DNA of 64,000 nucleotides from Psychrobacillus soli. GTDB lineage: Bacteria; Bacillota; Bacilli; Bacillales_A; Planococcaceae. The translations under genes and the position numbers were made by a program. Below the pieces are notes generated by a model that was not told where the DNA came from, made no database searches, and saw only the letters and a program-made list of their open reading frames with translations. Location of the stretch: assembly GCF_006861775.1 (NCBI RefSeq), contig NZ_VDGG01000018.1, positions 1 to 64,000 on the forward strand, in the 5' to 3' direction. Each line of letters begins with the position of its first letter. The stretch's first letter is position 1. Below are positions 1 through 64,000 of this stretch, piece by piece.

Positions 1-242
1 CAATGAACAATCTGTTGCCCTATACCATATATTGGATTCAAAAGGTCCAAAAACGGAGGAAATTTTATTTTTAGTGAGTTGATACTGAATAAGTAAGCAA
101 TATCCTTTGATTTTCGCTCCAAGTGGTGACTCTTGCCGAGGCCAACAGGATATTGTTCATTAATATGTTTACTTAAAATAGACCTAATCGATTTGAAAGG
201 ATATAATCTATTATTTTGGTTCATCTCGAGTATAAGTTCCAC
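1..242 (-). CDS. Partial hypothetical protein, C-terminus beyond window edge
   Basis: An open frame on the minus strand starts at a GTG two bases after the stop of the next gene upstream and stays open to the window edge (about 80 codons). The peptide is basic and hydrophobic, with the stretch LERKSKDIAYLFSINSLKIK near the middle. An in-frame ATG at 224 is an alternative start; neither has a clear ribosome binding site, so translational coupling to the upstream gene is likely. I do not recognise the family. The near-zero spacing suggests co-transcription with the 113-residue gene before it. Confidence 0.45.
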   Translation of the reverse strand, partial: MELILEMNQNNRLYPFKSIRSILSKHINEQYPVGLGKSHHLERKSKDIAYLFSINSLKIKFPPFLDLLNPIYGIGQQIVH

Positions 243-244
243 TT

Positions 245-586
245 TTAATTCATAAATAAAAAAATGCGTTTGCCCTCTGCTTGTGGAAAGTGATTGGTGT
301 AATCTATCCACTCTACTTTTTGACATCGAGCTTCCATTTTTTCATGGAGCTCTCCATCTATTTCTTCCATCCATCTTACAACCTGATCGTAAGGCAAGTT
401 AAAACGAGATACCGCCAAGTGAAAGGGTGAATGCTTGAGTAAAAGCTGGCAAAATTCATCTACGGTCTCTGCTTTTTCCGCTAAACGATCTTCTGTTTTT
501 ACAATAAATTGATAAAATTCTCTTTTGTCATCTGGAAGCTTTGCTACCTCACTTCGTAACAAAAACTCCATGAGCCGTTCATTCAA
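245..586 (-). CDS. Hypothetical protein, about 113 residues
   Basis: No signal peptide or membrane segment is visible; the product is acidic and probably helical, with LPYDQVVRWMEEIDGELHEK as the most regular stretch, which could be a helix-turn-helix-like segment. The chosen TTG start at 586 is preceded by AGGTGAG five bases away; an upstream in-frame TTG at 637 would add 17 residues but has no such site. It lies about 100 bp after rpsN2 on the same strand and directly before the partial gene at the window edge. Family not recognised. Confidence 0.55.
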   Translation of the reverse strand: MNERLMEFLLRSEVAKLPDDKREFYQFIVKTEDRLAEKAETVDEFCQLLLKHSPFHLAVSRFNLPYDQVVRWMEEIDGELHEKMEARCQKVEWIDYTNHFPQAEGKRIFLFMN

Positions 587-683
587 ATTACTCACCTCAC
601 GTTTAGAAACGAAAGAGCCTCTTATCCTTCTCTCCAACTGTTATAGCCAGGAACGAAAGCCCTTATTTTAGACATGATGCTGA

Positions 684-953
684 TCACCAACTCGATTTCT
701 TTACACCAGGCAATTGTCCTTTATGTGCCAATTCCCGGAAAGCAATTCTGGACATATTGAATTTGCGCATATAGCCTCTTGGTCTTCCAGTCACTTCACA
801 ACGATTTTTCAATCGAGTAGGTGACGAGTTTTTGGGCAACTTGCCGAGCGCAGCATAATCCCCTTTTTCTTTTAATTCCTTACGGAGTTCTGCATAGCGG
901 ATGACCAATTCTCGCTGTTTTTTGTCTTTAACTACTTTCGATTTTTTCGCCAT
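684..953 (-). CDS. rpsN2: 30S ribosomal protein S14, zinc-independent form
   Basis: This 89-residue protein is full length for the long S14 form. Its C-terminal part ([20 protein letters not shown], then [19 protein letters not shown]) is the signature of S14. The protein has one cysteine instead of the two CxxC pairs of zinc-binding S14, so it is the zinc-free paralogue that replaces zinc-binding S14 when zinc is scarce. The start has AGGAGG upstream. It is the second gene after rpmG2, 27 bp away, and both lie downstream of a consensus Zur operator, which matches known Zur control of such paralogues in Bacillus. Confidence 0.96.
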
Positions 954-980
954 TGTAATGCCTCCTATAATGTCTATTTT

Positions 981-1130
981 TTATTTTGTTTCTCTATGAA
1001 GCGTTACTTTGCGTAGACGCGGGCAATATTTCTTTAGCTCAATACGTTCCGGATTGGTACGTTTATTCTTCGTTGTAATATAATTGCGATCGCCCGACTC
1101 TGTACAAGCCAATGTAATATTCACTCTCAT
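981..1130 (-). CDS. rpmG2: 50S ribosomal protein L33, zinc-free type
   Basis: A 49-residue reading frame beginning [20 protein letters not shown] and ending [17 protein letters not shown] is unmistakably L33. The zinc-binding form has two CxxC pairs; here each pair keeps only one cysteine (C-T-E-S and C-P-R-L), so zinc cannot be held by four cysteines. GGAGGAG lies 6 bases before the ATG. It heads the operon with rpsN2. Expression is presumably released when Zur leaves the operator about 70 bp upstream, letting the cell spare ribosomal zinc. Confidence 0.95.
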
Positions 1131-1201
1131 GGTTGCTCCTCCTCGCTATGTTTTTCACAAGCACAAACAGCTAAAAACCCCTAGCTGCACATTAAAATAG
1201 C

Positions 1202-1236
1202 ACCAACTAAATCGTAATAATTACGATTTAGTTGGT
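1202..1236 (-). promoter_or_regulatory. Zur operator inside a 35-bp perfect palindrome
   Basis: The core AAATCGTAATAATTACGATT(T) at 1209-1229 matches the Bacillus Zur box (TCGTAATNATTACGA). The symmetry extends beyond the usual box: 17-base arms ACCAACTAAATCGTAAT and its complement flank a single central A at 1219. It lies 72 bp upstream of rpmG2. The exact promoter was not resolved. Confidence 0.93.
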
Positions 1237-1378
1237 ATAATGAATTAAATCATATCATCGTAAAAAAGTAAAGAAAATTTTATTCACCTGTACATATTAC
1301 ATTCCGTTTAGCCCACTACCATTCTTTCGCTTCTACATAATTTATGCATGAGTATCAATTATTGAAGGAGGCATGAAA

Positions 1379-1846
1379 ATGACATTTAGAAATGACAACT
1401 TGCCAACAGAGAAAAACGATCACTTCGTCAATACAACGCCCTTTAGCGATAAACCACTTTGGAATTTGCTACAGCAGATGGATTCATTTTTCAATCAATT
1501 TTTTAACCACATGAACACTCTCCCACCCGCTCTTGTAGTTAACACGTCTGAAACGGACTCAGAAGTGATTGTGGAAGTAAACTTACCAGGCTGCAATCGA
1601 AACCAAATTCAATTGGAGATTATCCGCAATCGCTTAAGAATTGGGATTGAGGATTCCCTTCAAGAAGAAATTAAATATGAAACGCATACTGGGAGAAAAC
1701 AATTTTATTCGCGAAGAGAGCATATTGTCTCCCTTCCATTTATTATTCCTGAAAAAGAAGCACTAACCACTTTTCACAACGAAGTATTAAGAATAACTAT
1801 TCCGAAGAAGGATACTCAGCGAAGCTACCTTACAATTAATGAATAA
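1379..1846 (+). CDS. Hsp20/alpha-crystallin family protein
   Basis: A 155-residue small heat shock or spore-coat-associated Hsp20 protein. After a short N-terminal region rich in aromatic and amide residues (FFNQFFNHMNTL), an alpha-crystallin domain runs from about residue 50 (VIVEVNLPGCNRNQIQLEI) to the end, with the late beta strand EVLRITIPKK. AAGGAGG at 1365-1371 is 7 bases from the ATG at 1379 but only one base from an ATG at 1373, so 1379 is the better start. It stands alone, followed by a strong terminator. Hsp20 proteins hold unfolded proteins; some Bacillus members (CotM, CotP) are coat proteins, and I cannot tell which applies. Confidence 0.85.
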   Translation: MTFRNDNLPTEKNDHFVNTTPFSDKPLWNLLQQMDSFFNQFFNHMNTLPPALVVNTSETDSEVIVEVNLPGCNRNQIQLEIIRNRLRIGIEDSLQEEIKYETHTGRKQFYSRREHIVSLPFIIPEKEALTTFHNEVLRITIPKKDTQRSYLTINE

Positions 1847-1929
1847 AAAAAAGCTACGATCACCAACTGGACTTGGTGATCGTAGCTTTTTGCTTGATAA
1901 ACGATTAACGTCAATCATTTAATATATAT
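1847..1929. repeat. 83-bp duplicated intergenic segment with bidirectional terminator, copy 1
   Basis: It contains a 14-bp perfect stem GCTACGATCACCAA / TTGGTGATCGTAGC (1853-1886) with a 6-base loop, flanked by A and T runs, so it can end transcripts from both sides. The whole 83 bp, including 40 bp beyond the hairpin, is repeated without a mismatch at 6738-6820. It ends the hsp20 transcript here. Confidence 0.9.
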
Positions 1930-1940
1930 AAGTGTTTGGT

Positions 1941-2016
1941 CCCTGTGTCAGAAACAAACATGGAAATCATAACATTCACGTTTGTTTGAATTAACATGTA
2001 TGTTTCTAACACAGGG
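1941..2016. repeat. CCCTGTGT inverted-repeat element A (76 bp)
   Basis: Outer arms CCCTGTGTCAGAAACA (1941-1956) and TGTTTCTAACACAGGG (2001-2016) are complementary at 15 of 16 positions. The interior carries ACAAACATG and CGTTTGTTTGAATTAACATG, which gives competing pairings. It sits 7 bp from the stop of the ABC ATPase gene. Family members occur at 6439, 24236, 24913, 25572 and, partially, elsewhere. Confidence 0.88.
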
Positions 2017-2023
2017 TAGCTGT

Positions 2024-2725
2024 TTAAGATGATTTCTTTTCCAAAACTGCTTGTTTTTCTTCCAGTTTTAGCACTCCATCTGTCATTTTATAGACTTTAT
2101 CACAGTACTCAATTAATCGAACATCATGTGTTACGACAATTGTCGTTGTTTTGTTACTTTTCGTTTCTTTTCTCAATAGTTCCATCACTTCATAAGCACG
2201 GTCGGAGTCTAAAGAGGCGGTTGGTTCATCCGCAAGAAGAATAGATGGCTTGCTGTATAATGCTTTTGCAATAGCTACTCGTTGACGTTCCCCACCTGAT
2301 AGATCTGCAGGATACTTCTTACGTAAGTCACGTATGCCCAGATCATCATATAATTTTTCTAGTTCAGCTTTTGACATATTGTCTTTTTTCACATTGTCTA
2401 ATAGCTTCATTTGATTATCAACAGTCAGGAATGGAACTAAGTTAGAGGCTTGCAGGATAAAGCCAATTTCTTTCAATCTGATTTTGGAACGTTTTTTCTC
2501 GTTAAAATCAGATAGATTTTGCTCATTAATAAAAATATCGCCACTAGTAGGATTTTGTAAGCCCCCCGCAATTGTTAAAAATGTACTTTTTCCAGAACCA
2601 GATGGTCCTATTACTGCAATGAGTTCCCCGATATCTGCAGTAAAATTAGTTTCTTTAAGTGCATCCACCTGTTTATGACCTGAGCCAAACGTTTTTTTCA
2701 CTTTCTTTAATTCCAATATCGCCAT
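2024..2725 (-). CDS. ABC transporter ATP-binding protein (MacB/LolD/HrtA type)
   Basis: A 233-residue complete nucleotide-binding subunit. Visible motifs in order are Walker A GPSGSGKST (about 40-48), the Q-loop LQASN, signature LSGGERQRV, Walker B ILLADEPTASLD and the switch histidine in VVTHD. It follows the FtsX-type permease by 4 bp and so is the energy-providing partner of that permease. The family includes LolD, MacB and the haem-efflux ATPase HrtA. The substrate is not shown by the sequence; the upstream haem sensor HemAT makes a haem-linked role plausible but unproven. Confidence 0.9.
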   Translation of the reverse strand: MAILELKKVKKTFGSGHKQVDALKETNFTADIGELIAVIGPSGSGKSTFLTIAGGLQNPTSGDIFINEQNLSDFNEKKRSKIRLKEIGFILQASNLVPFLTVDNQMKLLDNVKKDNMSKAELEKLYDDLGIRDLRKKYPADLSGGERQRVAIAKALYSKPSILLADEPTASLDSDRAYEVMELLRKETKSNKTTTIVVTHDVRLIEYCDKVYKMTDGVLKLEEKQAVLEKKSS

Positions 2726-2729
2726 ACTA

Positions 2730-3800
2730 TTATCCTCCTATCGCTTTTAGCGGATCAATTCTCACAATGGTTAATACCGAGAATACTGCTCCGAGAATAG
2801 CTACAACTGTTAATACCACTCCATAAAAAATCATAGTTGGTATATCAAATGCTACCGGTACAGCACTCGGCAGGAACGTTCCAGTAGTTAGTGTTAATAC
2901 AAAACCTACAGTTACTCCTATGAATGCTAGTAAGAAAGTTTGTGCAATAACAGATCTAGATAAGTACCCATTGGATATCCCTTGTGCTTTCATCACACCG
3001 AACATGCTAATCTTTTGTACAGTCAATACATATAAGAAAATCGCTACAATGACGGAAGAAATGCCAAATAAAAAATAGATCATAAAATTTAGTGTTAGTG
3101 CCTGTTCTGTATAGCCAGGTAAATTTTCAATAAATGTTTCAATTTCAATTACCTCTAAATCTTCATTTGATGTAGAAATAGAGGATACATTCTCGCCATA
3201 TACGACGATACCGTTAATTTTATCTCCGTTCGCTTCGGCCGCTTCTCCAAATTTTACATGTTGAAAGGTTGATAACTCACTATATAGAACAGGAGCACCG
3301 TTAAATCGTGCGCTATTAGTAAATCCAACAATCGTAAGTTTTTCATCTGAGGAAGATAGTTCTAACTTATCCCCTATTGCAAATCCTTCCTCTTTCAATG
3401 CATCGCTTGCAATCACTTCATTTTCCTTAGAGAATTCTTTCCCCTCTGTCACTTTTGGCATTATACGCTCTTCCTTATCAATGCCAAAAAGAGATATGTT
3501 TTGTTTGGTGTCACCATTAGTTGCGATTGCATTCAACTGAGCAAGAATTGCTGTCTCTTTTCCATCAATATGATCAACTTCATCCGTTGTAATAGATGAT
3601 TGCGGCAAACTTTTATCAGATTCTTCCGATAATATTATAGCAGTTGCGTCCCATTTGTCTACAGATTCTCTATTTAAACTTGCAAGTCCAGTAGCGAGAC
3701 CTGATAGGAAGAATACTAAATAAGAAACGAGCATTAGTACTCCTATTATTAATGAGAAGCGTAATTTGTTCTTTTTAATTTCGTTCCAGGCTAAAAACAT
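2730..3800 (-). CDS. FtsX-type ABC transporter permease (HrtB-like)
   Basis: A 356-residue permease with the typical FtsX/MacB layout: one N-terminal membrane segment (about 15-37), a large extracytoplasmic domain of about 190 residues, and three C-terminal segments (about 240-262, 285-310, 320-345) ending in the conserved RIDPLKAIGG. This length and layout match HrtB rather than the much longer MacB. AAGGAAGTG precedes the ATG. It lies 24 bp after hemAT and 4 bp before the ATPase, forming a three-gene operon. In known HrtAB systems the complex expels toxic haem; that function here is inference. Confidence 0.85.
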   Translation of the reverse strand: MFLAWNEIKKNKLRFSLIIGVLMLVSYLVFFLSGLATGLASLNRESVDKWDATAIILSEESDKSLPQSSITTDEVDHIDGKETAILAQLNAIATNGDTKQNISLFGIDKEERIMPKVTEGKEFSKENEVIASDALKEEGFAIGDKLELSSSDEKLTIVGFTNSARFNGAPVLYSELSTFQHVKFGEAAEANGDKINGIVVYGENVSSISTSNEDLEVIEIETFIENLPGYTEQALTLNFMIYFLFGISSVIVAIFLYVLTVQKISMFGVMKAQGISNGYLSRSVIAQTFLLAFIGVTVGFVLTLTTGTFLPSAVPVAFDIPTMIFYGVVLTVVAILGAVFSVLTIVRIDPLKAIGG

Positions 3801-3824
3801 AAAGTCACTTCCTTTTCATGTATT

Positions 3825-5129
3825 TTATAATTGTGTCGCCGTTTGATACAGGATGTCGGCTGTGTTTGCTACATTTCTAGTGTCACTCGAAATAGCTTTA
3901 ATCACTTGGACTAGCTCTGTCACTTCCGACTCAACTTGATCTATATGTTGATTGTTTTGTTCAATCGAATGAAGAATTTTGTTGAATCTTCCACTTGTCT
4001 CCATCGAGCTTTCTAATCCAATTGCAACACTCTTTTTCATCTCGGAAATCGTGTCTACTGCTTTGTTTGTTAGTTTGGTAGAAGTTTGGACAAGTGTTGT
4101 AATTTCTCCAACTGAGCTATTCGATTGTTCTGCTAACTTTCTGACCTCTTGTGCAACGACTGCAAAGCCCTTTCCATGAGAGCCAGCCCTTGCTGCTTCA
4201 ATAGAAGCGTTCAGTGCTAATAGGTTTGTTTGCTCCGCAATTTGTTTGACTAGGCTAACTATATGAAAGATTTCATCGGAAGATAACTTCAATTCATTTA
4301 CGATGCTCACCACGTCTTCTGTGCTACTTGTAACGAACTGCATATGTGTCTGCAACTGCTTCACAAGTTCATTTCCATCCTTTGCATCTTTCTGAATCTG
4401 TTTTAAACTTACAACTTTCGAATGAACATTTTCACGAATACGAGAAGTATTTGCTTCTATTTGTACAAGAGAAGTGTTTGTTTCTTCTGTTAGATTGACG
4501 AGGTCTTCACTGACGTTAGAAATTTTACTTTTTAATTCCGATTTTACGATGTCATATTGTTGTTGTCGTAATTTAACATTTTCTTTCTCGTATTCTTCTA
4601 ATACAATTTGCATTTCAAAGTTGATGAGTTTGGAAACTGTAAGCATTGTTTTTTCTCTTAGTTCATGGTTCGGTTGTTCTTGGTTTATTAATTCAATAAT
4701 AATTGCTTGGATTTGATGAAAAGTACCCATATACCACTTAGGGGCTAATCCAATTTTAAAATGCATCTGTGCTAGCTTTCTCTTTTTCTCAATAGTAGTT
4801 TCATTGAACTCACCGCTAAACATCTCGATGATATATGTACCAACAGTTTTCTTTAACCGTTCTATTTGTGTGCGTTCTTCAATGATTTGCCGAAGGGAAG
4901 GTACAGCTAATACTTGTTCGTAAAAAACAGATACTATGTCCATAATCCCCTTTGTTACATGTGGTTGAAATGATATTATTTGGCTCAGGTCTTGTTTTGT
5001 TAACCCAATCAGTTTCATTTGCGTTAGTAATTCTGGGTAGGAATCCAATTGTATTATTGGGTCTTTTGTGGATATGTCAGCATTTATTTTTTCATTTTTG
5101 GGTCTTTTTTTTCTAAAAAGTAGTACCAA
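3825..5129 (-). CDS. hemAT: Haem-based aerotaxis transducer HemAT
   Basis: A soluble 434-residue methyl-accepting protein with an N-terminal globin-coupled sensor and a C-terminal signalling domain. The globin carries H123 in [15 protein letters not shown] and Y70, the same residue numbers as the proximal histidine and distal tyrosine of Bacillus subtilis HemAT. The coiled signalling domain contains the hairpin tip [18 protein letters not shown], which binds CheA and CheW. It has no transmembrane segment, as expected for HemAT. It senses oxygen through haem and modulates chemotaxis. It heads an operon with an HrtBA-like exporter and is divergent from a MerR-type gene. Confidence 0.94.
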
Positions 5130-5186
5130 GTGCCATCTCTCCTCATCTATATTACTTCAGTGAATGAAACAAAAGCTTCTAGTTCT

Positions 5187-5215
5187 ATTATTAACAGGTT
5201 ATTCACTTTTGTCAA
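5187..5215 (-). promoter_or_regulatory. Sigma-A promoter of the hemAT operon
   Basis: Minus strand TTGACA (5210-5215), exactly 17 bp, then AATAAT (5187-5192). The palindrome CAAACGTTTG (5213-5222) overlaps the -35 box and could be a repressor or CcpA-like site. Confidence 0.7.
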
Positions 5216-5220
5216 ACGTT

Positions 5221-5444
5221 TGTATAACTTTTAAATAAAACATTGTACAACTAAATTTTAATGAAATGAAGAATTCTAAAGTAAAGTCGAAAAGGGGATG
5301 ATCTGTTTACCAATTGAGGTGCGATTGCAAGTATCAGTATAGATAGTGCTTTCGCAATTAGGTAACAAAGTTTCTTTTTGTTGTCATATTATTGTATAAT
5401 GTTGTTGATTGAACATTGTACTAGATGAAATGATTTAATGTATA
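5221..5444. promoter_or_regulatory. Cluster of TTGTAYAA / TGTATA words between hemAT and the MerR-B12 gene
   Basis: TGTATA at 5221, TTGTACAA at 5243, TTGTATAA at 5392, TTGTAC at 5416 and TGTATA at 5439 lie in the 370-bp divergent region. Repeated TGTA-type words are a plausible target for the adjacent MerR-cobalamin regulator. The assignment is inference. Confidence 0.35.
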
Positions 5445-5499
5445 AAATAGCATGTAATAATGATACAGCTTTGAAAATAAAGCTGAGAGGATGAAGATC

Positions 5500-6420
5500 A
5501 TGACACAATCTCGCAAAGGCGGGCTTTATACTATACAACAAGTGGCGGATGTAACAGGTCTGTCTAAACAAGTTATCCGCAAATGGGAAGAACGATATGA
5601 GCTTGTACAACCGAATCGATTAGAAAATGGTTATAGAATATATAGCGAGCAAGATGTCAAAACATTATTAAAAGTAAAGGCATTGTCTGAACAAGGATAT
5701 TCCCTAAAACAAGCAGTATTACTTCTTAAAGAAGCTCATGATTCTGTAGAGGTAGAGTTGGAGATAGAGTCGAAGGAACCGTATGCAGGTTTTAATGATT
5801 TTGTGTTTCAGCTTCTTGAAAAAGGAACATATTGCGACGAAATCGAATTAAATTATATTCTACAGCAAGGATATCATCGTTATGGATTAGAAAAGTTTTT
5901 AAAGCAGGTTATACTTCCGTTTCTTCATGAAGTAGGGAACAGATGGGAAAAAGAAGAATGGGATGAATATCAAGAATCGGTTTCCAGTATGGTTGTACGA
6001 GACTTTTTAGTACAAATTCGTCGAAATTACCGATACCGTGAAGATGCACCGTTAGTAATGGGTGCCTGTCTGCCAAATGAGTACCATGAAATTCCATTAC
6101 ATATCCTATTGTTGCAATTTATGATGAAAGGGTGGAAGGCCATATTAGTTGGCTCTTCCCCAGCTCCTGGCGCTATCGAAACGTTAGTGAAAAAACTAAA
6201 ACCAAAAATCGTATTACTTTCAGCTACGACGACCATTCCTTTTGAGCGAAATCCAAAACTTCTTCACAGCCTAGACCAATTTGCTGCAGAACATAGTCAA
6301 ACTGAATTTTATATTGGTGGAGCAGGTGCAATGCAATATTTTGCTTGCAAAAATCTAAAATCGATTCATTTAGCTAATTCTTTGGAAGACGTGTTGGAAG
6401 GAAGCAAGAATACAATATAA
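5500..6420 (+). CDS. MerR-family regulator with C-terminal cobalamin-binding-like domain
   Basis: A 306-residue protein with a MerR winged helix (about residues 6-72, YTIQQVADVTGLSKQVIRKW then GYRIYSEQD) followed by a helical cap and a Rossmann-like B12-binding domain (about 185-300) as in CarH/LitR light sensors. The usual capping W..EH motif reads W149 and EYQES here, so its histidine is replaced. The lower-ligand motif DxHxxG reads NEYHEIP, keeping H196 but losing the glycine. GAGAGG is 9 bases before the ATG at 5500; an ATG at 5491 abuts it and is less likely. It is divergent from hemAT and may control that operon. Whether it still binds cobalamin is uncertain. Confidence 0.82.
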   Translation: MTQSRKGGLYTIQQVADVTGLSKQVIRKWEERYELVQPNRLENGYRIYSEQDVKTLLKVKALSEQGYSLKQAVLLLKEAHDSVEVELEIESKEPYAGFNDFVFQLLEKGTYCDEIELNYILQQGYHRYGLEKFLKQVILPFLHEVGNRWEKEEWDEYQESVSSMVVRDFLVQIRRNYRYREDAPLVMGACLPNEYHEIPLHILLLQFMMKGWKAILVGSSPAPGAIETLVKKLKPKIVLLSATTTIPFERNPKLLHSLDQFAAEHSQTEFYIGGAGAMQYFACKNLKSIHLANSLEDVLEGSKNTI

Positions 6421-6438
6421 AAAGGTATTTTTTTTGTT

Positions 6439-6514
6439 CATTGTGTCAGAAACAAACATGAAAATCACAACATTCATGTTTGTTTGAATTAACATGAATG
6501 TTTCTGACTCAAGG
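6439..6514. repeat. CCCTGTGT inverted-repeat element B (76 bp, slightly diverged)
   Basis: Same layout as element A, starting CATTGTGTCAGAAACAAACA and ending ATGTTTCTGACTCAAGG, followed by GTAGCTGTT as in element A. The inner arms AAACAAACATGAA and TTCATGTTTGTTT pair over 13 bp. It lies 18 bp after the MerR-B12 stop codon and may serve as its transcript end. Confidence 0.82.
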
Positions 6515-6546
6515 TAGCTGTTATAGTCTTACAATATATGGCTGAA

Positions 6547-6611
6547 CGAGACAATATCCACTGCGAACACGACAAAGACTACCCCCAACGCGACAAAAAG
6601 ACCGCTCAACA
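6547..6611. repeat. Three degenerate 21-23-bp direct repeats (CGACAAA units)
   Basis: Units beginning at 6547, 6570 and 6591 share CGA(GA)CAAWR and end in AACG or AACA. They lie in a 540-bp gene-free gap (6421-6958) that otherwise holds element B, the second 83-bp repeat and an A+T-rich stretch with no gene seen. Confidence 0.4.
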
Positions 6612-6737
6612 CACCAAATCCGGAGTTTCTATCCGTAGTACGCAGTATCCCTATAATGCCCAATTATAAGTGGCATAACTTCAATATATTTAGATAAAGC
6701 TATCCACATAATAATAATTTTATAATTCCTAAAGCAT

Positions 6738-6820
6738 AAAAAAGCTACGATCACCAACTGGACTTGGTGATCGTAGCTTTTTGCTTGATAAACGATTAAC
6801 GTCAATCATTTAATATATAT
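6738..6820. repeat. 83-bp duplicated segment with bidirectional terminator, copy 2
   Basis: Identical at all 83 positions to 1847-1929, including the 14-bp hairpin (6744-6777). It lies 140 bp before helD with no converging gene close by, so as a terminator it is out of place, which suggests recent duplication. Confidence 0.9.
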
Positions 6821-6958
6821 TGATAGAATCAAGGATTTGTGGTAAATTAATATAGAAACACTTCATTAGTTATATAATTCATAATTTCCCTATTTTCATT
6901 ATACATCATATTTTTCATTCGGTCAACTATTATTTTATTTTATAAAGGGGTGCTTGAT

Positions 6959-9292
6959 ATGGGTACAGAATTTCAGCAGGAGCAAGAACGAGTAGACAGC
7001 GTAATGGAGACAATTACGGAACAAATCAGCAAGCTGGAAGGTGAGGCTACTCGGCGTCGTAATGAAGTCGTCGATTTCCGCAAATACTTTTGGGATGACG
7101 TCAAAGTGAACACAGATACTTTCGACGATTATCTAGAAACGATCATCAGCTTGCGACAACAAGCTCAGAATCTTTCCATCACTCAAAGCACTCACAAACA
7201 AGCCTTCAATAAGTTATCAGCACTGCGTCGCATGCAGGAAGTACCTTATTTTGGTCGGATTGATTTCACCGAAGAAGGAACTTCAAATGCAGAACGTATT
7301 TATATCGGCGTCTCCACGCTTAGGGATACAAGCGGTGAAAACTTCCTAATCTATGACTGGCGAGCGCCAATCTCGAGCGTCTACTACGATTCCCCACCTG
7401 GTCCTGCCAAATACAGTACGCCCGGTGGAACTATCCACGGCATGCTAGAACAAAAATGGCAATATATCATTCATGGCGGTGTCATCGAATCGATGTTCGA
7501 TACTAGTCTCACAATCGGAGACGAAATTTTACAGCAAGTGCTCGGCAAAGGCACAGACAAACATTTACACAGCATAGTTGCCACCATTCAACAAGAACAA
7601 AATCTCATCATACGGCACGATCATAAACGTTTGCTCATCGTGTCAGGCGCCGCTGGTAGCGGCAAGACATCTGCCGCTATGCAAAGGATTGCTTACTTGC
7701 TCTACAAGTACCGTGAAAGCCTAAGAGCCGATCAAATTATTCTATTTTCTCCTAATGCAATGTTTAACAGCTATGTATCTACTGTATTGCCTGAACTCGG
7801 AGAAGAAAATATGCAGCAAGTCACATTCCAAGATTACTTGAACCATCGCTTAAGCGACACATTTCAAATAGAGAATAGCTACGAGCAATTGGAATTTGTA
7901 TTGACTGCATCGAATACCTCATCCTACCAAGCTAGGACTGCCAGCATCCGATTCAAGGCATCCCCTCTTTTTTTTGAGGCGATTAAAGCTTACAGGGAAT
8001 CACTAGAATTATCCGGCATGCTATTTAAAGGAATTAAATTTAGAGGAAAACCAATCGTTACAGCTGAACAAGTTACAGATAGGTTTTATAGTAGTGACAC
8101 ATCGCTTCGCTTTTATAGTAGGATTGAAAAATTGGTGGAATGGCTAACCGAGCAGGTGGATGAAACAGAGAAGCACGAACTGACGGAACCATGGGTACAA
8201 GAAGAAATTGAGCTACTCAGCAACGAAGATTACCAAAAGGCTCGTACCCTTTTACAAAAACAACAAGGCTTTACAGAAGAGATGCTTGACAATTATGAAA
8301 GCGAAACCGAAGCACTTGGCCGCTTAATCGTTCGTAAAAGGTTGAAGTCCTTACGTAAACAGATTCAGTCGCTACATTTTATTCATATGAAGGGAATTTA
8401 CAAGCAGCTTTTCACTGATCCAACACTGATCAAACAATGGATAGAGGGAAAAACACCCGACAAATGGGATGATATTTGTCTATTGTCAGTGAAAATGCTT
8501 GATGAAGGTAAACTCTATTACGAAGATGCTACTCCATTTTTACTTTTAAAAGAGTTGATTCAAGGATTTCAGATGAACAGCTCGATTAAACACGTAATTG
8601 TAGACGAAGCTCAAGATTATTCCCCATTCCAATTTGAGTTTTTAAAGCGTTTATTTCCTGCAGCAAAAATGACTGTGCTTGGCGACTTTAACCAAGCGAT
8701 ATTCGCTCATGCCAGCGAAACTGGTGATTTCCATACGCTCACAGACTTATACGGACCGGATAAAACGGATATGATAACTTTGACCCGTAGCTACAGATCA
8801 ACCAAACCAATCGTTGAATTTACACGTCGACTCGTGACTGGCGGCGAGAGTATTACAGCTTTTGAACGCGACGGAGAGCCACCTGTGCTAACACAATTGG
8901 AAGATTATGCAGAACTACACCGCTCCATTGCTTCCAAAATAGCAGACTTGCGCCATCAGCAATATAATACGATTGCGATTATTTGCAAATCCGCTGCGGA
9001 AAGCATGATCGCATACGAAGCATTGAAAAACGTGGATGAAATTAAGCTCGTAAAGAAAGGCTCCACTGAATATGAACAAGGCATTGTCGTCATACCAGCT
9101 TATTTGGCAAAAGGCATCGAATTCGACGCCGTCCTCATTTATGATGCATCAGCACAAGTATACGGTGATGAGAGTGTTCGCAGATTGTTCTACACCGCCT
9201 GCACTCGAGCTATGCATTATTTGCAGCTATATAGCGTAGGCGAACCGAGCCCTTTTTTATGCAATATGGACCAAGAGATTTTTCTTCCATAA
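6959..9292 (+). CDS. helD: RNA polymerase recycling motor ATPase HelD
   Basis: A 777-residue SF1-type ATPase. The N-terminal coiled region (about 1-60) is the arm that enters the RNA polymerase secondary channel, followed by the HelD-specific block YDWRAPISSVYYDSPPGPA. Walker A is SGAAGSGKTSAAMQR (about 228-242), and DEAQDYSPFQFEFL and LTRSYRST are helicase motifs II and IV-like. HelD releases stalled RNA polymerase from DNA. AAAGGGG ends 8 bases before the ATG at 6959; the GTG at 6950 overlaps that site and is less likely. It is a single-gene unit ended by a good terminator, and somewhat richer in G+C than its neighbours. Confidence 0.95.
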   Translation: MGTEFQQEQERVDSVMETITEQISKLEGEATRRRNEVVDFRKYFWDDVKVNTDTFDDYLETIISLRQQAQNLSITQSTHKQAFNKLSALRRMQEVPYFGRIDFTEEGTSNAERIYIGVSTLRDTSGENFLIYDWRAPISSVYYDSPPGPAKYSTPGGTIHGMLEQKWQYIIHGGVIESMFDTSLTIGDEILQQVLGKGTDKHLHSIVATIQQEQNLIIRHDHKRLLIVSGAAGSGKTSAAMQRIAYLLYKYRESLRADQIILFSPNAMFNSYVSTVLPELGEENMQQVTFQDYLNHRLSDTFQIENSYEQLEFVLTASNTSSYQARTASIRFKASPLFFEAIKAYRESLELSGMLFKGIKFRGKPIVTAEQVTDRFYSSDTSLRFYSRIEKLVEWLTEQVDETEKHELTEPWVQEEIELLSNEDYQKARTLLQKQQGFTEEMLDNYESETEALGRLIVRKRLKSLRKQIQSLHFIHMKGIYKQLFTDPTLIKQWIEGKTPDKWDDICLLSVKMLDEGKLYYEDATPFLLLKELIQGFQMNSSIKHVIVDEAQDYSPFQFEFLKRLFPAAKMTVLGDFNQAIFAHASETGDFHTLTDLYGPDKTDMITLTRSYRSTKPIVEFTRRLVTGGESITAFERDGEPPVLTQLEDYAELHRSIASKIADLRHQQYNTIAIICKSAAESMIAYEALKNVDEIKLVKKGSTEYEQGIVVIPAYLAKGIEFDAVLIYDASAQVYGDESVRRLFYTACTRAMHYLQLYSVGEPSPFLCNMDQEIFLP

Positions 9293-9308
9293 TCTCAGTC
9301 AACTAAAA

Positions 9309-9343
9309 CAGACCTCAGCTTAAATGCTTTGGTCTGCTTTTTT
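9309..9343 (+). terminator. helD terminator
   Basis: CAGACC..AGC / GCT..GGTCTG stem with a short loop followed by CTTTTTTT. Confidence 0.85.
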
Positions 9344-9366
9344 AAAGTTCCATGCATCCGAAAAAT

Positions 9367-9576
9367 TCATCGAGAAGGTCTAGCTTCTTGACAATTGGAA
9401 CATTTTTTCTGATTGCTCCCTTTAAATTTTGTAAACGTTTTTTCAAATTCATTTCCACACGAACATTTAAACTGTAGTTTTTGCGAGAATCCCGTATATT
9501 CTTTTGATAATAATTCACTCTCTGAATTTTTTGAGACATAATCTCGTATTTGTTCAATCGTCCATTTTTTATTCAT
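9367..9576 (-). pseudogene. Small zinc-ribbon protein, probably a truncated N-terminal fragment
   Basis: The start at 9576 has GGAGGTG five bases upstream. The 69-residue product begins MNKKWTIEQIRDYVSKN and has CSCGNEF and CSNC, a treble-clef or zinc-ribbon unit usually found at the front of longer nuclease-like proteins. The reading frame then ends in QEARPSR while a coherent tail (KKLDLLDEFFGCMEL) continues in another frame to 9342, so a frameshift or truncation is likely. Parent family not identified. Confidence 0.5.
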
Positions 9577-9833
9577 ATAAACACCTCCGATAGTTTTGCC
9601 TTTCAATTAGATTTCAAACTACCTAATCTATCTGAATTCCTATTGTACCATCACTTTCAAGATCTTGTTTTAGACTGAAATATTCCTCAATTACTAATTA
9701 TCTAAGCTGCTTGCCCTGCGTTTCTTTACTTATACAAGTATAAAGACTGCACCTACTGGATAAAGGGATATATATTTACCAAGCGCCCTTTTAAAGTAGT
9801 GTTCGTTACTTATGTGTTTGAATTAACATATTA
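9577..9833. other. Gene-free gap with a short decayed reading frame
   Basis: The minus strand between about 9628 and 9702 reads EEYFSLKQDLESDGTIGIQI then a stop, with no start codon, so it is the tail of a lost gene. TGTTTGAATTAACAT at 9820-9834 matches the interior of the CCCTGTGT elements and may be a remnant of one. Confidence 0.4.
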
Positions 9834-10856
9834 TTATTGATCTAAGGAAAGGGATATCTCTTTTATGCGCTCAATGGTTAATCCTGTCACTTCTGCAATA
9901 AAATCTACATCCATTTTCTTAGCTAGTAAACTTCGTGCTGTATGCTCTTTTTCTTCCTGCTTACCTTCTTCTCTACCTTCTTCTCTACCTTCTTCTCTAC
10001 CTTCTTCTCTTCCTTTTTCTCTCCCTTCCTCCCTCCCCTTTTTTTCAGCCATGTATTTTACGTCTTCTAACTTTGCTTCTTCGTCCAAGATGTATTTCAA
10101 GCGTGATTCGTATGCGAATACATCTTCTTTGGATTTGCTTAGTTCTTCCCAAGCGGAGAATGCATTGGCTAGCATTTCGTCTTTCATTGCTAATTCCTCC
10201 AATTCTTGATAGATTTGTTCATAAACTTTTTCTTTCCGTGCATCGACCATGCCGAGTAGCAGTAACCAGCGAACTAAAATATTATCAAAGGGATTCAATT
10301 CATTTTGTCTCCACATGTTTAAAAACTTATTCATTTCAATGAAATGGACTTCCAGCACGTCATCCGATTCGCTTATACGCTGCATTGTCGAATCTTCATA
10401 TAAACGGAAAGTGTTATGGTAGAAATCATTTTGGTCGAATACAGTAAAATTACAAATATTAATCGTAATTGTTGGTAATAGTGTATGATATCCCATCCCT
10501 TTAGACAACTGCGAAGTATAGAGCCTCGACCAGTAGTAAAGAGTTCGCTTGAGCATATTATGTTCGTTGGATAATTGAACTTCAATATTAATTAGTTCAC
10601 CTTTTTGCGTACGAACGACGATATCTAACCGTGACTGTTTATCGTCTTTGTATTCACCTCCTACTTCTTGACTTTTAAATTCAACTTCTTTAATTGTATC
10701 GCGACCGGTTCGTTGCAAAATGGCATTCAGAAAAACGATTGTAATTTTTTTGTTTTTCTCACTTCCGAACATTTGTTTAAAAGCATAGTCGACAGTTAGG
10801 TCCATTAGTTTTGATAGTGGAATTCTACTAAGCGCTTTTCGATTGATAGGTCTCAC
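9834..10856 (-). CDS. Rpn family recombination-promoting nuclease / putative transposase
   Basis: A 340-residue PD-(D/E)XK protein of the Rpn/PDDEXK_2 group. The N-terminal block DLTVDYAFKQMFGSEKN is typical, and catalytic residues can be placed at D78 (SRLDIVV) and E92-x-Q94 (INIEVQLS). A charged linker of GREEG repeats (about 268-296) precedes a C-terminal segment FIAEVTGLTIERIKEI that resembles the usual tail. Rpn proteins cut DNA and promote RecA-independent recombination in enterobacteria. The GTG start has only a weak ribosome site; M17 is an alternative. It stands alone. Confidence 0.85.
   Translation of the reverse strand: MRPINRKALSRIPLSKLMDLTVDYAFKQMFGSEKNKKITIVFLNAILQRTGRDTIKEVEFKSQEVGGEYKDDKQSRLDIVVRTQKGELINIEVQLSNEHNMLKRTLYYWSRLYTSQLSKGMGYHTLLPTITINICNFTVFDQNDFYHNTFRLYEDSTMQRISESDDVLEVHFIEMNKFLNMWRQNELNPFDNILVRWLLLLGMVDARKEKVYEQIYQELEELAMKDEMLANAFSAWEELSKSKEDVFAYESRLKYILDEEAKLEDVKYMAEKKGREEGREKGREEGREEGREEGREEGKQEEKEHTARSLLAKKMDVDFIAEVTGLTIERIKEISLSLDQ
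9964..10040. repeat. 12-bp minisatellite inside the Rpn gene
   Basis: Four nearly identical CCTTCTTCTCTA units followed by diverged ones encode the Gly-Arg-Glu-Glu repeats on the minus strand. Such tracts gain or lose 12-bp units by slippage without breaking the frame. Confidence 0.85.
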
Positions 10857-11045
10857 CCCGTTGTCATTAGTTGTATTTTCTTTCTATATTTCACGATACA
10901 ACAACGACATTTGGAAGTAAATTGTCATAAATGTGTTAATTCCACAACTACTCCATTCTCAACGTAAAAATAGAACCAAAATCGAATTTTAATCCCTTTT
11001 TACGCTTCAAAATAAAATTTCTAACAAAGGGTAACTATATTAAAA

Positions 11046-11093
11046 AACACAAAAAATCACCTCCTGCTAAAAAGCGAAGATGATTTTTGTGTT
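11046..11093 (-). terminator. Terminator downstream of the CitMHS remnant
   Basis: AACACAAAAAATCA / TGATTTTTGTGTT arms around a 21-base loop, with a T run in the minus direction. The gap 10857-11131 otherwise holds only TTTCTAACAAAGGG at 11016-11029, a possible element end. Confidence 0.65.
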
Positions 11094-11131
11094 CTTTTCT
11101 AAATAAGCAACTCGATTCGACTTAGTCAAAA

Positions 11132-11467
11132 TTAGAACGTAATAACTCCCAAGACAATTGCTGTGATAATCATGACAAAACATGACCCTAATGCCCACTT
11201 AATGATAAACTTTTGATGGTCTCCAAATTCCACACCAGCCATACCAACGAGTAAGTAAGCAGAAGCCATTAATGGACTCATCGCATGGACTGGTTGACCT
11301 AATATCGACGCACGCGCAATCTCTACCGGATCCACACCGTAAGCTGCCGCAGTTTCAGCTAAGATTGGCAACACTCCAAAATAGTAAGGATCATTTGCCA
11401 TAAAATAAGTATCCATGACAATGGTAAATTTAATAGAGTGAATAAAAAACCACATAATATACCACAT
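11132..11467 (-). pseudogene. C-terminal remnant of a CitMHS-type citrate-metal symporter
   Basis: The peptide MDTYFMANDPYYFGVLPILA, then QPVHAMSPLMASAYLLVGMA and GVEFGDHQKFIIKWALG, matches the last quarter of CitM/CitH transporters, which are normally about 430 residues. Only about 111 residues remain, so more than 300 N-terminal residues are missing. Upstream on the same strand an ATG at 11540 with a good GGGAGG site opens a different 36-codon frame (starting MTFTPITKF) that ends inside this remnant at 11430. That suggests an internal deletion joining two coding segments out of frame. Confidence 0.75.
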
Positions 11468-11612
11468 ATAAAGTTTCTACAAATGGAAATTGGCTTTGTT
11501 TTCTTTTATTTATGAACTTTGTAATCGGTGTAAAAGTCATGATGTCCTCCCATAATTACTACTCATTTACTATGTACGAACAAAACGAGGCTGCCCCAGG
11601 TTGTGTTATACC

Positions 11613-11642
11613 TCTCCACCATCTTGCACGAAATGGTGGAGA
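11613..11642. repeat. Inverted repeat TCTCCACCAT / ATGGTGGAGA
   Basis: A 10-bp perfect stem with a 10-base loop between the CitMHS remnant and the small gene at 11691. No T run follows closely, so its role as terminator is uncertain. Confidence 0.55.
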
Positions 11643-11690
11643 CATAAACACATATATCCCTAAGTCAACCTCGTAATTATACAATCCCCA

Positions 11691-11849
11691 TTAAATAACA
11701 GCCTCTACTAAATCATCGTTAAAATAAATAACATTTGAGAGAATTTTATTATCTTTTATCTTTTGAGTTGATTCTCTTGCTTCTTTTTCATCCTTAAATT
11801 CAAACATCTTAATACTACCTTCATTCGTGTAAACAGTTATGATCCACAT
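11691..11849 (-). CDS. Small conserved-looking protein, 52 residues
   Basis: A complete short gene starting MWIITVYTNEGSIKMFEFKD and ending IYFNDDLVEAVI. GGGGGAA precedes the ATG. The pattern (beta strand, acidic helix EKEAREST, beta strand) suggests a small alpha/beta fold. Similar small proteins are, to my recollection, common in Bacillaceae, but I cannot assign a function. Confidence 0.65.
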   Translation of the reverse strand: MWIITVYTNEGSIKMFEFKDEKEARESTQKIKDNKILSNVIYFNDDLVEAVI

Positions 11850-12032
11850 TCATCCGTTCCCCCAATAGTATATTAAAAAGTAACGATGTAGAGACAGAAT
11901 CTAGATGCGATACAAAGCAGCTGTCGTATACTTTGACATTATCATACAACTATTAGAATATAAAGTAAATAATAATAATATTTATTTTATTAAGTTTAAT
12001 AAAACCATTTTGTTTATTTCGTTCAATAGTTG

Positions 12033-12155
12033 CTAGTCTTGTTCATTAACCTTCATTAAATCCTCATTCATCTTAGCCTGCTCTTCTAGAAATTTAGAAG
12101 TTTCACTACTATTCTTATAAAAATCTTCCACATATACTTCTGTAACATTTGACGC
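12033..12155 (-). pseudogene. Decayed C-terminal fragment of an unknown gene
   Basis: About 40 codons with no start read VYVEDFYKNSSETSKFLEEQ followed by AKMNEDLMKVNEQD and a stop; a stop also lies just upstream. It is acidic and helical. The parent gene is not recognised. The rest of the gap 11850-12237 shows nothing else apart from the terminator. Confidence 0.4.
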
Positions 12156-12192
12156 TTACAGAAAAAAGAAAAAGCTGGAGATGGTTTAATAC

Positions 12193-12231
12193 AAAAAAGA
12201 AGACCAGCAACGACTGCGGATCTTCTTTTTT
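12193..12231 (-). terminator. nupC terminator
   Basis: AAAAAAGAAGA / TCTTCTTTTTT arms around CCAGCAACGACTGCGGA, with a T run in the minus direction. Confidence 0.8.
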
Positions 12232-12237
12232 ATAAGA

Positions 12238-13416
12238 TTATAGGATAAAGCTTACAATGATCGCTGATAAAACACTTACTAACGTTGCGCCGTATAAAAG
12301 TTTCAAACCGAATCGTGCAACAACGTTTCCTTGTTGTTCATGTAGCCCTTTTACAGCACCTGAAATGATTCCAATGGAAGAAAAATTTGCAAAGGAAACA
12401 AGGAAAACGGAAATAATTCCGATGGATCGTTCACTTAAGTTGGACGCTAATTCATTTAATGAGAGCATTGCTACAAATTCGTTTGTAATTAATTTGGTAG
12501 CCATTATTCCGCCTGCTGTTACTGATTCTGAAACTGGAATACCCATTAAAATCGCAAATGGAGCAAAGACATATCCCATAATTTCTTGGAATGAGATCCC
12601 AAATATCATATCAAATAAGGTATTTACTCCTGCCATTAATGCAACGAATCCAATTAACATCGCCGCAACTATGATGACAACTTTGAATCCATCTAAAATA
12701 TACTCGCCCAACATTTCGAAGAAGCTTTGTTTTTCTGATTGGACAACAAGGAGATCCTCTTCTTCTGTTACAGTGTAAGGATTAATGATGGAAGCAATGA
12801 TGAATCCTCCAAATAAATTAATCACGATTGCCGTTACGACATATCTCGGTTCAATCATCGTCATATAAGCCCCGACAATAGACATCGATACAGTAGACAT
12901 CGCTGATGCAGATAATGTGTATAAACGCTGAGGTGATAATTGTCCAAGCTGTTTTTTCACGGTAATAAAAACTTCAGATTGTCCAACAATAGCAGATGCT
13001 ACTCCGTTGTAAGATTCTAATTTCCCCATACCGTTTACTTTACTAATTACCCAACCTAACCATTTCATAATGAAAGGAAGCACTTTAATATGCTGCAGAA
13101 TCCCTATCAGAACGGAGATGAATACGATAGGAAGTAGAGCTGTTAAGAAGAAGGGAGCTTGCCCCTCATTCGCAAGGCCACCAAATACAAAATTAATTCC
13201 TTCATTAGCGAAATCTAATAATTTTTCAAACCCAGCTGCGATTCCCTTAATAAGTATCAATCCAAATTTTGTATTCAGTAATAAGAATGTTAATATTACC
13301 TGAAGAATGAGCATCTGGATAATTGGTCTAATTTTTATTTCTTTACGATTGTTACTTGCAATCCAGGCAAGACCCAGAACGACAATTAAGCCTACGATTG
13401 AAATTAAATAATTCAT
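12238..13416 (-). CDS. nupC: Concentrative nucleoside transporter NupC
   Basis: A 392-residue inner-membrane nucleoside-proton or nucleoside-sodium symporter, full length for CNT proteins. Two hallmark stretches are present: [20 protein letters not shown] (substrate-binding hairpin) and [20 protein letters not shown] followed by NEFVAM. About nine or more hydrophobic segments are visible. GTGGAGG lies upstream of the ATG. It is monocistronic with its own terminator and a dyad operator candidate 35-55 bp upstream. Nucleosides taken up here feed salvage pathways. Confidence 0.93.
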
Positions 13417-13448
13417 TTAATGCCTCCACAAAGTTGTAATGTTCTAAG

Positions 13449-13470
13449 GTTGAACGTCTGACCATTCAAC
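13449..13470 (-). promoter_or_regulatory. Dyad operator candidate upstream of nupC
   Basis: GTTGAATGGTCAGACGTTCAAC: 6-base arms GTTGAA/TTCAAC around TGGTCAGACG, whose TGGTC-GAC core resembles GntR-family operators. It lies 33 bp from the start codon. Confidence 0.4.
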
Positions 13471-13731
13471 TTACTAAGTATACATTTATTACTCATTATG
13501 TCCAAATACTATTTATAAAATGTTACCCATATTGATAAAGAAATATTATATTTTTGGATAGCAGTTAAAAATGAGAAAATTAAATAAACAAAGTGAATTT
13601 GGGACATATGCGTTCCTGTTACAAATTCAACTATTATCTTTACATCTTTTGTGCGTTCCCTCACTATTTACCACAACTTCATCCAATTAAACCAGACTCC
13701 ACTTTCGTGCCCAAAAACTTTACCCACTCAA

Positions 13732-13772
13732 AAAGCCACAATCACCGAATCATCTTCGGTAATCGTGGCTTT
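13732..13772 (-). terminator. sstT terminator
   Basis: AAAGCCACAATCACCGAA / TTCGGTAATCGTGGCTTT arms with one internal mismatch, T-rich on the minus strand side. The gap 13471-13731 shows no gene. Confidence 0.8.
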
Positions 13773-13821
13773 GAAATTTTCAATCGCATTCCATTTATTT
13801 TTTCAATTGTAATCGTAGTGT

Positions 13822-15057
13822 CTAGGAATTCATTGTAACCACTTTACCTTCAACACGTTCTTTAGCGTACTCAGCTGTAGCTGTGAATAGTACGTCAGAA
13901 GATGAATTCAGTGCAGTTTCACAAGAATCTTGGACAACCCCGATGATAAAACCAACACCGACTACTTGCATAGCAATGTCATTCGGAACGCCAAATAAAT
14001 TACATGCTAGTGGAATAAGTAAAAGGGAACCTCCTGCAACACCCGATGCACCTGCTGCAGATACAGCCGCAACAACAGAAAGCAGAATTGCAGTCAAAAT
14101 ATCAACTTCAATTCCTAACGTATTTACTGCTGCAAGCGTTAGTACAGCAATTGTTACAGCTGCACCAGCCATATTGATCGTAGCACCTAGCGGAATGGAC
14201 ACTGCATACGTATCCTCATCTAAGCCAAGTTTTTCAGCTAATTTCATATTTACCGGAATATTTGCAGCGGAACTACGTGTAAAGAATGCATAAATACCAC
14301 TTTCTCTTAAAACCATGAAAACAAGTGGATAAGGATTTTTTCGCGTATAAATGAATACGATTAACGGATTCACTACAAGCGCGATAAACAACATACATCC
14401 AACTAAAATTAAAATTAATCTACCGTATTCAGCTAAAGCAGAAAGACCACTTGTTACAATTGCATCAAATACAAGCCCCATAATACCAAGAGGAGCTAGA
14501 TTGATCACCCATTGTACTACTTTAGTAATAGCATCCGAAAAACTACCTAACATGTCTTTCGTATTTTGATTCGCACTTTTCAATGCAATTCCAAGAACGA
14601 CTGCCCACATTAATATACCAAGATAGTTAGCATTTACTAACGCATCAATTGGATTAGCAACTACGTTAAATAGTAATGTTTTCATAACTTCCACAATACC
14701 TTCTGGTGGAGATAAGTCTTCTGCTCCTGTTGTCAGTGTTAACGTAACTGGGAACATAAAACTTGCTATTACAGCGACAACCCCAGCAAGGAGTGTACCA
14801 ATAGCATATAGACCAAGAATCGATTTCATATTCGTTTTCTTACCAGCTTTATGACTAGCTATCGCATGCATCACTAAGAATAATACTAATATTGGCGCAA
14901 CTGCCTTTAATGCACCAACAAATAATGAACCCAAAATGGGAATCCCACTTGCGGCATTAGGAAGCGTGAGAGCTAAGATTACACCGATAATAATACCGAT
15001 AATGATCCTTTTTACTAGGCTCACTTGATTCCATTTAACTAATAAATTTTTCATCAT
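13822..15057 (-). CDS. sstT: Serine/threonine sodium symporter SstT
   Basis: A 411-residue dicarboxylate/amino-acid:cation symporter fold protein of the SstT branch. Recognisable blocks are [19 protein letters not shown], the unwound-helix motif [10 protein letters not shown] and [20 protein letters not shown] at the C-terminus. Eight membrane segments and two re-entrant hairpins fit the family. GGGGG is five bases before the ATG at 15057; an upstream in-frame TTG at 15069 overlaps that site and is rejected. It imports L-serine and L-threonine with sodium. Single gene with its own terminator. Confidence 0.94.
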
Positions 15058-15279
15058 ACTATCCCCCAAAATTTTCTTATAACTCTCTTGTTAAAAAACA
15101 AACAATCATTTCTCCCCGTTGAAATAATATGTACTTATTTTAACTTCAAGTAGACTGATATTTTATTTTAACACAATTTTATAAAATTTAATATTGTTAT
15201 TTTTTGTAAAATACTGGTGGATGAAGGATATTTTCTATATCTGTTTCGACAATGTGATAGATAAATATGCATGCAAAAA

Positions 15280-15324
15280 TACCTCCAGATACAATTATTA
15301 GTGATAAATTATATTTGGAGGTTA
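15280..15324. repeat. Imperfect inverted repeat ACCTCCA...TGGAGGT
   Basis: ACCTCCAGATACAATT pairs imperfectly with AAATTATATTTGGAGGT. It lies in the 318-bp gap between sstT and the YibE/F genes and could be the terminator of the latter, though no clean T run follows. Nothing else is seen in this gap. Confidence 0.45.
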
Positions 15325-15375
15325 AAATGCGAGTTGTTTTGATGCTTATCTTTCACAAGGAATAACGCATCTTTT

Positions 15376-16152
15376 TTATGTGATTTTCTCTTTTGTTTCT
15401 TTGTTCCTCACAAAAAAATAAGCAGTAATCCACGTAGTAATCGGGATAACTAGTGTTACTCCGATTCCAGCACAAAAGATTGTAATCATTTCTGAACTAA
15501 AAATCTTTGAATTGACAATTTCCCCAACAGAATACGATAAGTCTTTAAACCATATGAGCAATGCTAAATAGCCTCCAAAAAACGCAAAAAACAGCGTATT
15601 CGTACTTGTTCCTAATATATCTCTCCCAATAGACAATCCAGATAGGAACAAATCTTTTCGACTAATGTTTGGATGATGATAATGGATTTCCCGCATAGGG
15701 GAGGATACTGCTATAGCCGTATCTGTAATCGCACCTATCGTACTCATAATAATTACTGACACTGCAATTTTTATAAAATCTACTTCGACTAATAAAGAAA
15801 AAGCTCCAATTTCCCCTATTTCCTCTTCCCCAAAGCCTTGAATCATTGCCTTATTCGTAATGAAGATAATAAATAATAGTAAAATAACAATGCAAATAAT
15901 CGTGGAAAGAAAAGCTGTTTTTGTTTTACTGTTCACTCCATTAATATAGAAAAGATTGATGCAACTGATCAGTACACATGCAATTAATGTTAAAATCACC
16001 GGATCAACATTCGGATCGTTCATTAAAATGACGGTTATGATGATGACAGCAAAGTTGAAAAACAAAGCGAAAAAAGATCGTACTCCTTTTCTTCCGCCAA
16101 TAAGGGTCATTAATAGGAATAATATCCCCGCCAATACCACTAATACATTCAT
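15376..16152 (-). CDS. YibE/F family membrane protein (second of pair)
   Basis: A 258-residue integral membrane protein of the YibE/F family with about seven hydrophobic segments. The conserved family block is SVIIMSTIGAITDTAIAVSS and the following SIGRDILGTSTNTLFFAFFG. It overlaps the upstream YibE/F gene by four bases (ATGA), so they are translated together and probably form one complex. The function of the family is not established. Confidence 0.85.
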   Translation of the reverse strand: MNVLVVLAGILFLLMTLIGGRKGVRSFFALFFNFAVIIITVILMNDPNVDPVILTLIACVLISCINLFYINGVNSKTKTAFLSTIICIVILLLFIIFITNKAMIQGFGEEEIGEIGAFSLLVEVDFIKIAVSVIIMSTIGAITDTAIAVSSPMREIHYHHPNISRKDLFLSGLSIGRDILGTSTNTLFFAFFGGYLALLIWFKDLSYSVGEIVNSKIFSSEMITIFCAGIGVTLVIPITTWITAYFFVRNKETKEKIT

Positions 16153-17288
16153 CGTCTCGCCCTCTTTCTATTCACGAAAAATAATGTTGTATAGAGACCA
16201 ATTGGAATAGTCAACACAATTCCTATCCCTCCAGCTAATGCTCGAGCCAATTCCAATGAAAGCGTTAGGGAAAGCGTATAACCAAATGGAGCGGCATTCT
16301 TAAAATAGAGAATAAGCGTGGGAATCGAACCACTTACATAAGCAAAAAACAAAATATTAGTCATCGTTCCCATAATATCTTTTCCGATTTCCATTCCCGA
16401 TTTAATCAGTGCTTTTACGGAGATGTTGTTATTTTTCTCGTACAACCCGAAAATCGATGAAGACATCGTAATCGCTACATCCATCACAGCTCCTAAAGAA
16501 CCGAGGAATAACCCTGCCATAAAGACCATTCGATATGGTCGTGTAATAAATTGCATTTCCTCATATCGAAGTCCCTTTTCACCTGTTACTAATAGAACGA
16601 GGTACGTAATTAATAGTGAAATAAAAGTTCCTAGCAAGGTTGCTATAATAGCTGCATATGTTTTCTCATTTAAACCGTTAGCGAGCAACAAAGAAATGAC
16701 CGTAAACAAAATAACACTTATTCCGCAAATCCATAACAGACTTTGACTGGAATTGTGGATGTAAATATCCAATGCATATGATAAAAGCACGGCATTAAAT
16801 ACTAAACTAATGAACGAAAACAGTCCCTGCCTTTTCCCTACAATCAGTAAGACAAAAATAAATACCCATGCAATCATCATTAAATATTTATCTCGCTTGA
16901 CTTCCTGAATTGTCCCCGTTAATTCTGCACCTTCTTCCACCTGCTGATCGATTTTAATAAATAACTCATTTCCAATTTCAAACTCATGATCATAGGCTTT
17001 GGATTCGGAGTATTCATTTGTTAAATGAATCTCCTTTCCTTTTTCTTCTCCATTTAATAATTCTGCAATAATATGTTGTGTATATACTGCATCTTCATTG
17101 CCATTTATATCATTTACTTTCGTCACATCTTCTATAGTTGTTTTTACGACCTTACCTATTGGTTGGTCATAAAAGGAATGGTTATTAAAAACAAAAATAA
17201 CGGAACCTATAAAACAACATAGCAGTATGATGAGAAAGATTTTGTGCTTGGAGTTCATCTTTTTATATATACTTCCAACGAAATTCAT
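16149..17288 (-). CDS. YibE/F family membrane protein (first of pair)
   Basis: A 379-residue protein with an N-terminal membrane anchor (about 17-35), an extracytoplasmic region of about 110 residues rich in charged and beta-like sequence (VVKTTIEDVTKVNDINGNED), then a YibE/F membrane core. The core shares with its partner the motif GAVMDVAITMSSSIFGLYE and KSGMEIGKDIMGTMTNILFF. The two genes overlap by four bases. The extra N-terminal domain distinguishes the first gene of such pairs. Function unknown. Confidence 0.85.
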   Translation of the reverse strand: MNFVGSIYKKMNSKHKIFLIILLCCFIGSVIFVFNNHSFYDQPIGKVVKTTIEDVTKVNDINGNEDAVYTQHIIAELLNGEEKGKEIHLTNEYSESKAYDHEFEIGNELFIKIDQQVEEGAELTGTIQEVKRDKYLMMIAWVFIFVLLIVGKRQGLFSFISLVFNAVLLSYALDIYIHNSSQSLLWICGISVILFTVISLLLANGLNEKTYAAIIATLLGTFISLLITYLVLLVTGEKGLRYEEMQFITRPYRMVFMAGLFLGSLGAVMDVAITMSSSIFGLYEKNNNISVKALIKSGMEIGKDIMGTMTNILFFAYVSGSIPTLILYFKNAAPFGYTLSLTLSLELARALAGGIGIVLTIPIGLYTTLFFVNRKRARR

Positions 17289-17505
17289 TCATAAACCTCC
17301 AATAAAATAATGTGTTCAGATTATAATCTTAGTATAGCTGTAAACAGATGTTACTTATAAATCCAAGACAGAAAATTACTATTGTAGTATATTACCAAAT
17401 TATTGTTTACAACATAATATTTCTTATAGTTCTGTTTTTTTAGCGAAGAGGTTTTACTTATCCTAATAATACCCTTCTTTTTCTTCAAGCATTAGTAAAA
17501 ATGGA

Positions 17506-17537
17506 TTGACTCTGTGGTGCACCCCACAGTTTATACT
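17506..17537 (+). promoter_or_regulatory. MerR-type promoter with 20-bp spacer and central dyad
   Basis: TTGACT (17506-17511), 20-bp spacer, TATACT (17532-17537). The spacer holds the dyad CTGTGGTGCACCCCACAG (17512-17529). Overlong spacing with a dyad between the boxes is the hallmark of MerR-activated promoters, here probably autoregulated by the next gene. Confidence 0.88.
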
Positions 17538-17554
17538 AAAAAGGGAGGCATAGA

Positions 17555-17899
17555 ATGTATAAAATTAGTGAATTTGCAGAGGTAACTGGGTTAAGCAAAG
17601 AGACCTTACGATACTATGCAGAAGTTAAATTACTGGAACCAGCATACATTGACCCGGTTAATAAATACCGTTACTACGATGATGGTAGCTATTTTCTAGC
17701 TATCCTTTTAGTGAAACTAAAGGGTTTTGGATTTACTATACAAGAAATGATTGCTGTGATGGAAGATGAATCGTTTGCAAATTTGGAGAAGCTTTTGCAA
17801 CAAAAAAGAATGAATATATCACTTCAAATAGAAAATCTAACAACTAAATTAGAAGAACTAGATGAATTTCTTGAATCAGGAAGGGAGAATGAACAATGA
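17555..17899 (+). CDS. MerR-family transcriptional regulator
   Basis: A 114-residue one-domain MerR regulator: winged helix at residues 1-70 (MYKISEFAEVTGLSKETLRY, NKYRYYDDGS) and a C-terminal dimerisation helix (about 78-112, coiled). It has no large effector domain, and no cysteine cluster typical of metal sensors, so the signal is unknown. GGGAGG precedes the ATG. It overlaps the SRPBCC gene by four bases and sits under a MerR-type promoter, implying the pair is self-induced. Confidence 0.88.
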   Translation: MYKISEFAEVTGLSKETLRYYAEVKLLEPAYIDPVNKYRYYDDGSYFLAILLVKLKGFGFTIQEMIAVMEDESFANLEKLLQQKRMNISLQIENLTTKLEELDEFLESGRENEQ

Positions 17900-18348
17900 T
17901 CAAGTGGAAAGAAGAGGCAATAATAGAGAGGAATATTGAGGAAGTATGGAGCTTATTTATGGATAAAAACATTCATAAAATCATGGACAAAGTAGAAGAT
18001 CACGTTCTTATAGAAAAGCAGGAAAATGAGGTAGGGGCAAAACATAGACAAAGTTATCGGGAAGGAAAGCGGGTAGAGACTTATATTGTGGAAACATTAG
18101 CATATGAAGACCTACCAGAGAAAAAGTACAAAAAAATTAGCTTTGTATTAGGAAAAGCTTTTGAAATTACTTTTAGTTTTACATTGGATAAAATGGATGA
18201 CAATCATACAAAATTCATTTACGAGGGTCAAAATAAAGGCGTGAATTTTGTAGGACGTGCTATGCTTAAATTGGGTAGCGAAAAAAGTAATAATAAAGTG
18301 GTACAAGAATTTATGGAAAAAGTGAATAGAGAAGCATTGAAGCTATAA
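17896..18348 (+). CDS. SRPBCC (START/Bet v1-like) protein
   Basis: A 150-residue protein with the polyketide-cyclase / SRPBCC pattern: N-terminal strand WKEEAIIERNIEEVWSLFMD, a beta-rich middle, and a long C-terminal helix (SEKSNNKVVQEFMEKVNREA). Such folds bind hydrophobic ligands in a deep cavity. Translational overlap with the MerR gene suggests that the ligand it handles may be the inducer or a related compound; this is inference. Confidence 0.75.
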   Translation: MIKWKEEAIIERNIEEVWSLFMDKNIHKIMDKVEDHVLIEKQENEVGAKHRQSYREGKRVETYIVETLAYEDLPEKKYKKISFVLGKAFEITFSFTLDKMDDNHTKFIYEGQNKGVNFVGRAMLKLGSEKSNNKVVQEFMEKVNREALKL

Positions 18349-18352
18349 AACA

Positions 18353-18389
18353 AAACCAGACTTAGCGAACCGCTTGTAGTCTGGTTTTT
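18353..18389 (+). terminator. Terminator of the MerR-SRPBCC operon (bidirectional)
   Basis: AAACCAGACT / AGTCTGGTTT stem followed by TTTT; it also faces the converging secreted-protein gene. Confidence 0.85.
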
Positions 18390-18392
18390 GGT

Positions 18393-19232
18393 TTATTTGA
18401 ATGATAATAATTCTGCTTTAAGGGTACCGTTTTTATCAACAAGCTTGATAATACCAATCCCTGGTGCTAGGTAATACGTATCCCCATTGTTAACTCGAAC
18501 AACTACAACGTTTTGGAATGTTCCGGCTTTTACTTTAACTGTGCTAGTTGTACTTTCTACATTTACATGATAGAAACCTTCACTGTCAGCTCCTGTTGTA
18601 TAATATTCTTTCGTTTGTTTACCTTCAGTCAATGGATAAGCAATGTCGAGTAATATCCAATCTGTATGACTGACACCAAACACCAGGCGATCTTTTAATT
18701 CAATATAAGTAAAACCATCAATAGAATTACCTTTATAAATTAACAAAGCTTTCGTTATATCATTTATAGAATCATATGAAGTATTAGTAGTAAATTCCTT
18801 TTGTGTATGCTCGGTAAAGCTAGGGGAATACACAAGCTTCATCCCTGCCTTCGGTGTAAGCCCACCAATTACTTCTTTATTAAGCAATGCAAGTTTGCCT
18901 TTAGATGGAGTTTCATATTTCACTTGAGCACCTTTTTGTACGTAGCTACTTGCTCCTAAACCATATAAACCGCCATTTGTTCCCTTATACGTATAGACTC
19001 TATATTCTTCGCCTTTTTTCAGAGTGCGTACTTTATTAAGTGATCCATTTGAACCTATTTTCACTAAATTCGTATCTGCTAGAATTGTTACCTTACCTAT
19101 TTGTCCTTGTTTTAATTCTGTTTTTCCCCACATAACTTTGTTTGTGGATGCTTCTGCTTGTATATTATTAAAACTTGTAATACCCAACGCCAAAACAGCT
19201 ACGAGGAACATTTTACTTATTTTTTTGAACAA
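18393..19232 (-). CDS. Secreted protein with SH3-like N-terminal region, unknown function
   Basis: A 279-residue exported protein. Residues 1-28 form a Sec signal peptide (MFKKISKMFLVAVLALGITS, cleavage near QAEAS). Residues 35-115 are beta-rich and resemble a bacterial SH3-like segment (KVTILADTNLVKIGSNGSLN, KGEEYRVYTYKG). The C-terminal half ends in the motif VKVKAGTFQNVVVVRVNNGD and TYYLAPGIGIIKLVDKNGT, seen in Bacillus exported proteins that follow an N-terminal SH3 or copper-amine-oxidase-like domain. No catalytic residues are evident; a cell-wall role is likely. Confidence 0.72.
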   Translation of the reverse strand: MFKKISKMFLVAVLALGITSFNNIQAEASTNKVMWGKTELKQGQIGKVTILADTNLVKIGSNGSLNKVRTLKKGEEYRVYTYKGTNGGLYGLGASSYVQKGAQVKYETPSKGKLALLNKEVIGGLTPKAGMKLVYSPSFTEHTQKEFTTNTSYDSINDITKALLIYKGNSIDGFTYIELKDRLVFGVSHTDWILLDIAYPLTEGKQTKEYYTTGADSEGFYHVNVESTTSTVKVKAGTFQNVVVVRVNNGDTYYLAPGIGIIKLVDKNGTLKAELLSFK

Positions 19233-19351
19233 TCCTAACCACTCCCTTTGCTAGACAGTATATCATATTAGAAAAACGCAGAGAATTTAGAGCAAGATTT
19301 TACATGGAGAAGAGGATCTGGTTAGAGCAGCCCTCCCCCATGTATACCCTC

Positions 19352-19516
19352 TCAATTTTTCGCCCTGTTTTCATAACCATCTACATATGCTCTACATCTA
19401 GTAATTTCAATACCAATGTAAGTTATTAATTCTAAATATCTATCTATCTCCGCATTATCAATAGCTTCACTGAATGGTTTTCTAATATTTATTAGACTAG
19501 CAACCTGTTCAATTCT
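19352..19516 (-). pseudogene. Decayed reading frame of about 54 codons
   Basis: The frame RIEQVASLINIRKPFSEAID then NAEIDRYLELITYIGIEITR is coherent and amphipathic but has no ATG, GTG or TTG start; a TAG stands directly upstream. It is probably the tail of a lost gene. The surrounding gap 19233-19573 shows nothing else. Confidence 0.4.
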
Positions 19517-19573
19517 CTAAAAGTAAAATCGCGATTTCTCATCGCAAATTATAATTTCCTTTTCAAGCTTGTG

Positions 19574-19738
19574 TTAGGATTGTGTTTTAGCCTTCACAGC
19601 AATAATCTTTAATTGATCACCGTACTCTAGACTTATAACTTTCCTTGCTTGGGTAGAAGTCCTTGCTGTCACTGGTATTGTTTGCAACTTGCCATTAATT
19701 TCAGCATGAACTGTAAAGCACTTTGTTCCGCATTTCAT
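19574..19738 (-). CDS. Small protein, 54 residues
   Basis: Begins MKCGTKCFTVHAEINGKLQT and continues VTARTSTQARKVISLEYGDQ. GAGGTG lies six bases before the ATG, so translation is likely. The two early cysteines (CGTKC) could bind metal; the remainder looks like a compact alpha/beta fold. It is 32 bp downstream of the next gene on the same strand. Family not recognised. Confidence 0.6.
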   Translation of the reverse strand: MKCGTKCFTVHAEINGKLQTIPVTARTSTQARKVISLEYGDQLKIIAVKAKTQS

Positions 19739-19770
19739 GAGTCGCACCTCTTCATTTGCTTTCCGGTTTG

Positions 19771-20154
19771 TTATTTCTTCCTCTGTTCAAAGCATTGTTG
19801 AATAAACTCTTTTAAGACCTTCATTTTTTCCTTCGTATCTACTACTTCTAGTGGAACAAATACTTCATTATTTTTCAATTTGAACTTTCTTAGCTCGGTA
19901 ATATCAAAAGCTAGCTGTCCTTGAATTTCTCGCTGAAGTTGTTTACCTAAATCGGTCTTCTTATCTCCTGGAGCAACGTGAAGTATTAAACATTGATAAT
20001 TTTTACTTCCGTGTAATGTTGCAATTTTGGGCTGAATACCAACAAATGAAAATGGCTTATAACCTATAATTAAATTCTTTTCAGCAATCGTACATCTTAC
20101 TTGAAAACTCATTAAATATTGATGTAATTCATTGAATGCTAGTAAATTATTCAT
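19771..20154 (-). CDS. Hypothetical protein, 127 residues
   Basis: No membrane segment or signal peptide; mixed alpha/beta composition with a lysine-rich C-terminus (IQQCFEQRKK). The start overlaps the end of the DUF6429-like gene by 8 bp, so the two are translationally coupled. Not recognised; a partner or adaptor of the upstream protein is possible. Confidence 0.6.
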   Translation of the reverse strand: MNNLLAFNELHQYLMSFQVRCTIAEKNLIIGYKPFSFVGIQPKIATLHGSKNYQCLILHVAPGDKKTDLGKQLQREIQGQLAFDITELRKFKLKNNEVFVPLEVVDTKEKMKVLKEFIQQCFEQRKK

Positions 20155-20395
20155 CTTTCTTCTCTCCCATAATATATTTCTCTATAAGCTGCTTTGCTTG
20201 TTCAATCCCTGCTTCTGTTAAATATACAGATTTTGATTTTATGCCACCACGTAAATAATCCCGGTCCTGCAATTGGTCAAGCGCATCAAATGAATAGCCT
20301 TTCCAACTTCTTCGTATTGTTTCCGGAACATCTTCTTCCTTCCAGGACGTTAAATAAAGTAGAAGTAATGTTAGCTCTTCAATTTCTTTTTTCAT
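20147..20395 (-). CDS. DUF6429-like small protein
   Basis: An 82-residue protein with the pattern EELTLLLLYLTSWKEED, then RRSWKGYSFDALDQLQDRDY and KSKSVYLTEAGIEQAKQL, which matches what I know of DUF6429: a small helical, winged-helix-like domain. Function unknown. It is coupled to the downstream 127-residue gene. Confidence 0.7.
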   Translation of the reverse strand: MKKEIEELTLLLLYLTSWKEEDVPETIRRSWKGYSFDALDQLQDRDYLRGGIKSKSVYLTEAGIEQAKQLIEKYIMGEKKDE

Positions 20396-20522
20396 TTTTA
20401 TACCTCACTTTTTTAGATTTTAAATTCTGGACTATTCAGAGATATAAAGTCATCTTAGCCAGTCTTAACTGTTGCTTGTTGTAAATACTATAATAATTAA
20501 TTTACCATAAACAAATAAAAAA

Positions 20523-20549
20523 GAACGCACCATATAAAATGATCCGTTC
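20523..20549 (-). terminator. Terminator candidate after the EamA transporter
   Basis: GAACG ... CGTTC outer stem with A+T-rich interior and TTTTTT following on the minus strand. Confidence 0.5.
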
Positions 20550-20592
20550 ATCCTAATATCCTCTAAATAATTGCTTTGACCTAATCAATTTT

Positions 20593-21537
20593 TTACTTCT
20601 TTAGGTTTCCTGATACGAGTATAGAACCTAAAAGTACGATGATCGCACCTGCGACAAATTGTAAACTAATCGGGGTACCAATAAACACAATCTCGGTTAC
20701 GATCGCCCAAAACACATACGTATTATTGAGTGATTGCCCCCTAGCTGCTCCGATTAAATTAATCGACGAATAGTATAAAGAATAATTAGCAGTTCCTAAA
20801 AAACCGGCTATAACGATGATCCATACGATATTAGATGTCGCTGCTTCAAATACTAAAGGATAACCATGAATAAATGGTACAATTATGATGGCATAACTGA
20901 GAGCGGAAGTAATTTGCCTTATATTAATCGCGTATAGCGGAACGACATCTTTTCCTCTCATTCCCCAAGCGCCGATTACCCCTTCAATTCCCCAAAATAT
21001 GGCGGCCCCTAATGAAAACAGTATTCCGATGAAAAAGTTACTTTCGGTGTCAAACTTGGTTGGCATATATGCTAATACAATTACCCCAATAATACTCAAA
21101 GCAACGCCAGACCAAGTTTTTTTGTTCATTTTTTCCTTCAAAAAAAAGAAAGCAAGCACAGCTCCTATGCCCGGAAATATAGAAGCAATACTTGCTGCAT
21201 AAGTTACTCCAGCATATTGAATACCAAGAAAATAAAAACTCATTGCCAAAGGTCCACCCGACAATGCTCCTAATACTAAAATCGCGCCACTCTTCGTTTT
21301 AAACAACTTTAAGACATGTATAAATTCGCCCTTTACAATCATAAGTAAAGATATCCAAAGTGAAGAGAAAAAATCATGCATGAACGCTGCAATAAGTGGA
21401 GCAAGCATTACAGCTTCCTTAAATGGGGTACTCGCTATTATGAAGCCAATCAATACAGTATCTACACCCCATGCAATCGCGGAAGTAGCCCCTAAGCCTA
21501 TCCCCTTTTTAACTTCTTTCACACTTTTTTTAGTCAT
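20593..21537 (-). CDS. EamA/DMT superfamily transporter
   Basis: A 314-residue membrane protein with ten predicted segments in two EamA halves, each with the typical end motif (LFFLKEK-like AFFFLKEKMNKKTWSGVALS in the first half). AGAGGTG sits six bases before the ATG at 21537; the upstream GTG at 21546 overlaps it. DMT transporters export or import metabolites such as amino acids or purines; substrate not deducible. Stands alone. Confidence 0.86.
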   Translation of the reverse strand: MTKKSVKEVKKGIGLGATSAIAWGVDTVLIGFIIASTPFKEAVMLAPLIAAFMHDFFSSLWISLLMIVKGEFIHVLKLFKTKSGAILVLGALSGGPLAMSFYFLGIQYAGVTYAASIASIFPGIGAVLAFFFLKEKMNKKTWSGVALSIIGVIVLAYMPTKFDTESNFFIGILFSLGAAIFWGIEGVIGAWGMRGKDVVPLYAINIRQITSALSYAIIIVPFIHGYPLVFEAATSNIVWIIVIAGFLGTANYSLYYSSINLIGAARGQSLNNTYVFWAIVTEIVFIGTPISLQFVAGAIIVLLGSILVSGNLKK

Positions 21538-22534
21538 CAACTTCACCTCTTCTCGAAAAATCAGTTCTTTGGAATGACCCTACGTCACTAGTTAATTTTC
21601 TCAATATACAAGTAATAATTAATTGCAATATCTAAACTTCAGAAGGGTATTATAAGATGAAAGATGAGGACGAAAATGTGTAGTCACACATGCCCTATAG
21701 AAAAACATAATACGTTTTCATTGCTTATCATTTCTTTGTACCGGCTTACAATTTATTTTTAATTTGTCTATCATGAGTGTGGATTATACATCCCCCAAAA
21801 AACAGGATGAGATCAACACTTTCCCATTTTCCTTTTTTTCGCATATATTTTATACACAAAGGTAATTAAGCCTAATTAGAGGAAAAAACAAAAAAACAGA
21901 GAAAATGTCTCTCTGTTCTTCCATCTAACTATTCAATTTACTTGCTAGATAATTAGCATTTCAAACCAATCGGAATCATTACTTTTACAGTTGATTAATA
22001 ATCATATCCAATACATCTTTTGGATTCCACCAAGCAAGAATCTTCCCCGAATTCTATCTTTTTCGATCTAGCGTTGTGACTTATTACAGTCTCCACAAAG
22101 GATAAATCAAAATAATAAGTTTATGTTTTTTAGATTCTGTCATATAACACCATCCTAACTATATATTTTTTCACTATTTCCTTTTAAATAATTCAATTTC
22201 ACCCTGTCATTCAAATCAAACCAATACTCAGAGTAACATGTGAGGACAATTAAAAAAGATCATTTGCTATTTGCGCATAAAACGGTCAAATGTAAATAGT
22301 AGATTCTCTTCAAGAGGATTGGTTATTAAGACCCTATATTTCCAAAAACCCTTTTGATATTTTTTTCACAAAGTTGCGATATATAATAATATTATGATAA
22401 AATAAAATGAAATTTATTCCAAAAATCAGTATAAGTGCATACCCATCTAAAGTAAAAGAAGACCTTAACACGTATAGTCATTACCCAAAACTTAGTAGTT
22501 TAAAAAATTTAATAGTTTAAGAGGGGCTTTGAAG
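21538..22534. other. 1-kb gene-poor gap with a gene tail remnant and terminator
   Basis: A stem ACAGAGA/TCTCTGT at 21895-21917 with a minus-strand T run is a terminator. Just upstream of it on the minus strand, 21985-22053 reads NSGKILAWWNPKDVLDMIIN then QL and a stop, the tail of a lost gene. The rest is A+T-rich; no complete gene was seen. Confidence 0.5.
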
Positions 22535-23173
22535 ATGAGAACAGAGAATAGAGAGCAAACTATATTTGATCACGTTGGAAATAAAATAATTACGGATAGA
22601 GAGATCGACATAATCACTAGATTAGAAGAGCCATTGATCGTGATGTTAGGAAATGTTTTAAGTAACGAAGAGTGCGAGGAACTAATCAGATTATCTAAGG
22701 ACAAAATGAAACGTTCCAAAATTGGAGCAACACGCGAAGTAAATGAACTGAGAACAAGTAGTAGTTCATTTATCGAAGAAAGTGAAAATGAAATTGTTGC
22801 TAGAGTCGAAAAAAGGATTTCAGCTATCATGAATATACCGATTGAACATGGAGAAGGCATTCAAATCCTTCAGTATACTCCTGGTCAAGAGTATAAAGCC
22901 CATTATGATTTCTTTTCATCAACAAGTAAAGCAGCGAACAATAATAGAATTAGTACACTCGTTATGTACTTAAACGATGTAGAACAAGGCGGAGAAACTT
23001 TTTTCCCTAAACTGAATTTTTCAGTATCCCCCAAAAAAGGGATGGCCGTTTATTTCGAGTATTTTTATAACGATCAAACTTTAAATGAGTTAACATTACA
23101 TGCTGGTACGCCTGTTATCACTGGTGAGAAGTGGGTTGCAACGCAGTGGATGAGGAAACAAAAATTAAAGTGA
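22535..23173 (+). CDS. 2-oxoglutarate/Fe(II) oxygenase, prolyl 4-hydroxylase family
   Basis: A 212-residue complete P4H-like dioxygenase. The iron ligands are H123 and D125 (KAHYDFF) and H189 (LTLHAGTPV); K199 in GEKWVATQW binds the 2-oxoglutarate carboxylate. Related Bacillus anthracis P4H hydroxylates proline in collagen-like or elongation factor peptides; the target here is unknown. GAGGGG lies eight bases before the ATG at 22535. A truncated second copy lies 1.2 kb downstream. A terminator follows. Confidence 0.92.
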   Translation: MRTENREQTIFDHVGNKIITDREIDIITRLEEPLIVMLGNVLSNEECEELIRLSKDKMKRSKIGATREVNELRTSSSSFIEESENEIVARVEKRISAIMNIPIEHGEGIQILQYTPGQEYKAHYDFFSSTSKAANNNRISTLVMYLNDVEQGGETFFPKLNFSVSPKKGMAVYFEYFYNDQTLNELTLHAGTPVITGEKWVATQWMRKQKLK

Positions 23174-23214
23174 AAAGTAGGTTCCCTTCAAGGGGGATCG
23201 GCTATTAAATTAGT

Positions 23215-23258
23215 AATAACCCATCTGGATCGTTAACTCAAGGATGGGTTATTTTTAT
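23215..23258 (+). terminator. Terminator of the P4H gene
   Basis: AATAACCCAT / ATGGGTTATT stem followed by TTTT. Confidence 0.85.
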
Positions 23259-23336
23259 GGTTAAATGAAAGAATTCATACAATCAAATGGCAAAGTAACC
23301 ATCTTGAAGTAACGTACCACGTTAGTGAAACAGGAT

Positions 23337-23532
23337 TTAACCACTGACTATACCAAATATAACTTTAATTTCGTTACGGTTTTTCTTTTGTCTTTTAAAA
23401 CCTTCTTTTAAATCTGCTATTAAAACTGTTTGGTCCTTTTATGCCTTTCTCCTCATGTTCCGTGCCATCTTCTAACTCTGTTTCAGTCATAATTTTCCAT
23501 ATGTTTCCTATTCCGAATTCAATGAATTTCAA
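23337..23532 (-). pseudogene. DUF3977-family protein, frameshifted and internally deleted
   Basis: From a TTG at 23532 with GGGGTG upstream the frame reads LKFIEFGIGNIWKIMTETEL then EDGTEHEEKGIKGP, the start of DUF3977. The frame then ends, while a neighbouring frame continues DLKEGFKRQKKNRNEIKVIF, the usual C-terminus. The central strand block of the family is missing, so both a deletion and a frameshift are needed to explain it. Confidence 0.7.
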
Positions 23533-23834
23533 AATCACCCCACCCCAATACCCAATAACATAATTAACAACATGATCCGAGCTTACTTGCCTTGTTTAGT
23601 TGTTGTTTGTTTCTTCTGCTGTTGTTGGTTGCCGTTCTCTCTCCTTGCCTTGCCAATACTTCACTGATGTTGTTCTTAGGTGTGTTCTATCGTTTCCCTT
23701 ACCTTCTATCTAGCTACTTCTATATGCTTCTTTTTTTGTGGTTACTTATGATAGTGACTTTTAATAGGATGCTAGATTGCATTGCTGCGTTGAGATGCTA
23801 CCTACCTCGCTTGTGTAGATTATTGTGCCGAACC
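23533..23834. other. Gap with decayed, Gln/Lys-rich minus-strand sequence
   Basis: The minus strand is strongly purine-rich around 23590-23660 (reading GNQQQQKKQTTTKQGK in one frame, with stops either side). It might be a wrecked small acid-soluble spore protein or similar, but no start or intact frame exists. Confidence 0.25.
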
Positions 23835-24104
23835 TCACAACCCTTTTCTTCTATGTATGTTTAGGGGGTATATCTGTGCTTGTGCTTGTTTTTTCCCCTC
23901 CTTTTCCAATTCGATTAAACGTGAACCTTGTTCATAGAGTTTTTTCAGTGGGATTCCTCTTCTATTAGCAGCACGTTCAATTAGCTTAATTTCTGAGTAA
24001 TACATTGCATCGGATAAAATGCCTTTATCTATATTTCGATTTATTTGATAAAAAAATCCTGCTAACATTTCTGTTGGCATTGTATCATAAAGTGAGTCCT
24101 CCAA
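23835..24104 (-). CDS. Hypothetical small protein, 89 residues
   Basis: TTG start with AAGGAGGTG six bases upstream. Sequence begins with MEDSLYDTMPTEMLAGFFYQ and continues DKGILSDAMYYSEIKLIERA, helical and conserved-looking, then a charged C-terminus that may be frayed (IYPLNIHRRKGL). I do not know the family; Bacillaceae carry similar short proteins. Its downstream side is decayed DNA. Confidence 0.55.
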   Translation of the reverse strand: MEDSLYDTMPTEMLAGFFYQINRNIDKGILSDAMYYSEIKLIERAANRRGIPLKKLYEQGSRLIELEKEGKKQAQAQIYPLNIHRRKGL

Positions 24105-24235
24105 TTATTACACCTCCTTATATTTTCATTATACGAAGTATTTAGAAAATAAAAACTAGTAAAGATTTACATTTAGTAACTATGGAATATGTAAATTTTT
24201 AGCGTGTGGCTTTTGAGGTGGGTTCATTTTTTGTT

Positions 24236-24311
24236 CCCTGTGTAAGAAACAATCGTGAAAATTACAACTTTCACGTTTGTTTGAATTAATGTGAATGTTT
24301 CTATCACAGGG
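24236..24311. repeat. CCCTGTGT inverted-repeat element C (76 bp)
   Basis: CCCTGTGTAAGAAACA at the left and TGTTTCTATCACAGGG at the right. Its right end is the exact point where homology to the P4H gene begins, and an ATG inside it (24295) opens the frame into that truncated gene. Confidence 0.88.
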
Positions 24312-24593
24312 ACAGAATTTAATTACAGACAGAGAGATTGGCATTATCACTAGATTAGAAGAACCATTGATCGTGATGTTAGGAAATGTTTTAAGTGACG
24401 AAGAGTGTGAGGAGCTAATCAGATTGTTGTTTAAAGACAAGATGAAACGTTCAAAAATTGGAGCAACACGCGAAGTAAATGAACTGAGAACAAGTAGTAG
24501 TTCATTTATCGAAGAAAGTGAAAACGAAATTGTTGCAAGAGTCAAAAAAGGATCTCATCTATTATGAATATCCCCATTGAACACGGAGAAAAA
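24312..24593 (+). pseudogene. Truncated duplicate of the P4H oxygenase
   Basis: Shares about 90 percent of bases with codons 20 to 105 of the gene at 22535 (for example LEEPLIVMLGNVLS and KMKRSKIGATREVNELRTSS), then homology stops abruptly after GAACACGGAGAA. Lacks all iron ligands. One base is missing near 24548, shifting the frame. It begins directly at element C, which supplies an ATG (24295) but no obvious ribosome site. Confidence 0.88.
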
Positions 24594-24609
24594 AGAACAT
24601 CGAATAAGA

Positions 24610-24645
24610 AAAACATAGGGAGCTTTTAGTCTTCCTATGTTTTCA
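24610..24645 (-). terminator. Terminator of the 47-residue gene
   Basis: AAAACATAGG / CCTATGTTTT stem, usable in both directions. Confidence 0.75.
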
Positions 24646-24651
24646 TTCATA

Positions 24652-24795
24652 TTATTTATCTGTTTGTTTTTTTTTCAAATACTCCGCGCGTATTTTTTCA
24701 AGTTGCTGCTTTTTATCAAATATGGCAGGCTTGTTTTTTTCATGATACTTTGCCACAGCCATCTTACTTTTGGTATCCAATTGATATTTTCCCAC
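24652..24795 (-). CDS. Small basic protein, 47 residues
   Basis: GTG start with AGGTGA five bases upstream. The product (start MGKYQLDTKSKMAVAKYHEK, end EYLKKKQTDK) is very basic and helical, like many small spore-former proteins. A terminator follows closely, supporting a real transcript. Function unknown. Confidence 0.6.
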   Translation of the reverse strand: MGKYQLDTKSKMAVAKYHEKNKPAIFDKKQQLEKIRAEYLKKKQTDK

Positions 24796-24912
24796 TTTGT
24801 TCACCTACTTTTCTTGTCTTTAAAGAGAATCTATTCAACAAAAATAAAATACCTTATTTTACTGAAGTAAACCTTTTTACTTTATTAGTATACTCCCTAA
24901 CCTGTTTTTTTT

Positions 24913-24987
24913 CCCTGTGTCAGAAACAATCGTAAAATTACAACTTTCACGTTTGTTTGAATTAATGTGAATGTTTCTATCACAGGG
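24913..24987. repeat. CCCTGTGT inverted-repeat element D (75 bp)
   Basis: Nearly identical to element C (arms CCCTGTGTCAGAAACA and TGTTTCTATCACAGGG). The ATG at 24967 inside it opens the frame of the following membrane protein. Confidence 0.88.
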
Positions 24988-25485
24988 ACAGATTTTAATA
25001 GCTGGACATTGTTTTTTCAGCTCTTTTGGCTGTATTTATTTTGTGGAGTTGTTTTGGCAGGGTTTGTGTATATATTAAAAGGCGATCGAGTAGAAGTGGA
25101 AGTGAACTGGGATTATAAAGGAAAAACGAAAATAATGATTGAGCTGACCGATTACCGCAAGCATCCGTTCAACATTTCGCTGTTCATCTACATCCTAGTC
25201 ATTGTAAGCTTTGTATTAAGCAAGCATTGGGGCATTCCGTTCTATATGGAGACTGGAGGCAACTCACGCTATGTCACTTCCTTACCAAGCATTTCGGTTT
25301 TACTATCCTGTCTCATGGTGGTCAGTGCGTTTATTTATATAATCAGTCAAGGGGATTTCTTTGGTTTTCGAAAAGCAGAGCCTAGCTATGATAAGGTCAT
25401 GTTCATCCATTTTGCTGAAATCTGCTTTTGTGGTCCCGTCTTAATGATTTGGTTGTTCATCGTGATGAATGCTCTGTATGTGTAA
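24967..25485 (+). CDS. Membrane protein whose N-terminus is encoded by repeat element D
   Basis: A 172-residue frame with four hydrophobic segments (about 13-36, 69-88, 107-126, 145-168) and a soluble loop GDRVEVEVNWDYKGKTKIMI. The first seven codons (MNVSITG) lie within element D, so the true gene has probably lost its original 5-prime end. No ribosome site precedes this ATG. G+C is a little higher than around it. Family not recognised. Confidence 0.5.
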   Translation: MNVSITGTDFNSWTLFFQLFWLYLFCGVVLAGFVYILKGDRVEVEVNWDYKGKTKIMIELTDYRKHPFNISLFIYILVIVSFVLSKHWGIPFYMETGGNSRYVTSLPSISVLLSCLMVVSAFIYIISQGDFFGFRKAEPSYDKVMFIHFAEICFCGPVLMIWLFIVMNALYV

Positions 25486-25513
25486 TTTAGGTGAATTTCT
25501 GAACAAGAAAAAT

Positions 25514-25541
25514 GAGAAACTCAATTATTGCGTAGTTTCTC
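25514..25541. terminator. Hairpin GAGAAACT / AGTTTCTC
   Basis: An 8-bp stem with a 12-base loop 29 bp after the membrane protein stop; no clear T run on the plus strand. Confidence 0.5.
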
Positions 25542-25571
25542 CTATCGATTTAAATAGATTTTTGATTTTTC

Positions 25572-25645
25572 CCCTGTGGCAGAAACAAACATGAAAATTG
25601 GTACATTCTCGATTATTTGAATTAACATGAATGTTTCTAACACAG
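25572..25645. repeat. CCCTGTGT inverted-repeat element E (74 bp)
   Basis: CCCTGTGGCAGAAACAAACA at the left and ATGTTTCTAACACAG at the right, last three bases lost. It ends 11 bp from the stop codon of the next gene. Confidence 0.85.
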
Positions 25646-25656
25646 CTATATTTTAA

Positions 25657-25845
25657 TCAGTCATATCCTTTCAATAATCGATTTCGACGATTCGTTGCAT
25701 TTCTTGCTTCCGACTCCTTGGCTATCTGATCCTTCCGTAATTGCCCATTTAAGCGTGGGTCTTGTAATCGCATTGTACCCCATCCCGACGGTCCAACTTT
25801 TTTACTTACTTTCTTTATTTCACCTTCAAAAAACAACATGTCCAT
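25657..25845 (-). CDS. Small basic protein, 62 residues
   Basis: Good AGGAGGGAGG site before the ATG. Begins MDMLFFEGEIKKVSKKVGPS and ends NATNRRNRLLKGYD; Arg/Lys-rich C-terminal half suggests nucleic-acid contact. The second ATG at 25839 is also possible. Not recognised. Confidence 0.55.
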   Translation of the reverse strand: MDMLFFEGEIKKVSKKVGPSGWGTMRLQDPRLNGQLRKDQIAKESEARNATNRRNRLLKGYD

Positions 25846-26070
25846 TCCTCCCTCCTATAAATTGATCAAAGAAGACAATTAATATAAACTTCCCCTCTCC
25901 CTAAAATATGCAAACAACTTAGATATATAAAGGTTATGCGCACAGTGAAAAGGAATTTAGTTAGACATGCAATGCTTAAAAATATGAATAAAAAATATCA
26001 TTTGTAGTTATTAATAGATTGTTTCATACAAGATTAATAATCTCCGTACAAAGCAAGATAATCGTTTGGT

Positions 26071-26100
26071 CCCTGTGCTAGAAACAAACATGAATGTTGG
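26071..26100. repeat. Half of a CCCTGTGT element (F)
   Basis: CCCTGTGCTAGAAACAAACA followed by TGAATGTTGG, with the same GTTTGGT flank as element A. The right half is missing. Confidence 0.75.
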
Positions 26101-26133
26101 TATACAGCAAAAGATATTAGTAAACTAAATAAA

Positions 26134-26163
26134 GACCGAATGATGTTTGAGCATCAATCGGTC
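26134..26163 (-). terminator. Aminotransferase terminator
   Basis: GACCGATTGATG / CATCATTCGGTC stem (minus strand) followed by TTTATTT. Confidence 0.75.
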
Positions 26164-26175
26164 AAATATAACATA

Positions 26176-27333
26176 TTACTTTCCTGATGAGGACAAGAAA
26201 ACACGCTGTGCTGCACTTACTCCGGCTCCAGCCTCAAATGGATAGGAAAAATCCTGCAAGCCTGATTCGATTAGAGAAACTGCTTGAAGTATGTCGCTTG
26301 GTAAGCAATATCCCATATGTCCGAATCTGAAAACCTTGCCTTGAAGAGAACCAAGACCACCAGCAAAATCAATGTGATACTTATTCTTTAAATGGCTTAA
26401 AAAGTCTGCAAGATCCAATCCTTCTGGGGTCCGGATCGTCGTAATTGTTGGTGATGCATACTCATCACTTGTTAACAATTCAATGGATAGGGCCTTCATA
26501 GATTCCCGAACCATATTTTTCATAATCTCATGGCGTTCAACTGTTTTCGAAAATCCGCCTTCCTCTTCTATTAAATCGCACACAGCGGAAAGTCCCATAA
26601 TGAGCGAAATCGCTGGAGTATTAGGGGTCATTCCTTTTTCTGCCCAATCACGATAGCTTAATAAATTTAAATAATAGGCATTAGTGTGATTAGCTTCTAT
26701 CACTTTCCATGCCCTTTCACTTACAGCTACAAAGGCAAGTCCCGGAGGAAGCATCATCGCTTTTTGAGAACCTGTTACCAAAATATCAATACCCCACTTG
26801 TCCATTTCTGCAGGGGCACCCCCGATACAGCTCACACCATCCACGATAAAAAGCGCATCCGAATGATTGCGTACTGCTTCTGCCAATTGCTCGATAGGAT
26901 TTAAGATTCCTGTAGAAGTTTCATTATATGTCGCAAACACGGCCTTAACATTCGATAACGGCTTTAAAAAGTCAATCAGATCTTCCTTGGTACAGGCCTG
27001 TCCCCACTCTTTTTCAAGTTTATGTACTTGCAAGCCATGCTTTTCACAGATTGAAACGAAATAATCTCCAAATGCGCCTACTGTAATGACGACTACTTCA
27101 TCTCCTGGCGAAACAGTGTTTAACACAGCTGCTTCTAATGCTGCTGTACCGCCTGAAGGAATAAGCAAAATATCCTGCTTCGTCCCAAAGATAGGTTTCA
27201 CACGTGCAGTGGTTTCTCGATATAGCTTAACAAATTCTTCCGTTCGATGACTAATCATATCCTGAGCCATTGCTAGTTCTACTTTTTTAGGAATTGGAGT
27301 TGGTCCCGGATGTCTAAGAATATTTCGATACAT
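26176..27333 (-). CDS. Class V pyridoxal-phosphate aminotransferase (alanine-glyoxylate / serine-pyruvate type)
   Basis: A 385-residue fold-type I enzyme. Start motif LRHPGPTPIPKKVELAMAQ is typical of the AGXT/PucG group. D165 (FIVDGVS) contacts the cofactor and K191 in TGSQKAMMLPPGLA forms the Schiff base. The C-terminal FRFGHMGYCLPSDILQAV is conserved in the family. It transfers an amino group between a donor such as serine or alanine and glyoxylate or pyruvate; it could also be ureidoglycine-glyoxylate aminotransferase, but no purine catabolism genes are next to it. AAGGAG precedes the ATG. Single gene with terminator. Confidence 0.88.
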   Translation of the reverse strand: MYRNILRHPGPTPIPKKVELAMAQDMISHRTEEFVKLYRETTARVKPIFGTKQDILLIPSGGTAALEAAVLNTVSPGDEVVVITVGAFGDYFVSICEKHGLQVHKLEKEWGQACTKEDLIDFLKPLSNVKAVFATYNETSTGILNPIEQLAEAVRNHSDALFIVDGVSCIGGAPAEMDKWGIDILVTGSQKAMMLPPGLAFVAVSERAWKVIEANHTNAYYLNLLSYRDWAEKGMTPNTPAISLIMGLSAVCDLIEEEGGFSKTVERHEIMKNMVRESMKALSIELLTSDEYASPTITTIRTPEGLDLADFLSHLKNKYHIDFAGGLGSLQGKVFRFGHMGYCLPSDILQAVSLIESGLQDFSYPFEAGAGVSAAQRVFLSSSGK

Positions 27334-27371
27334 AGTTTTAATCTCCTTTTTATTTTTTATGAGTGTATGCT

Positions 27372-27434
27372 CCCTGTGTCATATGCAAATTAGAAACTAT
27401 GCATAATTGTTTTGAAGTTATGTCTAACTCAGGG
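27372..27434. repeat. Variant CCCTGTGT element (G, 63 bp)
   Basis: CCCTGTGTCATATGCAAATT at the left and TGTCTAACTCAGGG at the right share the outer arms of the family, but the interior differs. Confidence 0.55.
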
Positions 27435-27448
27435 AACTTTTCCACTTT

Positions 27449-27559
27449 TTATTCTTCTTTAATTATACCCATTCCATCCATGAATTTCTTAATAGAACCC
27501 TCGTTCTTTAATAATTCGCTTAAATACAACAATTCATCAAACTCTTGGATCTGCGTCAT
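27449..27559 (-). CDS. Short frame overlapping the 116-residue gene; possible frameshifted tail
   Basis: ATG at 27559 opens MTQIQEFDELLYLSELLKNE followed by GSIKKFMDGMGIIKEE, a well-formed amphipathic peptide of 36 residues. It overlaps the end of the next gene by 23 bp in another frame. Either it is a translationally coupled mini-gene or the true C-terminus of that gene after a frameshift. Confidence 0.4.
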   Translation of the reverse strand: MTQIQEFDELLYLSELLKNEGSIKKFMDGMGIIKEE

Positions 27560-27887
27560 AATAAATCATTCCCGGATCGATAAAAGGCTCATAAACGATA
27601 GTACAAATATCCTGTCCTCCTATATTTACATGAAAGCCTCTCTCTAAATCGGAAATATATTTATTTGTACAATTCAAGTCATGTACTGCTGATTCAAAGG
27701 ATTGTCCATTATAGAAGAAAAATAGTTTATGATCTTTAACATAAATGCCTACTACCTGGCCACTTTCACTTATTCCCCCAATTCCTTGTCTGCTTCTATG
27801 GCTGCCCTCCGTTTTGATGATTGAATAAGTATTATTATCAATCAAAATGTATAATCCTAGTTTTGAATAATTACGCAATATAATCAT
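27537..27887 (-). CDS. Hypothetical beta-rich protein, 116 residues
   Basis: Begins MIILRNYSKLGLYILIDNNT and runs through several short strands (GGISESGQVVGIYVKDHKLF, FYNGQSFESAV) to YYDADPRV. Soluble, no motif recognised. The abrupt end beside an in-phase-looking peptide in the next frame suggests that one base was lost or gained near 27545. Confidence 0.5.
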   Translation of the reverse strand: MIILRNYSKLGLYILIDNNTYSIIKTEGSHRSRQGIGGISESGQVVGIYVKDHKLFFFYNGQSFESAVHDLNCTNKYISDLERGFHVNIGGQDICTIVYEPFIDPGMIYYDADPRV

Positions 27888-28200
27888 TATACTAGACTCC
27901 TTATAAATAGAAATTTTTATTTCTCTACGACATCATTCTATAATAATGATTTAAGGGAACTATTATGCCTCCTCCCTCTCTTCAAAACACTTTAATAACC
28001 ATTTTCATAAAGGTTTTAAGCTAACATTAAATTGTTTGACGTTTGATAGGCTTACGTTGCTTGTAATATTATCTTTCGATTGCATGAAGATTGGTAATGT
28101 TAGTCGTTCGTTCGCATATGGCCATGTGGTAAATTTTCACCAAAAGTGCATTACTTAAATTTTTGAAGAGGCGAGAGAGAATAAATTTTCGAACACAAAA

Positions 28201-28239
28201 AATACAGTTACATTTCCCTCCAAATGTAACTGTATTTTT
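28201..28239. terminator. Strong orphan hairpin
   Basis: AATACAGTTACATTT / AAATGTAACTGTATT, a 15-bp perfect stem followed by TTT, in the gene-free gap 27888-28420. No intact gene lies close on either side; it may belong to a lost gene. CcpA-like or other sites were not seen. Confidence 0.7.
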
Positions 28240-28420
28240 AGAGTCACATGGAATGCCCGTTCCTTGTTAAGTACTCTTCTTATACTCAACTACTTCAACA
28301 AAGGGTACCGACCACAAACAAGTCTCTACCTATCAAGTAAATCCCTACAGTCTTTATACCTCTCGGCTCCCTGTTTCCTGCATGTACACAATTCATTAGA
28401 TGTTTTTCATCTACACACTT

Positions 28421-28794
28421 CTAATGTTTTGATTTGTACAACTTACCTTTATGCATCAACAATCTTTTTTTCGGTAGTCTGGCAACTGCTTCTGCACTGC
28501 AACTAGCATCCACAAATACAAAAATTGCTTCCTCACCAATCTTTGGCCATTCTTGTGTACTTTCTATATTCAGTGGAGTCACACCTTGCGTAATTAAACT
28601 TAAACTCTGACGTAACGAACGTTCTTCCGATTTCCCTGTATAGTCACAAAAATTATGCACTTTTTCTAAAATATCTCGAGAAAAATTATGACTCCAAGAA
28701 TCGTAAAAACCATCACAACCTAATGCAACTGGTGCTTACGGTCATTTTCACTTCCTAATTTGATCGCTTTCTTCTTCCATTCTTGTTTTGTCAT
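28421..28794 (-). pseudogene. Frameshifted hypothetical gene
   Basis: ATG at 28794 (GGTGA upstream) reads MTKQEWKKKAIKLGSENDRK then stops; the continuing frame ALGCDGFYDSWSHNFSRDIL runs to PKKRLLMHKGKLYKSKH with a stop at 28421. Together they would make about 120 residues. Not recognised; one frameshift near 28735 is sufficient to explain the break. Confidence 0.55.
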
Positions 28795-28829
28795 TTTAGT
28801 CACCACTTTTTCATGCTCAAATATGACGA

Positions 28830-29531
28830 TTATGCACCAGCTTCTTTCAAAATACGCTCAATTTCTTTAAATCCACGTCTTTCCGCATGTTCTAATGGGG
28901 TAACCCCATCTCTATCACTAATATTGACATCAGCACCATGATCAACTAATAATTGTACGATTTCTTGATAATTTTTCCTTCCATCCCCCAAAATGACTGC
29001 TTCTAATAATGCAGTCCAATGGAAGTTATTAAGGTGATTCACGTCCGTATCAGAGTTAGTTAAAAGCTCCTCCACAATATCCACATGTCCTCGATCTGAA
29101 GCTGGGATGAGCGCAGTTCCACCAAAACGATTTGTGATTGTTGTATCAGCTCCTGCTTGAACAGCAAGTTTCACGATTTCCAGCAAACCTTCTGCTCCAG
29201 AATATAAAAGCACATTATCCATATTGTTATTGCGGATATCTATGTCTGCCCCTTGTTCGATAAGTATCTTAACAGTATCTACATTATTTTTTTGCGTCGC
29301 AGCCATTACAGCCGTAACTCCCTGATTATTTGTCGCATTAATACCTGCTCCGCCTTCTAATAATTCTAAAACGGTTTCTATGTCTCCTTCTGTTGCTGCA
29401 GAAACTAACTGTTGTTCCACATTAGTTCCCCCCTTTTTTTCTATTTGTGAACCTTCTTCTGAGTCTGGAGTCGTGCTACATGCGGTAAGCATAACTACGA
29501 GGAAACTTATACTAATCCCTTTCAGCTTCAT
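28830..29531 (-). CDS. Ankyrin-repeat lipoprotein
   Basis: A 233-residue lipoprotein. Residues 1-17 form a signal peptide with lipobox LTAC, so the mature protein is anchored to the outer face of the membrane through the cysteine. A short acidic linker is followed by about five ankyrin repeats (for example NNQGVTAVMAATQKNNVDTV, VKILIEQGADIDIRNN, DGVTPLEHAERRGFKEIERI). AAGGAGGTG precedes the ATG at 29531. Ankyrin repeats bind proteins; the partner is unknown. It is divergent from a LysR gene, a likely regulator. A decayed inverted second copy of this pair lies at 31.3-31.8 kb. Confidence 0.88.
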   Translation of the reverse strand: MKLKGISISFLVVMLTACSTTPDSEEGSQIEKKGGTNVEQQLVSAATEGDIETVLELLEGGAGINATNNQGVTAVMAATQKNNVDTVKILIEQGADIDIRNNNMDNVLLYSGAEGLLEIVKLAVQAGADTTITNRFGGTALIPASDRGHVDIVEELLTNSDTDVNHLNNFHWTALLEAVILGDGRKNYQEIVQLLVDHGADVNISDRDGVTPLEHAERRGFKEIERILKEAGA

Positions 29532-29641
29532 AATAGCCTGCACCTCCTTTATAAACATGTTATCATCAGAATACTCATATGAAAAATATTAATAAAATTT
29601 GCTTTACTAATTTTTTTCATATATAGAATGGAAGGATGTTA

Positions 29642-30520
29642 ATGATGGATATTAAGCAACTACGCTATTTTATTGCAATTGTAGAAGAAAGAAAGATTTC
29701 TGCTGCTGCTAAAAGACTTCATATGTCCCAACCACCATTAAGCCAGCAACTGAAAGCTATGGAGAAGGAGCTCGGTTCAAAATTAGTTGAGAGAAGTGGA
29801 AAATATTTAGAACTGACAGAGGCAGGAAATGCTCTATACAAAAATGCTTTACAAATAACTCAATTGATGGAGGAAACCAAAACAGAAGTAATGGAAGTTG
29901 GTAAAGGCTTAAATGGAAGGCTCACTATTGGAGTAAACACCTTTTCTATTAACCGATTGCCTCATATTCTTGAGCAATTTCAAAAACAATTCCCAAAGAT
30001 TACATATAAAATTCAACAAAATGAATCTTCCCATCTTTGCCAATTAGTCAGGGACCGAATTGTAGAATTAGCAATTATCCGCATGCCACTAAATCTAGAC
30101 GATTTTTCTGTACTTCATTTATGTAACGAGCCATTTTATTTTGTCACTTCTAAGGAACATCCATCATTTGATGAAGAAATCTCACTTACTGATATTCAAC
30201 ATCACCCTCTCCTCTTACCAAGTACAGAGGGACTAGGTGTGCATTACTTGATTTTAGAAGCGTTTTCCCGTTTCAAACTACAACCTAATATTGTTGGGGA
30301 GTGTTCTGATATTAGTCTTTTGATGGATCTAGTTACAGCTGACTTTGCTGCATCTATCGTTCCAGAAACCTTACTTCAACGATTTCGAGGATATCCGGTA
30401 AATGCTTATCGGATATCAAGCACAACCAAGTTGACTGGATCAGTTGGAATAATATGGCTCAAAGATCATAACTTATCCAAGGCTGCTCAAAATTTTATAG
30501 AAATGATTCAAACTGTATAA
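29642..30520 (+). CDS. LysR-family transcriptional regulator
   Basis: A 292-residue LysR regulator: N-terminal winged helix (DIKQLRYFIAIVEERKISAA, AKRLHMSQPPLSQQLKAMEK) and a C-terminal substrate-binding-like domain (about 90-290). GGAAGG lies six bases before ATG 29642; the ATG at 29636 abuts it. It is divergent from the ankyrin lipoprotein gene with about 110 bp between, the usual layout in which LysR regulates its neighbour. Effector unknown. Confidence 0.9.
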   Translation: MMDIKQLRYFIAIVEERKISAAAKRLHMSQPPLSQQLKAMEKELGSKLVERSGKYLELTEAGNALYKNALQITQLMEETKTEVMEVGKGLNGRLTIGVNTFSINRLPHILEQFQKQFPKITYKIQQNESSHLCQLVRDRIVELAIIRMPLNLDDFSVLHLCNEPFYFVTSKEHPSFDEEISLTDIQHHPLLLPSTEGLGVHYLILEAFSRFKLQPNIVGECSDISLLMDLVTADFAASIVPETLLQRFRGYPVNAYRISSTTKLTGSVGIIWLKDHNLSKAAQNFIEMIQTV

Positions 30521-30575
30521 AGTAATCACTTTAGGTTTTATTTTGCACATCCAACTAAGAAAATGACAAAGTAAA

Positions 30576-30616
30576 AACCCAATTTCTCCTTAATAAATAA
30601 AGAAATTGGGTTCTTT
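30576..30616. terminator. Bidirectional terminator between LysR and response regulator
   Basis: AACCCAATTTCT / AGAAATTGGGTT 12-bp stem followed by CTTTTT. Confidence 0.9.
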
Positions 30617-31324
30617 TTAGTTATTATTAAATCTATACCCAGAACCCCAGATTGTTTCTAAAAATACTGGATTTTTCGGATCGAATTCTATCTTTTCTCG
30701 CAGTCGTTTAATATGAACAACAACGGTTGATGTATCACCGAGTGAATCCAAACCCCAAACTCGTTCAAATAAATCTTCTTTACTAAACACTTGATTTGGG
30801 TGCTTCATGAGAAATTTCAATAATTCAAATTCCTTTGTCGTCAAATTAATTTCTTGGTCAAAGGAAAATACTTTATGTGATTTTGCATCCAAACGAACAT
30901 CATTTACTTCTAAGATTTCATCCGATATTGACTGAGGTCCTTTTGTTAAACGCTCAAAACGATTTAAGTGTGATTTTACACGAGCGACTAACTCATTAGG
31001 ACTAAAGGGTTTCGTAATATAATCATCCGCACCAAATCCAAGCGCACGGATTTTATCGATATCTTCCTTTTTAGCAGATACCATCAAAATAGGTGTATCC
31101 ACTTCCTCACGTAATCTTTTACAAATTTCAAATCCGGTCATACTTGGGATCATGATATCCAGTATGATTAAGTCATATTTTCCAGTGAGCCCTTCTTCTA
31201 AACCAACTAATCCATCGGCAACGATATTGACATTCATCTCATTTAGCTCCAGATAATCCCTTTGCAATTCTGCTATATCCTGATCATCCTCCACTAATTT
31301 TGTCCCTGACACTTTTTCCATCAC
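30617..31324 (-). CDS. OmpR-family response regulator, orphan
   Basis: A 235-residue two-domain regulator: receiver domain (about 8-120) with phosphoacceptor D56 in LIILDIMIP and conserved K in ITKPFSP, and a winged-helix output domain (about 135-232, LTTKEFELLKFLMKHPNQVF). The first strand, normally KILLVEDD-like, reads GTKLVEDD here, about two residues short. GTG start with no good ribosome site. No histidine kinase gene is nearby, and the start abuts a broken LysR fragment, so the gene is at a rearrangement junction and may have lost its promoter and partner. Confidence 0.82.
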   Translation of the reverse strand: MMEKVSGTKLVEDDQDIAELQRDYLELNEMNVNIVADGLVGLEEGLTGKYDLIILDIMIPSMTGFEICKRLREEVDTPILMVSAKKEDIDKIRALGFGADDYITKPFSPNELVARVKSHLNRFERLTKGPQSISDEILEVNDVRLDAKSHKVFSFDQEINLTTKEFELLKFLMKHPNQVFSKEDLFERVWGLDSLGDTSTVVVHIKRLREKIEFDPKNPVFLETIWGSGYRFNNN

Positions 31325-31330
31325 TTTTAA

Positions 31331-31432
31331 TTATTGGCTCAGCGGTGGTTGTGAAATATGTAATCTTTTGGCTGCAGCTGAAACCTTTCTTCCATAATCC
31401 GTTATGAAATACCGTAACTGTCTTATATGACT
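31331..31432 (-). pseudogene. LysR N-terminal fragment
   Basis: Reads IRQLRYFITDYGRKVSAAAK then RLHISQPPLSQ and a stop, matching the first 33 residues of the LysR protein at 29642 at most positions. GGAGG is present upstream, but the expected start codon is changed to AGT. Only the DNA-binding helices remain. Confidence 0.85.
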
Positions 31433-31602
31433 GAAACCTCCTTGTATATGAAAAAGATAAGAAAAACTTACTTTTTTAATATTTCCCATATGATATCAAA
31501 TAGAATATCATTACTTTATGATTTATCAATTATCAAACTCTCGTATTCCGTATAAGGATACAGGGGGCATACCTACACCTACACTTTAGGGGGAGACTTT
31601 AT

Positions 31603-31843
31603 ATGTTGAAAAGGTTAATTGGATTGATAAGTTGTCTTGTTCCGCTTCAAGGGTGCGATTCTAATGATAGAGAAAAGCCAATAGGCCATGGAAAATGGAA
31701 AGATCAATATCTTTAGAGAACTGATTCAGCATAGGGCTGATGTAAACCTTCCTGATAAAAACAACGTGACCCCTTTGCAGCATGCCCATGTTAGAGGATT
31801 TAAAGAAATTGAAGAAATTTTGTTAACAGCGGGTGCAAAATAA
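31603..31843 (+). pseudogene. Decayed ankyrin-repeat lipoprotein
   Basis: ATG with GGGGGAG upstream reads MLKRLIGLISCLVPLQGCDS, a lipoprotein signal, and stops after 38 codons. Another frame continues RELIQHRADVNLPDKNNVTP and HAHVRGFKEIEEILLTAGAK, the last ankyrin repeat. About four repeats are deleted. With the LysR fragment it forms an inverted copy of the 28.8-30.5 kb pair. Confidence 0.85.
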
Positions 31844-31846
31844 AAA

Positions 31847-31886
31847 GGCCATAATCAGGAAAAACCTTGATCATGGCCAGATTTTT
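31847..31886 (+). terminator. Terminator after the ankyrin pseudogene
   Basis: GGCCAT.AATCAGG / CCTTGATC.ATGGCC stem followed by ATTTTT. Confidence 0.75.
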
Positions 31887-31925
31887 CCCAAAGCTGAAAT
31901 TACATAGATTGTGCAGGTGAATGTT

Positions 31926-33230
31926 TTGGATAAGAAATATATTAACGGAACGCTTAGTACGTTCCAATGGTTCATCTTCCTTTTGGCGAATGCGATTGCT
32001 CTGCCGATTGTAATTGGCGGGGCGTTCGGCCTTTCCATTGATGAAATCACCTCGCTCATGCAGCGTGTCTTCTTCATCGTCGGAATCAGTTCATTCCTTC
32101 AAGGATTCATCGGTCACAGGCTCCCTCTTGCAGACGGTCCTGCTGGCTCATGGGTCAGCATATTCGTCATGCTGGCAGCAATGGCGATCCAACAGACTGG
32201 TGACCCGCAGACAGCTTTGCCGCTCCTTATGGGGGCTGTGTTCTTTGCAGGTATTCTTTTAATCGTACTCGGCATCAGTGGACTTGTGCAAAAAATCTTG
32301 TTTCTCTTTAGTCCGCTCGTTACTGGAACGTTTCTACTGCTGCTCGCTCTGCAGTTGAGTGGTGTATTCCTTGAAGGGATGCTTGCAGTAAAAGGGGACC
32401 CGGCTGTACCTGACTATGGCATGGCAGCGATTGCCTTCTTCGTCTTTATCTTTGTCATCCTGCTCTCCAACAAGGGGAAAGGCTGGGTGAAGAGCTACGC
32501 CGTTCTTATCGGTATTCTTGCAGGATGGCTCGTTGCACTTGTCCTGGGCAAGGCATCAATCAGTACGCAAACACAGTCAGCGATATTCCAAGTTCCGGAA
32601 CTGCTTGCTTGGGGATTGCCGAAGTTGAATGCTGGGATGATTGTTACAGCAATTCTGTTTTCTTTCCTGCTCATCTCCAATACGATTGCTGCGGTTACCG
32701 CGGTCCGGCAATCTCTTGGCAATGATTCGAAGAATTTCGAGTCGACAATCAATCGCAGTTTGTTTACAGGCGGCATATCTCATATTCTTGCATCTGGCTT
32801 TTCATCGCTCGTGGTCGTGCCGCTCCCTGTCACGGCAGGCTTCTTGCAAATGACTGGTGAGAAGAAGATCCAGCCATTCCTGTTCGCGAGCATGGCACTT
32901 GCTGTTCTCGCACTCATTCCGTCCATCGTCCATGTATTATCTCTTCTTCCAGGTCCGATTGCGAATGCAGCTTTGATGGCTTCTTTCATTAATATGATTG
33001 CGATTGCGCTAACGTCACTTACGAAGGAAATACTCGATCAGCGCAGACTGTCCATCCTTGGCATTACGCTTTTGATCAGCATTGGCATCATGTTCCTGCC
33101 GACCGGTCTTTTCAGCACACTGCCAGCGGTCATCCAGGATATCGTCAGCAATGGCCTTCTTGTTGGAACGATTCTTGTCATATTACTAGAGCAGTTCTGG
33201 AAACCGCAACGTATATCAGAAAAGAATTAA
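31926..33230 (+). CDS. NCS2-family purine/xanthine/uracil permease
   Basis: A 434-residue nucleobase transporter with about 14 segments. The conserved patches are GPAGSWVSIFVMLAAMA (equivalent to the family QH-type motif region), LISNTIAAVTAVRQSLGNDS and ASGFSSLVVVPLPVTAGFLQ. It most resembles the YwdJ/PurP-like branch. AGGTGA is five bases before the TTG at 31926; a GTG at 31911 has no site. The G+C content is near half in lines I tallied, versus about a third around it, and codons are richer in C and G at third positions, which points to a foreign origin. Confidence 0.85.
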   Translation: MDKKYINGTLSTFQWFIFLLANAIALPIVIGGAFGLSIDEITSLMQRVFFIVGISSFLQGFIGHRLPLADGPAGSWVSIFVMLAAMAIQQTGDPQTALPLLMGAVFFAGILLIVLGISGLVQKILFLFSPLVTGTFLLLLALQLSGVFLEGMLAVKGDPAVPDYGMAAIAFFVFIFVILLSNKGKGWVKSYAVLIGILAGWLVALVLGKASISTQTQSAIFQVPELLAWGLPKLNAGMIVTAILFSFLLISNTIAAVTAVRQSLGNDSKNFESTINRSLFTGGISHILASGFSSLVVVPLPVTAGFLQMTGEKKIQPFLFASMALAVLALIPSIVHVLSLLPGPIANAALMASFINMIAIALTSLTKEILDQRRLSILGITLLISIGIMFLPTGLFSTLPAVIQDIVSNGLLVGTILVILLEQFWKPQRISEKN

Positions 33231-33366
33231 TTTGCCCATTGGATCTACGTCAATATCTTGGACACAAAAAAGCCATTACACAAGGTGGTAGAACTGAATG
33301 TATTGTTAGAAGAGTTATAAGCAAATGATTGTCACACAAATATTAAAGTGTAAGTTTTCCACAAAA

Positions 33367-33408
33367 AATAAAGCATAAACTTTCCAAACGGAAAATTTAT
33401 GCTTTATT
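33367..33408. terminator. Terminator hairpin, copy 1 of a duplicated 42-bp sequence
   Basis: AATAAAGCATAAA... / ...TTTATGCTTTATT arms around CTTTCCAAACGGAAAA. The same sequence with one change recurs at 36481-36522, bracketing the GIY-YIG/DUF2075 region. The gap 33231-33675 otherwise holds element H and no gene. Confidence 0.85.
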
Positions 33409-33618
33409 ATACTTAAATTACTGCTCCAAGTGATTGGAGATTTTTATATACTTTAATTATTCTCCCCTAAGTTTAGAATCCATATTATCTAGTTTTGGAT
33501 AGAGCTAACAGCCGGATTCATGCGAAAGGATTTAGCATAGTTGTACAGTTGGGTTTGACACTCTAAAGCTCCCTACCACTATACTCTCAAACGTTCCCTC
33601 ATAATTAGAACCCTCTCC

Positions 33619-33662
33619 CATTCACGATTGTTTGAATTAACATGAAGCTTTCTAGTACAGGG
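33619..33662. repeat. Right half of a CCCTGTGT element (H)
   Basis: ATTCACGATTGTTTGAATTA then ACATGAAGCTTTCTAGTACAGGG; the left half is lost. It ends 13 bp from the stop of the DUF2075 gene. Confidence 0.75.
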
Positions 33663-33675
33663 TAATTTCTTAAAG

Positions 33676-35322
33676 TTACTCATGTTTTTCAATCGTCTTT
33701 TGATATTCTAATAATTTTTCACGTAATGCTCCGTCACTTGCGTAAATATATAGCCCCCTAATTCCACGCTTCATCAAAATGTTGATGGAATTAAGAACGA
33801 TTTTTTCTTTCGCTTCATTAATATTTTCAATACCTTCTGTACCTGTGTAAGCACCTTTATCCATGTATTTACTTGTATCAATAACAATTTCATCTTTGGT
33901 TGCATCATATTGTACAGAAGGGCCAAGGACAACGCCAACGTAATTTAAATCAAAGCCTTGAATTGTATAAATCGAGCCAGCTTCATTAACTGTCTCTGCT
34001 TTTTCAGCCCATGTGTATTTGGTACTCGTTGTGTTCCACGGCATTTTATATTCACCGGTGGATTCTTTCACGTAATATGTACCTCCATCTTTTTTATGTA
34101 AGTAATCGAAAGTTGATACAACACGACTTAGACCAAATGCATTGTTTTGCTCCTTAATTTTTTCGTGCATATCTTTCATATTTTCAAACACTGTAAATTC
34201 ATAGTTTTTATCTTTCGGAAATGGCTTTAACTTTTTACGTTTAAAAGAGTTAATCCAGTTAATCACATCATCGTTTGCTTGCATACGGAACTGGTTTGTT
34301 AATTGGTATTCCTCATGGTAGGTACTAAGCTTCTTTAATTGCTGTAACGTTGCTGCACCCCATAAACTTTTCAACTTTAACACTTGATCCTGATCATAAA
34401 TAATGACAACTATTTTAGCTAACTTCAGTAGTTCCTCTAAATGATTGTTACCGTGGAAGTTGTTGTACGTATCAGATTTCGTTAATAATAAATGTGCCTC
34501 ATCCACGAAAATGATATCTACTTTTTTTCTCTCTTTTTGCAACTTATTTACAAGAGGTGTTGGCTTTGCAAAATTCTTCCCTTTTAGATGTTTCACTTGT
34601 TTCGCAATACCTTTGTACGTCTTGAACATTTCTTCATGGTTCACGACTAAATAATTTTCTGTACCAAAAAGATTAGTGGATGCTTCCTCCGCACGTTCCT
34701 GAATCGTATTAAAAATCGAACTTAGCACGACGCTTTTTCCAACGCCAGCCTCACCTTCAATGACTAATAAGCTGCCATATTCACTTGTATTTGCTTTTAC
34801 CTGCTTCTCACAAAATTCGAGTACTTTTTCTTTTAATTCGAGTTGTTCTAGGGATAGTTCTTTAAATGGAGATAATTTAAAAATGTCTTTGTTTTCGATT
34901 ACATGTAACTCATGGTCGACAAGCTTTTGTTCATGCAACTTCTGCCAAAGTTCCTTAAATAATTGTTGATCGTAATATGGCTTGTTGTAGTAGTTGTGGG
35001 TAAAATCACTTGCCGTTTTACTTTTATTTTGAAGAGTATATTTCTCATCACCTAGAAAGTAGTTAATGAGTTTCGTCTCTAAGTGGAACGTTGCCGAACG
35101 ATTAAACTTCTCATGCTTAATGAGATTAATTTGGTCGATATTTTTACGTACTTTTAAATGTGCCTTCATCCGATTTTTAAAATAAACCGTCTCACCTATG
35201 TAAGCTTCCTTATTGCCATTTAACACGTAAATGACTGGATAATTTAAATATTGCTCTTTGTTGTTGATTTGATTAATGCTTTCTTGTTTGAATGACCATG
35301 ATAGTATTTCGATTGCTGGCAA
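33676..35322 (-). CDS. GIY-YIG nuclease-like domain fused to DUF2075 NTPase
   Basis: A 548-residue two-domain protein. Residues 28-110 form a GIY-YIG-like module (VIYVLNGNKEAYIGETVYFK, NRMKAHL). Residues 175-530 are a DUF2075 / schlafen-type P-loop helicase: Walker A GEAGVGKSVV (about 190-200), Walker B IIFVDEAHLLL, then NQFRMQ and a late SIYTIQGFDLNYVGVVLG motif. Such fusions are frequent in mobile and defence regions. No clear ribosome site was noted. Acts in the cytoplasm on DNA or RNA; the target is not known. Confidence 0.82.
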   Translation of the reverse strand: MPAIEILSWSFKQESINQINNKEQYLNYPVIYVLNGNKEAYIGETVYFKNRMKAHLKVRKNIDQINLIKHEKFNRSATFHLETKLINYFLGDEKYTLQNKSKTASDFTHNYYNKPYYDQQLFKELWQKLHEQKLVDHELHVIENKDIFKLSPFKELSLEQLELKEKVLEFCEKQVKANTSEYGSLLVIEGEAGVGKSVVLSSIFNTIQERAEEASTNLFGTENYLVVNHEEMFKTYKGIAKQVKHLKGKNFAKPTPLVNKLQKERKKVDIIFVDEAHLLLTKSDTYNNFHGNNHLEELLKLAKIVVIIYDQDQVLKLKSLWGAATLQQLKKLSTYHEEYQLTNQFRMQANDDVINWINSFKRKKLKPFPKDKNYEFTVFENMKDMHEKIKEQNNAFGLSRVVSTFDYLHKKDGGTYYVKESTGEYKMPWNTTSTKYTWAEKAETVNEAGSIYTIQGFDLNYVGVVLGPSVQYDATKDEIVIDTSKYMDKGAYTGTEGIENINEAKEKIVLNSINILMKRGIRGLYIYASDGALREKLLEYQKTIEKHE

Positions 35323-35499
35323 TGTGTGTACCTACTTCCTATGTATCAAAAGAAATAATTTATTATAAAACTCAATTTAAATTCAGAATTTAAACAAAAC
35401 TATATGGTATTATTATATCAAGTTTTCAGGACCATGCGATACATATAATTCTATATTTACCATTATTTTATATAGGGAATTAATTTTGAAGGAGATGGT

Positions 35500-35592
35500 A
35501 TGAAGAAATATATAACTAGAACAGATTTTATTGTTAATCTATTTATTCTAAGTATATTTTGGACAATCATTGATGCTATTTCTTATTTTTAG
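35500..35592 (+). CDS. Small membrane peptide, 30 residues
   Basis: A strong AAGGAGATGGT site precedes the ATG. The peptide MKKYITRTDFIVNLFILSIF then WTIIDAISYF has a short basic head and one hydrophobic helix, the look of a type I toxin or a small regulatory membrane peptide. It lies between the divergent DUF2075 gene and a membrane-anchored protein. Confidence 0.5.
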   Translation: MKKYITRTDFIVNLFILSIFWTIIDAISYF

Positions 35593-35757
35593 TTATCGAA
35601 TCTTATGGTTTATCAAATACCCCTTCCTTAATTCTTCTTGTCAATTGTAAAAAAATACTTGACTCACACTATTCAAATCTCATGTGTCAAACAATAATAT
35701 ATATGGTATCTCCAACCTTCGATGATATAATTAGTAAAAAAGACTGGTGGTATTTTA

Positions 35758-36327
35758 ATGGATATTTTGTTAACAATTTTACAATTAACTATATTATTTG
35801 GTGGTTGGTTTTTATATTCCTATCTTAAAAAATTGCCTGATCAAGTACATGCAAAAAACTTAAAAGCCTTTGAACTTGATTTAAATAAACAGTTAGAAGA
35901 ATTTAGAAACAAATTAACAACGGATTTAGAGTTAATGAAGATAAATGAATCACAATTACATATTCATAAAACTCAGGAATTTGCTAAATTAGTTGAATAC
36001 CTTTTACTCAATCTGACGGATAAGGACTATGTTAGAAAGTTGGGAACAGACCAAAAAACTCAAAAAGAACATAACAAAAAAATGTTAGATTTAGGCACTA
36101 AATTATTTTTCTTTGCTTCTGATGTAACAGTAAAAAAATTTGTAGAATGGAGAAGATACGGATTAACTGTGAATACACCTAATTATGAATCAAAGCAGAT
36201 TATTATCTTATTAGCAGAACTTATTGTTCTAATAAGAAAAGATTTAGGATATAGTGAAACTCAATGTACAAAAGATGACTTTTTACATATCATGCTTAAA
36301 GATTGGGATGCATATCAAATTTCTTAA
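35758..36327 (+). CDS. Membrane-anchored helical protein, 189 residues
   Basis: One N-terminal membrane segment (about 4-22, ILLTILQLTILFGGWFLYSY) is followed by a coiled helical domain (LDLNKQLEEFRNKLTTDLEL) and a compact C-terminal helical region. GACTGGTGG precedes the ATG. Proteins with this design recur in phage-defence and stress regions, but I do not recognise the family. Divergent from the DUF2075 gene. Confidence 0.6.
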   Translation: MDILLTILQLTILFGGWFLYSYLKKLPDQVHAKNLKAFELDLNKQLEEFRNKLTTDLELMKINESQLHIHKTQEFAKLVEYLLLNLTDKDYVRKLGTDQKTQKEHNKKMLDLGTKLFFFASDVTVKKFVEWRRYGLTVNTPNYESKQIIILLAELIVLIRKDLGYSETQCTKDDFLHIMLKDWDAYQIS

Positions 36328-36480
36328 GGGTAATAATTTGTTATCCTTTTTTAATAACATCAAAAAGGTCTTAAAAGTATTGCGTATATTTTTCATACAC
36401 CAGACCCGATCCATTCAACCCTCTAACCTCTGTCCCCTTTAGTGAGTTCAACGTGTTGCTAACAATAATTTCCCGAAATA

Positions 36481-36522
36481 AAATAAAGCATAAACTTTCC
36501 AAACGGAAGATTTATGCTTTAT
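36481..36522. terminator. Terminator hairpin, copy 2 of the duplicated 42-bp sequence
   Basis: Same as 33367-33408 except for one base (GGAAGA in place of GGAAAA). Confidence 0.85.
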
Positions 36523-36561
36523 GTCACACGACACTGTATGAAATCATATGATTTCGATATA

Positions 36562-36628
36562 TGGAGACGGCGGGACTTCAACCCATGCCTCTCTAAAACG
36601 CTGTCATATCAATGTTTTTAGGCGTTTT
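36562..36628 (-). other. Relic of an ssrA (tmRNA) 3-prime end / attachment site
   Basis: The minus strand reads GGGTTGAAGTCCCGCCGTCT then CCA (36584-36562), close to the T-arm and acceptor end of tmRNA (GGTTCGA..CCCGCC..CTCCA). The adjoining sequence holds GCGTTTT / AAAACGC arms (36595-36628) of the type seen at integrase core sites. No complete tmRNA is present. It marks a likely integration boundary. Confidence 0.55.
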
Positions 36629-36704
36629 TCAGGCCTTTTTAATATCTCTGACCACGGTTTTGACTATGTTTTTTAAAAATTGCTTACGGAGGCAAGAGAA
36701 AAAT

Positions 36705-37688
36705 TTATCCTTTTACTACACTTAACTCATTTTTATAATACTTGTATACCTTTGAAAACATCTCTTCATTATCATTGTCTACTTTGTTACCAAATACAAT
36801 TAAATTAAGTTTTCTATTTTTATAAAAAATTATCTTGTTAAAATACTTAATCACTTCTCCAACTTTATAATTTAAAATAGTTGATATTTTTCTTTCATTA
36901 ACTTGATACATGTAAAGACCATTATTTCCTTGTACAATGCAATTTTTACCATTTATAATCAATTTCACTGGAAAATCATCATTCGGTAATTTAAATGTAT
37001 CAATTATACTATTATCTAATGTATTTAAAACAATTAATCCTTCTACAGCATCTGCGATATATAAATGTAAATTATTTTTATTATATTTTACATCTTGAGG
37101 ATCCTGGAGTTTAATTTTCTCTACAGTAGAGTACCAGAGAGAATCTTTAATCTCTTTATTATAGTAATCTATTCTTAATATTCCCTTACCACGTAATGCT
37201 AAAAAAATTATATTTTCACACAAATCCATATCTGAAATTACATTATTACCTTCTCCAAAATAATTATCTAGGCTTATATCACAAATATATTTAGGTGAGA
37301 ATGGATTAGATATATTAATAACTACCAATCCTCTGTCTTCTGAAACAGCAAATAAAAGCTTACTTTTATAATCGATTTTTATTTTTGTGCATTCAACTAT
37401 TTTTTTCAAATATTGTTCTTCTTTAATTAATTTATCATTTTCTAATTTAAAGCAATGTAGTTGGTTAGGAGTCGTCACATATAATGCTCCCTTGTACCCT
37501 AACATATCATTAATATATTTTTCATCGCTTTGTAACTGAAAGGTATATGTTTTGATATCTTTTCTATAAGGTTTAAACCAATTATTAGGAAGCGGAGTAG
37601 CTTGAATTTCCCCATTAGTATAAGCTGTAAAAACCGTAGAATTATAAACTAGCATAGTTGAAACATAGCCTGGGATATTATAATCCAT
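36705..37688 (-). CDS. LVIVD-repeat beta-propeller protein
   Basis: A 327-residue soluble protein built of beta-propeller blades. LVIVD-type motifs are clear: LLFAVSEDRGLVVINISNPF, FLALRGKGILRIDYYN and LYIADAVEGLIVLNTLDNS. No signal peptide, so it is cytoplasmic. It follows the 140-residue gene by 15 bp and is probably its partner. In Bacillus, LVIVD proteins often accompany toxin-like proteins, for which an immunity role has been suggested; here this is inference. Confidence 0.7.
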   Translation of the reverse strand: MDYNIPGYVSTMLVYNSTVFTAYTNGEIQATPLPNNWFKPYRKDIKTYTFQLQSDEKYINDMLGYKGALYVTTPNQLHCFKLENDKLIKEEQYLKKIVECTKIKIDYKSKLLFAVSEDRGLVVINISNPFSPKYICDISLDNYFGEGNNVISDMDLCENIIFLALRGKGILRIDYYNKEIKDSLWYSTVEKIKLQDPQDVKYNKNNLHLYIADAVEGLIVLNTLDNSIIDTFKLPNDDFPVKLIINGKNCIVQGNNGLYMYQVNERKISTILNYKVGEVIKYFNKIIFYKNRKLNLIVFGNKVDNDNEEMFSKVYKYYKNELSVVKG

Positions 37689-37703
37689 AAATTTGCTCCT
37701 TTA

Positions 37704-38126
37704 TCATAATCGTTTCCGTTTTTTTAACCTCGGAATATCGTCTTCATTTATATATCCCTCGCTAATCCAATAATGTAACAGTTTCTCATCTATTTCGTAT
37801 CCTTTAGTAAAAGGAATTATAGGATAACCATGCCATCTATCAAAATTATTTGTTACAACAGGGAAATATCCAAATTGTTCATTGTTTGTGCCAACTATAT
37901 CGTAGTTTTCTAAAAAACCCCATAGATTATTCTCACTATCTGTCCAAGAGGATCTTTCAGGAGAGTGAACATTATTAAAATCACCATAATCTGCATTATC
38001 AAAAGTCTTCTTTTCTAAATCAAAACTTTTCCATTTATTATAATCATTTCTTGCGTTATGACGATGTTTTTGGATTGATAAATATTGTCTTCTTCCTGAA
38101 AGTCTATTATATTCGAGAGTAGTCAA
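37704..38126 (-). CDS. Hypothetical protein, toxin-domain-like, 140 residues
   Basis: Charged and aromatic-rich with no membrane segment; C-terminal part NNFDRWHGYPIIPFTKGYEI and HYWISEGYINEDDIPRLKKR. The N-terminal LSGRRQYLSIQKHRHNARND is basic. I do not recognise the fold; the sequence style and its tight pairing with a propeller protein recall polymorphic toxin tips with a dedicated partner. No decisive catalytic motif is visible. Confidence 0.5.
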   Translation of the reverse strand: MTTLEYNRLSGRRQYLSIQKHRHNARNDYNKWKSFDLEKKTFDNADYGDFNNVHSPERSSWTDSENNLWGFLENYDIVGTNNEQFGYFPVVTNNFDRWHGYPIIPFTKGYEIDEKLLHYWISEGYINEDDIPRLKKRKRL

Positions 38127-38297
38127 ATTACTTGTCCCCTACCTTATGTAAATTCATACTTTATTTCGTATGATATCTTTATTTAAACTAGTCTTAATTC
38201 TTTATTTAGATTTATTATCTTACTGCTCCCATAAATACATTAACATTCCAAGCATTTAATAATTCCACATAATTATGAAATGAACGAATGTTAAAAA

Positions 38298-39182
38298 TTA
38301 GAAAGAATCTTTACCTATGAGTTCTAATGTGTAATCAATTAAATTATCATAATGGAGAATCTTAATACCACTCGTTCTTTCTTCATTTCTTCGTATTTCA
38401 TAGGCCTTCTCACTACTACACCTATAATGCGCTCTTCTCCCGGCAATAACAATATAATGTCTCCTTGATGAATCGTTTAGATAGAATTCATTTGGTAAAG
38501 ACTGATTAGTTTTAATAGCTTTATTAAATTCTATGGACATATTATTAAAATGTACTTCCAATGTCCTTCTCCAATCATTGACCTGATTGATTCCCTTTCT
38601 ATAGGATTGAGCATAGTCTGCAGTTGTAGATAAAAAAGCATTATCTGACGGGTGTTCTAATTCAATAAATATAAATTCATAACCTCCAGATCCTTTTCCA
38701 ACTAATAAATAATCTACTCGATGCGCTCCTGCCAATGGGAATTCCTTAAATAGATAGGCTTCGTGATGTCCGAAATTGTAGAATTTAAATATAGATGCTA
38801 TCAAAATGTAGTATTCATTTTCGTTTATGAAATTTAACATTTCTTGTTCATTAGGATTTGTATCTAATTTTTTTTGGTATTCGGTACACATAGTTTTAAT
38901 GGCTTCAGAGTCTTTTAACTCTACTATATCCAAGTAATTATTAGGAAAAAGATGTTCAAAATGACGTGCAGCTTTTGGATATTCTCTAAATTTATTTACC
39001 CTTCCAAATCGTTTTCCAGTGAGTTCAGAATCTCTTATTTGTATGTATTTTTCTTCATCATCTATAGATAAAATTCTATAATCTTTTTCTTTATATAGTT
39101 TCAAAATATCCCCACCTAAGTTTAGTCCAAATAGCCCAGTCATCTTACTAGAATCTGGTGTTAAAATAATACAAGTGTACAA
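38298..39182 (-). CDS. sduA: Shedu-type anti-phage nuclease (DUF4263)
   Basis: Up to 294 residues. The C-terminal half carries the DUF4263 PD-(D/E)XK core: D157 in AHRVDYLLVG and E174-x-E176 in IFIELEHPSDN, followed by YRKGINQVNDWRRTLE, RRHYIVIAGRR and GIKILHYDNLIDY, the typical Shedu tail. Single-gene Shedu systems stop phages by cutting DNA. The usual lysine is replaced by glutamate and histidine in this branch. The true start may be internal, for example a TTG after GGTGGGG near residue 27. Single gene in the defence region. Confidence 0.8.
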   Translation of the reverse strand: MYTCIILTPDSSKMTGLFGLNLGGDILKLYKEKDYRILSIDDEEKYIQIRDSELTGKRFGRVNKFREYPKAARHFEHLFPNNYLDIVELKDSEAIKTMCTEYQKKLDTNPNEQEMLNFINENEYYILIASIFKFYNFGHHEAYLFKEFPLAGAHRVDYLLVGKGSGGYEFIFIELEHPSDNAFLSTTADYAQSYRKGINQVNDWRRTLEVHFNNMSIEFNKAIKTNQSLPNEFYLNDSSRRHYIVIAGRRAHYRCSSEKAYEIRRNEERTSGIKILHYDNLIDYTLELIGKDSF

Positions 39183-39227
39183 TATACTTAATAAACTTTA
39201 AATCAATAATTAGAACTCTTAAACTAT

Positions 39228-39250
39228 TAATGTTTCTAACACAGGGTAGC
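39228..39250. repeat. Right end of a CCCTGTGT element (I)
   Basis: TTAATGTTTCTAACACAGGG followed by TAGCTGTTTT, the same end and flank as element A. Confidence 0.7.
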
Positions 39251-39332
39251 TGTTTTATTGTTTTAATTTCCTTTACTTGACTTATTTTATAATTAGAAAT
39301 TCTACTTTTAGTTTCTTTTTAAACATAATCCT

Positions 39333-40008
39333 CTATTCTTTTTTACACAAGATCCACTGAAAAAAATGCTCTTCTATTTCATGTTGAGGAATCCATTCTA
39401 TCAATTTTTTATAACCTTCAGGAAGATATTTCTCAAGCGAGTACAGTCCCTGCTTTTTTAAAATTGAAAATCCTGTTTCTTCAATCATTTTCACCAAATC
39501 ATTAGGTATAAATAATTCACATCGTTCATCAAAACTTCCCTTCATTATCTTCTCCTTATATCTCCACAAAGCGAAATCCACAGATTTGGATTGTTCATAA
39601 ACCTCTGCAAACCTCCCTGAGGGACTGCGAGTTATAAGAGAAAATATTCCATTAGATTCAAGCCATGAATGCATTTTGTGTAGTTGCTCTTTTGGAGCAG
39701 GAAGATAGCCTAATACATTATGACAACTAATAAATGAAAAGGAATTTTCAAAAGTAGATGAATGATAACTCATCTATATCCTTTTCTTCATATTTTAGAT
39801 CTATACTATTAGCATTAGCTTTACAAAACTCGATGTGTTCTCTACTTTTATCTATACCAAGTACTCTTAAATTAAAATTATTATTTAAGAGTCTTGTTAG
39901 CCATCCCCTACCACAACCAATATCTATGGCCTCGCCACAAGTAAGTAAGATAGGAAACTCCTTTATTAAAGAATCTTCAAGTTCGTCATAAAAAGGATCA
40001 AAATTCAC
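39333..40008 (-). pseudogene. Class I SAM methyltransferase, split by a frameshift
   Basis: From the GTG at 40008 (AAGGAG upstream) the first frame carries the SAM-binding motif AIDIGCGRGWLTRLL and GIDKSREHIEFCKANA, then stops. The second frame, opening at 39773, continues with FSFISCHNVLGYLPAPKEQL to the end at 39333. Combined length about 225 residues, normal for such enzymes. A single-base change near 39755 splits it. Substrate unknown. Confidence 0.78.
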
Positions 40009-40161
40009 TTCATCAACTCCTTATATTATGATAAAAAAACTTCGTATAAACAACATGGAAAGCATTACGTATATTTTCAGCTGAACTCATAATAAGGTGC
40101 ATACATACATAAATTCTTATTTTACATAACTCATAGTCAATGAATACAATAAATAGTTTTT

Positions 40162-40670
40162 CTATATCTTTGAGTAATTGTACATCCCTCGTAAATCATT
40201 TACGGATATTTCTTTTGTTATTTCTGCTTTTCTTAATAGAACTTTAAATTGTCTTTTCAACAAATCAGGAGACAAAAGATCTCCCTTGTTATTAGTAAGC
40301 ATATGTTTTTTCCTTCATTCGCTTGCTCTTGTCGTTTTTTATACAAAGACAACTCTTCTATTAATTCTTCTGGCAAATTAATCACGCGTGTAGTTCTACT
40401 TATGAGTACACCCCACTTACGATCAACACTTTTATTGATTGTTATTGTTTCAGCTTTAAGATCTACGTCAGACCAAGTTAAAGCACATAACTCACCTGCT
40501 CTAATTCCTGTCTTCAAAATACAAGAAACTGCAGACCATTTTCTTCATTTTGAAGTACCTCCTGTAATTGAGAAATTTCTTTAACATCCCATGCAGACTT
40601 TGATACCACTGATTTTGTCAGTGATTTAATAAAATCCCAGGAGTACTTTTAAGTATCTCTTGGAACATTG
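40162..40670 (-). pseudogene. Tyrosine recombinase / integrase, decayed
   Basis: Pieces in three frames: SLTKSVVSKSAWDVKEISQL..QNEENG, then TGIRAGELCALTWSDVDLKA (with the first catalytic arginine), then NNKGDLLSPDLLKRQFKVLL and EISVNDLRGMYNYSKI. The second Arg is kept, but its following His is lost. The N-terminal domain is missing. This was the integrase of an ICE- or phage-type element, consistent with the ssrA relic 3.5 kb away. Confidence 0.82.
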
Positions 40671-40733
40671 ATATAACAAGGTTTGTGTATAGAGGTTGAG
40701 TACGCATTTTTATTTACACTCAAGGTATTCATT

Positions 40734-43700
40734 TTAATTTACTCCTGATAATTTTATAAACTTCGAGAAACTTCTAAATAATTTTTTAAAGTCGATATCA
40801 ACTTGAACAAATTCTTCTAAGAACACCGGAACATTCCCAGTCATCTCAAATAGATTAGAACTCTTATCAATACTATATATTTTACTACATATTGCGGCAT
40901 GTAATATAGCACATAAATCTTTTTCTAGTTGTATACGTTCGAAATGTCTATACAATTCTAATTCACTAAAAGCACTATAAAATCCATCGGGTAATGAAGC
41001 AATCTCTACTGGTGATAAACCTTGAGAAATTATAAATTCTCTATCTTCTTCTGATAAATATCCATTTTCGTAATTGCTAAAGTCAGCTTTTTTACTTCCA
41101 AAGTCGTTTTCAGGAACTAATTGAATTAAACTTTCATATTCTCCATTAAATATCTCTAAATTCGAAGTGCTTTTTAAAAGTATTTTATAATTGTACTTTA
41201 ACAATAAACTAAGTGCTTTCTTGGAAAACCTAGAATACAGTAAACTTTCCAAATCAAAATACTCTATCATTTTAGAATAATTATGTGCATCTATTAATTC
41301 ATAAAACTCTTGCCAGACCATTTCATCATTTAACAAGTTTATTTTTTCTGATGTTAAATGGAAGATATTCAATTTTAATTCAGAGTTCTTTAAATATATA
41401 TTTTTAATAAAATACATATATTCTTCAGAATTAAGCATTTCAACATACTGATCCAATATATGCCTAATGCCCTTCTCGGATTTAGATTGAAATGAATCAA
41501 TTATTTCTACGCTTTTTTCAATTTCTAAATAACCTTTTCTTTGAAATAAAAGTAGAGTTTTCCCAATGTTATTTACAGTATAGTCTTTTCTAGCATAATA
41601 ACTTGTAAATAATTTATATACAGAGGGAACATCTATTCTAGTTTTTCTAAATAAACTTAGTCTAAAATAATCCTTAATATAAGATAATAAATTATAGGAG
41701 TCTTCGCTATTAAAATGTTCAATAAATTCCTCCATTGTAAAATTTAAAAATTCATTTTCAGTAAACAATAAACCTAACGTTTTCAATTTATATTTAGTAG
41801 CGCTAAGTATAGAATGAGCAAAAAATGATTTATGGCCATATTCTAATAAAATTGCTTCTACAAAAAATGTTATATCTTCTTTATTATCAATAAAATCGTG
41901 TATTTTTATTTTCCAACTTTGGAACTTCTCGTTATTGTCAACTTTATGAATATAAATCCCAATAAAAAGTTCAATTAATATATCTCTAAAATCAAATTCA
42001 CTTCTATTTAATAATACCTTCTCCACATTTTTAAAATTTATTGGATTATATAGTCCATAAAAATATTTATCCTCTTCTTCTATTTCAGAGAGTAATTCGT
42101 TATAAAATTTTCTTGTATCATAGTAATCATCTGATGTAACATTTTCTAAAACCTTATAGTTTCCTTCTAATACGAAGTCTAACATTCCAAAAAGATAACC
42201 ACTACTCGTTACATCTTCCTCAGAATAGCCATTGAATAACAATGTGTTAACATAAACATATAAAAACTGTTTTAAACTGGAAATATGATCTCTAACCAAG
42301 ATATTTATAATTATTGATAAATCATAGTAATTATAAACTGTTAAGCTATTTGGATTAATCTTATTAAGACTATGTCTTAGCTGCTTATAGAATTCTTGAA
42401 TTGCTTCAATGTCAACAGTTCCTTGTATCCACTCATCAAAAAAATCTATATCAGCATACTTTTTTATAACTGCTACATGTTCATCATGACTAAATTCAAA
42501 AAAGTTATATCTGCTAATATATCTTTTTTCTCCTAGAAGTATTGAATTATATACTTTTCTTTTTATCTCCTGAATAATTTCCTCGACAGTTTCATTTTTA
42601 TATAAATTTATTCTAAGATAGGTATTTAAACTATCATGCATAAGTGTTATTCGATTAAGTTTAATCTCAAATAAATAAGGGTGATCTTTAATAATCTGTT
42701 TTATTAAGACACCTCCATATGTTCCCAATAAATCATCAAATTCCGAACACATAAAGTACGAATTAGAAGTTAAAAAAATTGCGAGAGATTCTTTATTACT
42801 GTAATTATTAGTAATTAGCTCATAATATTCATTAAGATCTTTTAATTGAGGTAACTCAGGTAGAACCTTATATTCCTTATAATGATTAGCTAAAAATCTC
42901 ACTAAGATTGGATATCCCTGCGTTATCCTGTAAATTTCTTCAATGATTTTATATTCAGATAAATGATATTGTTCTGCTAAAAAATATGATGTTTGTTCAT
43001 TATTCCAATTATGTAATTTATACTTCTTCCATTCAACCGCAGTTCTAAGTGGCCTAGAGAAAACAATCACTTTAACATCTTTACTACCCAAGATATTTAT
43101 AAATTCAATAAATCGGCGAAGCTCAATTGAATTATAATTTTCCACATGATCAAGTCCATCAATAACTAGTGTAATTGATCTAGCATTTAATTCGAAAGCA
43201 ATCTCATCTAAACTTTTCTTAGCCAGTTTACTAAAAAGTTCTTTTGTAATATTACTAATGAAATTATCATATCTTAATCTATCTTGATATTGGGGGTCCT
43301 GGTTAGATATCCAAAATCTATAAATTATCTTAGAACTTTTTACTTCTAAATTGTTCACCAAATGACTTTTACCTATTCCTGGTTTCCCTTCAACAAAAAT
43401 CACTTCATTTTCATCAATTTCAATTTTTTGTACTTCTAATGTAGAATCGATTAATTCAGTAGAATATATTTGGATTGGTGGCAATTCATGAATAGCTATC
43501 ACTAATGTCCTTTCATCAAACCTTCGCTCAAAAAACGTTTCTATTAAAGACATTCTTGTTCGATCAATTTCATATAATGATTCGAGCTTATCTCTTATTT
43601 CCTCTCTAGAAATAGAAACAATGTGAACATTATCTTTAAAATAACTTGGGAACCCCATAACACTCGAATTAGGTTCCAAATCTATACTCTTAATAAAAAT

Positions 43701-44009
43701 TACATTTTCTGCGTTAGAAAATTTATGTGGGCTAGATTTAATTTTCACATTATCTCCATCTACTTTGATATCAGAAATCTTAACGGTATGGAAATCTTTC
43801 ATTTGACAATAAATACTCGATCCATCTTTTTTTATAAGTACTAAGTCATCAAAATTATGATCAACATCTGCCTCAATTTCTAATCCATTAAATTCCCTTT
43901 CAACATCCATAATTGCCAAGAAATAAAATGCTACTAACTTTTGATACGAATATCCGATAATAGAGTTTTTAGCAGCTTTCACTCTCAAAAAAAGTCCTCC
44001 TTCGGCCAT
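40734..44009 (-). CDS. STAND-type NTPase with N-terminal PD-(D/E)XK (Cap4/DUF4297-like) nuclease
   Basis: A 1091-residue protein. Residues 15-75 resemble a Cap4-type nuclease: GYSYQKLVAFYFL, D54-D55 in HNFDDLVLI and Q69-x-K71 in YCQMKDF. A P-loop follows, Walker A EGKPGIGKSHL (207-217) and Walker B TLVIDGLDHV (280-289), then sensor-like VIVFSRPL and a winged-helix-like region. The C-terminal 550 residues are helical and leucine/tyrosine-rich, probably a ligand-sensing array. The plan fits STAND (Avs-like) immune sensors that cut DNA once a phage product binds. It follows an HNH gene by 30 bp. Confidence 0.8.
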   Translation of the reverse strand: MAEGGLFLRVKAAKNSIIGYSYQKLVAFYFLAIMDVEREFNGLEIEADVDHNFDDLVLIKKDGSSIYCQMKDFHTVKISDIKVDGDNVKIKSSPHKFSNAENVIFIKSIDLEPNSSVMGFPSYFKDNVHIVSISREEIRDKLESLYEIDRTRMSLIETFFERRFDERTLVIAIHELPPIQIYSTELIDSTLEVQKIEIDENEVIFVEGKPGIGKSHLVNNLEVKSSKIIYRFWISNQDPQYQDRLRYDNFISNITKELFSKLAKKSLDEIAFELNARSITLVIDGLDHVENYNSIELRRFIEFINILGSKDVKVIVFSRPLRTAVEWKKYKLHNWNNEQTSYFLAEQYHLSEYKIIEEIYRITQGYPILVRFLANHYKEYKVLPELPQLKDLNEYYELITNNYSNKESLAIFLTSNSYFMCSEFDDLLGTYGGVLIKQIIKDHPYLFEIKLNRITLMHDSLNTYLRINLYKNETVEEIIQEIKRKVYNSILLGEKRYISRYNFFEFSHDEHVAVIKKYADIDFFDEWIQGTVDIEAIQEFYKQLRHSLNKINPNSLTVYNYYDLSIIINILVRDHISSLKQFLYVYVNTLLFNGYSEEDVTSSGYLFGMLDFVLEGNYKVLENVTSDDYYDTRKFYNELLSEIEEEDKYFYGLYNPINFKNVEKVLLNRSEFDFRDILIELFIGIYIHKVDNNEKFQSWKIKIHDFIDNKEDITFFVEAILLEYGHKSFFAHSILSATKYKLKTLGLLFTENEFLNFTMEEFIEHFNSEDSYNLLSYIKDYFRLSLFRKTRIDVPSVYKLFTSYYARKDYTVNNIGKTLLLFQRKGYLEIEKSVEIIDSFQSKSEKGIRHILDQYVEMLNSEEYMYFIKNIYLKNSELKLNIFHLTSEKINLLNDEMVWQEFYELIDAHNYSKMIEYFDLESLLYSRFSKKALSLLLKYNYKILLKSTSNLEIFNGEYESLIQLVPENDFGSKKADFSNYENGYLSEEDREFIISQGLSPVEIASLPDGFYSAFSELELYRHFERIQLEKDLCAILHAAICSKIYSIDKSSNLFEMTGNVPVFLEEFVQVDIDFKKLFRSFSKFIKLSGVN

Positions 44010-44039
44010 TTGGCTTAAATTTCAAAACGATAATAGCTT

Positions 44040-44780
44040 CTATTCCTCCCATAAAACTTTCCCTATGAAGTTAAAATGATTTTCGTATCTTTCTCTATCC
44101 ACATCGGTCATTCCATTTAAAATTACATATATATTAATTCTTTCAAAAAAGGTTAAAATTAATGTTTGACACTTAAAACCATCAATTGGACTAAATTGAT
44201 AAGTAAATACTTTTTTATTTTCACCCGACACTACAGTTCTCCATGAGGGTCTTTCATTTTCAATTAATCCTATCGAGTTTTTATTGAATTTCATTTCTTT
44301 AGGATAATCTTTATTATTAAATATGTTCGATAAAACTAATACTTTCCCGTTAAAATTCTGTTTATTTTCATCAAAATATAATCCTCTAGCAATTGACTCT
44401 AATGAGAATTTTAATTTTTCATTATCTAATTTTACCCATGATACTGGAAATTCTTTTTCTCCAATTTTAATCACTTCATTTTTTTCAATATCAAGTAAGT
44501 TATTATTTCTTTTCAAGCTTCTTTGTAACTTTGTCTTGGTTTGAACATATGCTAGACCATTATTCCCTACTTTGGCAGACAAAATTGCCATTAAATATTC
44601 GTCTAAATTAGATTTCTTTAAATTATGCAGATCACAGGCAGGAACTGTAATTAAATTCTTTCTAAAATTCCCTTCAAAAATCTCTTTAACATCCTTATCC
44701 TCTGGGAATATACACTTCGGTGGAACATGCTCCATTGAAACAGCCTTTTCACCACACCAATAGCAAATTTCATCTACCAT
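44040..44780 (-). CDS. HNH-type nuclease-like protein
   Basis: A 246-residue protein. N-terminal CYWCGEKAVSMEHVPPKCIF is an HNH entry with a C-x-x-C pair and the H of motif one, and VPACDLHNLKKSNLDEYL supplies the later cysteine and histidine. The C-terminal two thirds (WVKLDNEKLKFSLESIARGL, FNFIGKVLWEE) is of unknown fold. AAGGAG precedes the ATG. Encoded directly upstream of the STAND nuclease and clearly in the same operon; both may form one system. Confidence 0.75.
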   Translation of the reverse strand: MVDEICYWCGEKAVSMEHVPPKCIFPEDKDVKEIFEGNFRKNLITVPACDLHNLKKSNLDEYLMAILSAKVGNNGLAYVQTKTKLQRSLKRNNNLLDIEKNEVIKIGEKEFPVSWVKLDNEKLKFSLESIARGLYFDENKQNFNGKVLVLSNIFNNKDYPKEMKFNKNSIGLIENERPSWRTVVSGENKKVFTYQFSPIDGFKCQTLILTFFERINIYVILNGMTDVDRERYENHFNFIGKVLWEE

Positions 44781-45182
44781 TTCTTATTCTCCTTCACAGA
44801 CCGCCATATTGGACATACATTTAGAAATCTGGCTCAGATCAGAGCCGCACCCTCTGTTAAAACGCTGTTGTTTTAGTAGTTTCGACATGAAAAATAAGAG
44901 GTCTGGCAGATGAGCTGATCAACGAGTCAATATAGCAACTATTCGACAAGGTCTTAACTACTGTTTTGGGACCGAGTTGTGAGCCTTAGAAGTGAGAACG
45001 ATTTCTTGCGTAACTTTTCGTAGAAGTTTCGATTTGTTACGGCCAATTGTACTTGTCATGATGTATGTAGGCGAAACTGCAGACGCTAAGTAGCTAATAA
45101 CAGGTTGAAAAAATTCAGGTCTTAAACAGCAGCAGTATCTAGGTTCCCAACTTTAAGCTGAAGTTACGCCCTAGATAAAATA
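44781..45182. other. 400-bp gene-free stretch with palindromes
   Basis: GGCTCAGATCAGAGCC (44831-44846) is a hairpin of 5-bp arms. TTAAAACGCTGTTGTTTTAG at 44868 shares AAAACGCTGT with the ssrA-relic segment at 36595. One 33-codon minus-strand frame (MTSTIGRNKSKLLRKVTQEI) exists but has no ribosome site. G+C is above that of the flanks. No tmRNA tag or known RNA could be matched. Confidence 0.35.
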
Positions 45183-45398
45183 CTACTCCACTGTCCTTTT
45201 GAGACAGGGGTTGGTATTTTCATAGTAAAGATAGGCTTTTTCAAAATTGTCTTTGTATATAAAACGAGGGTAATTTAACATACTAGATGTTTTTTTAATC
45301 GTTATGATTGCTTGATAAACAAACTCTGCTGTCTTATTCGCATCCGCACTATAGCCAATAGTTTCAAGATTAAATAGGACTAAAATACAACCAGACAT
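45183..45398 (-). pseudogene. Truncated paralogue of the 104-residue protein
   Basis: The stretch SSMLNYPRFIYKDNFEKAYL and YYENTNPC parallels SSTLKSPRTIYKDNFIKVCP and YYERW in the gene at 45882. The N-terminus is shortened and no ribosome site is visible, so this is probably a decayed second copy. Confidence 0.5.
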
Positions 45399-45502
45399 AG
45401 AGCCATTGTTTGATGTTTAATCAATGACAATGACAACTAATTATTGCTCTTTCTGCAAAACAATTTTAACGACATAATCGATGATAGGCCCTAGAAATTC
45501 AG

Positions 45503-45802
45503 TTAAACATTTATAATAGTGTTTGCTATTCTCTTTGCCTTCTCTCGAATATTATCTTTTAATCTATCAGATTTCACAATATTTTCTAGAGCTTCTTTTT
45601 CCATCTTTAACTCAAATATTTTCCTGGCATTTGAAATTCTTGTTTTTTGAGCATCTAAGGAAATGGCCTTTGGATTATCTTTTAGAAGCTTTTTTGACAA
45701 TTCTTCCCTATCAACATTTAAATCCCTAAATTCTTCAAAATACTCAACAAAAATTTCTTTTCCTATTGATCTTAATTTCTTTTCTAAAAGTTCTTGATTC
45801 AT
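45503..45802 (-). CDS. Small helical protein, 99 residues
   Basis: AGGAGG lies 13 bases before the ATG. The protein (MNQELLEKKLRSIGKEIFVE, then LDAQKTRISNARKIFELKME) is basic and wholly helical. It lies between two paralogous small proteins on the same strand. A DNA-binding or antitoxin role is possible but no motif is clear. Confidence 0.55.
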   Translation of the reverse strand: MNQELLEKKLRSIGKEIFVEYFEEFRDLNVDREELSKKLLKDNPKAISLDAQKTRISNARKIFELKMEKEALENIVKSDRLKDNIREKAKRIANTIINV

Positions 45803-45881
45803 TACGTAGCTCTACCTCCTGTAAACTTTTCTTATTTGATTAATTAATCTTTACATAGATTACTAATATTTCATTTAATAC

Positions 45882-46196
45882 TTATCGTTGATCTATTTGA
45901 TAGCTAACTGCTGCCATTATATAAACAGAGTTACCTGTAATTGCAGTAATTTCTTTGCTTATCCCTTTTTCACCAGCCATCCATCTTTCGTAGTAAGGGC
46001 AAACTTTTATAAAATTATCTTTGTATATAGTACGAGGGCTTTTTAGTGTACTAGATGGCACCATCTCTGATTCATACACTGTCAAAATCTTGCCATTGGA
46101 TACCAATTTGAAATTAAGACCAGTTTTTGTTTTTAGTTCTATTGGTTTTTCCAAGCTTTCTACTAATAAACTTTCCCATACGTCAACTGCATTCAA
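45882..46196 (-). CDS. Small protein, 104 residues
   Basis: TTG start with AAGGAGG seven bases upstream. Begins MNAVDVWESLLVESLEKPIE and contains SSTLKSPRTIYKDNFIKVCP, a block repeated in the fragment at 45183. Alpha/beta composition, soluble. Family not recognised. First gene of a small minus-strand group with the 99-residue gene. Confidence 0.6.
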   Translation of the reverse strand: MNAVDVWESLLVESLEKPIELKTKTGLNFKLVSNGKILTVYESEMVPSSTLKSPRTIYKDNFIKVCPYYERWMAGEKGISKEITAITGNSVYIMAAVSYQIDQR

Positions 46197-46268
46197 TACT
46201 ATTCCTCCTTGAATGGTGAATATAATTAATCTATTTCAACATTATTACCTAATTTTCCTTCAAAAAAA

Positions 46269-46298
46269 GAACGCAATTCCTTCATTTAGAATCCGTTC
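46269..46298 (-). terminator. Terminator after the helicase gene
   Basis: GAACGGATTC / GAATTGCGTTC stem on the minus strand followed by TTTTTTT. The gap 46197-46504 also contains the inverted repeat ACCGCTTC..GCGGT near 46327 and no gene. Confidence 0.7.
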
Positions 46299-46504
46299 TT
46301 AAAATGTTATGATAGCTCAACATGAGACCGCTTCACAATGCGGTAAATGAATATGGTGGTGAAAAATAATCTAGAAGATGTAATAAAGTCATCACATTCA
46401 TCCTACAATAAAAATTTTAATTACCATGACGCTCACAGTATTAACACCTGAATGTACTGTTGGCAAAGAGATAAAAAGCACATAATAATTATTTTCCTTT
46501 ATAC

Positions 46505-49500
46505 TTACTCACTACAAATAACTTTTACATTTATGCCACTTGTTTCTTTAATGAAACTTTCTGTTACCCCTAACAAGGTTAAAATATCTTCACCTACTCT
46601 TTCTTTAGAAATACTTGGTTGAACAATAAATATCTCAAATTGCATAGGTATTCGTCTCTTTGCTTTATCTTTTAAAACTTCTAAATCTTCTTTAGTTCCT
46701 TTTTCTAATCTTGAACAAGTTTTTCCATCTCTATTTTTTTGTATCCTTCTTAACAAATGCTTAAAGAATTCCTCCCCTTTTTTATATTTCCAATGAATTG
46801 ATTTTTGAGCCTGTCCACACACTTGATATAAATTATCGATACTATTAGATACTTTTCCTCCAGCTGCATATTTCAAATGATATAATTGAATGGTTAACAA
46901 GTTATTTTCTTCTTTTATTGTTAAAATATCCGCTATCTCTCCTGAACCATCATCGTCATAAATGACTTGATAATCACCACTTTTAAGATACTCAATCATT
47001 TTGTATTGGATAGAATCGGTCCTTTTTGGATCAACCTGTTGAGATTCTTTAGATAACTCTGTCCCCCTCCAATCCCTTGAAATTAACAACTCTTTAGGGT
47101 ACTGATTGACCGTATGCTTTAACTGAATAAATTCATTGCCTGTAAGTGAGGACCCATCCGCAAACCAAAATGTGGGTAAATATTCATATAAGAATTCATC
47201 TAGATTAAATGTTCTAGTACCCTTTTTTACTATGATAGCCTCGGCAGAAATAATCTTAAAAGTATGATCTGGAATAACTAAATCTTCCTCTATTAATTTA
47301 GATAGATTAAACTCAATGATTGCTTCGTGTATACCAATCGTTATTTTAAAAGTTATTTTTTCATCTACATCATAATTCTGAATTTGTAGTTCTACCTCGG
47401 ATAAATTTCTAGAAGTATTTTCACCGTATGTGAAAATACATGTAGTTTCTGATTCAAATAAAATTTCATAATCCCAATCTATTGCTATCGGTACTAATTT
47501 CGGCATTTCATAAATCATAGTTGGTACAAGGCATTCACTTAACACTTGATTGGGATCAATATCAGGATTTAATATTTTTTTTCCTATATTATCGCTCCAA
47601 ACTTTTAGCCCTTTAACATTGCCTTGTAATTTAGTCCAAATTCTCCCTTTATAAGAACATCCTATATTTACTGGTTCTCCGTTTTCAAATCCCGCCCCAA
47701 CAACATAAGCCTTTTGACTTCTCTGTTTCTCCATTAGTGGTATTGCTTCTCCTAAATCACTTCCAACACTCATTCTATAGCGGATATCTTTACCTAGATG
47801 CAATTTTAATCCAACATTTTGCAACTTAATTCGTTTAATATTATATAAAGCCTTGAATACCTCCATTTTATTTATTAAACGTGGATTTTTTATTACTTTA
47901 TCTGCAATATCTTTATATAAGCTTGAATTATCTGTACTATTTATAAATAGTAATTTATCTGTTGGATTCCACAACAAAATCAACATATTCCACGTTAAAT
48001 TATAGGTGTTTTTATCCGATAACCAATCTAATTTAGACTTTTTAGCATATACAACTATAGCTATTTTTTCATCGGGATTCTCGTCATAAAATACATATTC
48101 ATAGTTTTGATTCTTTGTATAAATAGACTTTATTTCTTTCGGGTTCCAGTCTGTATATTGAGTTCTATATACCACCGTGCTTAGTTTTGGTCTAATGTTT
48201 TGAAAAGAAAAAATAGATTGATTTAAATTAGCAAATCCTTCTAAGAAGGACTTGTATTCCATTTCATCATCGATATAGGCACTACTATAATCTGCTAAGA
48301 GTTCATTCCAATCTGCGTCACTACTATACAAATCTTCCAAAGCACCAGAAACGTTTAAATCGGCTATATTGGCTATAAATGCTGCTTTTCCTAAGTTCGA
48401 ATCATATTTTGTGCGTGTAAAGCGTCCTGTAAATTGTAGAGTAACCGGTAAACTTTTTTTTATATCGTGGAGAGCAGCTATTTTAAGTTCTGGGAGATCG
48501 AATCCTTCCCCCAACATGTCTACGCAAATAATTATCTTATGTTTTTTTAGTAAAATATCATTGTATATTTCTTTTTTATTAGGGATTTTAGAATAAATTA
48601 AGACAGGATGTAAATGTTCATATTGTTTGTAAATACTATATACTTCCTTAGCTCTTTTCTTATCGGCACATCTTGCCATCAAAATATGGGGGAAACCTTC
48701 TTCTAAATCTGTTTCTAATCTTAGAACAGCTTTTTCAGCAATTAGTTTATCTGCTAATTTCAAATCGTATTCTTTGATTGGTAAAAACTCAATTTCAGTA
48801 AAGTATCCATCTTTTTGTGCCTCAATTAAGGGAAAGTTAAAGATTATTTTTCCATCTAAATTTTTCCCATCATTTCTAAATGGTGTGGCTGTATATTGAA
48901 TAATTTTTTCATCATCAAATTTCTTTCGAAAACTTTCCCATGTACTTGCTTTAATATGATGGGCCTCATCAATGAATATGTGTGTACATTTTTCAGAAAG
49001 TAGCAATTGTTGTTCTTCACTCATCATTGAAATTAATGGCATATTAGTTACTATTACATTACAACTACCTATAAAATCATCTAATTCCTCAACCGATTGG
49101 AAGCCATTATGTAAGATTCCGACTCTAGGATATCGTATACTTTCATTTACGATTCCAAATTTTTTTAGTAAGCCTAACGTAATAAACTTCTCTCCAACTT
49201 GTTGTCTTAGTGCGTCACTTGGGACTGTAACCAATAATTTACTACATCTTAACGAAATCAAAGTTGAAAGCATAGTCTCTGTTTTTCCTGTTCCTGTAGG
49301 CATAACCACAGTAGCAATTTCTTTTGAAACTTTTACATGACTATGTATAGCATGTAATGCAGCAATCTGAGGTCTTCTTAACCCTTTTTCATTATCTTCA
49401 ACGGATTCTTCTTTAAAATTAAAATTATTTTTCCAACTGTTAATTATTTCTTGATTAGTAATCTCATCTTCATCTTGTGGATGCTTAACCCATTTTTTTA

Positions 49501-49768
49501 TAGTTATCTCAGATCGATTAGCTCTTAAAACGTTCAAACTATCTTTATCTACCAAAAGAACATACTTTGCATCTAGGTCGAATTTAGATTTATCTTTAGT
49601 AAAGCAATATATTACTGTATCTACTTTAATATTTATATATTGAGTCTCTACTTTATTTATCGCACCTTCAATTACTCTTTCCTCATCTATAAGTTGTTTA
49701 ACTATGTTTCTACTTCCACTTTTTTTATAATAAATCTTTTCATATACCGGTAAATTAATTGTTACCAT
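46505..49768 (-). CDS. SF2 (DEAD/DEAH) helicase with C-terminal PD-(D/E)XK-like domain
   Basis: A 1087-residue protein. After a 130-residue N-terminal region come the helicase motifs: Walker A MPTGTGKTE (156-164), DEAH (267-270), YTATPFR, and QFTGRFTR (motif VI). A beta-rich middle region follows. Near the C-terminus DDDGSGEIADILTI and LTIQLYHLKYAAGGKVSNSI (about 920-965) fit a restriction-nuclease-like fold, with the nearby DNLYQVCGQAQKS conserved in defence helicases. TAGGAG is upstream of the ATG. It starts 135 bp after the reverse transcriptase stop with no strong terminator in between, so they may share a transcript. Likely anti-phage. Confidence 0.82.
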   Translation of the reverse strand: MVTINLPVYEKIYYKKSGSRNIVKQLIDEERVIEGAINKVETQYINIKVDTVIYCFTKDKSKFDLDAKYVLLVDKDSLNVLRANRSEITIKKWVKHPQDEDEITNQEIINSWKNNFNFKEESVEDNEKGLRRPQIAALHAIHSHVKVSKEIATVVMPTGTGKTETMLSTLISLRCSKLLVTVPSDALRQQVGEKFITLGLLKKFGIVNESIRYPRVGILHNGFQSVEELDDFIGSCNVIVTNMPLISMMSEEQQLLLSEKCTHIFIDEAHHIKASTWESFRKKFDDEKIIQYTATPFRNDGKNLDGKIIFNFPLIEAQKDGYFTEIEFLPIKEYDLKLADKLIAEKAVLRLETDLEEGFPHILMARCADKKRAKEVYSIYKQYEHLHPVLIYSKIPNKKEIYNDILLKKHKIIICVDMLGEGFDLPELKIAALHDIKKSLPVTLQFTGRFTRTKYDSNLGKAAFIANIADLNVSGALEDLYSSDADWNELLADYSSAYIDDEMEYKSFLEGFANLNQSIFSFQNIRPKLSTVVYRTQYTDWNPKEIKSIYTKNQNYEYVFYDENPDEKIAIVVYAKKSKLDWLSDKNTYNLTWNMLILLWNPTDKLLFINSTDNSSLYKDIADKVIKNPRLINKMEVFKALYNIKRIKLQNVGLKLHLGKDIRYRMSVGSDLGEAIPLMEKQRSQKAYVVGAGFENGEPVNIGCSYKGRIWTKLQGNVKGLKVWSDNIGKKILNPDIDPNQVLSECLVPTMIYEMPKLVPIAIDWDYEILFESETTCIFTYGENTSRNLSEVELQIQNYDVDEKITFKITIGIHEAIIEFNLSKLIEEDLVIPDHTFKIISAEAIIVKKGTRTFNLDEFLYEYLPTFWFADGSSLTGNEFIQLKHTVNQYPKELLISRDWRGTELSKESQQVDPKRTDSIQYKMIEYLKSGDYQVIYDDDGSGEIADILTIKEENNLLTIQLYHLKYAAGGKVSNSIDNLYQVCGQAQKSIHWKYKKGEEFFKHLLRRIQKNRDGKTCSRLEKGTKEDLEVLKDKAKRRIPMQFEIFIVQPSISKERVGEDILTLLGVTESFIKETSGINVKVICSE

Positions 49769-49903
49769 TAAATAGTCAACTCCTAAGTATCGGATTTTTC
49801 AGTTTTTAAAAGTTAGGAAAAGAAAAGATAAGAATAAAGTTACTGGCAACTAGTCTACCGCCTAGATGTTTAATATAGTAAAAAGCTTATAAATATCTAC
49901 TTT

Positions 49904-51286
49904 TTATTTCATTCTCTTCTGTACTCTACTCCAATGTCTTTTAACCTGCCTTCGAATCATACTCCTTACTGGTAATTGATTCATTTTTCGATGAGCTTTA
50001 TATGCATAAGAGATGAAATTACCATAGTCTTTATATTGATACCCTAAATGTGTGTATAAGTCATAAAGCTCCTTTTTAGGACCTGGACGACCAGTAGCAA
50101 ATGAAATACGTTTGCTTGTATTCGCCTTCCTATATGCCCTTGAATAATATTTAAATAGGCTCTTTTCACGGATTTTTATTAACTTGCCATTCGTTACAAA
50201 GCCCAAATAATCTAATGTTGCTGGCTGCAGTTGCTCATTTAAAATGTCGCCATTTTGATATAGCCGAATTTCTGTTTTTTCTTTTTGAATATCTAGACCA
50301 TCCTCTTTATATTTCTCCATGATATCTAATAACTCATCTCGTATTGAATGGACTGTATCTGTGGACTGATTTGAAATGGGAATAACTAAAATTAGATCAT
50401 CACAATATCTTCTATATAGGGATTTCTCATGTTTTTGTTTTGCCCACTGCATCATTTCTTTATCGAAGTCTATTAAATGAACATTTGAGCATACTGCGCT
50501 CATTCCAGACCCCTGTGGTATCCCAAAATTTTTTCTATTTACATGCAGATGTTCCTTTTTAAATTCTCTAAACTCAATCGGCTCCATTATTTTAGATAAT
50601 TTTATTTTTTTTACCTTCTTCTCACCGTGCTTAGTCTTTAAAAAATGATTAATATCAGTCTTATTGACATATGTAAATTTCGTTAAGCTTCTAAATACCT
50701 TGTACCAATCATCTGATAAGCTATCCACATTCAATACACGCTTTATATTGTTTTTTAATGTTTTATGTGAAATATTATCAAAGAAGCTCGTGAAATCCAT
50801 TGAAATAATTACCGCATGTTCTTGCTTAAATAAATGTTCAAATACTTCATGCGCAAAGTTCACACTATTCTTACCTTCTTTATTATTTCTATAAGCTACT
50901 GCTATTTCATCGATATTATTGTCTTCAGCAAAAGTGTTATAAGAATTGTTCAATAAATCACCGTAATATTTATAGATATAGCTATCTTTATGTGCTGAGT
51001 AGAAAATTTTTCTTACTTTCTTTTTCTTCTCTTTCCTTTTGCTCTTCTTCACATGATCGTATAATTCTGGAATTGTTACGTACTTTTTAAAAATTATTTC
51101 AAAGTGAATGGACGGTAAAAAAGCATATGAAGCTACCCACTCACTATCTTGGAGTTTAGACTTCATATGCTCTATTTTAATACGTTCATCGAAATGTAAA
51201 TAATTCTTTTGTTTATACTTTGACCAGTTGATATTAGAAGAGCTAGGAAGGTTATGTAATCGTCGTGGTCCCTTACTCCGTTTCAT
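49904..51286 (-). CDS. Defence-type reverse transcriptase (DRT2-like)
   Basis: A 460-residue stand-alone reverse transcriptase. Motif A is SMDFTSFFDNISH (D164, D170), motif B-like GIPQGSGMSAVCSNVHL (255-271), and the catalytic motif is YCDD (294-297). The N-terminal WSKYKQKNYLHFDERIKI and AYRNNKEGKNSVNFAHEVFE blocks fit a group of bacterial defence RTs rather than retrons (no YADD/VTG) or group II introns (no maturase domain). YCDD is the motif I recall for DRT2. AGGAGG is ten bases before the ATG. The 280-nt promoter-to-ATG leader with strong hairpins is the expected place of the templating ncRNA. Confidence 0.8.
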   Translation of the reverse strand: MKRSKGPRRLHNLPSSSNINWSKYKQKNYLHFDERIKIEHMKSKLQDSEWVASYAFLPSIHFEIIFKKYVTIPELYDHVKKSKRKEKKKKVRKIFYSAHKDSYIYKYYGDLLNNSYNTFAEDNNIDEIAVAYRNNKEGKNSVNFAHEVFEHLFKQEHAVIISMDFTSFFDNISHKTLKNNIKRVLNVDSLSDDWYKVFRSLTKFTYVNKTDINHFLKTKHGEKKVKKIKLSKIMEPIEFREFKKEHLHVNRKNFGIPQGSGMSAVCSNVHLIDFDKEMMQWAKQKHEKSLYRRYCDDLILVIPISNQSTDTVHSIRDELLDIMEKYKEDGLDIQKEKTEIRLYQNGDILNEQLQPATLDYLGFVTNGKLIKIREKSLFKYYSRAYRKANTSKRISFATGRPGPKKELYDLYTHLGYQYKDYGNFISYAYKAHRKMNQLPVRSMIRRQVKRHWSRVQKRMK

Positions 51287-51299
51287 AACAGAACAACCT

Positions 51300-51566
51300 C
51301 CTAGCCTAATGTTGTGTCATTTATTCATAAGAATAAATGCTCTGCTGACCACTATATTTCACTTTGTTAAAAGCGAAAATCTTTAAAACACTCAATTATA
51401 ATTACATTAAGGTGGTAATTACAACTGTGATAAGTTTGACTGACTTGCCAGACCTGCAACTACTGTTACTGTATCTAGAAATCATATGGCAGCTTGGTGA
51501 GGTTCTTAACGTTAAGAAACTTGCCAAGCATGAAACCTATCTCTCTCATAACTATTTTTATGAGAC
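51300..51566 (-). ncRNA. Candidate DRT-associated ncRNA / structured leader
   Basis: Transcription predicted from about 51566 would give about 280 nt before the RT start codon. Hairpins: CTCATAA/TTATGAG (51545-51564); the palindrome TTCTTAACGTTAAGAA (51503-51518) nested in GCTTGG/CCAAGC (51492-51529). The central 51420-51540 part is richer in G+C than the flanks. The plus strand is also free of stops from 51364 to 51591 in one frame. Known DRT2 loci carry such an ncRNA upstream of the RT; identity here is inference. Confidence 0.6.
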
Positions 51567-51572
51567 TATTAA

Positions 51573-51601
51573 ATTATACAAGCTATACTAATTTTAGTCA
51601 A
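51573..51601 (-). promoter_or_regulatory. Sigma-A promoter for the RT leader
   Basis: Minus strand TTGACT (51601-51596), exactly 17 bp, TATAAT (51578-51573). A near-consensus promoter placed 287 bp upstream of the RT ATG. Confidence 0.85.
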
Positions 51602-51991
51602 TTTAACCTATTTGAAATTATCTAATAATAACAAAAATTAATATCAAATCAATAGAAAAGCACTCTATCTTATCTTTTTAAAATAATACAGCTTTGCGTT
51701 TCAGCCCTTATCACAAACTTAATTTAATCTACATTGGTTTACACGATAAACCCCTGTTTCTCGCTAACATAATGATAATGTTAAGTCTTTCTGCTCTGAA
51801 GTGTTTTGTGATGTCATATAAATTCCCTACTTTTGCTTTTACAATTTCTACTTTTCATTTATTTTTATTTTCCTATAATCCACATATAACCTGCAAATCA
51901 TAATGTCATTCTAATAGTTATTCTATGTATAAAAAAACCAATGGCTCCAATACTGGATATCAATAATCCTTTATATTGGTGGTGTTTTGGT

Positions 51992-53476
51992 ATGAAAGTA
52001 GAATATGATGACATCAGATACACTCAAGTTGAACAGTTACATCAAGAGGGTAACTCTTGTACTAAAATAGGTGAAATATTAGGCTTGAATCGAAAGAAAG
52101 TATCAAAATATTTGCAAGAAGAATTGGGTTATAAGATTAGGGTTATTGCTGGAAATCATAACAAGGAAGAGATCACAAGAAAATATCTTGAAGGAGAAAA
52201 ACTTTTTATCAGCGGGCTGTCTATAAATAAAATTACAAAACAGTTAAAAATACACAAGAAAAGCTTTTCTAATTGGTTACAAGAGGAAAAGGGACATACT
52301 GTTAAACCCAAAAGAGGATTAACTATTCAAGAACAAATTAATCAAAATGAGAAATTGGGATTTGGGGAAAGTCTAATAAACGAGGGTCATTCTTTTAGTT
52401 ATGCTGTAAAAAAATCAAAAATAAACTACTATAATTTTAAAAAATTCTTAAAAGAAAAAGGTTATGAACTCTCCTTTTCAAATCGAAAATATATTTTATC
52501 AGAAAATACTTTCGAAAATATTGATACAGAAGAAAAGGCATACTGGTTAGGTTTTCTTTATGCAGATGCATATGTTTCAAACAATTGCGGATATGTTTTA
52601 GAGCTTACTTTAAAAGCTGCGGACTTAGATCATATAATTAAATTTAGAAATTTTATGAAATCGGATCACCCGATAATGCCAAAGGTTGTAGAATTAGATG
52701 AAAAAAAACATAAAGCCTATCGATTGGCCATTTATAGTAAGAAACTTGTCATCGATTTAATAAAACAAGGCTGTATACCTTGTAAATCACTAGTGCTAAA
52801 ATTCCCATCATCATCTATTGTTCCGCCAAATTTAGTTAGACATTTTATACGTGGTTATTGGGATGGGGATGGAACAATTTGCTTTACTAAACTAAAAAAA
52901 TTAGGATTTAAATACTGTTCATTAAGTGTAATATCTACAACAGAATTTGTTGAAGAAATTAGAAACATTTTAGAATTACCGAAAGTTAAGTTACAAACAG
53001 AAGGAAATGCCTATTCTCTAAGATATGCAGGTACAAATTTGCCAATTAAAATATTAAATTTCATTTATGAAGATGCATCAATTTATCTTCCACGAAAGCA
53101 TGAAATCTACAAAAAATTTTTATCCGCTAGAATTAATTTTGAAACGAAAGTCAATGAACAAAAAGAATTCCGGACTTCCATATTAAATAAGGCTACAGAT
53201 TTATTTAATAAAGGGAATTCAATTAGAACCATAAGTACTTTATTAAAATTAGACCGTACTATGATATCTAGTTGGTTATACTTAAATGGTATTAATGTAC
53301 AGCTAAGTAGACCCTTTTCAGAAGAAGAACTAGCTATTCAAAGGGTAAAATTATCACAAGCAGAAGAATTTTATCAAAGATACAATTCTGTTTCAAAAGC
53401 CGGTAAATTAGCCGGTATAAATTACCACAGATTTAAGCTATATTTAATTCAGAAGGGTTATTCTTTGGAGTTTTGA
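51992..53476 (+). CDS. LAGLIDADG endonuclease-like protein with helix-turn-helix modules
   Basis: A 494-residue protein (511 if the ATG at 51941 is used; GGTGG before 51992 favours the shorter form). The centre holds two LAGLIDADG-type motifs, YWLGFLYADA and FIRGYWDGDGT, the latter with catalytic acidic residues. On each side lie repeated helix-turn-helix units (NSCTKIGEILGLNRKKVSKY, LSINKITKQLKIHKKSFSNW, NSIRTISTLLKLDRTMISSW). No intein splice motifs or host gene surround it, so it is free-standing. It may act as a homing endonuclease or a domesticated site-specific nuclease. It is divergent from the RT unit. Confidence 0.78.
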   Translation: MKVEYDDIRYTQVEQLHQEGNSCTKIGEILGLNRKKVSKYLQEELGYKIRVIAGNHNKEEITRKYLEGEKLFISGLSINKITKQLKIHKKSFSNWLQEEKGHTVKPKRGLTIQEQINQNEKLGFGESLINEGHSFSYAVKKSKINYYNFKKFLKEKGYELSFSNRKYILSENTFENIDTEEKAYWLGFLYADAYVSNNCGYVLELTLKAADLDHIIKFRNFMKSDHPIMPKVVELDEKKHKAYRLAIYSKKLVIDLIKQGCIPCKSLVLKFPSSSIVPPNLVRHFIRGYWDGDGTICFTKLKKLGFKYCSLSVISTTEFVEEIRNILELPKVKLQTEGNAYSLRYAGTNLPIKILNFIYEDASIYLPRKHEIYKKFLSARINFETKVNEQKEFRTSILNKATDLFNKGNSIRTISTLLKLDRTMISSWLYLNGINVQLSRPFSEEELAIQRVKLSQAEEFYQRYNSVSKAGKLAGINYHRFKLYLIQKGYSLEF

Positions 53477-53699
53477 GCTTTTGAACATTTATGTTATATG
53501 AATTGCACCCCTGATAAAGAGAATTGAACAATTTCATTATTTATATGAAACCACTAATAGATACAAAAAACGGCTCCTAATAGCCTCAGATTTTGCAACA
53601 GAATAATGTGTACTTTAATGGCATAAGCTTGCTTCTCAACACTGTAAGTTATTGCGAGAAATAATTGAAGAATATATAACAGCTTCATCTGATAAATAA

Positions 53700-53775
53700 A
53701 AGGGAAAACCTCCAACAAAGAATTAGCAACTTAAAGGTGCAACTTCTCTTACCAATGGGGTTGTTTCCCTTATTA
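53700..53775 (+). terminator. Long-loop hairpin after the LAGLIDADG gene
   Basis: AGGGAAAACCTCC (53701-53713) pairs with GGGGTTGTTTCCCT (53757-53770), then TATTATT. The gap 53477-53922 shows no gene. Confidence 0.45.
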
Positions 53776-53922
53776 TTGTTTTAAAATAAATGCCTGTACA
53801 CAAATACTTTAACAGCAACGATTTCTCCTTTTTTAGAGAATGGACATTTTTTTCTTAACATGTTTTTGCGCTTACTTTCTAATGTTTTGTTTCTGATATA
53901 AAATATATTCTATTCAAATAAT

Positions 53923-54777
53923 TTATTTAAAGAACATTTCAGCGATTCGATCGTTTTCTTTTTTTGAAAGTAGTCTACGAACACTTTCTTCAGGCATTGA
54001 TATAGGGAAGGTCATATTTTCTATTCTACTTTCAATTCTTCCAGCTGGATATTTTGTACTTAATTGTTCAACTGGTATGTTAGAAGTGATAATTGTTAAC
54101 CGATTATAATTCATCCGCTCTTCAAGTATTTCTGTTAAAATTTCTTCCGACCATTCTGTTGATTTTTCAACACCCAAATCGTCAATTACTAATACATCTG
54201 CTTCTTTAAAAGCTATTAGTAAGTCATAGGATGTAGTCTTAGAATGTTGATTGAACGTGTTTTTAATTTCACTTAACAGATTCACCGATGAAATATAGAG
54301 CGGCTGAACATTATATTTTTGTATTAGTGCATTGGTAATACTAATAGCTAAATGTGTTTTTCCAGAACCTTTTATATGACTATAAAAATATAAACCTTTT
54401 CCCATTTCTCTCAAATCATAGTATTTTTCAACGAATCGAATGGCTACTTTCTTTGCATACTTTGCCTTATCCACATTAATTTCGTCTTTATAAACAGCGG
54501 GGTCAAATTCTTTCACAGTAACATTAGCATAGTCGTCAGGAATTCGTGCGGATTGGATTTTTCGCATTAGTTGTTTTTGTTCTAAGCAAGGACAGATTAC
54601 TCCAACTGTTGAAAGGTCTTCTTTTACAACAACGATTAATCCGCTGCCATCGCACTCGTGATAAGGGCATTTATCAGAAATCACAGTCATTCTCCCAGTC
54701 GGTATTTTGGGTTTTACGGAATCTTTCAAAGTATTCATCTCCGGTATGTTCTTGAGTATGTGTTGAATTTTGTCCAT
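53923..54777 (-). CDS. DnaI/DnaC-like helicase loader ATPase
   Basis: A 284-residue AAA+ protein. A zinc-binding N-terminal region has CPYHECDGSG and CPCLEQ. Walker A reads HIKGSGKTHLAISI (about 148-155) and Walker B is DVLVIDDLGVEK, with a sensor region TIITSN. In phages and plasmids this loads the replicative helicase at the origin. AGGAGG lies nine bases before the ATG, although that start is 104 bp inside the preceding gene, so the two genes overlap strongly and are translationally coupled. Confidence 0.85.
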   Translation of the reverse strand: MDKIQHILKNIPEMNTLKDSVKPKIPTGRMTVISDKCPYHECDGSGLIVVVKEDLSTVGVICPCLEQKQLMRKIQSARIPDDYANVTVKEFDPAVYKDEINVDKAKYAKKVAIRFVEKYYDLREMGKGLYFYSHIKGSGKTHLAISITNALIQKYNVQPLYISSVNLLSEIKNTFNQHSKTTSYDLLIAFKEADVLVIDDLGVEKSTEWSEEILTEILEERMNYNRLTIITSNIPVEQLSTKYPAGRIESRIENMTFPISMPEESVRRLLSKKENDRIAEMFFK

Positions 54778-55678
54778 TTAATTTATCCTCCTGTTGTTGT
54801 TTAACTATCGTTGCTTGATCGAATATATAATTTGCAATGTATTGAAAAGATCTAATTTGATCACGTTGATGTCGAGGTTGAAACTTTTGATAGCATTCAT
54901 TAATCCACTTAACAACCTGATGCATCGGCCAATTTCGTTTCACAACATCCATGATAGCTTCCTTATCAGATTGGGTTAGAGTATTTCTTTGGGAATGTTT
55001 TAAATATGTGTTGCTAATGGTTTCAAATGATTGATTTGTTTGATTATTAAACCCCTCGTCTTCATCAGATTGTTTTGATAAGGAAGAATTCTCTGTAGTA
55101 ATCTCTGAATTAGTCTTTGAAGAAATCTCTGATATTGCTTCGTAATCTGTGTGGTTCGAAGCAATCTTTGGTTTATTCGAATCACAAATATTGAGATTCA
55201 AATCTTCTTTATTACGGTTCGACACTTTTCGTTTTTCATATCGTTTTGATAGTTCATCCCCCTCAAGTGGATAGCCTAATTCTTCTAGGTCATTCATCAC
55301 CTTTATTAGGTTCACACGATATTGATACGTTTTATCCCATTTATATTTAGGATTACGTCTTTGCTCCAAATATTTTTTCTCCACCAGTGCTTTTAAATAA
55401 CTACGAATTGTATTTTCACTTACACCTAACATGACTTCTTCAGCTAAATCCTTTGCTGTTTTATAAATCCAGCCGAATGTCGAAGAGTGTGTTGTGTTAA
55501 TTCCAGTTGCGGTCTTTCGATTGTTTTCTTCTTCAATATATCGGTCAATATCTTTAGTTCGGTTTTGCCAGTATAATAGCTGACCAAATAGGATAGCTTG
55601 ATAGGTATTCCCCAATAAAACTACAAGTTCTTCTCGTATTACAACTCTTTTTAATTTTCTCGATTGCATTGTGTTCAC
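54674..55678 (-). CDS. Replication initiator-like winged-helix protein
   Basis: A 334-residue protein. N-terminal winged helix (about 10-120: VVLLGNTYQAILFGQLLYWQ, GVSENTIRSYLKALVEKKYL), a Ser/Asn/Glu-rich linker and a C-terminal DnaD-like region (AIMDVVKRNWPMHQVVKWIN, SFQYIANYIFDQ). This design is found in replication proteins of plasmids, phages and integrative elements and fits with the loader gene that follows. No replicase is encoded nearby. Confidence 0.75.
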   Translation of the reverse strand: MNTMQSRKLKRVVIREELVVLLGNTYQAILFGQLLYWQNRTKDIDRYIEEENNRKTATGINTTHSSTFGWIYKTAKDLAEEVMLGVSENTIRSYLKALVEKKYLEQRRNPKYKWDKTYQYRVNLIKVMNDLEELGYPLEGDELSKRYEKRKVSNRNKEDLNLNICDSNKPKIASNHTDYEAISEISSKTNSEITTENSSLSKQSDEDEGFNNQTNQSFETISNTYLKHSQRNTLTQSDKEAIMDVVKRNWPMHQVVKWINECYQKFQPRHQRDQIRSFQYIANYIFDQATIVKQQQEDKLNGQNSTHTQEHTGDEYFERFRKTQNTDWENDCDF

Positions 55679-55807
55679 CTCTGTTTTTGCTTTTAGCTAT
55701 AATTTATTATCTATTGTTATAATTAGTGTACTTATTTTGTAAATGAGAATTTGTAAGAAAACCTAAGCGGTGAAGTATTTACAACTTACTACCGCTATAG
55801 TTTCAAC

Positions 55808-56287
55808 TTATACATTTGCTTTTGATGCTGATTTTAGCTTTACGATGATAGGTTGATATTTCTCTACAAATTCAAGAAGAGCAAGAGAATGCAGTAAAGT
55901 AATCGGTAATTTTGTTTCGTAAGCAATCTGTTTAAACTTCTCATCAATCTTTTTATCAGTCTTATAAGCACGCGTTACGGATTCACTTTTTGGCATTTGC
56001 ATAAGAGCAGTAAAAAGATCGACATCTTGTTTATCCACATCGCTTACCTTATTTCTCTTCTTTTTGACATCAGGTCTACTTACTCTTCCTTTTTTCGTAA
56101 TATCAATGTCTGTAATCTTTTTATCTACATCCCCTACATATCTCCATTTTTCGTTTTCATCTTGCTCATAATCAAAATCAGCAAGTCTATTTTTTAAAGT
56201 CTTTTCTGATAATCCACACTGTACGCTTAACTCTGCGATACTTATATTCTCTGTATTTAATTTTTTAACTACTTCATCCGGTGTCAT
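55808..56287 (-). CDS. Helix-turn-helix protein of the replication module
   Basis: A 159-residue protein whose N-terminus ISIAELSVQCGLSEKTLKNR is a helix-turn-helix. A charged linker (VDKKITDIDITKKGRVSRPD) leads to a helical C-terminal region (ITLLHSLALLEFVEKYQPII). It could bind the adjacent repeats and control copy number or partition. GGAGAATTC precedes the ATG. Not assigned to a named family. Confidence 0.6.
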   Translation of the reverse strand: MTPDEVVKKLNTENISIAELSVQCGLSEKTLKNRLADFDYEQDENEKWRYVGDVDKKITDIDITKKGRVSRPDVKKKRNKVSDVDKQDVDLFTALMQMPKSESVTRAYKTDKKIDEKFKQIAYETKLPITLLHSLALLEFVEKYQPIIVKLKSASKANV

Positions 56288-56293
56288 GCTGAA

Positions 56294-56376
56294 TTCTCCT
56301 TAAAATTATTATTGGTTTATCGAATTGCTGAAACATTATAACTTCGGTTTTACATCGTTTTAATAGGTAAACTAAA
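56294..56376. repeat. Long direct repeat, copy 1 (origin candidate)
   Basis: TTCTCCTTAAAATTATTATT ... GAATTGCTGAAACATTATAA ... TAATAGGTAAACTAAAA. The second copy begins 201 bp further on. The segment between the copies contains further partial inverted repeats (TTTAGTTT / AAACTAAA). Confidence 0.75.
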
Positions 56377-56494
56377 AAATATTTTGTTGTTTTTAGTTTC
56401 ACTTGGATAAACCGATGTAGCGTTTTGGGGTACACTGATCCAGTAGTACTTCTTGAATATTATTTTTCATCTAGTCAAGTAATTCCGTTCGGTG

Positions 56495-56576
56495 TTCTCC
56501 TTCAATTTATTTTGGTTAACCGAAATGCTGAAACATTATAACGTCGGTTTTAGATTGTTTGAATAGGTAAACTAAA
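56495..56576. repeat. Long direct repeat, copy 2 (origin candidate)
   Basis: TTCTCCTTCAATTTATTTTG ... GAAATGCTGAAACATTATAA ... GAATAGGTAAACTAAAA, about 80 percent matching to copy 1. The gene-free stretch 56288-57022 lies between the replication genes and the replication-relaxation gene and is the best place for an origin. No gene is seen in 56577-57022. Confidence 0.75.
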
Positions 56577-57022
56577 ATTTTCTTACTAATTTTCTATTTT
56601 TACTTTGATAAATTATGCTAGATTTTTGTATACCTTATAAAAATACAACCTATTAATCAAAATTCTTTCGCTATCCTCAGTGTTGAACAGTAGTTATCTT
56701 CGTATCCCTTTTATGTCTTCGTATCCCAATTCTTTCAAAACACTTTTTTCACTCTATCAATACATACAAAAGTCAATTTTCTTCTGGTCTAGAAACCTCA
56801 TAATAATTAGGTACAATATTTTTTAGAACACCTAAGTAATGAACTTAATACGTTACAAATTGGTCCATATAACCTCATTACTTCGAAAAGTGAATTACTT
56901 GCAGGCACAGCAACGGTTAACGTTACTTTTTATAAGCCGACTATAAAAGCTAAATAAGAGTCTGAAAAGGTGTACTTTTTGAATCAGCATTATTACCATC
57001 AAAAATCAAAGGAGAAATCAAG

Positions 57023-58015
57023 GTGACAGATAAAATCGTATTAAGAAAAGGAAATCGACAACGGTTAGATCTTTATTCAACTGACCTTCATATTCTAGTC
57101 TTTTTAGAGCAACAGAGAATGCTAACCGTTCAACAGCTCTATCAAGTGTCTAAAATACTGTTTAAACAGGAAATGCAAGAATATAGTTTTAAGAACCGTT
57201 TACGAAAATGGGAAGAGTATAAATTAATTAGAAGTGATTTTTATAGCAATGGGTTTAACGGGCAACGTTTTAAATATGTGTCCGTTGGTAGCAAAGCAAT
57301 TGATATACTCATAGAGCAACAGTTATTAGCTCCCTCATACAACAAACAGAAGATTTATAAGTTCAATCAAAAGAAAAATGTGATTCATTTTTTAGCAACA
57401 CAACAGGCTGCACTGAATATATTATTTATGTTAAACAGTAAGAGATTGAAGACCCTCGATGGAAAAGCTAAATATGATATGATTTATAATGTAAATCTAT
57501 TTTCTCATTCTCCCTCGATTTTTCCGTATGAAGAGTGGATACCACATTCGCAAAATCTTCACCAACAAAATAAAGCTGCTTATCATGCAAACTTTGCCAA
57601 GTATAAGAGACACAATCACTCTAATCAACCTTCAGGGAAAACGATGACGATTGTAAAGCCTGATTGGATTATTCGCCTAAAACCTAATGAAGAAAAAGAT
57701 CTCTTTATTAATATCGAATTAGACACTGGTACAGAGCCAATTGCCACATTAGTCGAAAAAGTATTTAAATATGCCATATTAGCGGAAAATAATCCTTCTG
57801 AGCAGCATTTTATGTGCATTATCATAGCAGACGATTCCTTCTCTAGTAGATCTCGATTTGGGGATGGCATCAAAAGAGCAAAAAACATCTCTGAACGCTT
57901 TATTGCAGATGATTTCGTGAAGAAACGAATCAAAGAGACAAGACTCATCCCACTCATCCTACCATTGAAATACGCAGTTCGTAATCTTGTCCAACTATTA
58001 AGTAAATATTCATAG
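57023..58015 (+). CDS. Replication-relaxation family protein
   Basis: A 330-residue protein. The N-terminal winged helix (YSTDLHILVFLEQQRMLTVQ, then FKNRLRKWEEYKLI) and the C-terminal nuclease-like core (VKPDWIIRL, NIELDTGTEPIATLVEKVFK) fit the replication-relaxation family found on plasmids and integrative elements of Firmicutes. GTG start with AAAGGAG eight bases upstream. Placed next to direct repeats that may be the origin. Confidence 0.8.
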   Translation: MTDKIVLRKGNRQRLDLYSTDLHILVFLEQQRMLTVQQLYQVSKILFKQEMQEYSFKNRLRKWEEYKLIRSDFYSNGFNGQRFKYVSVGSKAIDILIEQQLLAPSYNKQKIYKFNQKKNVIHFLATQQAALNILFMLNSKRLKTLDGKAKYDMIYNVNLFSHSPSIFPYEEWIPHSQNLHQQNKAAYHANFAKYKRHNHSNQPSGKTMTIVKPDWIIRLKPNEEKDLFINIELDTGTEPIATLVEKVFKYAILAENNPSEQHFMCIIIADDSFSSRSRFGDGIKRAKNISERFIADDFVKKRIKETRLIPLILPLKYAVRNLVQLLSKYS

Positions 58016-58213
58016 ATCTAAAGTTTCGTTAAGTAAAATTATTCTTACCATAGTAGTCATTCCATGCAGAATGACTTACTTACATATGAACAAGGTAAAC
58101 AAAACTAGTTACAAGAATTAGCTACCATTTACAATCAATTAAACTATCAACACCTCATCACATATTTAATAAAGGGATTTTTTCTATTGCAATGAATTTT
58201 AGAAACTAAAAAA

Positions 58214-58242
58214 ATGATCCTTGCTCTTAAAGCAAAGATCAT
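58214..58242. terminator. Terminator ATGATCCTTGCT / AGCAAAGATCAT
   Basis: Stem of about 12 bp with a short loop flanked by A and T runs, usable from both sides. Confidence 0.75.
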
Positions 58243-58262
58243 CATTCAAAACCTACTCCAAC

Positions 58263-58608
58263 ATTAATTAATGCTGATCGACAAACTGAATCAAGTAGTC
58301 ATTCATCGATAATTTGGGGTACTCCCTTAATAATCAATATATAATTCTCTAATTTCTTTACACCTAGCTTATCAAGAAATCCTCTTTGAAGAAAATAACG
58401 AGGTCCACATAACCATGTGAACCTTCCTTCTTGTTTTTGTATTAATAGACAAAATCAACTGTAGTCCTACCAAAATCAAAGAGACTGCTTGTTCCTTTAC
58501 CCCCTTCGAATTTTAAAAGAATTGCTTAACTCTCTAATATTACTTAATTACTGTTCTTCGCTTTTAGATTCCTTCTAAGCTTCTTCTTCAAAAAACATCT
58601 GTACTTCG
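58263..58608 (-). pseudogene. Decayed gene fragments
   Basis: The minus strand contains coherent pieces in different frames: FEGGKGTSSLFDFGRTTVDF, then CGPRYFLQRGFLDKLGVKKL, and finally LREYPKLSMNDYLIQFVDQH with a stop at about 58270. They appear to be one wrecked gene with at least two frameshifts. Family not recognised. Confidence 0.45.
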
Positions 58609-59202
58609 TTAATCTATCTTCTTCCTTCTTTTAAAATCTTCAAGTTCGAATGGTTCTTTATTTTCTTTAACCCTAATGAATTCATCAAGTAGTTCATCCT
58701 GTTTAGCTTGGATTTTCCTTAACTCAGCCATCCGTTCCTCCCGCTCAATTTCTCTAACATATTCTTGGGCGCATTCTTTTAGAGTTTCAGCAAGATTATT
58801 TCTTAAATAATGTTCAAATTTGTTCAATATTTTTAAATCCAAATATCTTGGCCCTATATTGAGTGTATCTAAAGAATGATTTAATTCTTTTTTCTTCTTA
58901 GTTAATTCATTTATCCGCTCTTTATTATCTTCTAACTTTTGTTCCGTTAATTTTTTACTTGTTTTACGTAGGAAAATTAACGTTGTTGCTATCATAATCA
59001 CACTTATAAACCATATACTCCCACTTTCCGGTCTATATACCGAAAATACTAGTATCGATAAGAAGGCTACAAATAAAAAATTCTTAACTGATACTGGAAC
59101 TGGCTTTCTATATTCCGTTAATTTATTTTCAGCGCTTTTTATTTCTAACAGTATCTGTTGTGCTTGCTTTATTTCATCCAAAACTAACTGTTTATTACTC
59201 AT
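58609..59202 (-). CDS. Coiled-coil membrane protein
   Basis: A 197-residue protein: N-terminal coiled coil (VLDEIKQAQQILLEIKSAEN), two close membrane segments (about 41-57 and 63-79), then a long charged coiled coil (ERINELTKKKKELNHSLDTL, YVREIEREERMAELRKIQAK). GGGAGG is eight bases before the ATG at 59202. The upstream ATG at 59226 lacks a site. Divergent from the membrane nuclease gene; function unknown. Confidence 0.65.
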   Translation of the reverse strand: MSNKQLVLDEIKQAQQILLEIKSAENKLTEYRKPVPVSVKNFLFVAFLSILVFSVYRPESGSIWFISVIMIATTLIFLRKTSKKLTEQKLEDNKERINELTKKKKELNHSLDTLNIGPRYLDLKILNKFEHYLRNNLAETLKECAQEYVREIEREERMAELRKIQAKQDELLDEFIRVKENKEPFELEDFKRRKKID

Positions 59203-59388
59203 CAATTGAGCCTCCCAAACTTTCAAGTCATTTATTTAAATTTAGTTTGGTCATTACAAAAAATTCTAAACCAGATATATAATTAGCGGCTTTATTACTA
59301 TTTATTCCAATAACCCCATTACGATTATGAATTTAAGATATAGGTAAGAATGTTGTTAAATACATAATAAAGTGGGGTTGATCTAAAC

Positions 59389-60252
59389 ATGGGTCAGAAA
59401 GCAAAGAAGCAACATAGAACTAATCAATTTAATACCTCATCAATTCTATTCATTATAATTTTATTTATTATTGGTTTAGAAACTGCTGGGAGTATTAAGC
59501 CATTACAAGATGATGCTACAACAACAACTGGATTATTAATTTTCCTATTTGCTATTAACATTGGATTATTTAGAAGTATGGAATTACATAAAGCTTTTCA
59601 ACATACACATCGTATTCAATACTGGAAATTTAAACAAAAAAGTATCTTTTGCCTATATCTTTTTTTTACCGTTCTAACGATTGCTGAAATAGTTCCTTAT
59701 GGATGGGTCTTAACTATTTCATTTGTATTAGGTCTAATCTATATCGGAATTCGTTCAGTAAGCACTAAAAAATGCAATATTGGCCTACCTTCTTTACCAA
59801 TAAAAAACCATTCAAAACAGCTTCAAATAGATATTGAAGAAATTGATAAAATGGATGGCAAACAATTTGAAGTATACTTAGCTGAACTCTATGACGGAAT
59901 GGGATATTACACCGAAGTAACCCCTCATACCGATTATGGAGTCGATGTAATCGTTATAAAAGATAAAGTTAAGGCGGGCATACAAGCTAAATGTTACGGA
60001 GAAGGACGGACAGTTGGAGTTGACGCTGTAAATGAAGTCTGTGGAGGTGCTGGTTACTGGAACGTGCATAAGAAATTAATAATTACTAATCGTTATTTCA
60101 CTGAAAAAGCTTTAATATCAGCTCAACATAATGAGATAGAAATGATAGATCGTAATGGCTTAATGCTTTTAATTAGGGAGTACCAAGAATTAAGAATACA
60201 AAAGGGAAGTTCCACTTTCTTAACATTTTTAACTAAGTTCAAACATAACTAA
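59389..60252 (+). CDS. Membrane-anchored Mrr-type restriction endonuclease
   Basis: A 287-residue protein with four hydrophobic segments in the first 122 residues and a cytoplasmic Mrr_cat domain at about 150-270. Catalytic residues are E161 (KQFEVYLAELYDGMGY), D186 (DYGVDVIV) and Q199-x-K201 (AGIQAKCYG), followed by VNEVCGGAGYWNVHKKLIIT. Membrane tethering of an Mrr nuclease is known for a minority of family members and suggests that incoming DNA is cut at the membrane. No methylase accompanies it, so it may be type IV-like. Confidence 0.85.
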   Translation: MGQKAKKQHRTNQFNTSSILFIIILFIIGLETAGSIKPLQDDATTTTGLLIFLFAINIGLFRSMELHKAFQHTHRIQYWKFKQKSIFCLYLFFTVLTIAEIVPYGWVLTISFVLGLIYIGIRSVSTKKCNIGLPSLPIKNHSKQLQIDIEEIDKMDGKQFEVYLAELYDGMGYYTEVTPHTDYGVDVIVIKDKVKAGIQAKCYGEGRTVGVDAVNEVCGGAGYWNVHKKLIITNRYFTEKALISAQHNEIEMIDRNGLMLLIREYQELRIQKGSSTFLTFLTKFKHN

Positions 60253-60343
60253 AATACACATCAAAGATGAAGACAGCAATGCTACTGAATAAGTTTTGAT
60301 TTTCGGTAGAAGAAGAAAATAGCAGTATTCATAATTAATCAAA

Positions 60344-60379
60344 AATAAAAGGTGCTACCCTAAAATAGCACCTTTTATT
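60344..60379 (+). terminator. Terminator of the Mrr gene
   Basis: AATAAAAGGTGCTA / TAGCACCTTTTATT, 14-bp stem. Confidence 0.88.
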
Positions 60380-60861
60380 TCGCTTGTTCTCAGGCCCTTT
60401 TCATTATATTATTATTTTATTTTCCTAAATATATAAAAAGACACTCGCATTTCTGCAAATTGTCAAGTCATGCTCACAGATTTAATCTAAGCCTATGCTA
60501 ATCGCTCATAACTAGAGTTGGATTTTGTAATTCTTTCATATACAAGTTTCATTAATAAATCTAGCACATTTCTGTAAAAGGTTGTATAACTACTAAACAT
60601 TGCTCGATTTAAACTTTTTAATTATTGAAAGTGGGATATCTTTAATTCTGAAGATATCTAACTAGTAATACACTTATACGATCATTATTCATCCCTAAAA
60701 TAACCCTAATCAGCAGGTTGGTAACTACTAAAAGATACCATGACGAACATTGACAACACTGTCTTTCATTGACTTTTTTCTTTTATTCTTCCACCAAGTA
60801 TCTACTATTAGTTACTATTAATCGTTACCATATTTTATTATCACAAGTTATATAAAAAAAT
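60380..60861. other. Gap with a decayed gene tail
   Basis: The minus strand from about 60594 to 60493 reads SSYTTFYRNVLDLLMKLVYE then RITKSNSSYERLA and a stop, with stops and no start before it. It is the tail of a lost gene of unknown type. Nothing else is seen. Confidence 0.4.
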
Positions 60862-60891
60862 GACTCCTGATAAAAACATCAATCAGGAGTC
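60862..60891 (-). terminator. Terminator of the 83-residue gene
   Basis: GACTCCTGAT / ATCAGGAGTC stem followed by TTTTTTT on the minus strand. Confidence 0.85.
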
Positions 60892-60900
60892 CATTCATTA

Positions 60901-61152
60901 TTATGCTAGTTTGTGAATAATAGCCATTCCACCGGACGGGAATACTACCCGATTATTTTCGTCTAAGGTCAGAACCTCATCCTCTTGAAAAATGAAAAAT
61001 GCCTCTCCTTTTTTCATTGCTTCCTTATTTGCTTTATGCCGAACTTCAAAGATTGCATTTGCTTCATCCAGTGACATCGCATCAATCAATGTAAATTGTT
61101 CATCTTTCTCCCTCGTTCTACTCACGACAACATACTGCTCCATTAGATTCAT
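60901..61152 (-). CDS. Hypothetical protein, 83 residues
   Basis: GGAGG lies eight bases before the ATG at 61152. The peptide begins MNLMEQYVVVSRTREKDEQF and includes DAMSLDEANAIFEVRHKANK and FIFQEDEVLTLDENNRVVFP, a compact alpha/beta protein. The frame is open further upstream to 61260, but that part (MGLWNWLKIIGGM) lacks a ribosome site. Family unknown. Confidence 0.6.
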   Translation of the reverse strand: MNLMEQYVVVSRTREKDEQFTLIDAMSLDEANAIFEVRHKANKEAMKKGEAFFIFQEDEVLTLDENNRVVFPSGGMAIIHKLA

Positions 61153-61522
61153 TTGGTTTTCCTCCATATATTTTTTTATATAAAAAACATCGATAAGAAT
61201 GCCACGACTAATTTCGTCACACATCCCACCGATGATTTTTAACCAATTCCATAGACCCAATAGGTCTTGCTATTCTTTTTTTGTTTAAGCAAAAGTTTAT
61301 AAAATGATTTTATAACATTATTCTATCTTACACTTCCCCCCTTTTTAACCCTTGTCATTGCATTTGCTCTTGAAAACAAAAATCCACTCCGAATAAGTTT
61401 TTTCATGTCATTAAACAACTCATTCATGACTACAAACTGACTTTTCATGGGCTTTAGGTATAGATTTTACATCAATCTACTTATAATGGTACTAAGAAAT
61501 ATAATAAAAGTGATGTGACAAG
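61153..61522. other. Gap without recognised features
   Basis: A+T-rich sequence between two outward-facing genes; it should hold both promoters, but I could not fix them with confidence. Confidence 0.4.
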
Positions 61523-62098
61523 ATGAAAGTGAAAGGAACTATAAAAAATGCTGGAAATAAGCCGAACTTTTGGGGCAAATATGAGATAACCATCCCTCAA
61601 AACTTTAAGGAAACGATCTATAATCAGTACTATAGTCTTGATACCTTGTATGTTTATTGCGACTGCTCCATGCAATTAGAAAACAATATAATGTCGATTG
61701 CCTGTTCTTATATACAAAATGGATCCATAATCCTCAAAAGTAACTTAATTTATCCACCAAATGATTGTAAGGGAAAAAATACATATGGAGAATTACAGGC
61801 AGTCATTTCAAGTCTTTCTAACTTTGATAAATATATAAATTCATTCACTAAAGAGATAGTCATTTATTCAGACGTTGATGATATAATCAAAATTTTAAAT
61901 CTTGAAGTTAATTTTAAAAAGGTAAATTCTTTAATGAATTTGCAAATCAATTTAATTCGGTTATTTATTCATAAGCAGATAGAATATCCCAATCTCATTT
62001 TATCTATCGAATACCTATTCAATGACTTAAAGACTTATAACCCTTTTGCTAAAAGCGCTCAAAATGCAGCAAGAAAAATAATACAACTACAGGTATAG
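61523..62098 (+). CDS. RNase H-like fold protein
   Basis: A 191-residue protein with an RNase H-like layout: first strand YVYCDCSMQLENNIMSIACS with D47, helix with E90 in TYGELQAVISSL, third acidic D117 in EIVIYSDVDDI, and a C-terminal NPFAKSAQNAARK where a final catalytic residue could lie. Bacillus genomes carry similar uncharacterised RNase H-like proteins. The ribosome site is weak. Nuclease activity is likely but unproven. Confidence 0.65.
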   Translation: MKVKGTIKNAGNKPNFWGKYEITIPQNFKETIYNQYYSLDTLYVYCDCSMQLENNIMSIACSYIQNGSIILKSNLIYPPNDCKGKNTYGELQAVISSLSNFDKYINSFTKEIVIYSDVDDIIKILNLEVNFKKVNSLMNLQINLIRLFIHKQIEYPNLILSIEYLFNDLKTYNPFAKSAQNAARKIIQLQV

Positions 62099-62221
62099 TC
62101 TCTCATACGTATAGAAGACATTAGAATCTTTTACTAACTAAAATCATTATTGCTAGTAGCTACTATACTATACTAAAGGACAATTTGTTTTCTAGCATTC
62201 AATCATAAAGCGAGGGATATA

Positions 62222-62695
62222 ATGGGTACTTTCTACGCACTTGGCGTCGTGAAAAAATTCACAGCGAAATCGAACCAAACACTTAATGAAGCTAATTGGA
62301 TGGAACACTTGAATGAAAGGCTTGATATGGAGCAATACACAATAAATTTCAGGGATAATGCAATAGAAGGAAAATTGAAGAAAGAAGTATTTGAAAAAAA
62401 CATAAAAGACTTCTATAACAAGCTTGTTACTATAACCAATAACGAGCTGATTTCTATTTACTTTGAAGATTCCGGAACAGATGTAGAGAAATATCAACAT
62501 TGGGTTACGGGAATGACAGTTAAGGAGCATAGTCCTCAAATTACTTTATCCGCTGAATTTGCGATACTATTTATTGAAGGAAAGGTTTCAGTTGAGGAAT
62601 TTAGCATCGAACCGAAGTTAATGAATTGGCTGTTTAGGCATGTTGACCTCTCGAACCCGCTTAGTGGATGTATTATGACGGACATAGTGGGATAG
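62222..62695 (+). CDS. Hypothetical protein, 157 residues
   Basis: GAGGG precedes the ATG. Soluble, acidic, mixed alpha/beta (MGTFYALGVVKKFTAKSNQT, EDSGTDVEKYQHWVTGMTVK, PKLMNWLFRHVDLSNPLSGC). It resembles immunity-type proteins in size and composition, but no family was recognised. Nothing in the neighbourhood clarifies its role. Confidence 0.6.
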   Translation: MGTFYALGVVKKFTAKSNQTLNEANWMEHLNERLDMEQYTINFRDNAIEGKLKKEVFEKNIKDFYNKLVTITNNELISIYFEDSGTDVEKYQHWVTGMTVKEHSPQITLSAEFAILFIEGKVSVEEFSIEPKLMNWLFRHVDLSNPLSGCIMTDIVG

Positions 62696-62807
62696 TATTC
62701 TTATTCTGAATTAGGTGACGGACACAAACAAGATTGAGTGAAAATAAGACAATATTAATTAAATAAATTTCCAAAGAAGTTAAACAACGAATTACAAGGA
62801 GAAAAAC

Positions 62808-63008
62808 ATGAGAAAACTAAACGATAGCAAAGAGTACTGCCCTTACTGCGGTGCTGATTTACAAGGGGATCCTATTCCCATAGAAATGCAACACCATTAT
62901 GGCAATGCAACCCACTTTTCCAGAAAAATTGGGATTTCCAGTATGGAGCAAGATCGTGTAATCAGATGGCAATGTCCTGACTGTGGAAAAGAATGGGAGC
63001 GGGAGTAG
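62808..63008 (+). CDS. Zinc-ribbon protein, 66 residues
   Basis: Two CxxC knuckles, CPYCGADLQG and CPDCGKEWERE, frame a central segment (HHYGNATHFSRKIGISSMEQ), so it should bind one zinc ion. AAGGAG is well placed before the ATG. Small zinc ribbons of this type often bind nucleic acid or are parts of larger complexes; function unknown. Its 3-prime end abuts an integrase fragment. Confidence 0.7.
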   Translation: MRKLNDSKEYCPYCGADLQGDPIPIEMQHHYGNATHFSRKIGISSMEQDRVIRWQCPDCGKEWERE

Positions 63009-63079
63009 TATGACTTTAATGTTTTCGGACTTTTCACATCTTCCACGAGCCACTTTTTAAACGTTCTTAGATAATTCAT
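63009..63079 (-). pseudogene. N-terminal fragment of a tyrosine recombinase
   Basis: ATG with GGAGGTG upstream reads MNYLRTFKKWLVEDVKSPKT then LKSYY, the SAM-like N-terminal domain of XerC/D-type integrases; homology ends where the zinc-ribbon gene ends. It is of a different subtype from the integrase remnant at 40 kb as far as can be judged. Confidence 0.7.
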
Positions 63080-63100
63080 GTTTCACCTCCAAAAATGCAG

Positions 63101-63143
63101 AAAGAGCCATTCATATATTTCCTATATGAATGGCTCTTTTTGT
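63101..63143. terminator. Strong bidirectional hairpin
   Basis: AAAGAGCCATTCATATA / TATATGAATGGCTCTTT, 17-bp stem followed by TTTT. Confidence 0.88.
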
Positions 63144-63608
63144 TTATGAATATCTTCACCCGTTAGTTGAATAATATTCTTAAACGATATATTCAAACAC
63201 ATTACATGAAATACCTTCCAATTGAAGAAGGTGTAAAACAACATTGTTCACATACCTTCTTATATATTCTATACCGACAAAATCTCACTTACTTAGTGTA
63301 CGGTTCACAGTAACTAATCAAAGAAGTTTAACTTTGAAATATCTATATTAAGAAAAATAATAAGCGTGTTCTATTGAAAAAGAGAGTCCTTATGACCATA
63401 ATAATAAGTATTAAATCAGAAGTATATTTGGTCTTGCTTTTAAGTGTCAGCTCAAAAAGTAGAAACCGGATGACGTCCAAAGGTTGACTAAAGAAATTAT
63501 AGTTGACATTAAGAAAGAATGTATAGATCAAAAGTGGTGGATTTTTTTACAATATAATAAGAGAGAAGTTGCCTGTAATTTGTGAAAAAACTCAAAAGAG
63601 GTGTTGTA
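63144..63608. other. Gap without recognised genes
   Basis: A+T-rich. TTGACT at about 63484 and TTGACA at about 63503 lie upstream of the next gene, but no well-spaced -10 was identified. No other structure seen. Confidence 0.35.
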
Positions 63609-64000
63609 ATGTTTCAAGTATTAATTGGTTCTGTTGCTCGAAATGATTTTTCGAGAAATAGTGATATTGATATTTGCAGAATAGGCAATAGACAAACGAT
63701 TGAAAGAAAGGATTCATGGCCAATTGGACCTATTAATTATATAGATTATGAATTAGAAGTGTTTGAGCACTTATTCGAAATCGGTAGTTTATTTATTTTG
63801 CATATCCTATTCGAAGGGGTGTTAATTAAAGGCGACAAGGAAAAATGGGAAAACTATAAATCTAATTTTTGTGTTAAAGATAATTTTAATGAAGAACTAG
63901 AAGATATTAATGAAATGACTGATGTATTCAATAACCTGGAGATGTTTGGTAACAAGTATTTAACATTATACTCCAATTTGTTTACTTTAATAAAAAATTA
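63609..64000 (+). CDS. Nucleotidyltransferase-like protein, runs off the window
   Basis: AAGAGGTG is five bases before the ATG. The first 130 codons read MFQVLIGSVARNDFSRNSDI DIC: the GSxxR...SDID motif of minimal nucleotidyltransferases (MNT, pol-beta superfamily), whose Asp pair holds magnesium. A helical segment follows, suggesting a fused or adjoining HEPN-like part beyond the edge. MNT proteins act as antitoxins to HEPN RNases or as aminoglycoside-modifying enzymes. Confidence 0.7.
   Translation, partial: MFQVLIGSVARNDFSRNSDIDICRIGNRQTIERKDSWPIGPINYIDYELEVFEHLFEIGSLFILHILFEGVLIKGDKEKWENYKSNFCVKDNFNEELEDINEMTDVFNNLEMFGNKYLTLYSNLFTLIKN

Follow-up and report, generated by a model that had tools for sequence, protein, structure and literature searches.

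A DRT2-type reverse transcriptase locus of Psychrobacillus soli with a predicted Neo mechanism, GTTT jump motif and template RNA that extends into the reverse transcriptase gene

The closest described relatives of the locus considered here are DRT2 systems. In KpnDRT2 the template lies between two copies of the motif ACA, and an antisense promoter with 17-bp spacing arises at the repeat junction; the repeat is divisible by three and its frame is stop-free, and the DRT2 repeat lengths given in the same accounts are 111-129 nt (PMC12039810, PMC11100668). The text available from the Tang preprint (PMC11100668) describes Neo as hard to annotate in divergent DRT2 clades, raises alternative mechanisms, and calls the processing step that apportions ncRNA and reverse transcriptase (RT) unknown, and that from the Wilkinson paper (PMC12039810) speculates on different cDNAs and promoters. 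The locus analyzed here lies in a 64,000-nt stretch of DNA, all of which is referred to below as the window; relatives are identified by L numbers. Its RT gene and leader have the following features (coordinates are those of the window).

49904..51286, (-) strand: DRT2-type RT, 460 aa, YCDD active site (ORF from ATG, profile matches)
51573..51601, (-) strand: promoter of the ncRNA/RT transcript, TTGACT 51601-51596, 17-nt spacer, TATAAT 51578-51573 (consensus match only)
51239..51566, (-) strand: predicted ncRNA, ~328 nt (fold, covariation, covariance-model matches)
51545..51564, (-) strand: 5' handle hairpin CTCATAAAAATAGTTATGAG (compensatory changes, covariation)

The ATG-initiated RT is full-length with an intact catalytic site (RRYCDDL), in agreement with the preliminary description of a stand-alone, 460-residue YCDD enzyme, and RRYCDD recurs in seven of the eight rows of the RT alignment, L006 having RRYSDD. 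That description had assigned the enzyme to DRT2 rather than to another class of defense RT by inference, and the PADLOC profiles bear this out, as the best matches were to Drt2 (448.6 and 299.4 bits) and the next class, RT_UG39, reached 66.2 bits. The NCBIfam Drt2 equivalog NF041746 scored 344.5 bits over residues 24-458, under its curated cut-off of 390, which we read as divergence inside the DRT2 family, the cut-off being one that sets naming and marks no biological feature. A profile of the window RT and seven relatives had as its best chains 9lje (E 2.4e-79), 9c0i (4.3e-79), and 9lv7 (7.8e-77), and the chain ranked next had an E-value of 7.6e-12; 9c0i and 9lv7 carry the name Drt2, 9lje is called only RNA-dependent DNA polymerase, and chain 9c0i was assumed to be KpnDRT2 from its name and length. 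Searches of viral contigs returned no relative with the single RT as query and one with the RT alignment as query.

The promoter upstream of the RT was found as described, the end of its TATAAT lying 287 bp from the ATG, and the 5' end of the ncRNA was placed from this -10 element and the 3' end from a conserved AGCTCT. The 371 nt from 51575 to 51205, which comprise the leader and the start of the RT gene, fold at -97.5 kcal/mol relative to -72.9 ± 4.5 kcal/mol for 100 dinucleotide shuffles (z -5.49; no shuffle as low). This, together with compensatory changes among relatives, upholds the earlier proposal of a structured leader. A structured RNA upstream of the ATG is therefore retained from that proposal, but its confinement to the leader is not, as it runs ~48 nt into the RT frame. 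The handle hairpin has compensatory changes in all eight of its pairs (14 rows; 1/500 shuffles as high) and 24 compensatory cells (0/500), with a covariation score of 0.622 vs. 0.328 in shuffles (0/500). These values are from 14 of 18 rows, leaving aside L004 (identical to L003 there), L007, L084, and L085, and L003, L028, and L054 are off by one column in the alignment and so count against the helix.

Rfam gave no match in the window, and even at E 1 nothing in 51150-51650 was matched. Covariance model R1, built on the window clade, locates the 3' part of the structure at DRT2 RT starts, with 17 matches at E ≤1e-3 in 54 sources (including the window itself, which was used in building R1). It matches nine of ten rows of the GTGA clade with E-values of 3e-9 to 5e-4, and the remaining one, L046, only at 0.5. 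In 261 family genomes R1 was found under strict filters in eight, each time where an intact or decayed DRT2 RT begins, and an RT match was present in 20 of the same genomes. The leader is thus conserved among relatives, with covariation and no loss of conservation by covariance model, which supports at the sequence level the upstream templating ncRNA that had been inferred. In L023 and L015 the RT is broken into pieces but the ncRNA scaffold remains recognizable at 91 and 77 bits, respectively; L023 also retains an open 147-nt GTTT unit.

The 5' part of the ncRNA contains the elements expected of a DRT2 template, as follows.

51533..51536, (-) strand: first GTTT copy of the jump motif, corresponding to ACA-1 and part of the template (GTTT pair scan)
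51386..51389, (-) strand: second GTTT copy of the jump motif, corresponding to ACA-2 (GTTT pair scan)
51390..51536, (-) strand: template region, 147 nt = 49 codons (head-to-tail joining gives the predicted concatemeric cDNA)
51521..51526, (+) strand: neo promoter -35, TTGCCA (junction-made promoter)
51397..51402, (+) strand: neo promoter -10, TATAAT (the 17-nt distance to the -35 arises only when repeats are joined)
51409..51415, (+) strand: candidate neo ribosome-binding site AAGGTGG (sequence read)
51427..51429, (+) strand: candidate neo start codon GTG, V-I-S-L in frame (sequence read)
51391..51534, (+) strand: neo frame within one repeat, LNYNYIKVVITTVISLTDLPDLQLLLLYLEIIWQLGEVLNVKKLAKHE(T) (stop-free frame)

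The repeats that bracket the template in the window are not ACA, as in the relatives of KpnDRT2, but GTTT. Read across the junction, the sequence is TTGCCA-AGCATGAAAC/ACTCAAT-TATAAT, followed by AAGGTGG and the in-frame GTG, and the promoter so formed, TTGCCA-17-TATAAT, has 11 of 12 consensus letters. The 147-nt repeat is divisible by three and has one frame that passes through the junction without a stop. The antisense frame is open over most of the leader (a 75-aa ORF), and 23 of the 29 tetramer pairs in the leader with a separation divisible by three are open. Because the frame is open beyond the template, its openness adds little at this locus, where the weight rests on the promoter spacing and the relatives.

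Among those relatives, the GTTT intervals in the window and L002-L006 (six of six) are 147, 147, 144, 144, 153, and 159 nt. A stop-free frame accompanies every one of them, as does a junction promoter with 17-bp spacing, the sole spacing examined in that scan. When spacings of 16-18 bp were allowed and the frame was demanded, 17 of 19 GTTT units of the window clade ranked first in their leader, each with a spacing of 17 bp; there was none for L004 and L085, and L034 gave a 16-bp match with another motif. The 19 units had been chosen for having a GTTT pair, and L008, L034, and L035 are without a clean unit. A selection that ignored the frame, requiring two copies of one tetramer separated by 90-210 nt and a junction promoter with 17-bp spacing that matched at least 10/12, produced 41 candidates from 74 distinct leaders, the window included, of which 39 were divisible by three and 38 were stop-free. 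An open candidate was present in 36 of the leaders and absent by this selection in the other 38. The equivalent averages per set for 40 dinucleotide-shuffled sets were 5.25 candidates, 1.75 divisible by three, 0.125 open, and 0.125 leaders with an open one, and ~7% of the shuffled candidates divisible by three were open. The 17-bp sum is imposed by the criterion and the promoter quality is not, being mostly 11-12/12 where 10 was required. Six of 80 leaders had been dropped as duplicates or too short, L058, a duplicate of L008, was left in, and L015 and L023 are included with their broken RTs. Grouping at 80% identity gave 56 clusters, 29 with a candidate and 27 with an open one, the best candidate per cluster being divisible by three in 27 of the 29. 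Run over the whole 64-kb window on either strand, these criteria returned 31 candidates, eight divisible by three and a single open one, which is this leader.

With the ACA trimer in a similar scan, the published form came out for L128 (an E. coli Drt2, 117 nt) and for L103 (111 nt), in each case with a 12/12 promoter. The ACA form was absent from 10 of the 12 non-Bacillota loci scanned, among which L059 had a promoter of only 6/12 and L099 holds 70 nt of leader. Within the window clade, GGAG (13/16) or GGTG (3/16: the window, L005, and L033) occupies the ribosome-site position, and GTG or ATG occurs at codons 12-15 of the unit in 16/16; this pattern is missing in the units of L007, L084, and L085.

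It is conceivable that the locus is a DRT2 system in which the cDNA templated by the ncRNA is itself the effector, for instance as a decoy, titrant, or signal, with no translated Neo protein, and that base composition has left the frame open. The open antisense frame past the template in the window would fit such a system, as would the changes in the neo frame between close pairs, which are about equal across the three codon positions (10, 8, 10; 6, 3, 3; and 12, 15, 17), with no third-position excess. From this we conclude that the frame is held open, with no purifying selection on Neo residues to be seen. Of the neo-frame residues, 51% are A, I, L, M, F, V, W, or C. Base composition does not account for 39 of 41 units being divisible by three and 38 stop-free when so few divisible shuffled units are open, nor for a ribosome site and a GTG or ATG start in all 16 window-clade units, and the accounts of KpnDRT2 report mutational proof of Neo (PMC12039810, PMC11100668). 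We therefore regard action by the cDNA itself as improbable, and a Neo frame as the preferred reading.

The 3' part of the ncRNA is predicted to form a pseudoknot that shares its sequence with the RT gene, with these elements.

51347..51352, (-) strand: pseudoknot helix A, 5' strand GTGGTC (helix counts, free search)
51265..51270, (-) strand: pseudoknot helix A, 3' strand GACCAC, in RT codons 6-8 (helix counts, free search)
51295..51305, (-) strand: pseudoknot helix B, 5' strand GCTAGGAGGTT, which holds the RT Shine-Dalgarno AGGAGG (helix counts)
51242..51253, (-) strand: pseudoknot helix B, 3' strand AACCTTCCTAGC, in RT codons 12-15 (helix counts)
51278..51291, (-) strand: small hairpin whose loop carries the RT start codon (84.4% of cells paired; the weakest of the three helices)

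Helices A and B cross, and both of their 3' strands are within the RT reading frame. Over 13 rows, 94.4% of the cells of the three helices pair, relative to 39-49% when the strands are slid and 92.8% in shuffles, and five pairs are changed on both sides vs. 1.5 in shuffles (0/500); the count of further pair types is unexceptional (86/500 shuffles). These counts cover 13 of 24 segments, leaving out L005, L033, and nine GTGA-clade rows, for which there is no column-by-column alignment, and the 5' strand of helix A was cut for them by a motif search that is biased towards pairing. A separate free search found a complete helix A partner in 24 of 25 rows, L043 being the failure, where 2.2 were expected from shuffled regions. 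The variants of helix A across clades are GTGGTC with GACCAC or GGCCAC, GCGGTC with GGCCGC, GTAGTC with GACTAC or GGCTAC, GTAGCC with GGCTAC, and TGGGCC with GGCCTG.

The RT gene itself bears the mark of this overlap. At conserved residues of 16 RTs, synonymous differences are 0.157 for residues 2-17 vs. 0.471 for residues 23-460, the former being the lowest of 444 sixteen-residue windows (median 0.471). An in-frame ATG or TTG occurs at one and the same position in all 16 RTs, and length changes there preserve the frame. In the window RT there is no further in-frame ATG, GTG, or TTG before codon 41, which is inside the conserved domain, and translation therefore most likely begins within the ncRNA. 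Chain 9c0i aligns to the window RT only from residue 19, and we take the extra N-terminus to be the ncRNA overlap. In L007, L084, and L085 the same kind of 3' stem lies upstream of a separate start codon, from which it follows that conservation of the stem does not depend on its serving as the ribosome site. We conclude from these alignments that the 3' pseudoknot of the predicted ncRNA spans the RT Shine-Dalgarno, the start codon, and the first ~16 codons. Since it holds both initiation signals, a transcript would serve as ncRNA or as RT mRNA, hardly both, and such exclusivity would make RT output self-limiting.

That folding of the pseudoknot would hide the Shine-Dalgarno and start codon is also what one might expect if the leader were no template and did nothing but regulate the RT gene in cis as its 5' UTR (an attenuator or RT-binding site). 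A plain UTR does not explain why a tetramer is paired, why -10 and -35 elements in the wrong order come to 17 bp across the junction, or why the unit is divisible by three, and it would make the 5' 180 nt superfluous, yet the handle there covaries; we consider it very improbable, and rejected it for this unexplained junction anatomy. An RT derived from a retron or group II intron, to which the common RT fold and weak matches might point, is scarcely credible and was rejected for its low model scores, as models so named reach at most 58.5 bits on the window RT vs. 448.6 for Drt2, 51150-51650 has no Rfam counterpart, and the enzyme stands apart from those clades as judged on profiles rather than an outgroup tree.

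The best explanation of the locus, in which we have considerable confidence, is thus a DRT2 anti-phage system of the Neo type. By analogy with KpnDRT2, a single promoter would produce an RNA in which a 147-nt template is loosely held between a 5' handle and a pseudoknotted 3' scaffold to which the RT binds. When a phage infects, copying of this template by the RT would start just inside the second GTTT and run to the first; the cDNA would then end in AAAC, which would re-anneal on the second GTTT, and synthesis would restart to give tandem-repeat cDNA. Once the cDNA was made double-stranded, every junction would form a TTGCCA-17-TATAAT promoter driving an endless, stop-free, hydrophobic Neo protein, leading to cell arrest. 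The folded pseudoknot would hide the RT translation start, so that the transcript serves as ncRNA or RT message. The anatomy of the sequence, its conservation, and its covariation are observed in the window and its relatives, and the biochemistry, phage triggering, and toxicity in this scheme are carried over from KpnDRT2.

The jump motif differs between RT clades. In a maximum-likelihood RT tree of 62 rows (L083 is misframed with a long branch and its position was ignored), GTTT units fall in the window's clade (support 100/98), which also includes L008, L034, and L035 despite their having no clean unit. GTAT units belong to a Clostridium/phage group (L024, L025, L047, L051, and L082; weak support, 83/35), units with GTGA or its first three bases to a second, mostly Bacillaceae clade (L037-L039, L041, L048, and L055), and ATGA units to Paenibacillus-like rows (L049, L053, and L086); the ACA-negative Acinetobacter loci L059 and L067 give open units with ATCT. 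The distance from the end of the -35 to the junction is 8-11 nt in GTTT, GTAT, GTGA, and ATGA units vs. 6 nt in the ACA form. That both copies of the motif change together supports re-annealing by homology, and ACA seems to be characteristic of the DRT2 subclade that has been studied. Near Bacillota relatives without a clean signature are L008/L058, L009, L010, L013, L034, L035, L040, L043, and L046; the signature of L014 needs a relaxed -35, and those of L004, L006, and L085 were found only with a weaker promoter. L034 and L035 have the overlapping scaffold (47 bits) and a poor junction promoter. L033, on a Lutibacter-named contig (a Bacteroidota MAG), has an RT within the Bacillota GTTT clade and a Bacillota-type unit, consistent with either transfer or a wrongly binned contig.

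The Bacteroidota-type promoter consists of TTTG, 20 or 14 nt, and TAnnTTTG. With one mismatch allowed, eight of 15 Bacteroidota DRT2 leaders (L061, L063, L064, L066, L070, L071, L076, and L077) have open units with a junction promoter of this type. The spacings of 20 and 14 emerged from a scan of 14-25, and L063, L064, and L071 have both; at a spacing of 20, six of nine candidates are open, in 5/15 leaders relative to 0.15 leaders in shuffles. The junction promoter may vary with the host, being tuned to its sigma factor. The boundary of the 132-nt unit of L063 shares a stretch of at least 20 nt, which suggests that this template is itself tandemly duplicated in the genome.

A broader generalization is possible, though we hold it as slightly short of probable: that the DRT2 jump signal is a short direct repeat of free sequence, its copies ~110-160 nt apart and changing together with clade (GTTT, GTAT, GTGA, ATGA, ATCT, or ACA), that the junction promoter persists and in Bacteroidota has shifted to the promoter type of that phylum, and that in the window clade fusion of the ncRNA with the RT gene, by which each transcript would be template RNA or RT message, limits the RT level.

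The neighborhood of the locus is defense-like, with a Schlafen group 3 helicase (33676-35322), a Shedu SduA C-terminal domain (38298-39182), a large AAA/NPHP3_N-type ATPase (40734-44009), a ResIII/DEAD helicase directly downstream of the RT (46505-49768), and an Mrr-type endonuclease (59389-60252). An IstB/DnaA-like ATPase and a replication-relaxation protein (53923-58015) suggest a mobile element adjoining the defense island. Divergent from the RT promoter region, a 511-aa protein (51941-53476, + strand) has several helix-turn-helix matches and a weak LAGLIDADG match. Two small ORFs (45183-45398 and 45882-46196, - strand) contain the similar stretches FIYKDNF and TIYKDNF and are perhaps a decayed duplicate pair.

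These results have consequences for questions raised in the literature. They predict that divergent Bacillota clades share the Neo mechanism with other jump motifs, making both published ideas (alternative mechanisms, and different cDNAs and promoters) testable, and Neo repeats can be annotated without the ACA motif. The overlap of ncRNA and RT gene is a concrete hypothesis for how the two are apportioned from one transcript. Titles and abstract openings in the DRT2 literature, gathered by queries that did not include these terms, contain nothing on other jump motifs or an ncRNA-RT overlap, and priority for either is not certain.

Very probably, then, the locus is a DRT2 system for which a Neo mechanism is predicted and which departs from the known form in its jump motif, repeat length, and gene-RNA overlap. 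As far as the accounts of KpnDRT2 describe it, the two have in common a stand-alone RT and, upstream of it, an ncRNA composed of 5' handle, template, and pseudoknotted 3' scaffold; a direct repeat at either end of the template; an antisense junction promoter with 17-bp spacing; and a hydrophobic repeat divisible by three in a stop-free frame with its own ribosome site. They differ in that the window has the jump motif GTTT where KpnDRT2 has ACA, a repeat of 147 nt relative to the published 111-129, 10 nt of junction past the -35 relative to six in the ACA form (measured on L103 and L128), and an ncRNA that enters the RT frame, the first 18 RT residues being without counterpart in 9c0i. The E. 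coli N921 Drt2 (L128), compared here by sequence alone, has the same signature (117 nt, TTGACA-17-TATAAT, stop-free), and differs in its ACA jump motif. The class 2 DRTs DRT9, DRT10, and DRT3 likewise combine an RT and an ncRNA and make repetitive DNA products, but their RT sequence match to the window is far weaker and the parts of their descriptions at hand mention no neo frame.
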